Source of the DNA: Rhodocollybia butyracea
Lineage: Eukaryota > Basidiomycota > Agaricomycetes > Agaricales > Omphalotaceae
Direction: 5' to 3'
Assembly (NCBI GenBank): GCA_015501585.1
Contig: JADNRY010000004.1
Span: forward strand, 310,001-374,000
DNA length: 64,000 nt
Shown one piece after another: positions 1-64,000 of the stretch. Both the position numbers and the translations under genes were made by a program. The notes below the pieces were generated by a model. It searched no databases. It was not told where the DNA came from and saw nothing but the letters and a program-made list of their open reading frames with translations. Each line of letters opens with the position of its first letter. Position 1 is the stretch's first letter.

Positions 1-1227
1 CTCCAAGTTTCGCAGCAGCTTTTCAGCCACTTTTGAGGCCCCTGAGAGATGCATAAATTTGGCACAGATACTGTGCAGCTCAAAGTATCGTGGATTCGGC
101 ATCGGAACTTGACCACCACTGTGGTCTACGAGAACAATTTCAGTTGGAACCCGGTATGATCTATGTCGGTTGGGAGGATATGTATGAACTCTATAGGTGT
201 GCTGATGAGAAAGGTTATCGAGGGTAATGTCGGAGAAGCTAACTTAGCTCTTACAGGTAGTTCTGCATTGGGAACAGGAGACAGCGCTACACGAAGCGAG
301 TCGAAGTGTGCATGTACTGTAATAGATGAGATGAAACTGTTCTCAGCACGGTGGATGTGAGCCCGATGCAATTCTACAAGTGCGATTTCAGCTTTAACAA
401 TCGTAGCAGCAGCGGACGCCCACTCCTGGCGGAATGGCATAAGTGACAATCAAGAGCATAGTAAACAGAGAGCACACCTTAATTTTTTCATTGCCCTTGA
501 TTGGTCCATCCGAGTACTCTGAATCTCCAATGCTCTTGATATTGAACGGGTCAAGAATATGTGACAGATAGGTTTCCGAGCTCGGTTCTTCGTCATCCCA
601 CGAGGTCAGGCCTGCAATTGTGGTTTGGGTATCAACGTCTTTGGAAATAATGCAACGATAATTATCCCTGGCTTGGACCTGAATAAGGTGTGCCGGATAT
701 TTAGATTGCTCGCTCATGGGAACCATCTTACCAAAGTCTTCACGTTGCGTGCCTCAGGGTCCTTCATAGCTTTTTTGGTAATACGTCCAGCCTGAAAAGT
801 GAGCGATGGACGGGGAGAATGTTTCTGTAGTTCCACCTGGCCAAGGCCTTTTGGGTTGTAAACTGAGCGATGTATTAGCTTTCAGGTGAAAGCAGTAGAT
901 CGGCAAAATTTGGCCCGCACATAGTCGAACCATCCCTTCAATGACCAAAAGTGTCAAAGACGCTAACTTTCCAGGCGAGTTGCAAGAATTAATGTCGTTA
1001 GCTAGAGAATTTCGGCCATTTTCCGAGGGCATGTTCAACAAAGTTTGTCCAAGACATCGAGCGACTACTTTAGGCGATAATTTGGTCACTGGCGAAATTT
1101 GAAAGTCATCTGCGTCTTCTTCGTAGACAGTCCAGGAGTCACAACGCTCTAGCTCAAGGCAAGAATTGTACGCATTACAGATACAGGGATGGAGCAAGTT
1201 GTTGTAAGGATTGGGAGATAGTTCCAT
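1..1227 (-). CDS. Fungal HNH-endonuclease-domain protein, 3' end beyond window
   Basis: The start is taken at 1227 (MELSPNPYNN). The N-terminal half has the helical pattern seen in the large basidiomycete family of HNH-domain proteins (..LNMPSENGRNSLANDI..LASL..). It is followed at about 726-480 by the HNH-like core: RDNYRCIIS, then SHILDPFNI, which aligns in style with the family's RD.YRC..(T/S)G...AHI(L/I)P. The C-terminal part has the family signature HAHFDSL at about 300 and PNPRYFELHSICAKFMHLSGA at 1-100, the usual end of these proteins. At least two short introns are implied; one is GTGTGC..CCGCCAG near 434-475. The protein runs off the window edge. Members are common and mostly uncharacterised; nuclease activity is not shown. 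The exact exon joints between 720 and 760 are unresolved. Confidence 0.72.
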
Positions 1228-1722
1228 TGTTTATAATGATGGTTGAAGGTTCGGGTCTAGTATGATTCGGGAATATAAGCGCCGATAACTGGAATTGAAA
1301 ATTGAGATATATATGTATTTTGTGTATGGTAGATTCTAGTAACGTCTACGGCGCGTATCAACATATGATTTCAATACTTGAATACTTCACTTGCGAATCG
1401 ATGGAATATGCATCCATCCTAAATACACACGATATCAGCATTTTTCCTCACTGAATCCTGCGTTGTTCTGCTCCCCCACTACTACCACTACCACTACCCC
1501 CTCAAGTATGAGTATTGACGATGCTGACCTAAACAGTATTCAGCCTTTAAGATGCCAGAACGGAAAATGATAACAATATGCACAAAGTCATACTCTTGAG
1601 TTTACTCGATGCCCGGTAACAGGTAAGTACGATAAAGTAACAATAAGCGATCTCGCAAATCTACCTCGACTGCAGCTCAACACATCAGATGAGTCGTATA
1701 CTATATCAAAACAGCGTCGGGT
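1228..1722. other. Intergenic region between HNH gene start and lipase stop
   Basis: 495 bases with no gene that I can support. It should hold the promoter of the leftward HNH gene and the 3' region of the leftward lipase. A short CCACTA-type trinucleotide-rich run (ctactaccactaccactac) is visible near 1480. No repeat from elsewhere in the window was recognised. Confidence 0.5.
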
Positions 1723-2941
1723 CTAAGGTTCAACAACTGCGGTAGAAGTAGACAAAATATGCGCTTCGACAAAAGAAACAATATCATTCACGTATTGTTG
1801 CTGGATTTCCGGAGCCTCGTTCTGCAGCTCATGATATTGGTCCTACGATAGATTGTAAGTATATAAAGTCAAACGAAGCACAGAACCAAGAGCAACGAAC
1901 AGGGTAAAGTATGATTTTCTTGTCCTCTGCTCTGATCAGGTCATGGAACCGTTGAGTTGCTTTGTACGAAGTCACTTTGTCGTCAGTTCCGTGGAGGAAA
2001 AGTACCTATCGGTTTCGATGGGTGTGAGTACGCGACAGAAAGTGAGACGCGACATACCGGTTTTTTCGGCCAGTTATTACACCCCTCCGTGATCAGTTTC
2101 TCACCCTAAACGTAATAACTGAGGAGTCAGCAGAATCACAGGAAAGAAACATAACGCGCACCTCCGTAAGCATATCCCCTACACCCCTCAGCGACCCAGA
2201 CTGCCTGATCAATGGATCCTTGGCGTTGGCTTCGTTGGCTGCCGCATTATGCGACAAGTGCTGGCATCGTGTAAGTAACCCAGCGACAAAAATGAGATGG
2301 GACTAACAGATCTTTCAACAACTGCTGGAATAACCATGTAAGGACTAATAATAGCAGCTTTCCCACCTAACCAACGAACAAGCTTCAATACGGGTGTCGT
2401 TTGTTCAATCAACGGACTAGTAGCTATTACTCCCGCTAGCGAAGCTACAGTCTCAGTGTACCGCTGCTCCTTTGTAGTAGCAAAACCCAAAGCCTCGCCT
2501 CCGCCCTAAAGAGCAAACGATGCCTAGGTAAGTAAACGGATGCATTGAACTTGGACTTTGATCAAATCGACTTGCCATAGAGTGACCCATGATAAAAACT
2601 GGGATCCCAGAAAACTCTTTCTTCGCCACCCCTATAGCCCAATTAACATCCTCTAACTGGTCCGTCCAGCCAGTCCGCCCCCAAGCACTTGTCTTACTCT
2701 TGTGTTCCTTGTCCAATGCAGTCCGGCCAAAACCTCTTTGATCAAAAGTGAATATCGCAACGCCACGCTCAGCGAGAACTGGGTGTATATGCGCGTAACG
2801 CCCGACATGCTCTGCGAATCCATGTAAGAAGACTATGACAGCTTTTGGCGATGTTGAGGGTGTGTAAGTTCGAGTGTAGAATTGAGTTTCTTGTGAGCCT
2901 GTGAGCCATCTTTCGGTCATGGTGTGGTTTGGATTTGACAT
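1723..2941 (-). CDS. Monoacylglycerol-lipase-type alpha/beta hydrolase, copy A (intact)
   Basis: Hydrolase_4/serine aminopeptidase S33 family, Yju3/monoglyceride-lipase type, predicted to cleave monoacylglycerols. Six exons give 311 residues plus stop: 2576-2941, 2308-2505, 2162-2260, 2058-2105, 1901-2005 and 1723-1842. Seen directly: the oxyanion segment FLHGFAEHVGRY, the FDQRGFGRT motif, the nucleophile elbow GHSMGGGEA, the DPLIRQSGSLRGVGDML segment, the catalytic Asp in LFLHGTDDKVT and the catalytic His in DQYHELQNE. The first intron starts with GCAAGT rather than GT and splits the nucleophile elbow between GHSM and GGGE; reading it as a GC-AG intron is the only way to recover the motif. 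The length equals the family norm of about 310. It is head-to-head with a relic of the EFM7 5' end and is the left half of a duplicated block. Confidence 0.9.
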
Positions 2942-3265
2942 GATTCTCTGTTTAAGCGCTCAAGTTTCCGAGCTTCCTTCCTTCCGAATGGTAACGCGGT
3001 TCGGACCTTCGGTAGTAAATGTTACTTTGAAGACTCCGGAAGGTTAGTGAATTCCAAGGCTGTATAAAGACGTCTGGTAGTGTGTGTTGATAACGAACGA
3101 TGATTGGATGTCAAGAAGCAGTGGTCGGAAGCACGGCTAAAAGCTCGACAGAATCAGGAATCGTAAGATAATCTTGGTTTTTGCCAATAATTTGAAGACC
3201 ACAGAGCAGTTCTGGAAGACTGAAAACACAACCCAACGCCAGCGCCTAACTGTCGGGGTTTGAAA
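2942..3265. promoter_or_regulatory. Duplicated divergent intergenic region (copy A)
   Basis: 324 bases between the lipase start and the EFM7 relic. It corresponds to the divergent promoter region at 5107-5984, but is shorter. Similarity is clear toward the relic side, for example the stretch before the ATG that reads AAGACCA..GTTCTGG.. in both copies. No specific factor site is claimed. Confidence 0.4.
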
Positions 3266-3470
3266 ATGTTATCCACCACCGACAAACAATTAGATGAGTC
3301 GAACATAGAAGATGTAGACGCAGTTTTCACCGTAAGTTTTCTTGTACATATCATATAAGTCACACTTATTCTTCTCTAGGAAGCTCGACCGTCCCTGAAG
3401 CAACAACTGGCACTCACGAGTGAAAGCAAAAAGAATTCCGCTGGACATCATCTGTAATTGAAAAGCTGTT
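3266..3470 (+). pseudogene. Relic of the EFM7 methyltransferase 5' end
   Basis: This segment aligns by eye with the first two exons of the methyltransferase at 5985. It shares the acidic N-terminus (KQL(D/E)ES..DVD..VFT), the same first intron position (GTAAGT here, GTGAGT in the intact gene) and the second-exon text CGACCGTCCC..GAAGCAACAACT..GCAAAAAGAATTC followed by GGACATCATCTG. About 33 bases coding for KIRLVGSHPLW are deleted just before GGACATCAT, and no methyltransferase domain follows. It is therefore a broken 5' fragment left by a segmental duplication that also copied the lipase. Confidence 0.85.
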
Positions 3471-3890
3471 GCGGGACTGCAGAAGATGGAACTAATACAA
3501 CCCAGGTATCATTTTGCGCGCGCCTACTGCGCCTACTAGACTCGAACCAGTCCTGCTAGAGTTGTGATGTGAAAATCACACGTTTCACGGACACGGCTGA
3601 TCTCAGTCATCAAAGTGTCCAAAAGAAACGACTGGCTCGACTGGCTCGAGTCTACGCGCGCCTACCGCCATTTTTACACTTGCGATGTACATCGATTTTC
3701 ATGCACCTTGAACCTTGGGTGTCAATCCCGTTTCAGACTAAAGGTGGATGATCGGTGACGGTAAGTACAATGAATTCACAATAAACAATCTCGTAAATAC
3801 ACCTGCTCAACATAACAGATAACAAGATCAGATGAAGGACGAAAGCAACAAATGAGGCGTCGACCATATCGAAACAGCGCGTATTTGGAT
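3471..3890. other. Duplication junction and lipase-B 3' region
   Basis: 420 bases with no supported gene. The left end continues the EFM7 relic for a few tens of bases; the right end repeats the sequence found downstream of lipase copy A (1,640-1,722 resembles 3,780-3,890: AGATAACAA..CAGATGA..). The junction of the tandem duplication must lie here. Confidence 0.5.
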
Positions 3891-5106
3891 CTAAGGTTTA
3901 ACACCTGCGGTAGAAGTAGACAAAATATGCACTCCAACGAAAGAAACAATATCATTCACGTATTGTTGCCGGATTTCTGGAGTCTCGTTATGCAGCTCAT
4001 GGTATTGGTCCTACGATGGCTGTAAGTTTAACGCCAAACGATACACAAGACCAAGAGCAACAGACTGGGTATAATATGATTTTCTTGTTCTCTGCTCTGA
4101 TCAGGTCATGAAACCGTTGAGTTGCTTTGTACGAAGTCACTTTGTCGTCAGTTCCGTGGAGGAAAAGTACCTATCGTTCCGATGGGTCTGAGTACGCGAC
4201 AGAAAGTGAGACGCGACATACGGGTTTATTAGGCCAGTTATTACATCCATCCGTGAGCAGTTTTTCACCCTAACGCAATGACTGAGGAGTCAACAGAATC
4301 GCAGGGGATAGAGGCATAATGCGCACCTCTGTAAGCATATCTCCTACACCCTCAGCGACCCAGACTGCCTTATCAATGGATCCTTGGCGTGAGCTTCGTT
4401 GGCTGCCGCATTATGCGACAAGTGCTGGCATCGTGTAAGTAAACCAGCAAGAAAAAGTGAGATAGAACTAACCGAACTTTCGACAGCTGCTGAAATAACC
4501 TTGTAAGGATTGATGATAGCAGCTTTCGCACCCAGCCGACGAACAAGCTTCGATGTTGGTGTTGTCTGTTCAATCAACGGACTAGTAGCTATAACTCCCG
4601 CTAGTGAAGCTACGGTCTCTGTATATCGCTGATCCTTTGTAGTAGCAAAACTCAAAACCTCGCCTCCACCCTAAAAAACGAACGAAACCTAGATCAGTAA
4701 AAGAATGTCATGAGCACATACTTCGATTGAATCAACTTGCCATGGATTGACCCATGATAAAAACTGGGATCCCCGGAAACTCTTTCTTCGCCACTCCTAT
4801 AGCCCAATTGACGTCCTCTAACTGGTCCGTCCAGCCAGTTCGCCCCCAAGCGCTTGCCTTACTCTTGTATTCCGTGTCCAATGCGGTTCGGCCAAAACCC
4901 CTTTGATCAAAAGTAAACATCGCAACACCGCGCTCAGCGAAAACTGGGTGTATATGCGCGTAACGCCCGACATGCTCTGCGAATCCATGGAAGAAGACTA
5001 TGACGGCTTTTGGCGATGTTGAGGGTGCGTAGGTCCGAGTATAAAATCGAGTCTCTTGTGAGCCTGTGAGCCATCTTTCGGACGTGGTGTGGTTTGGATT
5101 TAACAT
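3891..5106 (-). pseudogene. Monoacylglycerol-lipase-type hydrolase, copy B (frameshifted)
   Basis: Tandem paralog of the lipase at 1723-2941 with the same six-exon structure: exon 1 is 4741-5106, exon 2 is 4473-4670, exon 3 ends at 4424, and the last exon would stop at 3891-3893. The first 122 residues align almost residue for residue with copy A. Two lesions are visible. The nucleophile elbow reads GQSMGGGE instead of GHSMGGGE. A single C is missing near 4347-4350 (ACACCCTC here, ACACCCCTC in copy A at 2181-2189), so the frame runs SGSLRV then stops at 4344. The later exons with the Asp and His of the triad remain open in the old frame. It also keeps the GC-AG first intron. If the missing base is an assembly error, this would be a second working gene. 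Confidence 0.82.
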
Positions 5107-5984
5107 TGTTTCTAGGAGTTTCTAGGCCCCCGAAAGCTCCTAGCGTATTTTAGAGCCGAAAATGACAAGCGGAGAAAATTATAGGCATCTCCAACGGCAT
5201 ACATATGGCCGCGCATTGATAGATACATAGATATATACTCGGCTCCGCCATAAGATTGGGTCCCACAAGGTAACAGCCAGCCCCGCACCACGCTACAGCC
5301 AGCCCAACGTTCAACGTTGAAGAGGCAGGTAGACTGTAGCGTGCCGTGGGGAGGGAGAGACGTAAATACATGCTTGTAAGGATTTTAATCTACTCCCGGT
5401 CACTTTCTTCTGCTTCGCTGCCCTCTACGACACACTCTCTGTGAACCTTCCCCAACACACTGCCAGTTGATAAATGTACTTGGCTGTAGGAACCATGTCC
5501 AATGAAGGATAAAACCCTGCAAATAATTGTAAGCATCCGAGTTCGAGAAAATCCTGTTGTGGGGCACTAGCTGGCACTAGCCTCGAACTACTTAGTACGT
5601 AGGGGGGAAGTGAGGAGTGATCGTCTTGAGGAAGTATCGCCGCAGGGTCGGGATTCTGGTGAGGCTAGAAACACATATTGTGGTGTCCCGTGGTCTGCGC
5701 CACAGGCATGGTAGAGGTTAGAGGCAGTGGGACTGGCGGGGAAGCGCGGTAGGTCAGAGGTGAAGTCGCCGCTAAGAAGCCTGATACTATGAGTTGCGGT
5801 CTTCACCTAAATCTTCGAAGGTAGTGTCGGAATGCCCGATTCGGTCATCAGATCTTCAGAAGTGAGAGGCAGGCCTGATTTTAATTTAAGCGCCCAAGTT
5901 TCTGCGCCAGCGCTTAACTTCGGAGTTTGTTTCCAAGACCAAATCGTTATCCAGCACACATCCAAGTCACATATCTTCGTGAAA
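5107..5984. promoter_or_regulatory. Divergent intergenic region between lipase B and EFM7
   Basis: 878 bases separating two head-to-head starts, so it contains both promoters. The 150 bases before 5985 are partly shared with 3115-3265. ATACATAGATATATACTCGG near 5222-5241 is the only TATA-like stretch I noticed, and its use is unknown. No coding potential that I trust. Confidence 0.4.
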
Positions 5985-7159
5985 ATGCCTGCAAAACAAT
6001 TGGAGGAGTCAGATACAGATGATGTTGATCTTGGATTAGACTCAGTATTCACAGTGAGTCTTCTTGTAGACATCATGTAAAATCACACTTATTTTTCCTC
6101 ATTGTTCAGGAAGCACCGCGACCACCGTCCCCCGAAGCAACAACTAGCACTTACAAAGGAGAGCAAAAAGAATTCAAGATAAGGCTTGTTGGATCGCATC
6201 CGCTCTGGGGACATCATCTGTAAGGCTATCTCGTTTCTTATATGCCCAAATTCAGCGGTACCATCTATCATCTTAATCTCTATATTTCTAGATGGAACTC
6301 TGCTTTATCTGTAGCCTCCTACCTGAAAAAAAACCCGAGCCTAGTCCAAAACAAAAACATCCTTGAGCTCGGAGCAGGAGGTGCTTTGCCTAGCTTGGTA
6401 GCGAGTGAGTCTGGAGCACGGAAGGTTTGTGCACCACTTTTGCGTTACTTTGTCGCTTGGCTGTAGCTGTACCGACGAAATCGAAGCCCAGGTCGTGATC
6501 ACAGACTATCCTGATCCTGATTTGATGCAAAATATTGAGTATAACGTTCGGGGGAATATAGATGAATCAAGGAAGGATCGAGTTGCTGTTCAGGTGCGTG
6601 AGTTTTGCGCTGTTATATGTAGGGATCTCATTACTCGTCAATCAGGGATACATATGGGGACATGCCGTTGACCCTCTTCTCGATTTACTGAACTCACCAC
6701 CGTCGAATGTTCCTTCAGACAAGAATGCTTTCGATCTGATCATCCTTTCGGACTTGATTTTTAACCACTCCCAAGTGTGTAAACTGACGTTTCGTTTTCC
6801 CATATAATGAACTCATCCTTTTCCAGCACGATGCTCTTCTCAAGACATGCCGCCTCGTGTTGAGACCTTCAGCATCAGCCAACAACTCGGCCCTTGAACC
6901 TTGCGTGTTGGTATTTTACACCCATCATCGTCCACATCTTGCGCATCGAGATATGGAGTTTTTCAAGAAGGCAAAGGAACAAGAGTGGGACTGTGTAGAG
7001 GTAAGTACCGAAGTAATCCTTTTCCTGTCGCTAAACATAATTGACCTTGAATCTTAGATTGTAACACAGAAATTCGATCCCATGTTCCCTGAGGATCCAG
7101 GTGAGGAGGAGGTGAGGGCGACTGTGCACGGCTGGCGTTTGACCCGGACTACGACATAA
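5985..7159 (+). CDS. EFM7: EFM7-type protein N-terminal and lysine methyltransferase
   Basis: Seven exons: 5985-6053, 6110-6219, 6292-6424, 6492-6593, 6646-6774, 6827-7000 and 7058-7159. Introns are 50-75 bases with GT-AG ends. The protein is a seven-beta-strand, nicotinamide-N-methyltransferase-like SAM methyltransferase. Visible motifs are the entry segment GSHPLWGHHLWN, motif I LELGAGGALPSL, motif post-I VVITDYPDPDL, the WGHAV segment and the motif LIILSDLIFNHSQHD. In yeast, EFM7 (NNT1) trimethylates the N-terminal glycine of eEF1A and dimethylates the next lysine, so the expected role is modification of elongation factor 1A in the cytosol. The acidic N-terminus (EESDTDDVDLGLD) is shared with the upstream relic. 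The start at 5985 is the ATG conserved in the relic. Confidence 0.88.
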
Positions 7160-7366
7160 GTAGTTGTGTACGTTAACGGTGTTGGGAAACCAGTGGGTGT
7201 TGTTGCAGTGTTAAATCACAGACAATCAAAAATACATTCTGTAGGTAGATTTTGAGGTAGATTACATATTAAGTACATCGAAAGCGTAAATAAGTACCAA
7301 AAATGCGGCAGTTGGTCCAAAAAGGATAAACGAGAGGCGAGCTAAACATTAACAAAGGTCAGCTAG

Positions 7367-8504
7367 CTAATTTTCTCCAGGATCAGAACCAGGGTCATCG
7401 GTAGGCTTGCGCATCTGCTTGGCCCATCGTAAACCACACGCATTACAAAGGGTTTTCGGTCCCAATGGTCCCTATTAATGATTCCAAATATCAGAAACCC
7501 ATCATATACGAAAAAAAAACACTGAATCTTACTTTCCGCCATTCTGGAGAATCCGTACGCCCACAGGTAACACAAACATATTGCTCCGTGGTGTGCGTTT
7601 TCTTGGGCTGAACAGAAGGAAATCAACGGAGCTCTATACTCGAGAACAAAACAAACCTTTTTCTTCTTCTGCCCATCATCCACCTCCTCGTCTCCAGCAG
7701 CTATATCGAGCGACAATTTGGTAGGTGACTTTACTGGTTCAGAACCAAGATAAAACGGACTCGAGCTATCAGCTTGCTGGCGTTGTGGTTGTGAAAACAG
7801 CGGGGAGGATGTCGAGTACAAAGAAGAAGGCGACGAAGATTGTTGTTTGGCTTTCAATGCTTTGAGCTTAGTTTCCAAATGCTCGTTCTCTAGTTGTAGT
7901 TCCATTAGCGTGTTCAACCTGAAAATCATCAGGCTGCAATAAGCGAGAAAGCCAGAGGGTCCTACATTGAGACATTCCGACTGACGTAGGGTTTAGCCAT
8001 GAGGAAAAAGCATTGGCAGCCGGAATTTGGATTGTTTTCTACTGCAAATCGCGGATATCCTTTGATTTCGAACAGCGTTTCTTTCATTGGGAGGAGCGGA
8101 TATGTCGTTGTTGGTGCACTGCATATCAGCTGGACGTGCACTAGAAGCTCTGTCCCGGTTCCGATACTATCTTCGAATGAAGCTCGAAAAAGTGGCTGGT
8201 CTTCGACTACAAGATATAAGGATTAGGTGCAAGCTCATCATAAAACCAGCTCACCATTAATCAGCTCAGTAAATTCGTGGTCAACAATTTCCCCTTCTTT
8301 CCAGCCCAGCAACTCTTGCACAGCGGGATTACAGTAGAAAATTTTGAGGGTCGAAGACAATATAAAGATACAAGTGTCGGCGAGTTCCGTGATCAACAAA
8401 TCCGCCCATCTTTTCCGTCTCATGAATTCAAAACCCTGCGTCGCTCCAGGGTTAGACGTTAGCGGCTTTGGGGCCGACGTCGAAGCAGTTGACGACGTGG
8501 CCAT
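7367..8504 (-). CDS. wc-2: White Collar-2 homolog (PAS + GATA zinc finger)
   Basis: Five exons: 8255-8504, 7966-8206, 7657-7918, 7533-7607 and 7367-7471. They sum to 933 bases, 310 residues plus stop. Residues of about 30-170 form a PAS domain ([21 protein letters not shown]-like [13 protein letters not shown], then [11 protein letters not shown]). A short leucine-rich segment follows ([22 protein letters not shown]). The C-terminus is one GATA-type finger of the WC-2 class: [14 protein letters not shown], then [18 protein letters not shown]. In fungi WC-2 pairs with the flavin photoreceptor WC-1 through the PAS domain and binds light-responsive promoters; in mushrooms this controls blue-light-induced fruiting. 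WC-1 is not in the window. The second-last intron splits the finger between WRK and GPLGPK. It is convergent with EFM7. Confidence 0.92.
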
Positions 8505-8745
8505 CGTGGATGGGAGCAGGAAGCAAATCGTCTCAAACTAGGTTCGTGCCTTAAATGAAAGTTATGACTTTATGCGCCACACATTTTTCGAAGATGAAGA
8601 TTAATTATAAATATTTTTACGGATCCAAGATAAGATGAAGATATACTAAGAGCAGCCCTAAAAAAAGGTGGGTCTACTAGTGTGCCTTAAAGTACCTCTA
8701 TATGCCAACGAAAGAGACCGGAAACTTGTTCAGAGGTTTCGACTC

Positions 8746-10292
8746 CTAGATGATAGTGTACCCGCCATCCACGCGAATTTCGGATCCGGTCATGAATCTA
8801 GAAGCATCACTGGCAAGGAAGACGATGGCACCCTACATTCAGAAACATCAGTATCAGTACCTACTTTCATGAAGAATACTCACCGACAAATCATCAGGCT
8901 CCCCAATCTATATGTAATTCGTTAGATGGACAAACAACATCAAATTTGAATGATTGCATACCCTTCCCATCGGCGTTAAGCTCTCCCATGTTTTCTACAA
9001 ACGCGATCAGTCAACTTGCCTAATGGAGCGACGCGTTGTTGACATACCTTAAGTTCGGGTCGTGGTTGAGAATCGTCCTGGTAAGTTTGGTGGCCATATA
9101 TCCAGGGCTAGAGACGAGAAAAGATTACTCCTGTACGCTTGACAAGTGATCCGAGAAGTATACCTGAGGACGTTGACTCGAACGTTCTTTTTTCGCCCAC
9201 TCAACAGCCAAACTGGATGCCATGTGTCGTACAGCTACAAAAGACTATCAAAAACATTTTCAAAAGGAAGCAAAGCTAAGCCCACCAGCTTTCGACGCGT
9301 TGTAGGGCGTTTGAGGCTAGGACAGAGAGTGAGCTACTAGCACAATATCGCAGCGCCAGTGATAAGTACCTGGGGAATATTGATAATCTACACGCTCAAA
9401 CGTTAGCAGAAATTAAGGGTAAGAAATAGTAGCAACTCACGTTGGCACTCATACTGGCCACCAGAACGATAGATCCACCACCTTGGGGGATCATGTTACG
9501 TGCAGCTTCACGAGCTGTGAAGAATGACCCATGGACATTGATGTCGTACAACCGCTTTATCCGGTCAAACGGGTAGCTATGTTGAAACGCGGGAATCAGT
9601 ATTGGGGACTGGCCAAGATCTGCCAAGATCCGTGGACTACTCACTCAAACGCTGCGTAGTTCTCAACAATACCTGTTGCACAAAGTTACATCTCATCAGA
9701 TCCGGGGTAACAGGGTCGGCTTACCAGCAGATGCAACGACAGAGTCTACGCGCCCGAAAGTGTTGAGTGTCTCGGCGTACGCTCTTTGGACAGAGAGCTC
9801 GGAGGATACGTCGCACTCAATACCAATGATTTTGATATCTTCTTTCTTCAGATCGCTGTTAACTTAACAAGTTCTCTTCAGTAACGTGGTCAATCATTTC
9901 AGAAGCAAACGGAATGCGGGGTGCGAAATGCGGGGTGGGAAATGAGAATGATATTACTGACCGCATGCCAGGTCGCTGAGCTCTTTTGCAGCATCTTTCG
10001 CTTCTGACTCTTTTAAATCAACAATTGCCATTGTAGTACATCCTCTGAAATATTCCACGGCGTCAGTAAGAAGTAAACTGAAAAAAATCGAGTACTCACG
10101 ACTGGACAAACGCGCGACAAAATTCATTACCCAGTCCGCGAGCAGCTCCAGTGATCAGACAGACCTATATATCAAGTAATAAGCTTTATGTTCCCCTACA
10201 CGTCGATCGAACAACAACTTACTTTTCCCTCCATTGAGAAGCTGGGGAGAGTTTTGGGGGATTGTGTTGGAATGGTACTCGAATACCTCCAT
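8746..10292 (-). CDS. Sorbose-reductase / NADP-mannitol-dehydrogenase-type SDR
   Basis: Short-chain dehydrogenase in many small exons, start at 10292 (MEVFEYHSN). In order: cofactor motif V-C-L-I-T-G-A-A-R-G-L-G, acidic position at the end of strand 2 (MAIVDLKESEA), INVHGSF.TAREAARNMI, the catalytic region SIVLVASMSAN then I-INIPQPQTPYNASKA (Tyr-x-x-x-Lys), HMASSLAVEWAK, VNVLSPGYMATKLT, and the C-terminal MTGSEIRVDGGYTII. The PQPQTPYNASK and SPGYM text is typical of fungal L-sorbose reductase (Sou1)/NADP-dependent mannitol dehydrogenase, which interconvert keto-sugars and polyols in the cytosol. The exact substrate cannot be told. An A6 run at 9188-9193 gives one base too many between VEWAK and NVRVNVLSPG, an apparent +1 frameshift in a conserved stretch, so the model is interrupted as read. 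Confidence 0.82.
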
Positions 10293-10885
10293 TGTTTTGT
10301 GGATAAGCGAGGAACAACAAGGAATTTGGAACGAAAAAGAGAGGTTGCCTGTGGAGAGATTCGAGCAGGCATGAGGGTACGAAGTAAAAATTTCGGGTTG
10401 ATGATGGTTCAAAATAAGTGGTCACTGTGTATGTAAATGGAGCGGGGAATTGATCTCATTAGCTCCTCCGTGCGGTGCGGACAGCCGGTCAACAAGACGT
10501 TCATATTGCCCTGTCACTTTCTGCGAAATCCAATGCATTGAGATCCAAAACTAGTAACATAAAATATAAATACCCTATATACATAAAGTGATGCAAAAAA
10601 TTCATCGGCCACGAAAGCCAAGAACGACGATAAGTAATTTATAACATGGAGATAATGCATAATTTGACAACTAAAACAGGTAGGGGTATAGGAATAATCG
10701 ATAAAACAAAGCTCGAGCGAACGAGGGGATGAGCTAATATACTGTATGAGAAACAGAAACGAGGGGGCACAATGACATCTAGAAGGTGAAAGCAGGAACG
10801 TAGAGTCATGATCGGCGAGGTGAGTGTAGGTAACGAGCGTGGAGGTCTTCCAGAGAACGAGGTAAAAGAAATAGAGAGGGAGATA
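10293..10885. other. Intergenic region: SDR promoter and kinesin 3' region
   Basis: 593 bases between the start of the leftward SDR and the stop of the leftward kinesin gene. It should carry the SDR promoter and kinesin 3' untranslated sequence. AT-rich around 10,550-10,660. No separate gene is supported. Confidence 0.5.
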
Positions 10886-13800
10886 TCACAAACATGCAAA
10901 TTTGGATTTTCGTTTCGATAGCTCGTCCATTCGAGAGTCAAGCTGTTGCCGTGCACGCTCCTTTGCCTTTCTTTCCTCGTCTAGACGTTGCTCGTACGAT
11001 TGTTTTTCTTCCACGATCGACTGACGGACGTTTACGACCTCTCGCTTAGTGTCAGTGAGTTCCTTCCGAAGCACTTCAATCTCCCCATTCAATCGGTCCC
11101 TTTCACGCGCAAGTTCCGTTGCATGCATACGGGCTTTCCGCACTGTCCCGAAAACGATCAATCTACGCGACAACAAAGTTCAGATAGTTTTACTTACGAT
11201 TCTTCTCTGAGTCGCCGAGAGATGTTTCCAACGTACTGACTAGATCCATGTGTGTTTGAAGATCACTTTCGCAGTGAGTGAGCTGTTTGTTGAGAGTCTT
11301 GATCATCGCCTCTTGCTCTTCCAGCTGCTTCGCCTGTGCGTCGAGTTTAATTTGCACTTTGGGATCAGGGGCAGCTGAGCCAGGAGTTGGCGTTATCAAG
11401 GAACCATGTCCAAGCGATGTCGCAGGTGTAGCAGGTGACTCCGGAACTTGCTGCGAATCTCTAGAGGAAGAAGAGAAGCCAGAAGATGTTGTTGTCGAAG
11501 ATATGCTAAAGCCAGGGTCGTGCTGTATTGAACGAGGTGCAGGCGGGGGTGGCACCGATGGTGGGGGAGCAGGTGGGGGCAATTTGGTGCCAGCGCCACC
11601 AGAGCGATTGAAGGCAAGATTTCGCTCAGTGGGGGGTGGTCGGCCATTTGGTGGAGATGAGCTTCGAGCGATTTGTGCCTGCAGCTCACGCACAAGGTTA
11701 TCTGAACGGCCTTTCTCTGTTTGCAAATTGTCTTTCTCATCTTTGACCTTTTGCAGATTGTCCTGCAGTTCCGCAAGAACAGAGCGATGCTTTTCCAGCT
11801 CCACCACAAGGGATTCGCGTTTTGAGGCTTCCTGGACAAGTAGTGACTGCTCCATACGAGCCCTCTCGAAATCTGCGCGAACTTTGGCCAGCTCCGACGC
11901 AAGCTTATCGCGCTCACTTTCGACACCCGAAAGTTGTGTTTCCATACTTCGAATGGCAGTGTCCTTCTGGGCAATCTGTTCCTCCTGCGTTTGTCGTGTC
12001 TGATCCCGTAGCAAGAACTCGTCAGCGGCAACCTTGTGAGCCTCTAATTCCTGTATAAGAAGCTCGTTCTCCTTGCGAAGAGTTTCGCTTTCCTGGAAAT
12101 GCTGCGATTTCAACTCCTCCAGAGTGACCTGTAAACTCTGTGTCGCCTCGGCCACAGTCTTTTCTCCTAGAACACGAACATCCTCCAAAGACGTCTTGTG
12201 CTGCTCCTGAAGGGCGACAATGGTGTTATTTAACTCGGTGATCTCCTCCTGGTGTTGCCTTCTCAGTTTCAAAGTCTCGCTAGTATGAGTTGCCAAGAGA
12301 GATGATACTTTCTCTTCCGAGGCGGCGAGTAAATCTTCTGTCGTCCGTTTATGTGAGACCTTGAGCTCCTCTACTTCAGATTCATGCGAGCGTGTGATGT
12401 CTTCCAGTAACATTGCTGACTGCTCTTTCTGGGACTGAAGAGCAGCGTCGAGGGCGGAACGAGCCTCAGCGGTAGCAGAAGAATCATTTTGAAGCGCAGT
12501 AAGAGCAGAGCTGAGTCGCTCGATCTCGACCTTCTGTTCCTCTTGAAGCTTGTTTAAAAGCTCTCTATGCTCCACACGTAGACGGTCCAGCTGCGAAGCA
12601 TGCTCGGTCTGGGCCGAATCGACTGCAGCAGCATGATCTGTCAGTACGGAAGAGATGACGGAATCATGATCTGTCTTAACGGAAGAAAGAGTGGCAGCGT
12701 GCTCAGCCTCCAGAGAGGAGACTGCAGCAGCATGGGCAGCTTTAGCTTTCTCGAGCTCCTCGTTCAGCTCGGTTTCCTTCCTCATCATCGTGGAACGAAG
12801 CCTCCCCAGCTCAATCTCGGCGCTCTCATCCTTGTCAGCAAGAGCACGAGCATGATCCGCTTTCAACTTTTCCAGTTCCTCCGAATATGAAGAATCCTTC
12901 CGAGCTAGCGCAGCCGAGTGCTCATCCTGAAGCTCGTGAAGAGCAACACTTCGCGACGATTGCGACTCAGAAAGCAAGCTCTGCTTAGCCATATTCGCCA
13001 TGCGAATCTCAGCTGTATGCTCCTCCCTCAGCTTTTCTAGGGCGGCAGCAGATTCGGCAGCGTGTCGTTCCAGAGTTTCAACATGATCGCTCCGCAGCTT
13101 GGTCAAAGCATTGTAGTATTGCTCCTCTGTTTGCTGAACGGAAGCCGTCGTCGCTGCGTCTTTCTTCTTCAGTTCCTCGGCATGATCGGCAATAGTCTTT
13201 GAGAGAGCACCTTCGTGCTCCTGGCGCGCACGAGCAAGAGCTTCGCTGGCTTCCTGAAGTTTACTGCGGAGCTCCTCATCGTGATCTTGCCGTAGTTTCC
13301 CAAAAGCTTCCTCGTGAGTTTGAAGGGCTGCTTTGAGCGCGGAAGATACAGCAGCGAGCTCGTCACGGACAGATGACAGAGAGTTCTCGTGCTCTTCCTT
13401 CATGCGTGATAGTAGAGAGTCGAGCTCCTCCTGTTTCTGTTTCAGCGCATCCGAGTGAGATACACGAATCTCTTCCATAGCAGCAGTGTGTTCGGCTTCC
13501 ATTTTGGAAAGAGACTCTATCAGCGCTGATTCACGTTGCTGAACCTCTTCAAGCTCCACAAGATCTCGCAAGTGCTTTTCCCGTAAAGCCTCGACTTCGG
13601 TGGACATGTTCATCGCCTATATGATACGGATAAATAATAAAACAGGGATTATAAATTTACGAACCTGATGTCTAGAAAGCGTAGTAAGTTCATCAAGTTG
13701 TCGTCTAGTCTGAGTAAGCTCCTTGGTCAGACCATCCACAGTCTCTCGATGACTTGATTCCTTCTGAGCCATGGAACTACATATCATCAAAAATTAGCAT

Positions 13801-16800
13801 AAGCAGAAAAGTCAGAAGCAATAAAACCTACAGCATCAGCTCATTCAGCCTATCCAACGACTCATCCGTCTCAGACACCACCGAATCAGGAGCAGAAAGC
13901 GAGTCCGGGTCAGCCTGTAATTGCAGATGCCCATTCTCGCTTTGTAGCTGCATACTACGCCGTATGTGTTCGAACTTGTTGATCGTATGCGGCGACAAGA
14001 CTCCGTCAGGCGTGGCTGGTTCATATTCGTGAATCCCATTCCCATTCCCATTGACCAACTCGCCCCTGAAATCACGGTGCGAAACCTCAGGCGAAGAAGT
14101 CAGACTCGCATTCCGGCTTGTCCTCAACGAGATTTCCAACGTCGAGATCTCAGCTTCGCGTTCTTTCAAAACTTCTTGTAGTCGCATGATCTCCTTCTCG
14201 AGACTGACGGCAGATCTTTCCGGTGCCGTGACGACAGTCGTACCGTTGGGGAGGGAGATGGATAGGTTTGGTCGGGGACTTAGCTGAGAGTGCGAGTTGG
14301 AGGGTGAATGCGAACTAGCTGTTCCGTGACTGGAAGAGGAATGCTTGCGCGACCGAACCGAGGAGAGCTCCTGTGAAAGCGATTGCGATTGCGAGAGCGA
14401 CCTATATTAAATCAAAAATTAGTTCCGCACTAAAGGATAGACGTTAAGCTTACCTCGAGCGGAGCGATTCTGTTGAGGCCGCTTGTTTGAAAAAAAGCCG
14501 TCTGCCACCAGTGTTATCTTCTCGAAGACGACCACTGGTCATTCGTCTTTTGACCACCTGACTCTCAGGAGGCTTTTCAGAGTCTGTAGTATCCGCCACA
14601 CTCTCAGACGCAGCGTTGGCGAGTTTGGCTTCTTGAATCTGAGCAGCAAGATCCGATATCTCTCGTAGAGCGTCACGGTACTTGGTGGTCACGGAAGAGA
14701 GATCAGCAAGTGTCGCGTTGTGTGTTTGCTGGAGAGCTGTAAACTCTTTCTGCAGAGGAAGATCGACATCAACAACTGTCGGAGAGGAAGCGTCACTAGA
14801 AGTATGACCATTCACAGCGGTCACAGCACTAAGAGTTTCTCCTTCAGAATATTCCTTGACAGGAGAGGATTCTGGAGTAGACAAGTCGATTTCAAGACTC
14901 CGTCGAGCAGCTGCCACTTCTTCTGCAACATTTCCGAGTCTAAGCCGAGCATCACCAGCATCCTGTCGCTTTTTCTCCCACTCCTCCATCTTGATTTCTA
15001 ATTCCCGTACTTTCGCTTCCCGCTGCTCAAGGTCAGTGCGCCAGTTGTCGCCGTCCTGACGAAGTGCGTCCAACCGAGCTTGCAATACCTTGACCTCCTC
15101 GTGCGTCGCTCGCTTTCCTTTTCCAGTTTCTCAACGGTCTGCTGGAGAGCAACCACAGACTCATCTGAGCGAGATAAACGAGCTTCCAAATCGGCAATAT
15201 ACTGTGCAGAATGATTGTCTGATTCCCTGTAACGAGTGATTTCACGCTTGAGATCTGTCATCGACTCGCTTGAAGTAATGGAGGTTTCGTGGTAGGTCCG
15301 CATTTTCTCTTCCAGATCTCGAACGTAAGCCTATAAAAGCAATTGATAAGAAGAACCTCATGAGGTCTTTATTAAACCCACCTCAGTTGATGCTTCCCTC
15401 TCGGAAAGCTTGGCGACTCTCGACCGCAATTCTTCAACGTACAGCTCGGTCGCCGCATGCCGCTCTGTAACCACCGCCAGCTCTTCCTCCTTCTCCTCTA
15501 CCATCTCATTCGTATGCCTCAACGCAGCCCGGTTCAAACTAAGCTCAGCCTCCATTGCACCGATTGTCTTTTCATACTCCTCAATCACCGGACCAACAAT
15601 TTCCTCATACTTTCCTGTGCCTGAGATGGCTCCAGAACCAGACCGATGCTTTTCCCCCAACTCTCGTCGAAGTCGTGTGAGCTCTTCTGTCCGCTCTGTA
15701 AACTTGGCTCTCAGGTCCTCGTAATTATTCTGCAAGTCGGTCATTTGAGCCAGCACCTTCTTCCCAGCGCCTTCTATAACGGGATCCGGTGCATCAATGC
15801 TGCTGATGCTACCGCCGCTCTTCAGTGTCTTCATCTCCTTCCGTAGACGAGTGACGGTGCCTTGTAACCACTCAACATCGTCCCAGCCATCTTCCTTCTC
15901 GTTTACTACGGCTCGGTTTTTGATATTCCGGGCGCGGTTGGCATACTTCAGCGTGTTTATGGTCTCGCCGGCGTTCCATTCGGCAGGACTGACACAGGCG
16001 ATCATGAGGGTGTGTGCATTGCCACCGAGCGAGTCTTGCAATAACCGAGTGAGTTTGGAATCACGATAAGGAACATGCGTCGCAGTATGTGATTTTGCTC
16101 GTGAGGGATCGCCTAGTGCGGAAATGACGTTTCCGAGAGCAAGTAGACCGCTGTTGATGGAGATTCCTTCCTTGATACGCTCGCCTGCAGCAGCAGTTCG
16201 CTTCAGCTGTATGAGGATGATCAGCAAGAGAGAGAGAAGCAGAGGAGTCAGAGCCTTACTCTTTCAGACCCAGCTAAATCTACAAAATGGAACTTGGACA
16301 CGATGGTTGTCCATTCACCAGCTTCGTCGTCGACACTAGTGTGGCCACGGTCGCCGGAATGACCTAAGGCACTTGACGGTCGTAGACCGCCACCTCTGTT
16401 CATGGCGATAGCGAAGCTTGGAGTACCTGGACGGCCGAATGTAGGAGAACCGACCCGTGTTCCTGCGGCACTGGATGAGCCAGTGCCTCCCGTATACACA
16501 GAGCCAGGGCGAGCAAGTCGTGATGGCGAACGTCCACCTGGCGGTAACGGTGAAGACGATCGAGGAGGCGCAAGTCCACCGGTAAACTTTTTCTGGGTCA
16601 AAGTCAAGGAGAAGATGGCATGAGAACGAGACGACTGGGCATTCATATCCGTTTCATTTGTCCGACGAATCGAACTTCCTTTGCGGATGAGACTACAGTT
16701 TTTTGTTCAGAGAAGTAAGCACATTTAGTACAAAGACACTCACGTCATGACTTCATTCGAATTTTTAACGTTTACTTCTCGTAGACCACCCCATATTATA

Positions 16801-17484
16801 TGACCGTCCTTGTCTTCCCTAATCTGAACCTCACGACGACCTCCAGCGCTGTCGTCCATGCTGAGTAAGTCAATGAGGTCTTCATTGTATATTTCAATGA
16901 AGGAACCCTTGATGCTAAAGTTCCAAGAACCAGCGCGTTCGTCTTTGAGTTGCTTCGCCTGAGTGAATATAGTGGAAACAGCGCGAGGAATGATGCCCAT
17001 GCCATTGTTTGGGTCAGAGGGATTGGCGTCAAGGTCTATACCAGTCATGGTAAATGTTTTGCCTGAGCTTGTCTGACCATAGGCGAGAATAGTACAGTTG
17101 AAGCCCTCTAGAAAGCGGGAGACTAGAGGTAAAGCCGTGGAAGTAAAGAGAGTATGCTGCGTGGTTGACGGATCGTGGACTTGATCAAAGAGAAAGTTTT
17201 GCTTTTTGGCAACAGGACCCAATGAAGAAGACGCGGTTGCAGCACCAGCAGCTCCTCCTGAAGTTGGAGTTTGTGAAGTAGCTTCTACGGCTACAGAGCT
17301 TGGCGAAGTCGCATGAATTACTGTTCGCTGAAAGCGAGCAGGTATAGAGACACTGTCCTGGTTTGTTGGAGGTCTAATCCTCAGAGCTGAATTACAGAAA
17401 TGTGAGAAATGGAAAGTAAATATAAAGAGCATACTTACCAACTTGCACCGAAGTCGTCGCCGCCGACGCCGACGATGGAGCCAT
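10886..17484 (-). CDS. Kinesin-4-like motor protein, about 2,060 residues
   Basis: Nine exons: 17439-17484, 16744-17386, 16260-16692, 15382-16206, 14454-15330, 13832-14401, 13665-13776, 11198-13616 and 10886-11142. The motor is N-terminal (about residues 15-470): ALRIRPP, P-loop [13 protein letters not shown], switch [13 protein letters not shown], switch II DLAGSER, then [37 protein letters not shown] and [14 protein letters not shown] Ser/Gly/Pro-rich loop of about 100 residues (16,300-16,560) is inserted before the DLAGSE strand. The rest is long coiled coil rich in EEHxxAL-type heptads, then a Pro-rich linker ([16 protein letters not shown] at about 11,530-11,600) and a last coiled segment. 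The motor resembles kinesin-4 (KIF4/KIF21) proteins, which act on microtubules in spindle or transport. The exons sum to 6,182 bases; removing two bases near 15,110-15,120 gives exactly 2,060 codons. A 2-base frameshift is therefore present as read. Confidence 0.88.
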
Positions 17485-17723
17485 TGGTTGCTACTGGATG
17501 TACAGGACGATGAAGAAATGATACCCACGTGAACAGCTTACGTGAAATGCGTGAAAATCAAACATTTGTGATTGACTGATCTCATGCAGTCCCATGCCGG
17601 ACATCAGTCGCCGGTACCGGCTCGACCAAACTGGAGACCTCCATCTTCAGAAATAACGAAAATCAACGAATAGCTGGCCAATTTCCCATGTAACATATTT
17701 CCTAACTACTACATTGATCACGA
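17485..17723. promoter_or_regulatory. Divergent promoter region, kinesin and MDM12
   Basis: 239 bases between two head-to-head start codons, so both core promoters must lie here. No clear TATA element was recognised. Confidence 0.45.
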
Positions 17724-18808
17724 ATGTCTATAGACTTAGAATGGGCCAAACTCGATTCCACGCTATCCCATACGCTAGTCCACGCCCTCAACAAACAGCT
17801 CAGCACAACCCCAAGACCCTCATTCATTGGCCCAGTCGAAGTAATCTCTCTCGAATTCGGTACAACATCACCAGACATCCAACTCGTTGATCTACGCGAC
17901 ATCTATCGAGATTTTCTCGAAGACGACGAAGATGACGAGCAGGAACCAAAAGACGCAGTAAAAGCCACAGAAGAGGAAGATGGTTTTGAATGGGTCTCGC
18001 GACGAGGTGCTCGACGCGAAGAAGGTCTAGCTTTTCAGCAGCTTCCGCATTTTGGACGGGGAGGGCCAATGAATATGTTTGCGTCTACACCCACACTACA
18101 TTCGCCTGTAATGGACACATGGAATCCAGCATTATCGAGTCTAGTGGACTATAGACCCACGTATGCTTCCTGGTCCAATGGAGCGCCTCCGCTGCGGCGA
18201 CCACTTTCCAGCGTCCCAAATACCGCAATGCCCATTCCCCCATTCCACCCTCTCCACCCTCTCCATCTAAAGCCGCACCAGATGAACCTCCAAAAAACTA
18301 TCCCAATCTCCAACTCCATCTTCAAATTAACTGGCATTCAGACCTCCGTATCACCCTCACAACCTCACTTCTCATAAACTACCCCTCACCAATGTTCATG
18401 TCCTTGCCAATCAAATTATCTGTAACAGGTCTCATATTCACTGGCGAACTCGCAGTCGCATACGAAGGCGAACGCAGTCGGGTTCATCTTTGCATTCTCG
18501 ATGACCTCGATCCGTATGGTCCCGCCGCAGAAAGGCCAAAACGAGATCCTGAGCCTCTCAGCGGAGCTACTCCATCGCCTGACGATGACGCAGAGTGTCC
18601 TTCCCGACCAGGTAAACCGCTGCCTATTGGTCAACGGCTTCTTCCGTCCATATTCATCGAAAGTGAGATAGGGCAGACAGACAAGCACGTCTTGAAGAAT
18701 GTCAATCGCGTTGAGCGATTCATTCAGGATGTGATACGAAAAGCTGTGGAGGAAGAACTTGTATTCCCTAATTTTCATACACTAGTCATGGGTGAAAAGG
18801 ACGCGTAG
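17724..18808 (+). CDS. MDM12: Mdm12, ERMES complex subunit (SMP domain)
   Basis: Mdm12 is the cytosolic lipid-binding bridge of the ERMES tether between endoplasmic reticulum and mitochondria. The N-terminus SIDLEWAKLDS, then SFIGPVEVISLEFG, SPDIQLVDLRDIYRDFLEDD and the acidic/FEWVSRR stretch are the typical start. The second half has NLQLHLQINWHSDLRITLTTSLLINYPSPMF, LPIKLSVTGL.F.GELAVAYEGERSRVHLCILDD and the C-terminal NVNRVERFIQDVIRKAVEEELVFPNFHT, together the SMP (TULIP-like) domain. The gene looks intronless, but its halves are in different frames. The span is 1,085 bases, one short of 362 codons, and the change falls in a C5 run at 18237-18241 inside a Pro-rich linker. One extra C would give a continuous 361-residue protein, so a sequencing or real 1-base deletion is likely. 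The alternative is an unrecognised intron near 18,144-18,211. Confidence 0.88.
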
Positions 18809-18840
18809 AATTATATAATATGTATACTCATAACAAAGAT

Positions 18841-21067
<2,227 letters not shown>

Positions 21068-22800
21068 GATGAGGGTAAGGTGAAAAGTTTGTCTCGATCA
21101 TGATTTGATTGCCGGATGAGAAAACATTTTTATTTTTATTTGCAAATATACTTCAAGTACTTGCTGAATGAGAGAACTCGTACGACACTACGGATACTGT
21201 AACAACTGAACCAACATCGACGACAATCAACGAGGAAGTAACAAGGTAAATCATCATATAATAACTTGAGCTAATCTTCATGCGACCCTTCCAAGCCCAC
21301 TGAAGCTGGTAGCTATTTGAACCATGACCTTTCCAGCGGACAAAGTATGGACGTATTCAAGACGTATTTATGCTCAGACGATGTATTCGATCTCACCAAA
21401 TGGACGATGAGACCAAGCTTTCGATATAACCGGTTGACCACGGTGAGGGTTATCTGGAAGGTCGTGAGCGTGCGCTGAGGGAGTCTCAAGCTCAAGACCC
21501 CAGTCGGACACTATGCACTAGAGCCCGTCTTCCAAAAGGTGCCACATTACTCGCTCTTCAAGCCACTGCTGACACAAAACAGATTCTCCAAACGCCCCTC
21601 TACCCCAATGACCCCAATGCTTATACGGAGACACAACTAGGCGAAAGGCAAGATAGTCCTGCGAGCATCCTCGAGTGTTGAACGCTGAACTTCGAAGCTG
21701 TAGCCTTAGGTGCGTAAAGGGCAAGTCGACATGAAGAAACTTTGCACAGAGCGAGATATCCTGATTCATTGTCAGGAAGGTTACGGGGCAACTTGCAGAT
21801 GCATTGTCAGAACGAAGCAGCTAAAAACCCAGGTAAAAGCGAGTATTGACACCGACTATAACAAGTAGAAGATAACAAAGAGCAAAAGAAAGAAAATGTA
21901 TCAGCGAAAAATCGACATGCCGTTTCCTGTGATCGTCAAAACGACACTTCCTATACTGTTGGTTGGTCTGGGGAATACAGCGACTCAAAGAGTCTCTGGC
22001 ACTGTCATCGACGGTCAGTGCTACATCGCGCAGCGTGGCATAGTTCCCTGAAGAAGAAGAAGAAAAAAATTGTCGCTCGAGTTATATAGCTCTAGAGTAT
22101 TCACACGCTCACGGTCTCGTGAACAGTCCACTGGCGAGCGCAATTTGATCTGTTGGTCAAATTGAAGCTAGTACGGTAGATCCTCCTATGCTCTTTCTCA
22201 TTCTGAGTAGAGTATAAGGTGGAAAGATTAAAGGAGAGACCGAGTGTTTTGGTGACTTTTGAACCATTCAACGTCGGGATCAGGAAGACGCGCTGAGGCT
22301 AGAAAGAGGCAACGGAGAAACGCATTCCTTTGCCCTTCAGTCCCTCGAATCTACGTCCGGGCGTTAAGAAGGCATGGATGAGCAGAGCAAGCTGATATCT
22401 CTGGGCCAACGGTGGTTAAGAAATCCCAGAAATCTATTGACATCTGAGCTACTAGCAAGCTACTAGTACGCTACGTAGTAGTAGGTGATGTATTTAGGTG
22501 ATGTACTACTATTGCATTGCTAATCGAGTAGCTACAAACATTGTCAAACTGGAAGATGTGAACTGAGTGAGTAGGCTAATCTGTAAGCTAATGTCAATAC
22601 AAAAATCACAAGTAAATTGACGAGTAAGCTTACCCTCAGTAGTACACGAGTACAACGACTGAGGAAAATAAAGGTAAAGGATTTGCCTATAAGATGAGAA
22701 AAGGAAAAACAGAGAAGTACTACCTCCCCTTATACCGGCAACGGGCCCGAGAAGCGGGACTCCTAATAGTAACGGGGTCAAGGCCTCGACAGAAGAAAAC
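21068..22800. other. Gene-poor stretch at left edge of the repeat island
   Basis: About 1.7 kb upstream of ELP3 with only short, unconvincing reading frames. At 22,485-22,550 the text (gatgtactactattgcattgctaat..gtagctacaaacattgtcaa) matches 45,283-45,340 and more weakly 47,470-47,510, so the outer edge of the dispersed repeat family starts here. No gene is supported. Confidence 0.5.
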
Positions 22801-23690
22801 CTGGATGTACTGAAATATGTACATATATACCGATTGTGAAAGCTTCACACGGAGAGATCATAAGCAGGAAGAGAGATAAAGAAGAATAAGAAATACAGCC
22901 GTAAACCTGTATGTACTTGAATATGTACATATATACCGATTGTGAGAGCTTCACACGGAGAGATCATAAGCAGAAAGAGAGATAAAGAAGGATAAGAAAC
23001 GGTATTCAAGCAACTGAACTTCAAAAAGCAATTAAAAATATCAAGGTCTCAGTGGTCAAACAAGACAAGTTGAACCCTGGAGGAGTATGTTAGAATAAGT
23101 GCACTACTTATACAGTTCTGCCATGTAACCGGTTTACATGGCAGAGCTGTACAGTGCAGTTATTCTAACAGAGTAAGCGGTTTCATCCTCGGACCTTGAC
23201 TTTATATGCATAATTGAGTTCAATAGCAAGATTGCGAGTCACCTCCAAGCTAAATCGAAATCATCAAAAAAGGACTCAAAAGGTCACTAGTACCAACGGA
23301 GATTGGGACCTACAAAGTTGACCCATGACAAAGGCATAGTAGTCCACGCCGGTACAGCCCATGCGATAGGATATACTACTGGTTGAAGGTAGTGGTGGTA
23401 CACTGAGTGCACAAATGTTGTAATTGACCACCTTCGTCGTTTTTGATGATCTGGAGAGCGTTTTGAACGGTGGGACGACGGTGGACTCAATTTGGGAGTT
23501 GAACCTGCTTCTCTAGAAAATGTACAATTGTTATATATGGTTGTGTTGGATGAGTGATCATTGGTAGTATTTTGTTGTATATCTCCGCCTGCCGTAGTGA
23601 ACGTTGCCCCGTTGCCAATTGAGAAGTTTTTACTGTTAGAGAAGAGCTGATTGTTGTTTGGATTTTTAGGGTTTATTTCAGCTATCATAT
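22801..23690 (-). repeat. Dispersed repeat with small ORF, copy 1
   Basis: First of three copies of a unit of about 700-900 bp (others at 45,342-46,078 and 47,518-48,230). Shared landmarks on the plus strand, in order: tacttgaatatgtacatata with cgattgtgaaagcttcaca (twice in this copy, near 22,809 and 22,915), aaggtc.cagtggt, ggaggagtaagcggttt (interrupted here by an 83-bp insert), ttgactttatatgcataatt, gcgagtcacctccaagctaa, and the small ORF read on the minus strand. Homology stops at ATATGATAGCTGAAATAAA, inside the coding frame. Which mobile element, if any, the unit belongs to is unknown. Confidence 0.8.
23088..23170. mobile_element. 83-bp palindromic insertion with GAGTA target duplication
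   Basis: The sequence begins TGTTAGAATAA and ends TTATTCTAACA, an exact inverted repeat. The centre is itself palindromic (ctgccatgtaaac/gtttacatggcag-type). GAGTA lies directly before (23083-23087) and directly after (23171-23175). The two related repeat copies read ggaggagtaag without any insert, so both empty sites exist in this window. The TG..CA ends and 5-bp duplication resemble LTR-type integration; the hairpin form resembles a very short MITE. It has no coding capacity. Confidence 0.88.
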
Positions 23691-24841
23691 CCTTTACACC
23701 TGGCTGCAGAACAATTGAACTCATAGGCCGCTTCTGACGCGCACCATTCCATCGCCAACAAACGTTGGTCCTGAAAGATGTGAAAAGACATCGGAGTCAA
23801 TAAAGGTGCCGGCGATACTTGAACGTAAAAAGACGACTGACGTATCAGCCATGAATATGTGAACACGATGTTCAGCATCTTTTTCATAGTCACGCTTGGC
23901 CTCAAGCACAAGCTCCTTGAGAATATCATTGTTACGCGCCACAACACTACAATAAACCGAGTTATAGTCAAAGACCACACGAGAGGCGGAAAACACGGAA
24001 ATAGTAGCAATATAACGCGCAACTTACCTGATCTTCAATGAGCCACCTTGGCCGTAATGATCAGGATGCTTTTTAGATCTAGTAATCTGCGAACAGTCCA
24101 CAGTCAACTAATGGTAAGGTGATATTTCCCTCAGTACTCACCCTCAACCAATGGCCACGGTAATAGATTGTGTGGGTTGTATCTATAAGCTCGGGTACTG
24201 AATTTCAGAATGCGAAGGCAGTGTACCAACTACTCACCAACGCTAGGCATGAATGCCACCTTACGTTTTCTCCGTCCGTGAACTAGCTCTCTATCGTCGT
24301 CGTCTTCCACGTCCTCCTCCTCCAGGTCTCCAGTTGTTGATTCTGTAAGACCGTGTTTACCTGCAGACAGAGTGGTAATCTCGAACTCCCTGCTGCGATC
24401 CCAAGCAGGTTGCTAATGTTCAATCAGCTTCATGAGTCAATCGTCAAGAGACGGTGGCATACTTTGGAAAGCCAATGCATCAACCTGGGAAGTTCACATT
24501 TTAGTACCGTGAACGTATATCGCAATGCAGTAAGTATTACCAGTCGTAAGGGTAATCTTCTTGACTGAAGTGCGCACTAAGGAAGAACGCTGAAAGAGCG
24601 GTTATGGACGTGTCATTTGACATGGAGTGAATACTCACAGTCGATGAATCCATTCCATGCCGACACACTAGCCCTCCTCGCCGTCTCAACGGTCCCCCCA
24701 ATGACGACGAGTTTCTGGAATGCTCGGGTGTCAAAGCCTCAATACCTACGAAACGCAAGTATATGTAGTACATACAAGAGAATCCTGAATAGCGTTGGTG
24801 TTCATGGGCAGTGGCGACAGTACATTTTTGAGAGCGTTCAT
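23287..24841 (-). pseudogene. BCS1-like N-terminal domain truncated and joined to repeat-encoded small ORF
   Basis: Reading leftward from 24841, exons show the BCS1_N domain of the mitochondrial AAA chaperone Bcs1 family: AFQKLVVIGGTVETARRASVSAWNGFID, FFLSAHFSQEDYPYDW, GHWLR, then VVARNNDILKELVLEAKRDYEKDAEHRVHIF and finally RQKRPMSSIVLQPGVKDM. In Bcs1-type proteins this last motif leads directly into the AAA ATPase domain. Here the frame instead continues into AEIN..NNNQLFSNSKNFSIGNGATFTTAGGD and stops at 23287 (WVNFVGPNLRWY). Walker A and B motifs are absent. The break coincides with the edge of the dispersed repeat. The frame near 24,720-24,760 does not splice cleanly, so a frameshift is also possible. 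Either a truncated relic or a chimeric gene. Confidence 0.75.
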
Positions 24842-25011
24842 GGCCAGAGAAGGAGAAAGAGGCTATATATTAGGCTTTGGTGTCAAAGCTGTAATCAAGA
24901 CCTGGAATTGTGCCCGGCAACTGACCTTGACGCCCGGGAACTGACCAAGGCAACACTGCACTGGTTCAAGTCTACTAAATTGCCGCGGGTCATTGAGCGC
25001 TGGCTGGCATT

Positions 25012-25074
25012 TGTCCCCATATAATATATGCCGATATGATATGGCTATATATCGGCATATATTATATGGGGACA
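25012..25074. repeat. 63-bp near-perfect hairpin
   Basis: TGTCCCCATATAATATATGC..ATAT is followed after a short loop (GATATGGCT-like) by its reverse complement ending GCATATATTATATGGGGACA; the arms are at least 26 bases with no mismatch seen. It lies beside the XPG fragment. It could be a tiny fold-back insertion; no target duplication was identified. Confidence 0.8.
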
Positions 25075-25084
25075 GTAGCTCAGC

Positions 25085-25514
25085 CATCCCGACTTTTGCT
25101 GACTTTTGCTTTTGGTCTCGGCATCGGCCATGATGGATTTCTGGAAGGTTGAGGGAGTCTAGGGGCAGATATGGGAGGGTCATCTTCGGAATCGGAATCG
25201 GAGATGATGATAGGTCCTTTGGGAGCACTGTGCTCTGCACCCGCTGTTGTCGTTCCAGAACTTTACGCACAGGATTAGATCTAGCAACGACAGGAGCAGA
25301 TTTCGCCGGAGTACGTCTGAGGGGAGTCAGAGAAGCAGCTCGAGCTACTCGCAATGGGTGTTGAATATCTCTGATAGTCTTTTGAGCCCTATTGCCCAGA
25401 TCTTTGGGATAAGTATGTTCTTTTGATTTTAGTGGAGATTTGTTAAGGAGCCGTTCACGTTCCTTTTGTGGTGAGTCGCTATCGGAGGCTGAAGAATCGG
25501 AATTAATGGGGCTG
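25085..25514 (-). pseudogene. Left half of a duplicated XPG-nuclease C-terminal fragment
   Basis: This segment is colinear with 50,038-50,451 of the XPG/GEN1-like gene, with many substitutions and small indels: the CGGAATCGGAATCGGAGATG stretch, GATAGGTCCTTTGGGAGCAC, GTACGTCTGAGGGGAGTC, the leftover TTGAATATCTC.GAT.GTCTTT and AGGAGC.GTTCACGTTCCTTT. Homology stops exactly at AATGGGGCTG (25,505-25,514), where the large transposon begins, and resumes at 45,091. Only the low-complexity C-terminal tail is present, so it is not a gene. Confidence 0.9.
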
Positions 25515-25545
25515 TATGAGGTCTGTTTTCACCAAATATTTCGGC
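25515..25545 (+). repeat. Left terminal inverted repeat of the 19.6-kb transposon
   Basis: 31 bases whose core CCAAATATTTCGGC is identical to the right end read in reverse. Four mismatches fall outside the core. Confidence 0.9.
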
Positions 25546-25559
25546 ATTTTGTAGATGTA

Positions 25560-25690
25560 TTCAGCTTTTGATTGGAAACATCAATGGTTTCGGGTTCAGC
25601 CTGAGTCGGTGGATTTCGGGTTCAACCGGACGTAGTTCAGCTTCGACTTCATGATTCCCACTATTTTCCAATAACTTCAGCTTTTCAGAA
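25560..25690 (+). promoter_or_regulatory. Left subterminal TTCAGCTT motif cluster
   Basis: At least four occurrences of TTCAGC(T/C)T or close variants lie within 130 bases of the left terminus (atTCAGCTTttg, gTTCAGCCtg, gTTCAGCTTcg, cTTCAGCTTttc). The same motif is clustered, inverted, at the right end. Subterminal clusters of this kind are usual transposase-binding sites; that role is inference. Confidence 0.55.
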
Positions 25691-26139
25691 TTCTGCGAGA
25701 ATTGAACTCTACAAAGATTCAGTCACCCTTGGTACAGTATCCACAGTGTTTGAACCAACGTCTAATAGGCTATGATGTAATTAGCAAGCAATTTCCCCCA
25801 ATAGAGTGACAATTTCCCCCGCCTTAGAGACCTTTTCCCCCAGCTCCAATTTGCCTCATGTTTCGTATTCAAGCGTTTCAAATCTCAGCTCCAGCAGCTT
25901 CAGACTCAATAAGTTTTGGATATTCCCCCAGCGTTACACCGATTGTTTAAAAGGACCTGGAAATTCCATGCCGTGGTCACCTTCTTCCTTGAAAGATCAT
26001 TCGTTTATCACTTGCCTTTTTGTTCCTTCTTTGCGAGATTTTGTACTCATTCCCTTCATTGATATTGCACAAGTGAGTTTGACCAACGACGACTGTGACT
26101 TTTATCGTTTCTTTTGGCTGATATATTCTGTTGGCAGCG

Positions 26140-29100
26140 ATGAACTCTTTGAATCCCGACCAAGTCCTTTCTTTTTTGCGCCAAAATCCCTCCCTTGCAG
26201 CACAGTTCATGTCTCAACAACTGGTTGGCTCTCAGCCTTCGACTTTGCCACAGGTAGCACCCTCTCCTATGCCTCTCGCCCAGTCCGCTTTTCCTCCTCC
26301 GGCTCAGATATTCGGCACCCCTCCCCCTCCTACTCAGACATTCGGCGCCTCTCCCCCTCCTGCTCAGATGTTCGGCGCCTCTCCCCTTCCTGCTCAGACA
26401 TTCGGTGCCCCTCTCACTCAGACACCCACTCCACTTGCAACTGCCGCTCCCATTCAGACTGTTGCACAAACTTTTCCAGTTCAGGCTGCACCAATCAGGC
26501 CATACTCCAGCTTGAACATGCTTGCGAACATAGCCGGTCGTACACCAGCTTCCTCGAGCAGCCCCCCTGTTCAGACTACTATCAGTAGAGTCAATCAGGG
26601 GCGGTTGGAACATGCAGCTGCTTCCGGAGATGGTTCGTCGAGCGAAAGGAAGAAGATTTGAAAAAAGGGGAAGCATGCCCTGACACTTAGTGGACCACTA
26701 ACGCCTATTATCAATCACACACTTACAGAGGATGGGATGGGTGTAAACGTTGAAGTACTCATATGGTTTCCCATGCCAAACCGTCTGGACAGAAAGGTAT
26801 GGTTATAGCCTTTTTAATGACGGTGCACCTATTAACTTATTTATCCAGCAGCACAAGCTTCCTGACTCGTTTTATCACTATACCAGACATATGCCGGCCT
26901 TCAAAACGCTTTTGACATCTCTCGGTCTTCTTCGCATCTTCGAGAATTTACTTCTCACAACATGCGTCCAGGAATTTATGGGAAGATTGGTTGAACTGTG
27001 CACTGAGAGTGGGGTACAGTTTCCCAACGTCTCTGAGAGGCGTAGCCTGTTTTTGACTGAGAACATACTTCCTATTGAACTTCTCGGATTTTCTGGGAAT
27101 GGGCATATAAACAACAGTGCACGAACACCCAAACTTGTTACAGTAGCTGTTGGGGATGGTCTGACACTGAGCAATCTTATTCAAGATAGCAGACAATTTG
27201 CCATTGCCAGATACGTAGTCACTCCTGAGAATCGTTTCATTCTTCATTTCGGTGTGTTAATATTGAATTGCTCACCATCCATTGACTGACGTCGACTCTC
27301 TTACCTGACCGATTGCTTTCAGAGCCTTTGGATATCACAACCTCAGCAGTGGCTTCGTCTAGTACAAGTAAGTAGATCGAACTTGGCTTAATATTCCTTG
27401 GTTTCATTACATGTCTTCAGTTCTTCCCGCTTCCATAACTTCAGATGTACTGGGTGCGTTCTATTGTCAACTTTTTGTGGTGCATTCATTTCTCACCTAT
27501 TATGTCTAGCTCGCCCAGCTACTAGGTCCATGGTGACTCCGGCAGTAAGCGTGAGCTGTCTTCAATTTGATTTGATGTCAATACAATGACACATGCTTAG
27601 GTTGCTCCACCCATCGCGAAACTCTGGGAGTCCTTCTATACCCCTCCGCCTTGTTTGGAAACTTTACCCGAGTTTTTTTTCATATGAGCGGAAGCATTAT
27701 ATTTTCCGTGCAGTTTCGCAACAATACCGCAAAGTCTACAACGCAGATTCTCCAGCTGTCTCAATCAGGGGACCAACTTTGGAAGCAATGGCTGCACAGC
27801 TCATGGTTCATATGTGTTGCACTGTTCAAAATGAGGATTGGACTCCATTACTCTGTGAGAATCGCATGTTTATGCAGTGAGTTTTCCTTGCGTTCTTTTC
27901 TTGTTCAGTATCTTATGAGAACTTCACAGGGTTGTTCTCGATCAATTCGGAGAGGAACATCTTGTTTCTTCAGGTCATGGCTTAGAGGTTGAAGTCATGA
28001 ATCACATCTTCACACATCATCTTGAACAGAAATTGGGTGATTTCTGTGTTCCTTTCATTGAAGATTACATGACTTTAGCGACAATCCCGCTCCTTTCCAC
28101 TTTCTCGCTCTCTGATGTCAAACATGATGAGCTTCATCTATTTGGTGGGATTGTTGGCCTTGTGCTAGTTCATGGACAGTACCCATCAAAAATCAATCCT
28201 TTACTCTTGATTTATCTCCTCTCTGGATATGATCTTCGAGTTCTCACCAAGTTCTTGGTTATGGAGCATTTCCCAGAGCTTTACCGTACACTGAAAGCTT
28301 GGACTGAACTCGATCACACGGAAAATAACCTTTCAGCTTTTAACAAGCATTTCTTTACTTATCATCAAAATTTTGCAGTAAGGGCTCATACTTATTGACA
28401 GTCATGGATCACAGACTGATACTGGTGATAGATGTCATCCTTAAACCCTTGATCTGAAGAACTTCACTGTTCACTTGCTTGGACCATGCTTCATAACGCC
28501 ATTATAGGTGCTACTTCTGTTGAGCATCCTTATTTCCAAGCATTTTTGGAAGGTCTCAAGCTCCCCTGCAAGGGTATCTACGATTTAACTGAAGTGAGAT
28601 TCAGTAAACTTTAATTTTTTTTTTGATGTTGAGTTTATTCTTCTAGATCACTCAAAGCTTTTGCGGTGGAACCTCTGAGTTTGTTGTCAATGTACTCAAC
28701 ACTAATATCACCTCCTTCTCACAACTTCGCTTGAAGTTTTCTGAAAACATCAGTGAATCCAATCAACAAGCTTTGACTGAAGCCTTTGCTAGGACAGGAT
28801 CACACTCTTCCTTTAACACCTTGTTTCAGGAGTTCCTGGAAGGCGTTGGAGCTCCATCTCTTCCCTTGCTCGACAGTGTCAAAGGCCGTTTTCATGCTTT
28901 AATCTCTGACTCGCTGGATAATTTGAACCAACCATTCTATCGTATGAAGATGTTCTGCTGGGTGACTTCTGGAGCACCTAGAATCTTACTTGATGAGACG
29001 GAAATCCGAGTGAGTTCTCATATGCTTTACTTAAGGTGAAGCTTATTTTTTCAAGGTATGTCTCATTGATGATGACCACAGGGCATACGCTCCCAGTACC

Positions 29101-29313
29101 CTTAGTGAAACATCATGCTAACATCTCTTGTCAAACGACACTATTTCATTCAAGACTTGTACTCGATCCATGCTCATCCCAGTGTCGTACCTCATCAAAC
29201 TTTTGAGACAGTCATATGATGGAAACTTGGAACCTCACACCATCCAGGTTGCTGTTCATCACTGGTTATTGACCAAAATCTTGAGAGGAATAGGTTCTTA
29301 TACTGTTCATTAA
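26140..29313 (+). pseudogene. HECT-type E3 ubiquitin-ligase-like gene of the transposon
   Basis: The start is taken at the ATG at 26140 (MNSLNPDQVLSFLRQNPSLAAQF). The N-terminal third is a Pro-rich segment with a roughly 10-residue repeat (PPPAQ.FG.P), ending in a basic stretch interrupted by a TGA at 26659-26661. Later exons run QHKLPDSFYHYTRHMPAF.., FGGIVGLVLVHGQYPSKINPLLLIYLLSG (the N-lobe helix pair of HECT domains), GGTSEFVVNVL, FYRMKMFCWVTSGAPRILLDE, and finally the C-lobe motif ISFKTCTRSMLIPVSYLIKLLRQSYDGN with the expected active-site Cys, ending at 29313. HECT ligases accept ubiquitin on that Cys. The overall order fits HECT but similarity is low and several exons are out of frame, so it is called decayed. 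A ligase in a transposon could act on host repair or silencing factors; that is speculation. Confidence 0.62.
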
Positions 29314-29729
29314 ATAAGCTTGTTTCTGAACACTTGTTTCCACACACTCGTTACTTTATTTATTTTTACTACTCATCATATAGGTTCACTGTGTAAATAA
29401 CCCAAATTGATTGAAATTTTTCAGTCACTTAAATTACAATACAGCTATGGAACATCGCGGTGAACTGGAATATCATTGAGGAACTGGAATGTCATGGAGG
29501 AACTGGAATGTTGCGGAGGAAATGGGAAGTTGATGAGAGAACATGAAGCAGATGGGCATTGAGAAGACAGGACCAAAGAGAAGACACAGTTGGACAATGG
29601 TGCCAGGAGGGAAGAAGGTGCCGTGGTTTACCGGCAATGGTGGTTAATAGTGACGGATAGCGCTGTAAGCCGGCGTGAAGGTGGACTGTCATCGGGACAC
29701 GTAGTATGTGTTGGGCATATCCGACGTGT

Positions 29730-30830
29730 TGGGTGTATAAGGACAGGTCAGGTGTATAAGGACGGGTCAGGTGAGTTGGGCGCATAAGATGGGTCGGGCA
29801 TGTAAGAAGGGTCAGTCAGGGGCATAAGATGGATTGGGGGTGTAAAACAGGTCGGGGTGTGTAGAATGGGTCATGGGTGTAGGATGGGTCATGGGGTCAT
29901 GGGTGTAGGATGGGTCAGGGCGTGTAGAACGAGTCATGGGTGTGTGGCGGGTTGTGGGCGTAGGATGGGTCAGGTGTGTAAAACAGGTTGGGGCGTGTAG
30001 AACGAGTTGTGGCTGTAGGATGGGTCGTGGCCGTAGGATGGGTCATGGCCGTAGGACGGGTTGTGGCCGTAGATCAAGTCGTGGCTGTAGAACAAGTCGT
30101 GGGTGTAGGATGGGTCGTGGCCATAGGACGGGTTGTGGACGTAGAACGAGTCGTGGGCATAGAACAACTTGTTGGCATAGAACGAGTCTTCAGTGTAGAA
30201 CGGGTTGTGGGCGTAGGATGGGTCAGGGCATGTAAAACAGGTCAGGGCGTGTAGAATGAGTCGTGGGCGTGTGACGGGTTGTTGGCGTAGGTCGTGGGCA
30301 TAGAACAACTTGTCGGCATAGAACGAGTCTTCAGTGTAGAACGGGTTGTGGGCGTAGGATGGGTCAGGGCATGTAAAACAGGTCAGGGCGTGTAGAACGA
30401 GTCGTGGGCGTGTGACGGGTTGTCGGCGTAGGACAGGTTGTCGGCGTAGGACAAGTTGTCAGCGTAGGACAAGTTGTTGGCATAGGACAAGTTGTTGGCA
30501 TAGGACAAGTTGTCGGCGTAGGACAAGTTGTTGGCGTAGGACAAGTTGTCGGCGTAGGACAAGTTGTCAGCGTAGGACAAGTTGTCGGCGTAGGACAAGT
30601 TGTCGGCGTAGGACGAGTTGTCGGCGTAGGACGAGTTGTCGGCGTAGGACGAGTTGTCGGCGTAGGATGAGTTGTTGGTGTGGGACAGGTCATCGGCGTA
30701 GGACGGGTTGTCAGCATAGGACAGGTCAGGGCATGTAAAACGGGTCAGGGCGTTTAGAACGAGTAGGGGCATGCAGGAGAGTAGGGGTGTGCAGAACAAG
30801 TAGGGGTGTAGGCGTGTAGAATGCCTAAGA
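29730..30830. repeat. 18-bp minisatellite, about 1.1 kb
   Basis: The right part (about 30,416-30,720) is a tight array of some 17 units near GGCGTAGGACAAGTTGTC. The left part holds more divergent units (GTAGGATGGGTCGTGGCC, GTAGAACGAGTCGTGGGC). A block of about 133 bp around 30,160-30,295 is repeated at 30,295-30,430, showing higher-order duplication. Because 18 is divisible by three, several frames stay open on both strands and spell periodic peptides (for example SYADNL on the minus strand). I treat those as by-products, not genes. The bases 29,314-29,730 before it hold no gene I can support. Confidence 0.92.
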
Positions 30831-31022
30831 CAGACTTAGGATCTAAAGGTGGCAGGAAGGAGGAAAATGGTGTGCTTACCGGCCATAGAGCAAGTACAAT
30901 ACCTTGTATATGAGGCAGTAACAATGCTTTCAAGTGAGTAAGGCCAAGGGTCCCAGTCATGTTCAGATTATTTCTTTCAAGACACACAAACTTGAACATA
31001 GGTTCCATAAGCCAAAAGGCTG

Positions 31023-31558
31023 CATCAGGAAAAGCTGTTTTTGCCTAGGTGACCCCAGAGTGGCCTAAAGCAAACTAGGTGACCTATGAATCCTATGGAA
31101 TCCTAGGAATTTGGGCTTGTCCCTTGCCAGTCAAGGCTCTTGAGGATTGCCTAGGGTATCCTAGGCAAACCCAGGGCAAGCCTAGGTTTGCCCAGGTTTG
31201 CCCAGGTGTTCCCCAGGTGTTCCCCAGGAGCACCTGGGCAAACCTGGGCAAACCTAGGCTTGCCTAGGGAATCCTCAAGAGCCTTGACTAGCAAGGGACG
31301 AGCCCAAATTCCTAGGATGCCATAGGATTCATAGGTCACCTAGTTTGCTTTACCTGGGGAACACCTGGGGAACACCTGGGCAAACCTGGGCAAACCTAGG
31401 CTTGCCCTGGGTTTGCCTAGGATACCCTAGGCAATCCTCAAGAGCCTTGACTGGCAAGGGACAAGCCCAAATTCCTAGGATTCCATAGGATTCATAGGTC
31501 ACCTAGTTTGCTTTAGGCCACTCTGGGGTCACCTAGGCAAAAACGGCTTTTCCTGATG
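31023..31558. repeat. 536-bp fold-back repeat
   Basis: The left end CATCAGGAAAAGC..TTTTTGCCTAGGTGACC is matched in reverse by the right end ..GGTCACCTAGGCAAAAACGGCTTTTCCTGATG. The arms are about 200 bases of near-perfect inverted repeat, rich in CCTAGG and CCCAGGTTTG motifs, with a further partial arm copy between them. A single-stranded form would make a long hairpin. It has no coding capacity; apparent short ORFs in it are repeats of one another. Flanks share GCTG but no clean target duplication was found. Confidence 0.88.
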
Positions 31559-31915
31559 TGCTGGGCCCATTATGAACAAGATTGAGAGCCAGAAACTACC
31601 TAAGCCTGATGGCAGTCAGAACTAGAGAGATACAAGATTTAGAGACTTACCTGTTGATCTTGGGTTCAAGAGCCAGACATTGACAAAGAAGAGAAGAAGA
31701 AATCAGATAAAGGGTATAATAGAGGAAATAGACAACACAGCTTAGCGTCGTGGACAATACTAGCTTGCCCATAAACCAATCAGCAACTGAGCTAAGGAGT
31801 GAGGGTGAAGGATCAAGAGAAAGAAAAGACGCCTGAATTATAAAGGCAGTCACGTGATTAATTTGTTCCGTAAATACCGATCGCCGATCGCCAATTGTTT
31901 TTGTCGTCAATTATC

Positions 31916-34697
31916 ATGTCGTATATTTTGCTGCCTTATCCCAACTGTATCCCGCCTTTTCCTCAATCTTTGACAACAGAACTACAACAGTGTATTGCTG
32001 AACATTGATCTCTCCATTCAAGCTTCACTGAAGCTGCTCGGAAAACCCGAAATAGTTCACATCTAATATCTGAAACTGAGCTGGAGGTTTGGCGTTGACC
32101 TTGGCTGGAATCCTGGCTGGCATGTCCTGAAAAAGTATGCTACCTTATACTATTCTTCAAATGCTTACAGTTTAATAGATTGATGTAATCTTAGAATGGT
32201 TGGAAGAAGCCATCTATATCGGTGACTTCGAAGACATTACCAATACAGATACACTAAATGTTTTTCTGAGTGTTTTTGTACTGGTTTCTTATAACAAGAT
32301 GGACACAGCTATAATACAACTAGCAGCTTGGCAACGTTACATTGCCCTCAACGTGAGTTTCTACATTTTATATCTCATTGACCTCTTATTATTCAATCCT
32401 TCAGTTCTCTCATAGGCAAAGAAACTTAGTTTTGGATATCATCCATGAAGTGGATGATGAGCTTGATGAGCTTGATAAATCTTCTGTCTCAGAACCCTCA
32501 CAGAGTATATCAGAGTCAGAGTCAGGACATATATTGAGATGCCGACATTGGCAAAAGAGTTTGCAAGATAATCTTCTAAATGTGAGATAGGCTACTGTTT
32601 TTCAGGTGTATTTTAATCTCTATCTAGACCTCTGAGGACAGCACCATTGCCTTTGAGTCAAAGCAGCGTGTGGTAGCTTTGACAATACAAAACATGAAAA
32701 AGGTTACTTCTTCCATCTTCAAGACTTCAGAATTCATCAAGGCTGTTGTTGTAAGAGATTTTCTTTATACTAGTTGATGAATTGAAGGAAATTACAGAAA
32801 TCGGGTTTGGCCACAATGATCCTTGAGTTAAGTCATCCAGCGTATGGTTATCACCATTCCTAAGATCCTCACCATGCATGTTTACTATGGCTTCATGGTT
32901 TTGGCTTGGTATTGGGAGACGTTTTAGATTGGTGGACTCCAAATGTATGGACTTCCGAAGCGGACATACTATTATCCAATAATCCTGTCTCAAAATATGA
33001 TACTGTGAGCATTCCGTTTCAGCCTGATATTTGTATAGCTTGAATTATAATTACATTTAGAACAACCATAAACAAATGATCAAGGGAAAGGATTTATTCA
33101 ATGCTTTTGCTAAAAATCCTCGCCTTATCCCCCACATAGCTAATCCAGCCGCAGTTTATTTTTTGTGTTCTGAAGAGAACTTCACGGCAGCTTGGGAGCA
33201 GTGGTTATCATGGTCATTGGATGCAGCTGGATACAAGGTGCCGTTAAACCATTTATTTTTTGGCTAAGAGACTTATTCATATCACAGGTTTATGATATGA
33301 AAGTGCCGGATCTTTATCAAAGCACCATGAAGTATCTCAATGAAATTGTGGAAAACACACATAACCTTTCTGGAATTCGGAAAACCTGGGATCCTACAAC
33401 TCTTTTGATCGTCGAACAAACTCTGGTACTTTGCAACTTGCTCAAAGACTTAGATGCCCAGGTACATGATCCTGAGGTGAAACATTGCTCCAAATGCACA
33501 GATCAGCCTACAGAAAAACGTTGTGTGCAACATATAAATGTTACATTAAATGAAGAGCCAGGGTTCATATCATGATGGAAAGGTGTTGGCATTTCCAAAG
33601 TACCAACAGAACAACAGATGAAACCGCGACAGGTAAGTAGCTAGAGTATCTTTTTACATTTTCATTGAATATTCAATAAATTTTAGGGACATAAAGCGAT
33701 GCATGGTGTTGCACGGATTGTACATCCTGATAAGATCGGGGCCCATGGCTTAAAGCGTATAGCCGCTGATGAAGAAGTTCTACAGCGATGTGGAAAACAG
33801 ATCTTCAAGTTATTTAGGAATGATGAACTCATAAGATCTGGCTTGTATTTTTTTACCTCGGTTTATTGAGTATATTTACAGTGTGATTTTGTGTGGTACA
33901 ATGCATTTTCCGATAGTACTTTTGGGGAAATCTTGCAGTACTCACAAAGTGCACTAGGAGTTCAGCCAGTTCATCAAGGAAGACAGTTCGCATTTTGGAC
34001 CACTGGTCAAATGATTCTGTTTGGTGCTCGGCAACCTTCTGGTGGACGGCAGGCAGACCATTACACTTCTTATGCTGGAATTACCGCTGAAACATACAAG
34101 GGAATAATCATTCTCTTTGAACAAGCAAAGGTATCTGCAGATTTCATATCATCTTTTCTCATTGACTTATCTAATCAGTTGTCTGCTATGCTCATGCAAA
34201 CTGCACGAGCAATTCACCCTGCGCTAATCAACAAAATCAATGAACAATCAAAAGCATGTGAACGTGTAGGTTTATCTGGATTGAATCTCTTCAACTGTAA
34301 AGGTTATACTGCTCCTCAACACTGTGATGATGACTGTACACCATCTCTTGGTGCACAGTTTGAACTTCAAGCAGAGCAAAAATGGAGTGAATTTGCCTTT
34401 TGCGCTATTCAGTATGGATATTACATTGAGTCCAGAAGAAATACACTATGGTACGCTTTCCTTTCTTTGGATTTCTGGTTACTTTTTAATCACTTCACAG
34501 GAGTTTTGATTCAGGACTTCTCCATGGCACCATGCTTCCTTCAGAAAAAACAGTATTACACCTCCGCGGTGGAGCAGCTTCCAGTGAAGGAAGTCATGTA
34601 ACTACTTGTAGGCAAGACCAGAGTTGGGCTGAACATAATCAACAAGTCCGTCATAATTATTATCTCTGTGAAGCAGCCTGGAGAAATCGCCAGTAAT
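31916..34697 (+). pseudogene. TET/JBP-like 2-oxoglutarate/Fe(II) dioxygenase gene of the transposon
   Basis: The start is taken at ATG 31916 (MSYILLPYPNCIPP); it ends at TAA 34695-34697 after CEAAWRNRQ. Many short exons. The C-terminal exons carry the double-stranded beta-helix features of fungal TET/JBP-type enzymes: NLFNCKGYTAPQHCDDD (iron ligands His-x-Asp), LGAQFELQ.., then after a short intron NTLWSFDSGLLHGTMLPS (second iron His in LLHGTMLP) and HLRGG (a candidate 2-oxoglutarate-binding Arg). The upstream text FDSTFGEILQYSQSAL and GGRQADHYTSYAG is of the kind found N-terminal to this domain. Such enzymes oxidise 5-methylcytosine or thymine in DNA; fungal copies are known mainly inside KDZ transposons. 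Three in-frame TGA codons (32006, 32096, 33573) interrupt it. Assignment rests on motif reading only. Confidence 0.6.
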
Positions 34698-34913
34698 CAA
34701 CCAATATACAACATCTTTAATTAATAAAAACATTTGAAGTGTTAATTGAATGTAGGAGTGATGCTTGTTATTAAAGGTAGGTAAGTAAGTAGTAAAGTAT
34801 GGTAAAAGAGTGGTATACGTGCTGTTTGAATGAAGGTCACTTGTAGAGCTTTGATCTGGTCAAGAAAAGAGTATGAACTCTGTAAGCTATTCGATCGAAT
34901 TCTCTATATCACT

Positions 34914-35910
34914 TCAGAAATCCTTCATATGCTTTTGGCATAGACGAGCTGCATCTTGTTCAATAGCATTCTTGGATTGAGGATCGAGTTGCTGCTTTGT
35001 AGCAATAAATCCAGGGTCTCCCCATAGGTATACCATTCGATGCCAAGTTTTCAAAGCAGTGGGCATCAAGGATTTTTCTGATCGAAGAATTAATGTCAGC
35101 CAGGATGTGTGGAAATGAAACAGAAAGGATATTACCCTGAGATGAGCTGAGTAAAACTCTGTTTTTCCAAGATTTACTTTGCACCGCATCTTCAGCCCAG
35201 GAGAAAAGATTATGCTTTTTTATATATTCCTTTGGATTCCAGCCCAGTTCAGCTAGGATATCAGAAAAAGACTGCATACGCCCATTCATATAAGTGTAGC
35301 TTTGAGATGCAAGGCTACCTTTTGCGGAGCGATATCCAAGAGCGTGGAGTAGGTGACCTGCTCTTTGACAGAGCTGAACTATTTCAAATAAAGAAGCATT
35401 AACACCACAATGTTGCTCAAACTGTACCGACAGATATGGAATGTCAAAGCCTGCTTCTCGAATAGTATTCGCAAGGGGTGCAGAGATTTGGATGCGTGAA
35501 TTATCTGTAGATAGCCAATGGTTCTCAATAGACGCATCAGATACTGACATCGATGAGAAAGATGAGTGAAGTGGAGGATGTGGACAATGTCGGTCTACTG
35601 TTTGATATGGATGAGAGACCAAAGCAACACATTCCCGTCGGGAATTAACCATTCCTTCTCTAGGTGATGAGAGATTCTGGTTTGAAGGAGAAAACTCGGA
35701 GGCCAAAGCAATATGGTCTCGTTGGGAGCAAACAATGCCTCCTTCAGATGATGGGAGATTATATTGACTTGATGAAAGAGAGACTTGCACCGCATAAACA
35801 GGTGCATTAATTAGAATTATGATAAAGTGTTGATGATGGATAAATGGAATGAATGGAGAACGCTCATATGAGGTAAGAAACGATTGGACAGATATAGAGC
35901 TAAAATCCAT
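34914..35910 (-). CDS. Uncharacterised intact ORF of the transposon, about 312 residues
   Basis: Two exons: 35136-35910 and 34914-35077, joined by a GTAAT..GATCAG intron of 58 bases. They sum to 939 bases with no internal stop. I do not recognise the family. The N-terminal 100 residues are Ser/Pro-rich with two degenerate repeats (SQYNLPSSEGG / NQNLSSPREG). The C-terminal 200 residues look globular: ANTIREAGFDIPYLSVQFEQ, LFEIVQLCQRAGHLLHALGY, ILAELGWNPKEYIKKHN, then LKTWHRMVYLWGDPGF and a final helix rich in Gln/Lys. It is transcribed against the three other genes of the element and is the only one without lesions. The sequence just upstream of its start was replaced by a fold-back arm (35,934-36,103), so its original promoter may be lost. 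Confidence 0.6.
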
Positions 35911-35933
35911 AGCCAGGACATCTGTGAACAGAT

Positions 35934-36103
35934 GGGCAAACCTGGGCAAACCTGGGCTGACCTAGGCTTGCCTAGGAAATCCTCAAGAGCCTTGACTGGC
36001 AAGGGATGAGCCCAAATTCCTAGGATGCCATAGGATTCATAGGTCACCTAGTTTGCTTTAGGCCACTCTGGGGTCACCTAGGCAAAAATGGCTTTTCCTG
36101 ATG
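35934..36103. repeat. Solo arm of the fold-back repeat
   Basis: 170 bases nearly identical to the right arm of the fold-back element at 31,023-31,558: GGGCAAACCTGGGCAAACC.., CCTCAAGAGCCTTGACTGGC, GGTCACCTAGGCAAAAATGG, ending CTTTTCCTGATG. It separates the unknown ORF from the transposase, so at least one copy moved or was copied inside the transposon. Confidence 0.9.
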
Positions 36104-36122
36104 TACACATTTATTTTATCAT

Positions 36123-37818
36123 TTGATACTTGGTTTATTCATTGGAGTTGGACAGCATTCTGAGACCTTTGTAGATTCAACGGAATGGCAAACTCTCCGT
36201 ATGAATCTACAAATGATGCTGACTGATGTCCGCGCTCTTTACAATGACTATAACAAAAGGTCTCATCAAGGTCGTCCAATAATCGTTTCTCATGACCGTA
36301 CAGGACAGCGTGGTTGCCCCATACTATTATCAACTGTGATTTCTTGAATTGGGCATATACTCAATGTACAACATCTGGTATTGGGCATTTTTTGGGTCTC
36401 AGTTGTAACACTGTTAGGTGTTCCTTACTCGAGTATGGACTTGCTCCATCAGGTAATAATCCCTTTCCTTCCAATGCAAACAGTGCAGAACAACCTGAAG
36501 ATGAAGATAATGGGGATCTCCTTGATCCTGCACCATCTGACACTCATCCTCCAGCTGAAGAACTTCTGTCAGATGTTCAGAATGTGGCGTCGTCTATAGC
36601 TTCTTCATCAGGTTATTTGTCCAATATGTCTGATGGAGATTTGGACAGTATAACACGTTTGTTACGGTCTCATTATCCACGAGCTGGGATTCGAATCTTA
36701 AATGGCATGCTTTGGAGCTTAGGCCACATTCTACCTCGAGAGCGCATTCAGGAATCACTTCGCCGCATTGATCCAGTTCACCGAGTCTTTGAACATATCC
36801 GTATACAAAGGCATCACTACAACGTGCCGGGTCCAAACTCGCTTTGGCACCATGATGGTCATCATCATATGTTTTTGCCATTTTTTATAAACTTATGTAT
36901 GTTGACTTTTTTTTTATGTGTATAGGACTCATACAATGGGGAATTGTTATTCATGGTTTTATTGATGGTTATTCTCGGATGATCACTGGAATGAGGGCAA
37001 ACAACAACAATCGTTCACCAACAGTACTTTCCTTATTTATCTCTGCTGCATATCAGTATGGACTTCCATTACGCGTTCGAGGTGATCATGGAATAGAAAA
37101 TATCTGGGTTGCAGCTTTCATGGAACATGTCAGAGGCACTGGGCGAGGGTCCTATATCTGGGGCCGGTAAGAAATCTCATTTTCTTTAGTGGCAGACGTT
37201 CATTTTTCTGCAGTTATGTTCACAATGTGCGGATTGAACGGCTATGGGTGGACGTATCACATTCAAACATCTCTCAACACTGGAATGATCTGTTTACTAT
37301 GTTGGAGCTTCATCATGGTCTTGATATTGACAATGTCACCCATATCTGGCTGTTGCACCATCTCTTTCTAGGTACTATTAATGATGCAATAGCATTTTGG
37401 GTTGGAGGCTGGAATCAACACCGGATTCAATCACAGCAAGATGGACCCAACCGCAGCCCTGAAGATATGTTTGGGTTTGATATGCTTGTTCGTGGTATCT
37501 GGGGTGATGCAGTTGAGCAATATGCCATGTCGGATGAAGAGCTAGAGGTGTTTGGTGTTGACTGGGAGGGGCTTGAAGATGAAACACTTCTTTGAGCATG
37601 AGGAAGGGACGAGTACCTGGCATGGACGGCATGGCCCTCCACCAAATTTAAATGAAGTGCACGTTGACCCTCCTTCTAGTCTACTTACAGCTGACGAGAC
37701 TCAAAACCTTGATGATGTTCTTCAGCACATTTCCCAGAGCTCTGATCAAGCTGATGTAGTCCATCTTTGGACTACTGCTCTGGCATATGTACGTACATTA
37801 CATCCTGGCAAGTTTTGA
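36123..37818 (+). pseudogene. IS3/retroviral-integrase-type DDE transposase (damaged)
   Basis: Order of parts: an N-terminal helical segment (TLRMNLQMMLTDVRALYNDYNKRSHQGRP), a helix-turn-helix (GIGHFLGLSCNTVRCSLLEYGL), an acidic linker, a second helical region (LDSITRLLRSHYPRAGIRILNGML..ERIQESLRRIDP), then the catalytic core. Catalytic acids are visible: Asp in LWHHDG, Asp in VRGDHGIEN and Glu in SVHNVRIERLW, with 34 residues between the last two, as in D,D(35)E integrases. The first Asp stands just before an intron (GTCATC..GTATAG, about 36,855-36,924). A further intron precedes SVHN. Two frame changes break it: one near 36,313 (GGTTGCCCCAT) and one near 37,592 after EDETLL. It is the only transposase-like gene in the element and presumably mobilised it. 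Confidence 0.8.
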
Positions 37819-38227
37819 GTAATATACAGTGTATATAGCTATTTTTCCAGTACAAATAAAACCCGATGCGAGAATGCAAGGTTGAATGCAAGAACATAAG
37901 GAACACGAGAAACGCAAACACTTGTTCTTCACTGGAAAAGTTGAACCACCCTCTTTCCCTGTTGCAAATGTGATGCCGCACATTGATGGTGCTTTGCCTC
38001 TCTGGAAGGACTGCAAGGAGGACCAGTGAGCTATCAATGTCATTTTATTTTCTTGCCTCTCTTTTACTCAAGAAAACTTAAAATTACCTTACTTACATAT
38101 GTTATCACTCCAACGCATGGACATTGACCTTTCTCATACCAAGAACAATGCCCAAGAAAGTCATTGAGGCTATACAGAAGTGCTTGTGTAGACGGGCCAG
38201 AATACAAGAGCCCAAGATTGTGAGGGC
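37819..38227. other. Non-coding stretch downstream of the transposase
   Basis: About 400 bases with no supported gene. Mostly ordinary sequence that passes into the 12-bp minisatellite at 38,228. Confidence 0.4.
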
Positions 38228-38440
38228 ATGCGCGAGGGCATGCGCGAGAACACAAGAACAAACATGAGGACGAACATGAGAACAAACATGAGAACAAACA
38301 TGAGAACAAACACAAGAACAAACATGAGAACAAGAGAACAAACAAGAGAACAAACACAAGAACATGAGAAAGAACATGAGAATAAACGCGAGCACGGCGG
38401 AAGGAAGGGCGGATGCAAGAACACGAGAATCAGAACATGT
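38228..38440. repeat. Short minisatellite with 11-12 bp units
   Basis: Units close to AACATGAGAACA (variants with CACAAGAACA) repeat from about 38,240 to 38,400. Period 12 keeps frames open on both strands, giving Cys/Leu/Phe-rich shadows on the minus strand. Confidence 0.8.
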
Positions 38441-38687
38441 ATGATGCAAGGGGAACGATGAATGCACGAACTCAAGAATAGAAGAGTCGTACATACCTAC
38501 CTAGACTAATATCACGCTAGATTTATATGGCCAGACTACTTCCCTGCCGGCGAAGATTTGCAAGTACTGGCAAGAAAATATATTAGGGCACAGATCAACA
38601 CTTCCGAGGCTACATGATCATCTCTTGCTATCGTGCTACCAATAAACACCAGTGACTACTTTAGCCACACCAGTCACACAGACTCAT

Positions 38688-39109
38688 TATTAGAGGTTGA
38701 TCAATAAGGCAGACAGTGTACTCTACACTGTTAGTTGGCTCTGGTCACACAGACACAGAGGAGACGAAGGTCCAGACACAGACACAAACAGAGAAAACAC
38801 AACTTGATATTTTACAAGTACATACAGTCTTAAATACGAGTCCAGAGAGTTAATAATAAGTACAACGCGTGAAGCGTTCACAGACGGAGTGAGAGTAATA
38901 AGACGAGAGTGGAATGGAGCACAAGGTAAGTAAGTAAGAATAGACGAGAGCACGATAATAAAGCAATGGCGAGTGGGCAGGATAAAGATAGTACAACTAG
39001 TTCACATACCAGTAGTTACAGCGAGAGAGAACATTCCATAGATAGTAACGAAGTGGGAAGACTGTTCCATAGTAAGTATAATGAAGTTGATAGATGACGA
39101 AGTCCAACA
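38688..39109 (-). repeat. 3' LTR of the Copia element
   Basis: 422 bases, same length as the 5' LTR. Preceded on the coding strand by a purine-rich tract (GGTTTGAGGAGGAG) that serves as polypurine tract. Confidence 0.95.
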
Positions 39110-39123
39110 CTCCTCCTCAAACC
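39110..39123 (-). other. Polypurine tract of the Copia element
   Basis: On the coding strand GGTTTGAGGAGGAG abuts the 3' LTR, the position expected for plus-strand DNA priming. Confidence 0.7.
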
Positions 39124-42100
39124 TTTGCAAGTCCCATAGACGATGCGAAGTGTTTGGCTTTTGCTGAAGTCAAAGCCTTGGTGAAAATGTCTGCCGTCAT
39201 GTCCTCGGTTGGACAGTAAGTAAGTCGAATGTTACCTTCTTCAATAGCATACCGAATGAAATGATACTGTATGTCGATGTGTTTGGTCCGTGCATGAAAC
39301 CTGTCATCTTTCACTAAAGCAATGGCTGATTGGTTGTCCGAGTGAAGTGTGATAGGTCCGGCGATTGGAGTGAACAACTCGGAGATGAGGTTTCGAAGCC
39401 AAATTGCTTCCTTGGCTGCATGCGTGAGAGCGACGTACTCTGCTTCTGTAGTGGATAGAGAGATGGTGTCCTGTCGCTTTGATGACCATGATACTGCTCC
39501 GCCATTAAGCATAAAAACGTATCCTGATATGGCATGTCTGTCCTCTTGGGACATTCCATTGGCGTCCGTAAATCCCTCGACAGGATGTTTCTGCACTCCT
39601 CCTGAAGTTAGCCAATAATCCCGGGTATATTTCAGATAAGCGTATACACGCCTAAGTCCGTTCCAATGAGCGATGCCTGGATTCTGTGAGAATCGGGCAA
39701 GAATGGCAACCGTATAGGTGATGTCGGGTCGTGTGGCAATGGAAAGATATTGGAGAGCACCAAGTGCTTCTCGGTAAGGCTTATCCCGCATGGCGGCGAT
39801 ATCCTCCACAGTCTGTGGCATCTGGTCTTTGGTGAGATGAATATGGGGGTCGAAAGGAATGGAGAGTGGCTTTATGTCAGAGAATCCGTAGCGGCTAAGA
39901 ATAGCATCAATGTATGATCGCTGTGATAAACGGATAGATCTGCTGTGAAGTGATCTCTGAATCTCGATTCCAAGTAGCCAATGAATTTCGCCCTGATCTG
40001 TGACCTCGATAATCGCGCTGATAGATTTCTTCAGCTGTGCCACAATTTCCAGAGTTTTGGTAACCAATGTCATATCATCCACATGGATGAAAATGATTGT
40101 GAACGGGTTGGTGCGATAGAATACGGCATGATCAAAATCTGACCGTTTGAAGCCTAGCTTCATCATGATTTCTCTGAATCGCAAATACCATCTTTGACCT
40201 GCTTGTTTAAGTCCGTACAAGGCAAGTTTGAGTCGAAGTACTTGTCCGGGTTTTACACCTAGATTAATGCCGGTTGGTGCCTTCATGTAGATCTTTTCGC
40301 TGTCATCAAGTTTGCCATAGAGATATGCTGATTTGACATCCATCTGATGAATGATCCAGCTGTGTTCAGCTGCGATGCTGAGAATAGTTCTGGCTGATGC
40401 GAGTTTGGCAACTGATGCGAAAGTTTCATCTGGAAAATAATCAACGTCTGGGATTTGATTAAATCCTCGCACCACAAGTCTGGCTCTGTGACTAGTAAGC
40501 TGTCCTTGTTCATCTTTCTTGGTCCAATAAACCCATTTGGATGTGAGAATGTTTGCATCCGATGGTGCCGTGACTATATCGTAAGTTTCACGCTGGTTGA
40601 GTCTGGATATCTCCTCGTTCATGGCTTCTTGCCATTTCGGCCAGTCAGGTCGGCGCATAGCTTCTGCAACTGATAAAGGATCTGATTCGATTTCAGATGT
40701 GACTTGTGCAAGCGATGCTGTAAGGTATCGGAGTTCCGTGTTACCCTCTGCTGATCCTTCAATGATATCCCTGATTTTCTGAGTGGGTTGCCTGACACGT
40801 TTTCCGGTAAGTTGTTCCGGCGGGATGGGCTCTGCAATTTCGTCAGGTACAGGAATAATAGGCTGTTCCGACTCAGTGACTGATGTTTCCAAATTTTCCA
40901 AATTTCCATCCTCCTCCTCAGTGAGTTGGATCTGCCTGTTGGAAATTGTTACGTTCCATTCCGTGGTAACTGTTCGTCGCTGTGGCCAATAGATAAAATA
41001 TCCATTAGATTCCGTGTCTATACCTATCCATCTTCCTTCTTGTGCCTGTGGTTCGAATTTTCCTGGCTCTTTCTCCTTCTTTACATACACTATGCTCCCA
41101 AATATTTGAAAGTTAGAAATGTCGGGTTTTTGATTGAACCGTTTTTTGTATGGTGTCGCCATATTTATTCCCTTCTTTGGTGTCCTGTTCCAAATATAAA
41201 CCATGTACTTCATCATAAATCCCCATAGCCATTTTGGGAGTCCTGATGAAATGATTAGACTTCGTACTGCATTCAGTAGAGTCCGATGAGTGCGTTCCGC
41301 TATGCCGTTATGTTCCGGAGTGTCATGTACCGTTAATCTCCGCTGGGTGCCAAGTCGTTCCAGGTACTGATTAAATTCTCGGCTAAGAAATTCTCCCCCT
41401 CGATCAGAGTGAAGAATTTTAACAGTGATGCCATATTGAGTCTGGAGATTGGTTTGAATAATGACGTACTGGGTGAATGCTTCATCCTTGCTTTTCAGCA
41501 ATGGTTCCTCTAACCATAGAGTCGCCTCGTCGACTATGGTGAGGGCATAAGTGCAACGGTTGATAGTCTGAACTGATGCGGGTCCCCAGACGTCCATGTG
41601 AAAAACATCTCCGTAATTCTCCGCTCGTGGAGAAGACTGTAATTTGGCAATCGGAAATCTTGCTGCCTTAGCTAGCAAGCATGTACGGCATTCCGGCTCG
41701 TCCATGTGAGATTTATCCAATCTCATCCCATTGATCTGGTTGTGTGCGAATAAGTGCTTAATATAAGCATAGTTCTGATGGCCTAAGATGCAGTGGGCGT
41801 CATAGAGTGATACCAGTCGATCTTTGGCAACATAAGCATATTCTTCCATGGGAATCTGGTAGAGTCCATGGATCTTCGGAATATGTGCAACGATCCTGTT
41901 GTTGGGGTCAGTCATGGTGAGTAAACCATTCCCAATGTGGATATTGTATCCATCATCATCGAGTTTTCCCAAGGAAATAAGAGTGTTGGGAATGTTAGGA
42001 CATAGGAGGGCGTTATGGAGCGGGACGTTTCGAGTATTGCCATGGTTAGCAATTGGAAAATCCAAATGAAGCGTACCTGCCATGCTAGAATTAAAAGTTC

Positions 42101-43940
42101 CGGCATTGGCTGCTTGAATGACTTTAGTCGGAATAGACTTTAGATCTTGGAGGCTGTCCTCCATAGGAGTCATGTGGCTCGAGCATCCGGAATCAAATAG
42201 TATAGCCCCTCGGCTATGTGCTCCCATCATTGCTGTTTCGTGTTCATCAGCAATATCATTGAAATCAAATGTGAGATATGCTTCTGTTGTATTTGGGGAC
42301 ATCTGGAAAGATGCCGTCGAGTTTCCAAGCTCGGTGTAGGATTTGGCGGGAGGAAAGACGAAGCTGGTGTCCGATGACAACTCAATGGCTGCCCAAGATG
42401 ATTCTGGGACTTCTTCAATCTGTGATGAAGATGCGGTTTCCTTCCCCTTTGGCCTAGATCTCCAATTTCCATCTGATTTCTTCCCCTCTTTCGGCTCGTG
42501 AGTTTCCCTACTCTCTTTGGCTTGATTAGCCTGTGGCCGTTTAGGCGATGGACATGTGCTCGCAAAATGTCCTTTTCCTCCACAATTAAAACATGCGGAA
42601 GTAGACCTGTTAGGTCCGTTTGGTTTCGAGTTTCCTCGGCCCCTAGAAAATCCCCTTTGAGAAAATCCTCAACCTCGGAATCCACCTCGACCTCGGGAAT
42701 TTCCCGCATAGTTAGCCGATTCCTTCTTCCCCTTGTTGTGATGACTAGCACTACGTACGTGTCCCTGTGCTTCTGCACGAATGGTGGCAATCAATTCCTG
42801 TGTTGCCAGTTTCTTGTCGGTTCGAGATGTGACTACAACAAGTGCATTTATGGTGGGTCTGAATTGGTTGGGGATAGAGGATATGATGGTGTTGTTGAAC
42901 ATTTCATCGCTAAATTCGATGCCGCGGGTTTCAAGACTGTCTCAGATTTCCAACATAGTGTCTAGGTGTTCGTTAACCCTAGATGGTTCATAGCAACGCA
43001 TGGTGTGAAGCTGTCTCTGCAGATGTGATTCCGTGAGCGCATTTTTGGAGTCAAAATCAGCGATTAAATTTGTCCACACATCACAAGTGTTGGTATAATT
43101 TCTATACCTTCGAAAAATGCCATCCGATAATCTGCCAATTAAAGCATTTAGCAAATCTGTATCAGATGATTTATCTCCTGTATTTCCGGCTTCTCGTGTG
43201 TCTGTTGCTTCATGGGGGTTCCATGTGAGGTACTTGCCATAATTTATGGACTTTGCAGCTAATTCTACTCAACTTTTCCATGTGTCCCAGTTCGATCCAT
43301 CCGGTTTAAGGGTGGTGACCTTGTCAAATGCTTTCAGTGCTTTGGACATCTCGTCGTCAGATGAATAGCTATCTGATTCTTCTTTGTCTGATGATCCTGG
43401 ATCGCCTCCGTCAGATGGTGGTGAGCTGTGAGGTAAGTCTGATTTTGGGATCAAAGGAGTATCGTGATCTGATGGTATTGGTGATGGAGCTGGTGGGGGC
43501 GGCGGTGGTGGCTGCGGCTTTGGCTGTGTTGGTTGTGATTGAGAGGCCTGTGATGCTTGTGATGATGCCCTTGATATTTTCTGGGCTGGCTGCTGTGGAG
43601 GTGATGTTGGTGCCGCTGGTTTGGGTACTGCCGCTTTCTCCTGGGATTTTTCAATTCTGTGTGCTATTCCAGATGTTATTTCTGGTATGTCTTCTGTAGG
43701 ACTGGGTATGTCGTATCTGTTTGGACAGATTTTCCGGTTACAAAATTTGTATTTTCCTGTCTGTAAGCTGTTGTAACAATCTTGGTATTTTGTTGGAATC
43801 CAAAGATGTGGTCTTAGGGCACAAGGAAGCTCTGGGTTGTTGGCGGCAACTGGCTTAGTTGTGGCTGAAGCTCGTGTGGATGGTTTCGATGAGCTGGGTT
43901 GTTGTGACATCAACAATGGTGTCTGGGATGGTGGCGTCAA
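39117..43940 (-). pseudogene. Copia gag-pol polyprotein with three in-frame TGA codons
   Basis: One continuous frame of 1,608 codons from ATG 43940 to the stop at 39117, interrupted only by TGA at 43269-43271, 42942-42944 and 42669-42671, all in the gag part. From 42668 down to 39117 it is open. Domains in order: Pro/Ser-rich gag N-terminus, gag (DLLNALIGRLSDGIFRRYRNY), zinc knuckle CFNCGGKGHFASTC, protease DSGCSSHM, integrase zinc region (H..LGHQNY..C.TCLLAKA) and core (FHMDVWGP, HSDRGGEF, HNGIAERTHRTL), reverse transcriptase (MDVKSAYLYGKL, FIHVDDMTL) and RNase H (GFTDANG, STTEAEYVALTHAAKEAIWL). Each TGA would be CGA before one C-to-T change. Pol itself shows no lesion. Confidence 0.95.
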
Positions 43941-43945
43941 TGGTT

Positions 43946-43964
43946 AGGCTCGGGGCCCATAACC
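43946..43964 (-). other. Primer binding site of the Copia element
   Basis: Directly inside the 5' LTR the coding strand reads AGGTTATGGGCCCCGAGCC, resembling the anticodon-region half of initiator-methionine tRNA used as primer by many Copia elements. Confidence 0.6.
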
Positions 43965-44386
43965 TATTAGAGGTTGATCGATAAGGCAGACAGTGTACTC
44001 TACACTGTTAGTTGGCTCTGGTCACACAGACACAGAGGAGACGAAGGTCCAGACACAGACACAAACAGAGAAAACACAACTTGATATTTCACAAGTACAT
44101 ACAGTCTTAAATACGAGTCCAGAGAGTCTATAATAAGTACAACGCGTGAAGCGTTCACAGACGGAGTGAGAGTAATAAGACGAGAGTGGAATGGAGCACA
44201 AGGTAAGTAAGTAAGAATAGACGAGAGCACGATAATAAAGCAATGGCGAGTGGGCAGGATAAAGATAGTACAACTAGTTCACATACCAGTAGTTACAGCG
44301 AGAGAGAACATTCCATAGATAGTAACGAAGTGGGAAGACTGTTTCATAGTAAGTATAATGAAGTTGATAGATGACGAAGTCCAACA
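43965..44386 (-). repeat. 5' LTR of the Copia element
   Basis: 422 bases, about 98.8 percent identical to the 3' LTR by my count (five substitutions). Confidence 0.95.
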
Positions 44387-44391
44387 CTCAT

Positions 44392-44934
44392 CCCATTACA
44401 TTCACGGTAGTGGTTAGAGGCACTCGGGCCTTCTAAGTACTCAGTACCTACTATTAAAGGATACTATAAATAAAGTAATGAAAGATACTTCAAGTCTTCA
44501 AATTCTCTGCGACGCCTAAAATAGCGCCCAAAATAGCGCCCAGTTCATGTGGTCACAGTTGAAGTTGAGTGCAGGTTGAGCACAGGCAGAATGTACTTAA
44601 CATACAAACTGGGTCAATTGAGGCTGGACTTATTGAATGAGATCCCAACTGCTGAACCGGAAGTATCACGAGGGGAAATATTCTCAATATGGACCAAATT
44701 GTAGGGAAAAGGGGTGAATATCAACCCAAAATGAGAGAGAAATGCAAGCCAATAGCCCAAGCTCAACCTGACGTCGCCAAAATTGAGGCAGTACCATTCC
44801 ATTCAAAAACAGCACTTGTTCAAACAGATCTTACTCCATTGTCTATGATAGTTCATTAGTTGAATAACATACAACGTAGGATTGACATATCGAAGTAGGA
44901 TTAAATATCACCTAATCACAAGCAGAAGCAGTTA
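44392..44934. other. Right non-coding arm of the 19.6-kb transposon
   Basis: About 540 bases between the Copia target duplication and the right subterminal motif cluster. Only short unconvincing frames; no gene is supported. Confidence 0.5.
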
Positions 44935-45059
44935 TCGTCTCAAAGCTGAAACTATCACGCCACAAGCTGAGCACCGAAGCTAGTAAAAAAGCTGAATCTG
45001 AGAGTCGAACATGTGACTTGGAGCTGAAGTCGAAACCTTAAGCTGAATTTGAAGCCGAA
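44935..45059 (-). promoter_or_regulatory. Right subterminal AAGCTGAA motif cluster
   Basis: Five or so AAGCTGA(A/G) or GAGCTGAA motifs lie between 44,943 and 45,050, the reverse complement of the TTCAGCTT cluster at the left end. The symmetric arrangement supports a role in transposase binding. Confidence 0.55.
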
Positions 45060-45090
45060 GCCGAAATATTTGGCGAAAAGAGACTTCAAA
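45060..45090 (-). repeat. Right terminal inverted repeat of the 19.6-kb transposon
   Basis: Contains GCCGAAATATTTGG, the reverse complement of the left core, and ends CTTCAAA next to the GGGCTG duplication. Confidence 0.9.
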
Positions 45091-45275
45091 GGGCTGACTT
45101 GACAACTTCGCTTCTGAGGGGAAGGCGTCTGGGGTGAGCCGGGAGAGGTGACGCAGAGGCAGAGAAAGGATCACGGCTCTCGAGTTCACTACCTTCAGTC
45201 GGAGAATCCTCCAATGACATTGGGACGGGTTGAAAGGAGGTTTTTCGGGGGAAGAAAATTCATCACGTAACCGCG
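45091..45275 (-). pseudogene. Right half of the split XPG-nuclease fragment
   Basis: Colinear with 50,446-50,634 of the XPG gene: ACTTCGCTTCTGAGGGGAAG, CACTACCTTCAGTCGGAGAA, TCCTCCAATGACATTGGGA and the end at GTAACCGCG, after which sequence similarity stops. Together with 25,085-25,514 it forms one duplicated fragment cut in two by the transposon. Confidence 0.92.
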
Positions 45276-45341
45276 TAGTAAGTAAGCGATGTATCTACTA
45301 TTGGGTTGCTAATTGCTGAGTGGCTACAAACATTGTCAAGC

Positions 45342-46078
45342 TGGAAGGAAAGCCTGTACTTGAATATGTACATATATACCGATTGTGAAAGCTTCACATG
45401 GAGAGGTTTCGGAGAGATCTTAAGCCGGAAGAGAGATAAAAAAGGATAAGAAACACGGTATTCGAACAATTGAACTTCAAAAATCAATCAAAAATCAAGG
45501 TTCACTCAGTGGTTGAACAAGACAAGAACCCTGGTCAGCCTGAGAGGGTTGGAGGAGTAAGCGGTTTCGTCCTCAGACCTTGACTTTATATGCATAATTG
45601 AGTTCAATAGCAAGATTGAGAGTCACCTCCAAGCTAAATCGAAATCATCAAAAAAGGACTCAAAAGGACACTACCAATGGAGATTGGGACCTACAAAGTT
45701 GACCCATGACAAAGGCATAGTAGTCCACGCCGGTACAGCCCATGCGATAGGATATACTATCACTGGTTGAAGGTAGTGGTGGTACACTGTGTGCACGAAT
45801 GTTGTAATTGACCACCTTCGTCGTTTTTGATGATCTGGAGAGCGCTTTGAACGGTGGGACGACGGTGGACTCAGTTTGGGAGAACCCGTTTCTCTAGCGA
45901 ATGTACAATTGTTATATATGGTTGTGTTGGATGAGTGATCGTTGGTAGTATTTTGGTGTACATCTCCACCTGCCGCAGTGAACGTTGCGCCGTCGCCTTG
46001 AATCGAGAAATTTTTACTATTAGAGAAGAGTTGATTGTTGTTTGGATTCCTAGAGTTTATTTCAGCTATCATATTAGA
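45342..46078 (-). repeat. Dispersed repeat with small ORF, copy 2
   Basis: Same landmarks as the copy at 22,801-23,690 and an empty site (ggaggagtaagcgg at about 45,552) for the 83-bp insertion. Confidence 0.85.
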
Positions 46079-46084
46079 GATCAT
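45671..46084 (-). CDS. Small Asn/Gly-motif protein, copy 2 (137 residues)
   Basis: Intact single-exon frame. The N-terminal third carries NNNQLFSNSKNFSI..GATFT.AGGD, then HQNTTNDHSSNTTIYNNCTF. Short FxI..G.F...GG motifs like this recur at the N-termini of NACHT/NWD2-type and small proteins in mushroom genomes; that comparison is from memory. A basic stretch (SHRSKRSPDHQKRRR) follows, and the end is hydrophobic (VYPIAWAVPAWTTMPLSWVNFVGP). It may be a real gene or only the coding part of a repeat. Function unknown. Confidence 0.5.
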   Translation of the reverse strand: MISNMIAEINSRNPNNNQLFSNSKNFSIQGDGATFTAAGGDVHQNTTNDHSSNTTIYNNCTFARETGSPKLSPPSSHRSKRSPDHQKRRRWSITTFVHTVYHHYLQPVIVYPIAWAVPAWTTMPLSWVNFVGPNLHW

Positions 46085-46177
46085 AGTTCGAGCTACTCTT
46101 TCGGGGTAGAGACAGAGTTATCGTTGCTTAAGGCCTACAATTGAGGTCAAGGAAGATCGGAGGCTTTTTGAGGGCAC

Positions 46178-46924
46178 TCACTCCAACAGTTGAACGTGTA
46201 ACTGAGGTATCCGACCGTCTGAGCGTGTATTTCTTTCTTTCTCCGGCTGTTCGGATATAGATCTCAGCTTCTGGAAATCATCAGTGTCGTCTTCGTCTCC
46301 TTGGAGAGAAAGCAAGGGATGTGGTGAGAGATTATAAGCCGTTTGCACTATAGCCAAAGCATCCTCAAGCGCGTGCATATGAGCCTCAAGTTTAGCGAGT
46401 TTGTGATGGGGATGATCTACGGTCGCAGCAAGAACAAAACTGAGAGACAGTGAGAATGGGAGATTTAGATAAAATAACACGAATTACCGACTGCCTTGTA
46501 GCCATTACATATTCAAGTCAACTCTAAACAGGGACACTATGAGAATTACACGGAGATACTTACCTTGTCCTGGCGGAATTGTGCCATTGGGACACAGCGC
46601 TTGACACCCTCGTTCGACGCAAGCCGGGCAAGGAACATGCCCACCGCACCGAATCTTCAATCTAAACGGAGGCGTGAGCCGCATTTTCGAGTTATGCTTA
46701 AGCAGGCTTAAGCAAACTAAATTCTTAACCTTCTGCATTCGGCGCAGGAGATCACCCTTCTATTTCCAGGATGTATTAGAGCTGGTGACAATCTCCGAGA
46801 ATATCTGATTACCTCATTTGTTTCGTAGCTTTGGATTCGTGGGGTGCCTTCCCAGAGGAAGGATCGTCTGTGCTATGGCTTGACTTTTGGTATTCTCCTT
46901 GCTTGTAGGGTGGTATTCAGACAT
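46178..46924 (-). pseudogene. Zn(II)2Cys6 regulator 5' end, copy 1
   Basis: Exons reading leftward give GKAPHESKATKQMR, ISCAECRR, LKIRCGGHVPCPACVERGCQALCPNGTIPPGQGK, then HHKLAKLEAHMHALEDALAIVQ and PHPLLSLQGDEDDTDD. All six zinc-cluster Cys are present (C-x2-C..C..C-x2-C..C), followed by the linker and short coiled coil (LEDALA) usual in basidiomycete zinc-cluster factors. The large fungal_trans middle domain is missing; the frame stops at 46178 after QLHVQLLE. The start near 46924 is one base out of frame relative to copy 2. It is therefore a truncated DNA-binding module, possibly still spliced. Confidence 0.72.
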
Positions 46925-47517
46925 CGGGGGATGGTATGGCGGACGTGTTCAATTCAGTTCTAGGATATGCTGTGCCTTTATTTCCAGGTTAAAGAGCATT
47001 AAAATATTAGAGCTGGTAAGATATCCATATGCGAACGAGTATTCTCTTCGCAAAAGACGGCTGGCTAGGCTACACCGCTGTAGATGGAAAAGGTGTGTGG
47101 TCACGAGTTTGCACATCAAGAATTGAAAAATTATATACAGCTCATGGTGGTGGTGGTGGTGTAATGGGGTCTCAACAGCGGTAACCTTATTCGAGTCTAC
47201 TAATGGGATGAAGCTAGCTCAAAAAATCCCCAATTTGAAGGTTCCTTCAAATAGGTAAACGATTTTACGTTGTCATTAAAGGATCTACAATTGAAATCAC
47301 ACTAGAAATGGGCACCACATTGAGGCGGGAGAAACGCATCGGTATCTACTATCTCCTTGCCATTCAATCACTCAATTTTTCCCCTTCCGTTCATTGTGAT
47401 AGAGCCATAGATGGACATAAAAAGCTGATAGCTCTCAGCGGCGCTTCAGATCTTCCAGACATCTAATAGGTGATGTATTGAGCTGCTTCTAATCTAGTAG
47501 CTACAAACTGGACTCAG

Positions 47518-48230
47518 GAAAACCTGGGTGTACTTGAATATGTACATATATACCGATTGTGAAAGCTTCACACGGAGAGATGATCGCAAGCAGGAAAAGA
47601 GATCAAAGAAAGATAAGAAACACAGCGGCTTTCGAGCAATCGAACTTAAAATTTGCTTAAAATCAAGGTTCACTCAGTGGTTAAACACTGAGAACCCTGA
47701 TCATCGGGCTGGAGGAGTAAGTGGTTTCGTCCTCAGACCTTGACTTGATATGCATAATTGAGTTCAATAGCAAGATTGCGAGTCACCTCCAAGCTAAATC
47801 GAAATCATCAAAAAAGGACTCAAAAAGTCACTACCAACGGAGATTGGGGCCTACAAAGTTGACCCATGACAAAGGCATAGTCCACGCCGGTACAGCCCAT
47901 GCGATAGGATATACTACTGGTTGAAGGTAGTGGTGGTACACTGTGTGCACGAATGTTGTAATTGACCACCTTCGTCGTTTTTGATGATCTGGAGAGCGTT
48001 TTGAACGGTGGGACGGCGGCGGACTCGATTTGGTCGGAGAACCCGTTTCTCTGGCGAATGTACAATTGTTATATATGGTTGTGTTGGATGAGTGATCATT
48101 GGTAGTATTTTGGTGTATATCTCCGCCTGCCGCAGTGAACGTTGCGCCGTTGCCAATTGAGAAGTTTTTACTGTTAGAGAAGAGCTGATTGTTGCTTGAA
48201 TTTCTAGAGTTTATTTCAGCTACCATATTA
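47518..48230 (-). repeat. Dispersed repeat with small ORF, copy 3
   Basis: Same landmarks as copies 1 and 2, with an uninterrupted ggaggagtaagtgg site near 47,711. Confidence 0.85.
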
Positions 48231-48238
48231 GAGATCAT
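47831..48238 (-). CDS. Small Asn/Gly-motif protein, copy 3 (135 residues)
   Basis: Paralog of the frames at 45,671-46,084 and 23,287-23,724, with the same N-terminal NNQLFSNSKNFSIGNGATFT motif and hydrophobic C-terminus ending VGPNLRW. Length differences between the copies are in-frame indels, so all three remain open. Preservation of the frame across three copies argues for past selection, or for very recent spread. Confidence 0.5.
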   Translation of the reverse strand: MISNMVAEINSRNSSNNQLFSNSKNFSIGNGATFTAAGGDIHQNTTNDHSSNTTIYNNCTFARETGSPTKSSPPPSHRSKRSPDHQKRRRWSITTFVHTVYHHYLQPVVYPIAWAVPAWTMPLSWVNFVGPNLRW

Positions 48239-48344
48239 AGTTCAAGCAATTTGGATACTTACTCTTTCGGGAAAGAGACAGAGTGATCACTCCTAAAGAG
48301 CCTATAATTGAGATCAAGGAAGATCGGAGGATTCTTGAGGGCAC

Positions 48345-49477
48345 TCACTCCAAGGGTTGAACGTGTGACTGAGGTCGCCGACCGTCTGAGCGTGTATTCG
48401 TTTCTTTCTCCGGCTGTTCAGATATAGATCTCAGCTTCTGGATATCATCTGTGTCGTCTTCGTCCTCCTGGAGAGAAAGCAAGGGAGGTGGTGGGAGAAT
48501 ATCAGTCGTTTGCGCTATAGCCAAAGCATCATCAGGGGTGTGCATCCGAACCTCAAATTTAGCGAGGTTTCTGTCTCTGCTCCGAAAAGGCCTACAATTG
48601 AGATCAAGGAAGATCGGAGGATTCTTGAGGGCACTCACTTCAACAGTTGAATGTGTGACTGAGGTATCCGACCATCTGAGCGTGTATTTGTTTCTTTCTC
48701 CGACTGTTCAGATATAGATCTCAGCTTCTGGACATCATCTGTGTCGTCTTCGTCCTCCTGGAGAGAGAGCAAGGGATGCAGTGGCGGGAGTTGCGCTCCA
48801 AGTGCAACCCAATCACGCGAGGGCCACTCAGTGAGTTTGCCATAGAACTGTTCTGTCGGCGCAGGAAGATTAGTGAGTTTGCAATGGAGCTGGTCTGTCG
48901 GCGCAGCATGAACACGCCTGAGACAAAGACAGTAAGAATGGGAGATTAAGATAAAATAAAACGAATTACCGATTGCCTTGTAGCCATTACATATTCAAGT
49001 CAGCCCTAAACAGGGACACTAAGAGAATTACACGGAGATACCTCGCAGAGATGAACACAGGAGTCCTCGTTCGACGCAACGTGAGCAAGGAAGAAGCTCA
49101 TCGCATCGAAACTTCGACCTAAATGGAGGCGTGAGCCGTATTTTCGAGTTATGCTTAAGCAAACTAAATCCTCAACCTTCTGCACTCGTCGCAGGCCCTG
49201 ATCACTCTCCTTCTATTTTCAGGATGTATTAGAGCTGGTGGCAATCTGCGAGAATATCTGATCACCTTTTTCGTTTCGTAGCTTTGGATTCATGGGGTGC
49301 CTTCCCAGAGGAAGGATCGTCTGTGCTACGACTTGACTTTTGGCATTCTCCTTGCTTGTAGGGGTAGTCTTCGGACATCAGGGGATGGTAGGGCTGGTAT
49401 TCGGACATCGGGGGATGGTAGGGCTGGTATTTGGCCATCAGGGGATAGTAGGGCTGGTAGGGCTGGTATGCAGACAT
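48345..49477 (-). pseudogene. Zn(II)2Cys6 regulator 5' end, copy 2
   Basis: N-terminus MSAYQPYQPYYPL with a short YQPYHP.MSE tandem repeat (49,380-49,480), then YKQGECQKSSRSTDDPSSGKAPHESKATKRKR. The zinc-cluster exons around 49,030-49,200 are degraded: GCACTCGTCGCAGG corresponds to CAECRR with changed residues and the RCGG..CPAC text is altered. The later exon keeps DALAIAQT and PPPLLSLQEDEDDTDD (48,440-48,560). A partial second copy of that exon lies at 48,650-48,915. No regulator middle domain follows. More decayed than copy 1. Confidence 0.65.
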
Positions 49478-49901
49478 CGGGGGATGGTATGGTGGACGTG
49501 TTTAGGATAAGCTGTGCCTTTACTTCCAGGTTAAGGGCCTGAGGAAAATATGGAGATGGTGGCTCGTTATAGAGCATTAAAATATTAGAGCTGGTAAGAC
49601 AATTATATGTGAACGAGTATTCTCTTCGCAAAAGACAGCTAGTTAGGCTACTGCTGTAGATGGAAAAGGTGTGTGGTCACGAGTTTGCACATCAAGACAT
49701 ACAGTGAATCAAGGTGGCGGTGGTGGTGGTGTAATTCCCACTTAGGAACAATGGTAACCTTATTCGAGTCTAATGGGATAAAGCCAGCTCAAAAAATCCC
49801 CTAATTTAAAGGTTCCTTCAGATAGGTCTTATGAATGATCTTGCGATGTGGATAGATAAAATATATGCGACAGTCAAATATAAACTCATACTAGTCGACC
49901 T

Positions 49902-52815
49902 TCAATCCGAGTCGCTCAGCTCAATCACCTCTACTGCCTGGTCCGCCTTTACCCTCGCTCTCGCCCGAAGGAGCGGCGGGATATCATCCTCATCACGGTC
50001 GAGGTCCTTAGATGACCCAGCCAATGGCCTAGTCGTCTTGACTTTTGGTCTCGGCATTGGCCTTGATGGATTTCCAGGCGGTTGAGGGAATCGAGGAGCG
50101 GATATGGGAGGCTCGTCATCCTCGGAATCGGAATCGGAGATGATGATAGGTCCTTTGGGAGCACTGGTGCTCTGCACCCGCTGTTGTCGTTCCGGCAAGT
50201 TGCGCACAGGATGAGATTTGGCAACCGCAGGAGCAGATTTCACTGGAGTACGTCTGAGGGGAGTCGGAGAAGCAGCTCGTGCTACTCGCGATGGGTGTTG
50301 AATATCTCGGATGGTCTTTCGAGCCCTATCGCCCGGATCTTTGGGATAAGTATGTTCTTTTGATTTTCGTGAAGATTTGTTAAGGAGCTGTTCACGTTCC
50401 TTTTGTGGCGAGTCGCCATCGGAGGCTGAAGAATCAGAATTAATGGGGTTGACTTGACGACTTCGCTTCTGAGGGGAAGGCGTCTGGGGTGGGCCAGGAG
50501 GAAGAGGTGACGCAGGGAAGGGATCATGGTCCTCGAGGTCACTACCTTCAGTCGGAGAATCCTCCAATGACATTGGGAAGGGGTTGAAAGGAGGTTTTTC
50601 GGGTGAAGAAGTTTCATCGCGTAACCGCGCCTTCTTGCCCTGCTTCTTCGGTGTGTTGATTGCGTCGATCAGTGACAAAAGACTATCAGAACGGGGTATG
50701 GATGCTTTTTGTTTACCCTTGTCACGAGGGGAAGGCTTGGACACGCTTAAAGACTTGTGTCGCGTAGCCGAAGAGGTAGAGGCCTCAGAGGTCTGAAACA
50801 GTGATAACGATTTGTCCGATAATTTGGGTTTGAGCGGAGACGAAGGACGGGCCTTGCTCGTGGAAGGCCAGTTGAATAGTGCGTCGGAACTCTCATCTAC
50901 CGATACCCACCCGGTATCACGTTTCGGCACAGGCAACTTGGAGATGGGACGTTTGAACAAGTCTTTGTAGTCGATATCTTCGTCAGACGACCCTTCGGAG
51001 GTTCTGACGCCTTTCGGAACTGTCGAGATGGTCCAGGCATATCCTTGGGTTGGGACTTCCGTTTCGGCGCATCATCACCTGCGTCTTGTGAAGGAGGGCC
51101 GGCTTTCGCTTTCGGCTTGCGAACTGCCTTGGCTTTCGGGGCTTCATCCGTGGTTTTAGTTTTCTTCCCCTTCCCTGCCTTCTTCTCTTCCTTTCGTCGC
51201 ACAACTTCGTCATAGGCCTCCACTGCTCCAGGAATCGCTCCTCTGACTAGTACCGCGGAAAGCCAGAGCTTCAATGGCAACGCCGGGTCAGCATACTCCT
51301 TCTTTGGCTTGGCTTTTGCTTCTCCTTCACCCTCTGAGCTAGCATCCTGCTCATTGTAATCATCCTCAAACTCGGCCCATTCATCATTGTCATCAGGACG
51401 GCGTATACCCTTTACACCGCATGCAGTAAGCTGGACTAGGATAGCAGGGTTGATTTCAACGCGATACTCGAGTGTTTTAGAGGTGGATTCGTGCATTCGG
51501 GTCTTGCTGATGCTTTTGATGAATGTAGCGCTGGGGAATCGTCATTCTCGATGGAATGGTCGCCCGCACAGAAATGAGAGCGAATGGTATCAGGAGAAAC
51601 GGTTTTCGCGCCTGAATCGGAATTCTGTAGAATAACTCGCCGCATGATTCGGAGGGTAACGCCGTGGAAGATAACGGTACGGAACCGTTTAATGATGCTT
51701 TCCATAAAACCCCATTCGAAGTAAAACTCGCATTTCTCGGCGAGCTGGTCCAGGCCAGGGTCTTTCTTTAACCACCCATTCTTGCCATTAATGACCAAAA
51801 GGTCGTCGTAATAGTCAGAACGTCCTTTACTCTCACTGGTGATCGGGTTTGAATAGGCACGGAGGACGTTAAGATCTGGGAATGATTCAGGAATGCTATT
51901 GGCCAACTTCGGAGATTTGCGGGGCAGGAATGTAGAGGCGTTCGTTCTGAGCTCCTGGGCGAGCTGTACCTTCCATTGTTGAACAAACGTATTTAGCGCA
52001 ACCGGATCTTCATAGTGAGTGATCGCAGCCCTGTATAAACTTTTTCCGAATCCTGCGCGCGCAAGACCAGCGGCAATTTTGATTCCACAGTTAGCCAGGC
52101 CAGTCCCATAATCGCCCCCGGAACAAAGTGCGATGAATATGAAATCTTCTCGACCAAAGTCTAATTCGGGATGAGGAAGCGTATATGTAATGACCTTGGC
52201 CTTTTCGATGACGCTCTTCGCGCCTGCATGAGTGGAAGAGTGATTACGAATGACAGTGTGGGCTCCAAAAAGGAAATTATCGACATCATCGGATAAGATT
52301 CCGTCTATAATGCCGATTCTATTCAAGAATGCGAGCTCGGCTTCTGCTTCTCCTGGGGCCTTAGTTTTAGGATGTGTGTCAGAAACTCCTTGTTCTTGAC
52401 GATCAGGATACGCACTGTACGCCATTCAAAGCCAAAAGCCTCGATCATGGCCTTCATTCCAGTCACCAGCTTATTAGCCGACTTGTTTATTCTTTTGCCT
52501 CGCTTGATATCTGGTCTCAGTGGTCCATCGAAGATGAATAAAGGCAAAAAGCCTTGACTGAGAAGTTGCGCGCATCGAAAGAAGAGAGTGCGAAGTTCGG
52601 GGTTTTCACCCTCTTTACCGTATTCTGCATGAAAGAACCATATCGATGCGTCGATTCCAATGCGAAAAGCGCGACAAGGGGTATCGAATTTCGTCAGAGA
52701 AAGGGCAGTCAAGGTAGTGACTGATTGGGCGGGTGCCAGGAGCTGAAACTGAATTAAGTAAAAGTTCAGCACAAATTGAGTATGTCTGTACCGGCCAGAG
52801 TCCTGCGACGCCCAT
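49902..52815 (-). CDS. XPG-family structure-specific nuclease (GEN1/Yen1 type)
   Basis: Start 52815 (MGVAGLWP), then a 45-base intron and FQLLAPAQSV. XPG-N motifs: FRIGIDASIWFFHAEYG, LPLFIFDGPLRPDIKRGKR. XPG-I after a short intron: APGEAEAELAFLNRIGIIDGILSDDVDNFLFGA. Helix-hairpin-helix segment: LCSGGDYGTGLANCGIKIAAGLA. A chromodomain-like middle and a long charged, Ser/Pro-rich tail with DSDSEDDEP-type acidic motifs follow to the stop at 49902. This is the architecture of nuclear Holliday-junction resolvases GEN1/Yen1. As read, two 1-base losses break the frame, near 51,531-51,545 (before ATFIKSISKTRMHES) and near 51,015-51,035 (before VPKGVRTSEGSSDED). The tail is the source of the split fragment at 25,085-25,514 and 45,091-45,275. 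Confidence 0.87.
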
Positions 52816-53471
52816 GTTGGCTGGGAAGAGAGAGAGAGATAAGAACAAAAGAAACAAAAGATTGTCAAAAGAACCGTGGCCACTGACTCACACACAACTA
52901 GCATGTGATCTAAGGCGTCTAAGTACTTTGGCCGATGATTATAAACTCGAAGACGTACTTGAGACGCACTGAACTTTCATCCGATAGAATTTCTATCCAA
53001 CTCCAGTCACCGCAGAACATGAAACCGTAAGCATATTTCCGACGTATAAACACTGTGTAATAGGTGAGATGAATAAACAATCACTGGCTGACGAAGGCTC
53101 AGAGGAAGTTCTAGCTACTAGTCTTTGCGAAGAGAATATTCGTTCGCACATTAAGAAGCTGTTAGTCGTTTGGTCTGTCCTATCCTTTTCGCTCTTCAAG
53201 CTTCACAGTAGTACTAACGATTGACTTGAAGTAAATAGACGACCCCCTAGTATGCTACTATGGCCAAGTCCAGGACTCTTCGGGTCCTCCATCGATTTAT
53301 TTTTGTTTTGCTCAGATGACTGATTTACTCCTGCAGTCTCTGTTTTCAAAATCAATTACTATCTTTCTTCACCGCGAGGCCAGCAGGAATTCCCTGTCAT
53401 GTGGTCCGTTAGAGGACTTTTAAGGGCGACTGGCCTCTAGAACCACATCCTTCTCTCACCGTCGTACCACG
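52816..53471. other. Divergent intergenic region, XPG nuclease and glucanase-like gene
   Basis: 656 bases between two head-to-head starts; both promoters must be here. Part of 53,025-53,165 is AT-rich with no convincing frame. Confidence 0.5.
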
Positions 53472-54767
53472 ATGCTCCTGTTCAGTTTATTCAGCTTGAT
53501 AGCTTTCTGGGCCTATATTTCCAACAGCTCTGTTGCATCTGCTTCTGCTCTTCGGAGTCGGAGTAACAGCACGAGACTGTCGAAAATCGAAAGTATGTAC
53601 GCATGGGAGGGGTTTGTATATGACATAGAGGTAACCCCCAAAGTAATAACTCTCAATGAACTTCTTAATGACGAGAGTGATACCCCAGGCCTGCCGTACA
53701 ACTTCCGAGATGATACAGGACTTTACAGAAATGAAATCGCGCGGCGCAAGAGTAGTTATTACATTCGAGTTCTGTGGGACTGGTGCAGACGTACAATACT
53801 ACGATGGTAAGCGTGTGATCGAACCCAACGCCGCATGCGTCTTGTTAATTCCTGGAGTGCTAGATATCATCACGGCTGCAGGCGAAGTCGGGCTCGATAT
53901 CATCCCCCTCGCTTGGACGTTGCCTATTCACGCAGTGGGGCAAACATTCGGACCAAATGACACTTTTCTTATCCAAAGTGTCCCGCGTATTGAGGCAGTC
54001 ACTCAGGTGAATCTCGTGCAAGCTTTGGGCCCACTAGTAACGTAGTGACCTGACCACAACTCTCTGGCAGGCAGTTATCAACAATCCTGGCCCCGTACTC
54101 GCTATAGCAATCGGTAAGTGCGTCATCTACTGCTCCAGACCCAAGAATAACTTTGTACCAAGGTGACGAGCCACTATTCGATAATGACGCAGGCTCGCCA
54201 GCAGCACTCGCATCCTATATCTTAGCCGTTCGCCAGAATCTCACGCTCGCAGGTCTAGACATCCCACTGTCGATATCAGACTTGGCCTTTGGATGGCAAA
54301 GCGCTGGAAATATCACCCCTGTGGCGGACGCAGTAGACTTTTTCATGGTCAACAACTTTCCGTACTTTGCTTTCGATGCGACTACTGGTGGGAACGAAAG
54401 CACAAGTTTTACCGATTTTATGACAGATATCGACTATTTTGAGAGCATCGCCGACGGAAGACCTATATTAGTCACCCAGGTGAGAGTATATAGACATGAA
54501 TTGTGTTCATTATATACTAAGAATTTGGGGTAGACTGGATGGCCGACAAATGAGGACGAATTTGCTCCAAATTCTCCTGCGGTAGTTGCATCAGTCCCAT
54601 CCTCAGAGGGCAATTGGGACCTACTCGATGGTCACTGTGAGGACTACTTTAAAACGAAGAACATGGGATGGATGTGGCGTTCCTGGAAAGACGACATCGA
54701 TGGTTGGGGCGTGAAGTACTTGAACGGTACCGACAAGTGGCCTTGGGTTGCTCGCACCTCGTGTTAA
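53472..54767 (+). CDS. Secreted GH17-like glycoside hydrolase
   Basis: The N-terminus is a signal peptide (MLLFSLFSLIAFWAYISNSSVASASA). The catalytic part reads GARVVITFEFCGTGADVQYYD, IITAAGEVGLDIIPLAWTLP, AVINNPGPVLAIAIGDEPLFDND (candidate acid/base Glu in GDEPL), LSISDLAFGWQ, VDFFMVNNFPYFAFD, VTQTGWPTNEDEF, HCEDYFKTKNMGWMWRSWKDD and the end KWPWVARTSC. Order and spacing fit the GH17 fold of cell-wall beta-1,3-glucanases, but the position of the usual nucleophile Glu (ETGWP) holds Gln. Introns are recognisable at 54,008-54,071, 54,115-54,164 and 54,481-54,530. The first exons (53,580-53,730) do not splice cleanly, so the N-terminal quarter is uncertain. Expected extracellular or wall-bound. 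Confidence 0.7.
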
Positions 54768-54957
54768 CTTTATTATTCTACTTGTATCCCAAAACACCAA
54801 TTCCATTTTACTTCGAGAGCTCAACTAAACAGATAATTTACAATGATTGTACAACTTTGAAAAAACCACAAAGACGATACTGAACAACAAATCGACGACA
54901 GATGTATTCAAAAGCCGTTTAATCCATAATTGAATATATTACTAAACCTCAAGACGC

Positions 54958-57900
54958 TCAGGCAGCAACCTCAGCCTGCTCGAAACCAGATAGAGTCATT
55001 ACGAGGTCATCATGCGCATTCATACCTCTCGAAGGCGTGTTTTGCCCTGACGGTGTAGGGGTAAGACCATGTCTGGGGGTTATCAATCCACTACCACCAG
55101 CTGAAAACCAGTTAGACACCTATAAGCAAACTAAGGGCTAGCGCAAAGCCTACCTCCAAAGACGAATCCTCCAGTAAGACCATCCAACGAATTATAACCT
55201 GGAAAAGATATCAGTGAAAAAAACGCCTGAAGATGGGAATCGGCTTTACCAGGTACTAGAACGCTATCCCAGAAGTTACTACTAAATATACTGTCTAAGG
55301 TCACCCCGGGGTTAGGATCCTCCATGGGATTTGACGCCATTGTAGGAGGGAAGGTGGATACATCGGCGACGGGGCCCATTTCGCCATCAAATTGGAATTC
55401 GTTTAGTGGATACATCGAACCCAGCTCCTGGTAATGCACCTGTTGGGTAGCGCTTATACGATTTGGTACCTCGACGACGACGTTAACCTTTTCTTCGGAG
55501 GAACTCTCGAGTCTAGCTGATATCAATGCCCTAAGGAATGTGCTGTATAACGCGGGCGTGTGGGTGGAGCTAACGGAGATGGAGTCGAGAACATCCGCCA
55601 CTTCTTTGATGAGGGAAACAGTCTTTTGTTCATCTTCCAAATAGGACGAAAATTCTGGCCGGATGAGCTGTGAAGGAACATTATTAGGAGAGAAGGAGGA
55701 ATGGACAAAGGGGTAATTACCTTGAGCAGAGTAAGGATCGCGTAACTCATTTGTACATAATGTGAGTCGGGAGAATACTTCAGGAAACCACTTGGACCCA
55801 ATTGGTCACGGACCAGCGTCGCACATGTAGTAGCGGTACTGTGGCATCGTGCAAAGAAATGTCCCCTGTCCAGTGGGGCTCGTTCGAGGGCATTTTGTAA
55901 TCCGAAGGAGTTTAGTACCAGGAGCACATAATTTAGATAGAACTGCGAGATTAGGGCCCTATATTCAGCAATTTCAGGGCTTGGCGCTGAGAAAAAACTT
56001 TATTCACGGCAAACCCAACAAGCAAAAGACAGACATACGCTGAGCAAGGGCCGCTATTTGGTTCCATCGGGTTGTTAAATCTACAATTTGAGACTCGAAA
56101 GTCTTTATGACCATCATATAATCGATTGACGTTTGTATTCCTGCAGCGGTATCTGTTCTGGAGTACAAAAAGTCCAAACTACGAGACAGTATCCGTTGCA
56201 GTTCCTATGAATGCAATGAACGATTATTCGAGAACAAAAGGTGAGCAACAACTTACAGCATACCCTGCGATGAAAGGGTCAGTCGGGATCGCGATTGGAG
56301 ATGTGCACCAAGCTTCCGCATTACGGATGATGAAACTGCAAAGATCGATTTAGACTAGGTTCTCAGGCAAAAATAGACTCCGCACTCTTCTTTGATTGTG
56401 TGCGGTTTTCCCATCAGCGCGCTATGACTTCTGTCCAGGCAGAAACAGATGAACCACGTCCGCTCCCGATTGTGCACTTCAAGATCACGAGCGCGACCTT
56501 CCTGAGTGACCAAGTTCAAGCTGTTGACCGTCGTTTTCCGATGTAGGTTGAGATCTGTGGCCATTCTGGACCGACGTTAGAACTGACTTTCAAACATATG
56601 ACGTAGACAAACCTAATGCCCATGCCTAACAGGAGCCAAGTTTTATCTTGTTCGTAGCGCTCCACGGCTCCGACCCCCCACATCGCGAGGAGTAAATAGG
56701 CTTGGACGATCTCAACTGATTTGTATCCTTTAGCTGGAACGCCAAATGCAAGTTTTTTGGCCAGATCGGTCAGACGAGTGTGTAAATCCGGTTTTTCGAG
56801 GTAGAACTTGCTAGCAATCGCACAGACTAGATAGTTTTAGTGCAAGAAGAGAAGCATTGATGACTAACTTACTCGTGGTCAGAAGGAACGGAGAACGAGA
56901 ACATACGAGTGATGGAGTATGGAAGTTGCGGTCGAGCAAATTACTGTGCATCTAGAATATCACGTTGAGTTCTGAAACGATTATCTGATGTTTCCAATCA
57001 AGACATACATTCATGTGGTCAAAAAAGCTAGTAATGCTTGTTAGTCTACTGGTGGGTAAAAACCAAAAAATGACAAACATATTGAATAGTGCCACCACAT
57101 CTTGAGTACTAGTAAAACTAAGCATCTCTGGCTGAACTTGACGTTCGATGTACAGCCTTCGAAGCGGGAGTATCGTCATAGGTCCTGTAAGAAATCATGA
57201 GTATTCTCGAATACAAAAATAAAATTTCGAAGTGACCAGGTTTGAAATAAATGTCACTTGCAACGCCAACTTTTGGGCTTCCACCTTCGTCATCGTCTCG
57301 GGCTCTGAAATTGCTCGATGTTCCCCCATGAGTACGTCGATGCCGGTTAGCCAAACTAGCTTCGGCAAGTAGACCAAGCGGGTTTAGAGCGTTGTCGGGT
57401 AAAGAATGAAGCTTTGGAGATCCGCCAGGCCCAGCGATACCAGAAGGCGATGGTGATCGTTCAAGTAAAGCTGATGTAGACATGTTTTGTGTATTGGGAG
57501 AGGGCGACCGAGATATCATGCCCGAAGCAATACTTGGGTTCCCAATAGAACGTAATACTGTGTCTAATGTACGTTCCATCTTCCGCAAAGACCTGGTTAA
57601 CAACTCGTGTTTTCTGGGTACAATATTAGGATGGTCTGGACATTGACAGCGAGGGGCTTACTTGGATGACCGTTTCCCTCGATTCGATTCTTCGAATATA
57701 CATTCGTGGCCTCCAGTCTGACAACGCTTGCACGGTGGGCCTTGTTCCGCACCAATGCATTTCATCTTCAAACGACGGCATACAGTGCAAGCTCTAAGCG
57801 AGCGAGAGAATGAGCAAATGTCATAGAATATGATGGGAGATAAATTTTACCTCGAACCCCTTGTTGGCTTTGGCTTCTCCTCCTTTTCTGCGGTCGGACT

Positions 57901-58302
57901 ATGAACATCTGAGGAGTCGTCCTTTCGAATCTTCTTAACACTGGCTGTGGATATCGTCGGAGCAGGGCGCTTCCCGTTAACATTTGAGGACGAGCTGGCA
58001 GGATACATATGCTCCGTCGGAGGTGTTCCGATAGTATCAGACCCTTGAGATGATGGAGAGGAGTAATTTTGAGCCATTGATAGATGTGGCGGAAGATGTT
58101 GTTGGGATTGCTGATAGTTATGGTAATATGGCGGATACAAGGCCAATGATGGGTCGATGGGCATAGACGGCGAAGGTGGCCGCTGATTGAGGTTGGGTAA
58201 AGAGTGGTCTTGAGACATGTCGTATTCGTTCTGCGGAGATAATACAAGATAAGTATCTATGGTATTGTTGTACGAGGAGTATTGGTCAAGAGGCGTAGAC
58301 AT
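54958..58302 (-). CDS. Zn(II)2Cys6 transcription factor with fungal_trans domain
   Basis: The start is taken at 58302 (MSTPLDQYSSY); an inner ATG at 58218 (MSQDHSLPNL) is an alternative. The N-terminus is Pro/Ser/Gln-rich. The zinc cluster spans an intron: ACTVCRRLKMKCIGAEQGPPCKRCQTGGHEC, all six Cys in place, then IFEESNRGKRSSK and the coiled-coil HELLTRSLRKMERTLDTVL. The middle homology region follows over many exons: IVQAYLLLAMWGVGAVERYEQDKTWLLLGMGIRMATDLNLHRK, NRERTWFICFCLDRSHSALMGKP, then DRGHFFARCHSTATTC. The C-terminus (GGSGLITPRHGLTPTPSGQ..) ends at 54958 with EQAEVAA. It binds DNA in the nucleus; targets cannot be inferred. Some middle exon joints (55,930-57,120) are approximate. Confidence 0.85.
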
Positions 58303-58811
58303 GGAGAGGGTCCAGCATGAAATATCAAACTTACAAATACGAGAAGTTTTGCCGGGCGCTATATGCCAATTTGAGAGAAAAACACCAGAAAGGATTAGTT
58401 TTCGAGTGTAAGAACGAGCAAATTCACTGGGAAAAAGGTCACAGAACGTGGAAATGCCACACAAGGTCAATTGTATTCCACGGCTGCCCTAGCTGACTGA
58501 ATGGTGGTGGTGTAATAGAAAACGCCTGTGTGAGATGTGGGACAATCGAAGACGTCAAAGACTGAAAGTACTAACCTCTGACCAAAAAAGGACCATGGTC
58601 ATGCGCCGCGCTTATGAATCTAGCGCCGCCGGCGCTGTTAGCGTAATTGCGTTTACGATGCCCAAGTTACGTTGCCAACCGGCAATCACGATCAGAAAAG
58701 AGGCACCCGCCGGGAGGCACCAAAGAACTTGCCCTGAACTTGCCAAGGTGCAAGAGATGCCCATGACCGCTAGCATCGGTGCCAGGCCTGGTCATTGTAT
58801 GTCGATAATAG
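58303..58811. other. Regulator promoter and left flank of the second transposon
   Basis: 509 bases upstream of the zinc-cluster gene. No gene is supported; it ends at the target duplication ATAATAG (58,805-58,811). Confidence 0.5.
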
Positions 58812-61800
58812 TGGCGGTGGGCAAGGCCTGTGAGAAAAACGGCGGGCGCCTAATCGTGGGAAACCAGCCACATGGCGGTTTCCCGTGTACCACATGAACG
58901 AGGTCATAGATCACTTAACTCTTGGTAGACAATATTTTCGAAAATGATTTGTCTAGTTGGATATTCAGTTTCGTGAATTTAGAATAGTAGTTAGTGTCAA
59001 TACATTGCTATGTCTGCTGTTTTGGTAGGTCAAGGGGGATTGAACACTTGCAAGGGCCATAACAACGTGAAAATGAACACAAAACAGGTTCGGGTAAGGA
59101 ATATGAATCGAGTATCATACTGTGCTTATTCTATAGCGAGGTCTATCTAGGTGAAAGCATACAAAGCATCAAGCACGAGTTGAGCACGAGCATGGTAAAG
59201 TGATATATGTAGCAGAATTTTCCTGCTAGCACTAGAATACAGCTAGGCCATTTCCATTCCATCAATATCGTAGTCCATATCATAGTCCATGTTGTCCATA
59301 TTGTCCATATCAACGTCATTATCCATCGAATTTTGCAATCTTTCTATCATCGCTTCCATTGACCCCCGTGGGGCTTGATTCACATCATTTGTCGAGATGC
59401 TGGACAGCGAACCAGCAGTAGGATCCGCAATTAATCTAAACATAGATTAATCCAGAACGAACGGGAAGAGAAATAAAAAGAGAAATAAAAGAACTCACAC
59501 TCGAGTTGCAGCTGCAAGGACAGCAGACTGCAAAATCGGCTTGAGACTAACAGACTTCTGTGTGACTTTTGCGAGGACTGGATCATTCCGAACATTCTTG
59601 TAGATGCGGAACTGGTCCATGAGCTCCTTGACATTCATTTTGACAATCTGGTCACTGTCCAACACAAGTCCAATTGCATCTAAGCGAGCTGTCTCGTTGG
59701 CTCGTTTCTGTGTCAGTTTGGCTTGCTTTTCTCGAGCATCTTCTGCGCGCTTCTTTTGTACCTTGAGATACTCATGTTGAAACTTCTTCACAGCTCCACT
59801 CGCATCCTGCTCCCGGGCTTGTCGCATAACGTGGAGCTGGTCCTCGAATGTAGTGTGCTTTACAATGAATCTCCCTGTCCCATTACGAGTTGCACGAGCC
59901 TGAGCTGCAAACATGAAAGAGTTGCTGCTGGGGTTAGAGTGAAGATATACCCGGGTTGAACCTAGAGGTCCTTCATTGGCGTTGTTTGTCATGGGAATAC
60001 GGCCGAGACGTGCACACATTTCTGGAGTAAGTAAAGCAATGCAAACAGGATCAGTCGGATCATCGACATACTCGGGAGTGAAAAGTGTCCACCCATATGC
60101 CTTGCCACGAAACATTGCAGAGATCATGAGGTCAAGATGGGGAAGTTCCAATGATAGTGTCTTCAGTGTTGGAACAATAGTCTGATCAATGAACGGTTTT
60201 CCATCTAAAGTCAATTCGCTCTGTGGAGTCTCTGGATCGAAGAGTTTTTCTGGATGAAGTGCGAGATTTTCACAGAAAGCAGGAATCCGCTGATGAAGTG
60301 CAACCATTTCGGGGCTGAGAGCATCAACAAACTTTTGACCATTAGGAGCAGATCAAATTAGACCCATGTATGGCCATGATAACACAAGACCATCAACAGC
60401 CATAGCAGCAAGCTCACAGAGTGTTTTGATGCACTGGAGGCCTTTGAGAGCATTTCCCTCGAGATGATTGGGACCCATCTTGGTCTTTCTGTCGCAAATT
60501 TCCTTGATGAGATCCTGGTAGTCATCACGAAAGACTATGAGTTCTGCGGCGGCATAGGAATGAGAGTTATAGCGTGTGTTGGAAACATCGGGGAAACGTT
60601 TAGATGCCTCGGATGCAGGCATATCATACATGTCTTGCTTCCGAGCTTGCATAAACATTCGATGTTTATCCTGGTACCCGGTCTCATGGTTCTTATGACG
60701 AAGGAGTGCTCCAGCGAGTTCAGTAAGTTTAACCCCGCCACGTGAACAGGATGCGACACATTTTGCGAGGGCTTCAGGGTCGGTATTATTCTTGGCTATC
60801 TGTATTGCAACTGCTGTGGCTTTGTTGGCCAAATCACATGGACCTTTGAGTTTTTCCCGTTTCCATGTTTCCTGCATCTCAACAACACCATAGCGAAAGG
60901 AGTTTAAACACTTGTGTGCACCGCATCCAACGAAGAAGAAAAGACAGAGAAGACTTGCTTCATTATCTGGGAGTAATTCAAACGCTTCCTTTCCAATGCG
61001 CTGTTCCAGGAGATCGAGCGAGATTTGGCTGCGCTGAGATTCAGAGCTACTCAGAGTGAGTATGTAAAACTAACCAGATAAAAATTAAAGTACTTACAGT
61101 TCATCAATAGCCTTGAACAGTTTCCCAGCAGCTTTGACAATGTCAGCGTCAGTAATTTTTATCACCTCACTCATGATATCAGTGGCAGACATTAATTTCA
61201 TCTTCTCCATTGCAAGGTCGCGGTTCAAGATATGATCCTTCTTCTCCTTCGTAAGTCGAAAGTCCTTCTTGCCATCAGCAGCATGGTCCTTGTGCTGATA
61301 AACCTGTTTCCGAAAGTAATCGTCAGGTTCCATGGTCTGGCCATCACGTTTTGCCAGTGGACTTTCAGAGTACGCATTTGCAATCTTCATGCCCAGCTCA
61401 ATTGATCCCTCAAATTGTCGTTGAGCAGTATGATCAAGAGCAGGGGCAACTTCAGCAAATCGCGTTGCTGTCTTCCAAGTTGAAGGATCCGAATCATCAA
61501 CCCCAGGTTCATAGGTGGGTGCAGAGAGAGTTATAGAGCGAGACTCTTGAGTAATACCACTAACTGTTGTCCCATCACTGCCTTCTCCGAAAGCCAAGGT
61601 GTTTGTGATCTCTCTTCCAAGCTGTATCAGTCCATAGATGCCACCTTCCTTGACACATCTTGCCCCAGTACGACAACTCATTACTCGCTTGACAAGAATA
61701 CCAAATGCCTCGCCACAAGATCAAATCGCAAGATCGACATTCCGGCATCCCGCGCGTTTAAGCTGATGATAGAGTTTACAGGCAGAGGCTGTAAAGATGC

Positions 61801-63033
61801 CTTTGTTGGTAGGTTTCCATACAGCGACTGTCTCTAACTTCATATGAGTGGATGCAAGAGAGCTTTTTGCACATTGTACCTGTTTCCGAAGAGCATAGAT
61901 TTCTCTTTGAAGGGAAGAAACTTGTTGACAAAGAGTGGAGGTAAGAGCAGTCGAGGAAGAAAGTGATTCCTTGAGTTCAACTACTTCGAGTTGGAGCTGG
62001 GTGTTTTTGGGCTCAGCGAGATCAATAATGACATGCAATCCCAGTATTTCCTTCTCGTACTTCTTCCTTTCCCTTCTGGCTTTTCTTTGAAGTGCAATCT
62101 TCTCCTTCTTTGACTCGACTTTACAACTGTGTAATTCCTTCAAAGTTCTACCACGGGCAAAGCGATGGCGGGCTATATTGGATACAAGAGTGGAGTTTTC
62201 GGCCTTCAGATCATCCAGTGAAGCCAGAAGAGTGAGATTTCGTTCAGAAAGTGAGAGTATTTTTGATTCCCGGATCTGTGTATCCAATACTGCCTTTGAG
62301 ACCTTTTCCTTCAGTTCAGCTATCTCTAGAACCTTCTTGTCAAGCACAGATTTCAGCAATCCAATATCGGCCCTTTTCTTTGTCTTAGAACACGTCGATG
62401 TGGACGGACTAGTGGCTTCAAAAAGAACGGGAGGAGTTGTATTTTCGTCAGGTTCATTTTTAGATCTAGAAGCATGTAGAGCCTTCAGTTGAGCAATTTT
62501 GGCTGCAGATTTCCGGGCAGGCATGGTATAGGGCATAATGAAGGGTATAAGAGCAAGATAGTAAGCTAGAACGCGGTCCAGCGACGCGAATCGACGCATC
62601 GTAGTTGGTGAAAGGCAACAGCCTAGCGTGGGAATAAGTAATCACGCTCATCTTGCTTTGTCAAATTTTCGGTTTCTTAATTCAGCTGTATATCATGTTC
62701 ATCACAGAAGTAAGTAGGCAAAAAGTCGATGAACGTCTTGATGATTCCTTATTTCAAGCTGATTCTTCTCCGAAAAAATTCGGTACATAATTAGACACAG
62801 TTTTGCTTGCATTTAAATCAACATATTTGTCAAAACCAGTTTACTAAAGATTTCTGCTTGAAATAAAGAGCGATACATATTTATTATGATTTTAGATATA
62901 CCTTACAGAATATTCTCACGAAGGGACCGCGAGATTAACTTTAGGACAGCAAGAGCTGTAGTGAGAACATGGTTTAGCGGTGGGAAAATCCTAAGCGCCC
63001 GCCGGTTTTTTTCATAACAAATGCCCACCGCCA
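58812..63033 (-). mobile_element. 4.2-kb TIR transposon with 7-8 bp target duplication
   Basis: The ends read TGGCGGTGGGCA and, at the right, TGCCCACCGCCA, an exact 12-bp inverted repeat that extends imperfectly for about 45 bases (..AAAAAC.GGCGGGCGC.TA..). ATAATAG flanks both sides (58,805-58,811 and 63,034-63,040); an eighth matching T follows if the left end is set one base later. Inside is a single leftward gene. A 7-8 bp duplication fits hAT- or KDZ-type elements, but the encoded protein is not a form I can assign to either. Confidence 0.85.
59243..62524 (-). pseudogene. Putative transposase of the 4.2-kb element, two in-frame TGA codons
   Basis: The start is taken at 62524 (MPARKSAAKIAQLKALHASR). 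Coiled-coil N-terminal third with many Lys/Glu heptads; then ACKLYHQLKRAGC..VDLAI and TGA at 61721-61723. Next a segment with MSCRTGARCVKEGGIYGLIQLG, EVAPALDHTAQRQFEGSIELG and DYFRKQVYQHKDHA. Then CVASCSRGGVKLTELAGALLRHKNHETGYQDKHR, RFPDVSNTRYNSHSYAAAELIVF, NHLEGNALKGLQ, TGA at 60353-60355, LPHLDLMISAMFRGKAYGWTLFTPEY and PMTNNANEGPLGSTRV. The C-terminus is Asp/Met-rich (DNDVDMDNMDNMDYDMD). The text is that of a large, poorly described gene family of mushroom genomes; presence between TIRs makes transposase the natural reading. Both TGA lie in ATTTGATC, ATTCGATC before one transition. Introns at about 59,442-59,499 and 60,897-61,097. Confidence 0.7.
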
Positions 63034-63040
63034 ATAATAG

Positions 63041-64000
63041 TGAGTTTGGGAAGAACAACACGGTCATTAGTCATAGCTTGGAAAAGGGATGTCGGAAACT
63101 TGAATTCCCGCTTATAAGCGGGCCGGAATTATAATCGGATTACACTCCAATCATAAGCTTGTGAGAATCGGATTATAATCACCCGATTAGATTATAATTA
63201 TCTCTACATGCAGTACTGCATGTTAACGCATGTACTGCTGTTCTGCTCCTTCATGCCTCGCAGTGCACAACATAAATGTGAATGCAACATATGCCATGTC
63301 CTTTTTGAACCAAAAGGGCTTGCACACCACTGAAAATTATGCCAGCGCAAGCTTGTGATAAGAAATCAGCAGAAGAATTCAGAAAAATACTGAAACGAGT
63401 GTGAGAGGATCGACCACCACCATCTATATTTTCGGATCAAACTTTTAACCCAGCCAACTCTGCAGCTCTACTCTACACTATAATTCCTTATCTTCTTACC
63501 AGTTTCCGGGTCTCAGAACAACAACTGGGTCGTCTCACAAGAAATATGTTCCAAGGCATCCTGAGACATAGTCGCTAGAGTCGCTACTGCTGCTACATCA
63601 TCTCGCAGATGACTTAGGAAGTGTCCAAGGTATGCTATATAGATCTATGTATGCTGATGAACTTGTATATAGTATTTGTTGCTTTCGCTGCCTTTGCCGC
63701 CTCCAATATTCTGGATTCTTCATCCCATGGACCTGTGATACTCCAGGTTTGAGATTTACGCCCTTCTACCTGGCTACAGCCTCTGTATCCCTTCCATTAC
63801 TGTTGGCACTCCCAGTTCTCTGATACATCAGCCCTACCATCTGAAATTATCAGATTGAAAGTGAGTGTTAAAACTGAACAGAGGCTGGCTTGTCCTTGGG
63901 TCATTTTGATCTCCCACCCTTCAATCATCTGCTGTGGCTCCTGGTGGCCTGCTCCTCCCTCCCAAAGCTCTCCTCTCTTGAGCCACTCACTCTCTTGGAA
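63041..64000. other. Right edge of window, no supported gene
   Basis: 960 bases. Short inverted motifs around ATTATAATC occur at 63,130-63,210, and a GCAGTACTGCATGTTAACGC stretch follows at about 63,213. Several polypyrimidine runs appear after 63,700. One frame at 63,632-63,823 is short and unlike any family I know, so it is not called. Confidence 0.4.

Follow-up and report, generated by a model that had tools for sequence, protein, structure and literature searches.

A decayed IS3EU/GingerRoot-like transposon of Rhodocollybia butyracea with TET/JBP-like and HECT-like genes

The 64,000-nucleotide stretch of Rhodocollybia butyracea DNA analysed here (the window) contains, at positions 25515–45090, a single 19.6-kb element with terminal inverted repeats (TIRs). 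This element is probably a decayed cut-and-paste transposon of the IS3EU/GingerRoot kind, whose TET-like gene would counter silencing and pass between families, whose HECT-like cargo gene would encode an E3 ligase, and whose gene set would be kept by selection. The left 31-bp TIR (25515–25545, plus strand; TATGAGG...) reads TATGAGGTCTGTTTTCACCAAATATTTCGGC and the right one (45060–45090, minus strand) reads TTTGAAGTCTCTTTTCGCCAAATATTTCGGC as its reverse complement. As originally predicted, 27 of the 31 positions are identical, and the termini are flanked by the target-site duplication GGGCTG at 25509–25514 and 45091–45096 (no strand assigned). The predicted rebuilding of a known host sequence was likewise borne out: the joined flanks match uninterrupted relatives of the target site, one located outside the element at 50397–50500 of the window (plus strand; 91%) and one in C787 (90%).

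A genome scan allowing up to three mismatches, a limit that more diverged ends escape, found seven left ends and, in the search with the right end, seven right ends, with left ends re-matching at three mismatches. Since the reversed-pattern controls matched nowhere, the TIR pairing is not due to chance. Both ends are kept in six non-allelic insertions, and all six have a perfect 6-bp duplication: GGGCTG in the window, AATCTC in C694 (outside a 14-bp stretch that repeats the left terminus), GATGTA in C1049, CAAACA in C494, AAAAGT in C964, and GTGACC in C531. The copy in C2 no longer possesses a left end. C111, which is 99.6% identical to the window locus, left flank included, and whose contig ends inside the element, looks like an allele of that locus. 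Short relatives elsewhere in the genome retain the ends only.

The search for other full copies with the same TIRs and 6-bp duplications, as the original prediction had proposed, identified C694. This second full copy lies at an unrelated site and carries HECT-like, TET/JBP-like, and integrase-type genes together with a fourth open reading frame (ORF); it is closer to intact than the window copy. The same gene set is borne by C683, a representative of a very divergent family with other TIRs and its own target-site duplication, CGACCC. Because this divergent family bears the same genes, chance nesting does not account for their combination, and the view of a single mobile element is upheld by both copies. 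No convincing TIR pair was detected within 62–79 kb of C430, and in the examined parts of C972 and C1195 neither the window-family TIRs nor those of C683 were found.

By its PF24764 match, its DD34E spacing, and the 6-bp duplications, the transposase is IS3EU/GingerRoot-like. Its gene (36103–37818, plus strand; PF24764, rva_4) is frameshifted and lacks the first exon in the window; the C694 copy has the spacing D56D34E. In Pfam, PF24764 was matched with an E value of 1.2e-66 and rve with 9.7e-7, the latter under the curated cut-off. These were the only Pfam transposase families in the element, which rules out a KDZ or Plavaka transposase; 144 KDZ matches were found in the genome, none of them inside the window element. 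Thus, the transposase is of the integrase type and not KDZ, as had been proposed. No Pfam match to a zinc domain (HHCC) was obtained with the transposase, of which the first exon or exons are only partly modelled. IS3EU/GingerRoot elements share with those of R. butyracea the 6-bp duplications and an integrase-type DDE enzyme without a recognised zinc domain (PMC10045372). Their TA termini are found at the left end of the window family (TAT...AAA) and at both ends of C683 (TAT...ATA). We use the wording IS3EU/GingerRoot-like because the window family ends in AAA and not in TA at the right; the right terminus AA and the large cargo set this family apart from IS3EU/GingerRoot. KDZ (Kyakuja/Dileera/Zisupton) TET elements also represent transposon-borne TET/JBP genes in Agaricomycetes; however, their target-site duplications measure 7–8 bp (PMC12730594) instead of 6 bp, and the R. 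butyracea element lacks a KDZ transposase match.

The predicted TET/JBP-like dioxygenase gene extends from 31916 to 34698 (plus strand) and was modelled with 11 exons on C694. Its HxD motif (34320–34328) and the second histidine within HGTMLPS (34523–34543), both on the plus strand, are present in the window DNA, whereas the public gene model BDP27DRAFT_1357349 (P0003), the counterpart of the window dioxygenase, is in a different frame at HxD. The putative iron triad H568, D570, and H619 is invariant in 15 of 21 proteins, the six others, including P0003, being partial gene models that were dropped. All 19 relatives with a readable motif (two of the 21 had none) have HxD and not the HxE of type PE (Kojima 2025). 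In an ungapped comparison, serine occurs at position +5 from the first histidine in one of these 19 relatives and aspartate at +11 in none; hence, in this comparison the dioxygenase does not appear to belong to type AG, which is marked by Gly/Ser at the first of these positions and by Asp at the second (Kojima 2025). Searches of Pfam, NCBIfam, and PDB sequences with the dioxygenase, singly and as alignments, returned nothing relevant, so the assignment rests on the predicted fold and the HxD...H triad. Both support the original prediction of a TET/JBP-like enzyme; the predicted fold matches CMD1 as well as TET2. CcTET of Coprinopsis cinerea, CMD1, NgTET, and human TET2 have the fold (predicted here) and the Fe(II) triad in common with the R. 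butyracea protein, with 7–13% identity in the aligned part. By contrast, the match leaves a long N-terminal part of the latter uncovered, and the marker aspartate of CcTET is absent at the ungapped position. A dN/dS of about 0.2 indicates that the dioxygenase is under purifying selection. The genome contains 26 TET-like loci, and 11 of these lack a PF24764 match at a distance of up to 20 kb.

The HECT label of the second cargo protein is plausible but not proven. Its gene (26140–29313, plus strand) is broken in the window by the deletion of one exon, a frameshift, and stops, and its last exon (29056–29313, plus strand) encodes a putative active-site cysteine (FKTC). PF00632, the family matched by HECT E3 ligases, was found neither in the spliced protein nor in ten relatives; it has 22 matches in the genome and none at the 12 HECT-like loci. 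Since Pfam, NCBIfam, and PDB searches with single sequences and alignments likewise produced nothing relevant, the assignment is based on motifs, weak profile matches, and the names given by UniRef, which labels two of the ten relatives 'HECT domain-containing'. Alignment with hhalign to four host HECT domains yielded probabilities of 1.4% and 3.0%. The N-lobe motif scored 23.7 (P 0.038), compared with less than 20 in each of 20 column shuffles and 15.7 in the reversed control. After trimming of both profiles, an 11-column C-lobe motif scored 17.9 (best of 60 shuffles 16.7). Both matches are weak but above the shuffles, and both are in register. In an alignment to the canonical HECT motif made by eye, FKTC stands at the canonical distance from the next proline in all ten rows kept, one short row having been dropped. 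Two lobe motifs in the right order and the TC...P pattern are thus shared with HECT E3 ligases. These features and the UniRef names speak for the HECT-like ligase that had been claimed; the missing PF00632 match and a structure model with a mean pLDDT of 43 do not.

The fourth ORF (34960–35932, minus strand) is truncated in the window. It had two matches, namely P0032, which is the gene model of the ORF on C694 (BDP27DRAFT_1419695; 503 amino acids), and P0033, a 98%-identical fragment. Weak traces of it were detected in C683 and C430, and Pfam placed it in no known family.

Judged from its sequence, the window copy is dead. It lacks about 1 kb spanning the starts of the transposase gene and of the fourth ORF and, in the HECT-like gene, a further 470 bp or so, and its genes are broken by stops and frameshifts. 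Contrary to the original prediction, this copy is not self-mobile, as its transposase is frameshifted and truncated. A nested Copia LTR retrotransposon (38688–44386, minus strand; target duplication CTCAT), which does not belong to the transposon proper, accounts for 5.7 kb of the 19.6 kb. A second insertion of about 0.5 kb (31024–31558, no strand assigned) has CATCA..TGATG ends, like those given for PlavakaB (PMC12730594), and a 2-bp duplication, TG. Both insertions are absent from C694, and the array of tandem repeats that separates the HECT-like gene from the TET-like one (approximately 29890–30770, no strand assigned) differs there. The window copy also exhibits strong CpG decay, the direction of changes being read from asymmetry and without an outgroup. 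This decay suggests that the family was methylated, and it points to a target of methylation rather than to working evasion; to the window copy itself the TET-like gene gave no protection.

We infer for the element a role in countering silencing, that is, in evading CpG methylation. The transposase would cut at the TIRs and join the element to the target at positions 6 bp apart, and the same enzyme may also move the short relatives. The TET-like enzyme might oxidise 5-methylcytosine on element copies, by which the element would stay expressed. The HECT-like protein may act as an E3 ligase carried as cargo, by which a silencing factor of the host would be removed or reprogrammed; alternatively, it may regulate the transposase. 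Selection on the element would retain the gene set, and the TET gene would pass between families. It is a distinctly more tentative idea that this is a two-armed, IS3EU-like anti-silencing module of mushrooms, in which methylcytosine oxidation is combined with ubiquitination of a silencing factor, e.g. the maintenance methyltransferase or its partner, and whose arms are exchanged between transposon families.

Among other readings, the one with most weight, unlikely as we consider it, is that the HECT-like protein is a transposon protein of another fold, such as a transposase partner, with a chance cysteine motif. The lack of PF00632 at all HECT-like loci, the low pLDDT, and the low hhalign probabilities are in line with this, whereas the in-register lobe scores above all shuffles, the FKTC-to-proline spacing, and the two UniRef names argue for a ligase. 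Modified bases are made by JBP, CMD1, and phage TETs, the product of CMD1 being 5gmC. The TET-like enzyme could likewise make a base that marks or protects the element without demethylation and that the partner protein reads or regulates. This is rather improbable; the fit of the fold to CMD1 and the missing AG-type aspartate (Kojima 2025) would agree with it, but the product is not readable from the fold alone, and Pfam recognised no second modification enzyme, two of the four element proteins being without known family.

Slightly less probable still is that an IS3EU-like transposon acquired the dioxygenase and ligase genes as passengers without a role in transposition. TET genes in R. butyracea do shift between transposon families as blocks, as they do in those described by others (PMC12730594), and the cargo genes of the window copy are broken. 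Yet between-family dN/dS is low for both cargo genes, and they co-occur in a family with different TIRs, which argues for retention by selection. A stack of separate nested elements has next to no likelihood and is rejected: the Copia and CATCA..TGATG elements are truly nested in the window copy, but in C694 the same genes are enclosed by identical types of ends at an independent, Copia-free site, and in C683 they are enclosed by different ends.

TET/JBP genes in IS3EU DNA transposons with 6-bp duplications were described in December 2025 from rusts (Pucciniales) and Tuber indicum (Kojima 2025, PMC12730594). The original prediction, which named no described element with this set, has to be amended in this respect; as far as our literature searches reach, two features appear to be new, namely the pairing with a HECT-like gene and the presence of a TET+ IS3EU-like element in an Agaricomycete. 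No TET+ IS3EU from mushrooms and none with a HECT-like gene was found in the literature searched, and in the text of PMC12730594 the TET+ lineages listed for Agaricomycotina do not include IS3EU. The published elements resemble ours in the IS3-like DDE enzyme, the 6-bp duplications, TIRs of more than 30 bp, the internal TET/JBP gene, and the exchange of TET genes between transposon families. They differ in that they carry an alpha-kinase gene, with the TET gene (of type PU, or of type PE with HxE) between it and the transposase gene, while the R. butyracea element has HxD, a HECT-like gene, and the fourth ORF. An alpha-kinase as third gene was ruled out, there being no match on contigs C716, C694, C683, and C430. 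One of 12 alpha-kinase loci (C712) lies within 20 kb of a PF24764 match; the count covers 12 of 14 matches and leaves out C583 and C850, both contigs without a PF24764 match.

If the proposed explanation is correct, TET genes of mushroom transposons would extend beyond the elements known to date to carry them (Kyakuja, Zisupton, Plavaka, EnSpm, and Helitron), and distant families would keep them in company with a second gene of the ubiquitin type. Whether transposons employ two weapons against DNA methylation simultaneously thus becomes a testable question, for which C694, being closer to intact, indicates proteins worth testing and CpG decay between copies provides a natural record of methylation.

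In C605, a gene on the opposite (minus) strand has HECT-like motifs, as recognised by eye. Pfam returned nothing for this gene or for the nine ORFs of C605 and C683. Relatives of it occur at five more TET-like or transposase loci, which suggests that the TET/HECT pairing may reach beyond the HECT-like genes first detected.

The terminal inverted repeats (TIRs) of the window copy (contig C716, window 25515–45090) are exactly as given in the original prediction, 31 bp long with 27 identities and GGGCTG on either side. When joined, the flanks (window 25200–25514 and 45091–45300) match uninterrupted relatives of the target located 5 kb downstream within the window (50397–50500) and on contig C787. 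The TIR search of the genome that had been suggested revealed a second full copy of 14,928 bp on contig C694. Scanning of 95.6 Mb with up to three mismatches yielded seven left and seven right ends genome-wide (left ends being hit again at three mismatches), and none with the reversed pattern used as control. Besides the window copy and C694, ends were assigned to an apparent allele of the former on C111 (a contig that breaks off within the element and contains its left end only), to relatives with both ends but without the genes on C1049, C494, and C531 (each about 1.05 kb) and C964 (6.4 kb), and to a relative on C2 that lacks the left end. The gene-less relatives belong to a related subfamily, as they have only the outer 0.4–0.45 kb in common with the window copy, at about 81–87% identity. 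Each of the six non-allelic insertions that keep both ends has a perfect 6-bp duplication, no two of them alike. That of C694 (AATCTC) is separated from the element by 14 bp of repeated left-terminal sequence (C694:115638–115651, locus L011), which may be left over from end processing that was aborted or repeated.

The postulated 19.6-kb transposon thus stands as a member of a real family, but not all of it is element sequence, and the copy is dead. A nested Copia LTR retrotransposon (window 38688–44386), which has a long minus-strand open frame, is absent from C694, and a 0.5-kb insertion (window 31024–31558) with a TG duplication is extra relative to that copy; its CATCA..TGATG ends are those given for PlavakaB elements (PMC12730594). 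Window 31024–31558 and 35933–36103 are related short sequences that differ between copies, as do tandem arrays of short units at approximately 29890–30770 and 38100–38500. Compared with C694, the window copy lacks about 1 kb at 35933–36103, comprising the starts of the transposase gene and of a fourth open reading frame, and about 470 bp of the HECT-like gene. Read exon by exon, the HECT-like, TET-like, and integrase-type transposase genes of the window copy each contain stops or changes of frame. In C694 the tested exons are open apart from a single frame change, which lies in the TET-like gene; the HECT-like stretch 2038–2590 of C694 was joined by eye, one TET-like junction and the first HECT-like one are provisional, and the first exons of the transposase model are incomplete.

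The gene set recurs elsewhere in the genome. Searches detected 51 transposase, 26 TET-like, and 12 HECT-like loci. A transposase locus lies within 20 kb of 15 TET-like and eight HECT-like loci (about 2% expected each), and seven HECT-like loci have a TET-like locus within that distance. Without the window family (window copy, C111, and C694) the respective fractions are 12/23, 5/9, and 4/9; these counts still include other allelic pairs, such as perhaps C683 and C1115, and some loci are therefore not independent of one another. Most clearly independent of the window family is the 18,972-bp element on C683, with TIRs TATGACGG.../TATGGCGG..., a 6-bp duplication (CGACCC), and HECT-like (+), TET-like (−), and transposase (+) genes plus a trace of the fourth reading frame (−). 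C430 carries HECT-like and transposase genes and weak matches to the TET-like gene (26% identity) and the fourth reading frame (28%); a search for its element ends at 62–79 kb yielded no convincing pair. On C605, in another family of TET-like elements, a transposase and a TET-like gene lie within inverted repeats (duplication CCAGGA(A), read by eye). Beside this transposase, a gene on the opposite strand (L033, about 67.3–70.5 kb, minus) displays HECT-like motifs by eye, for which Pfam offered no support; five relatives are found at TET-like/transposase loci on C494, C852, C943, C794, and C844.

The HECT-like protein has at least ten relatives in Lentinula raphanica and Gymnopus androsaceus (best 7997 candidates scored), of which two are named HECT domain-containing and two uncharacterized in UniRef, the remainder being without a UniRef name among the matches listed. 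Pfam, NCBIfam, and PDB gave no relevant match, structure prediction no usable fold, and none of the 12 loci matches PF00632, all 22 matches of the genome lying elsewhere. When the profile was compared with those of four HECT domains of the host, the N-lobe motif reached a score of 23.7 over 68 columns (P 0.038, probability 1.4%), as against less than 20 for all of 20 shuffles, 15.7 for the reversed profile, and 14.3 for the TET-like profile. With both profiles trimmed to the C-lobe, 11 columns gave a score of 17.9 (P 0.015, probability 3.0%; best of 60 shuffles, 16.7). Each match is in register, and in an alignment by eye FKTC has the canonical spacing to the next proline in all ten rows kept. 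We term the protein HECT-like and do not assign it to HECT.

Ratios of dN/dS for the TET-like gene were 0.18 between C694 and C1195 (701 codons, dS 0.47) and 0.20 between C694 and C972 (654 codons, dS 0.60); that for the HECT-like gene of C683 and C972 was about 0.09 (540 codons), with dS near saturation. Between the TET-like exons of the window copy and C694, dN was 0.019 and dS 0.009, with constraint absent after insertion. A comparison of these two copies over 9294 sites counted 169 transitions and 16 transversions; 134 of the differences are CpG losses in the window copy and 13 in C694 (direction taken from CpG state, without an outgroup). Such loss typically marks methylation-driven decay, suggesting that the window family is a methylation target; a demonstration of protection by the TET-like enzyme does not follow.

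TET genes also appear to move between element families. A TET-like block on C972 is 81% identical to the window family in DNA sequence over 2.9 kb, with limits near the start and stop codons and some more matches upstream, and adjoins a HECT-like gene closer to that of C683; the block on C1195 is 83% identical. TET-like and HECT-like genes are arranged in tandem in the window family and convergently in C683, C430, and C972. Transfer of TET genes between other transposons is also described by Kojima (2025; PMC12730594). The same paper reports TET-containing IS3EU elements that have 6-bp duplications and carry an alpha-kinase in Pucciniales and Tuber indicum, and gives Kyakuja, Zisupton, EnSpm, Plavaka, and Helitron2 as TET-containing lineages of Agaricomycotina; the words HECT and ubiquitin are absent from its main text. 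By title and abstract, the literature searched names IS3EU in mushroom or bracket-fungus genomes and contains no description of the HECT-like, TET-like, and IS3EU-type combination. As far as this literature goes, TET-containing IS3EU elements are known, and what is new is the HECT-like partner gene and a fungal class without a listed element of this kind. Among 12 alpha-kinase loci of the genome that were compared, the one on C712 alone lies less than 20 kb from a match to the transposase family PF24764 (C712:26332 and C712:37826), a pairing like that in the rust IS3EU elements of PMC12730594.
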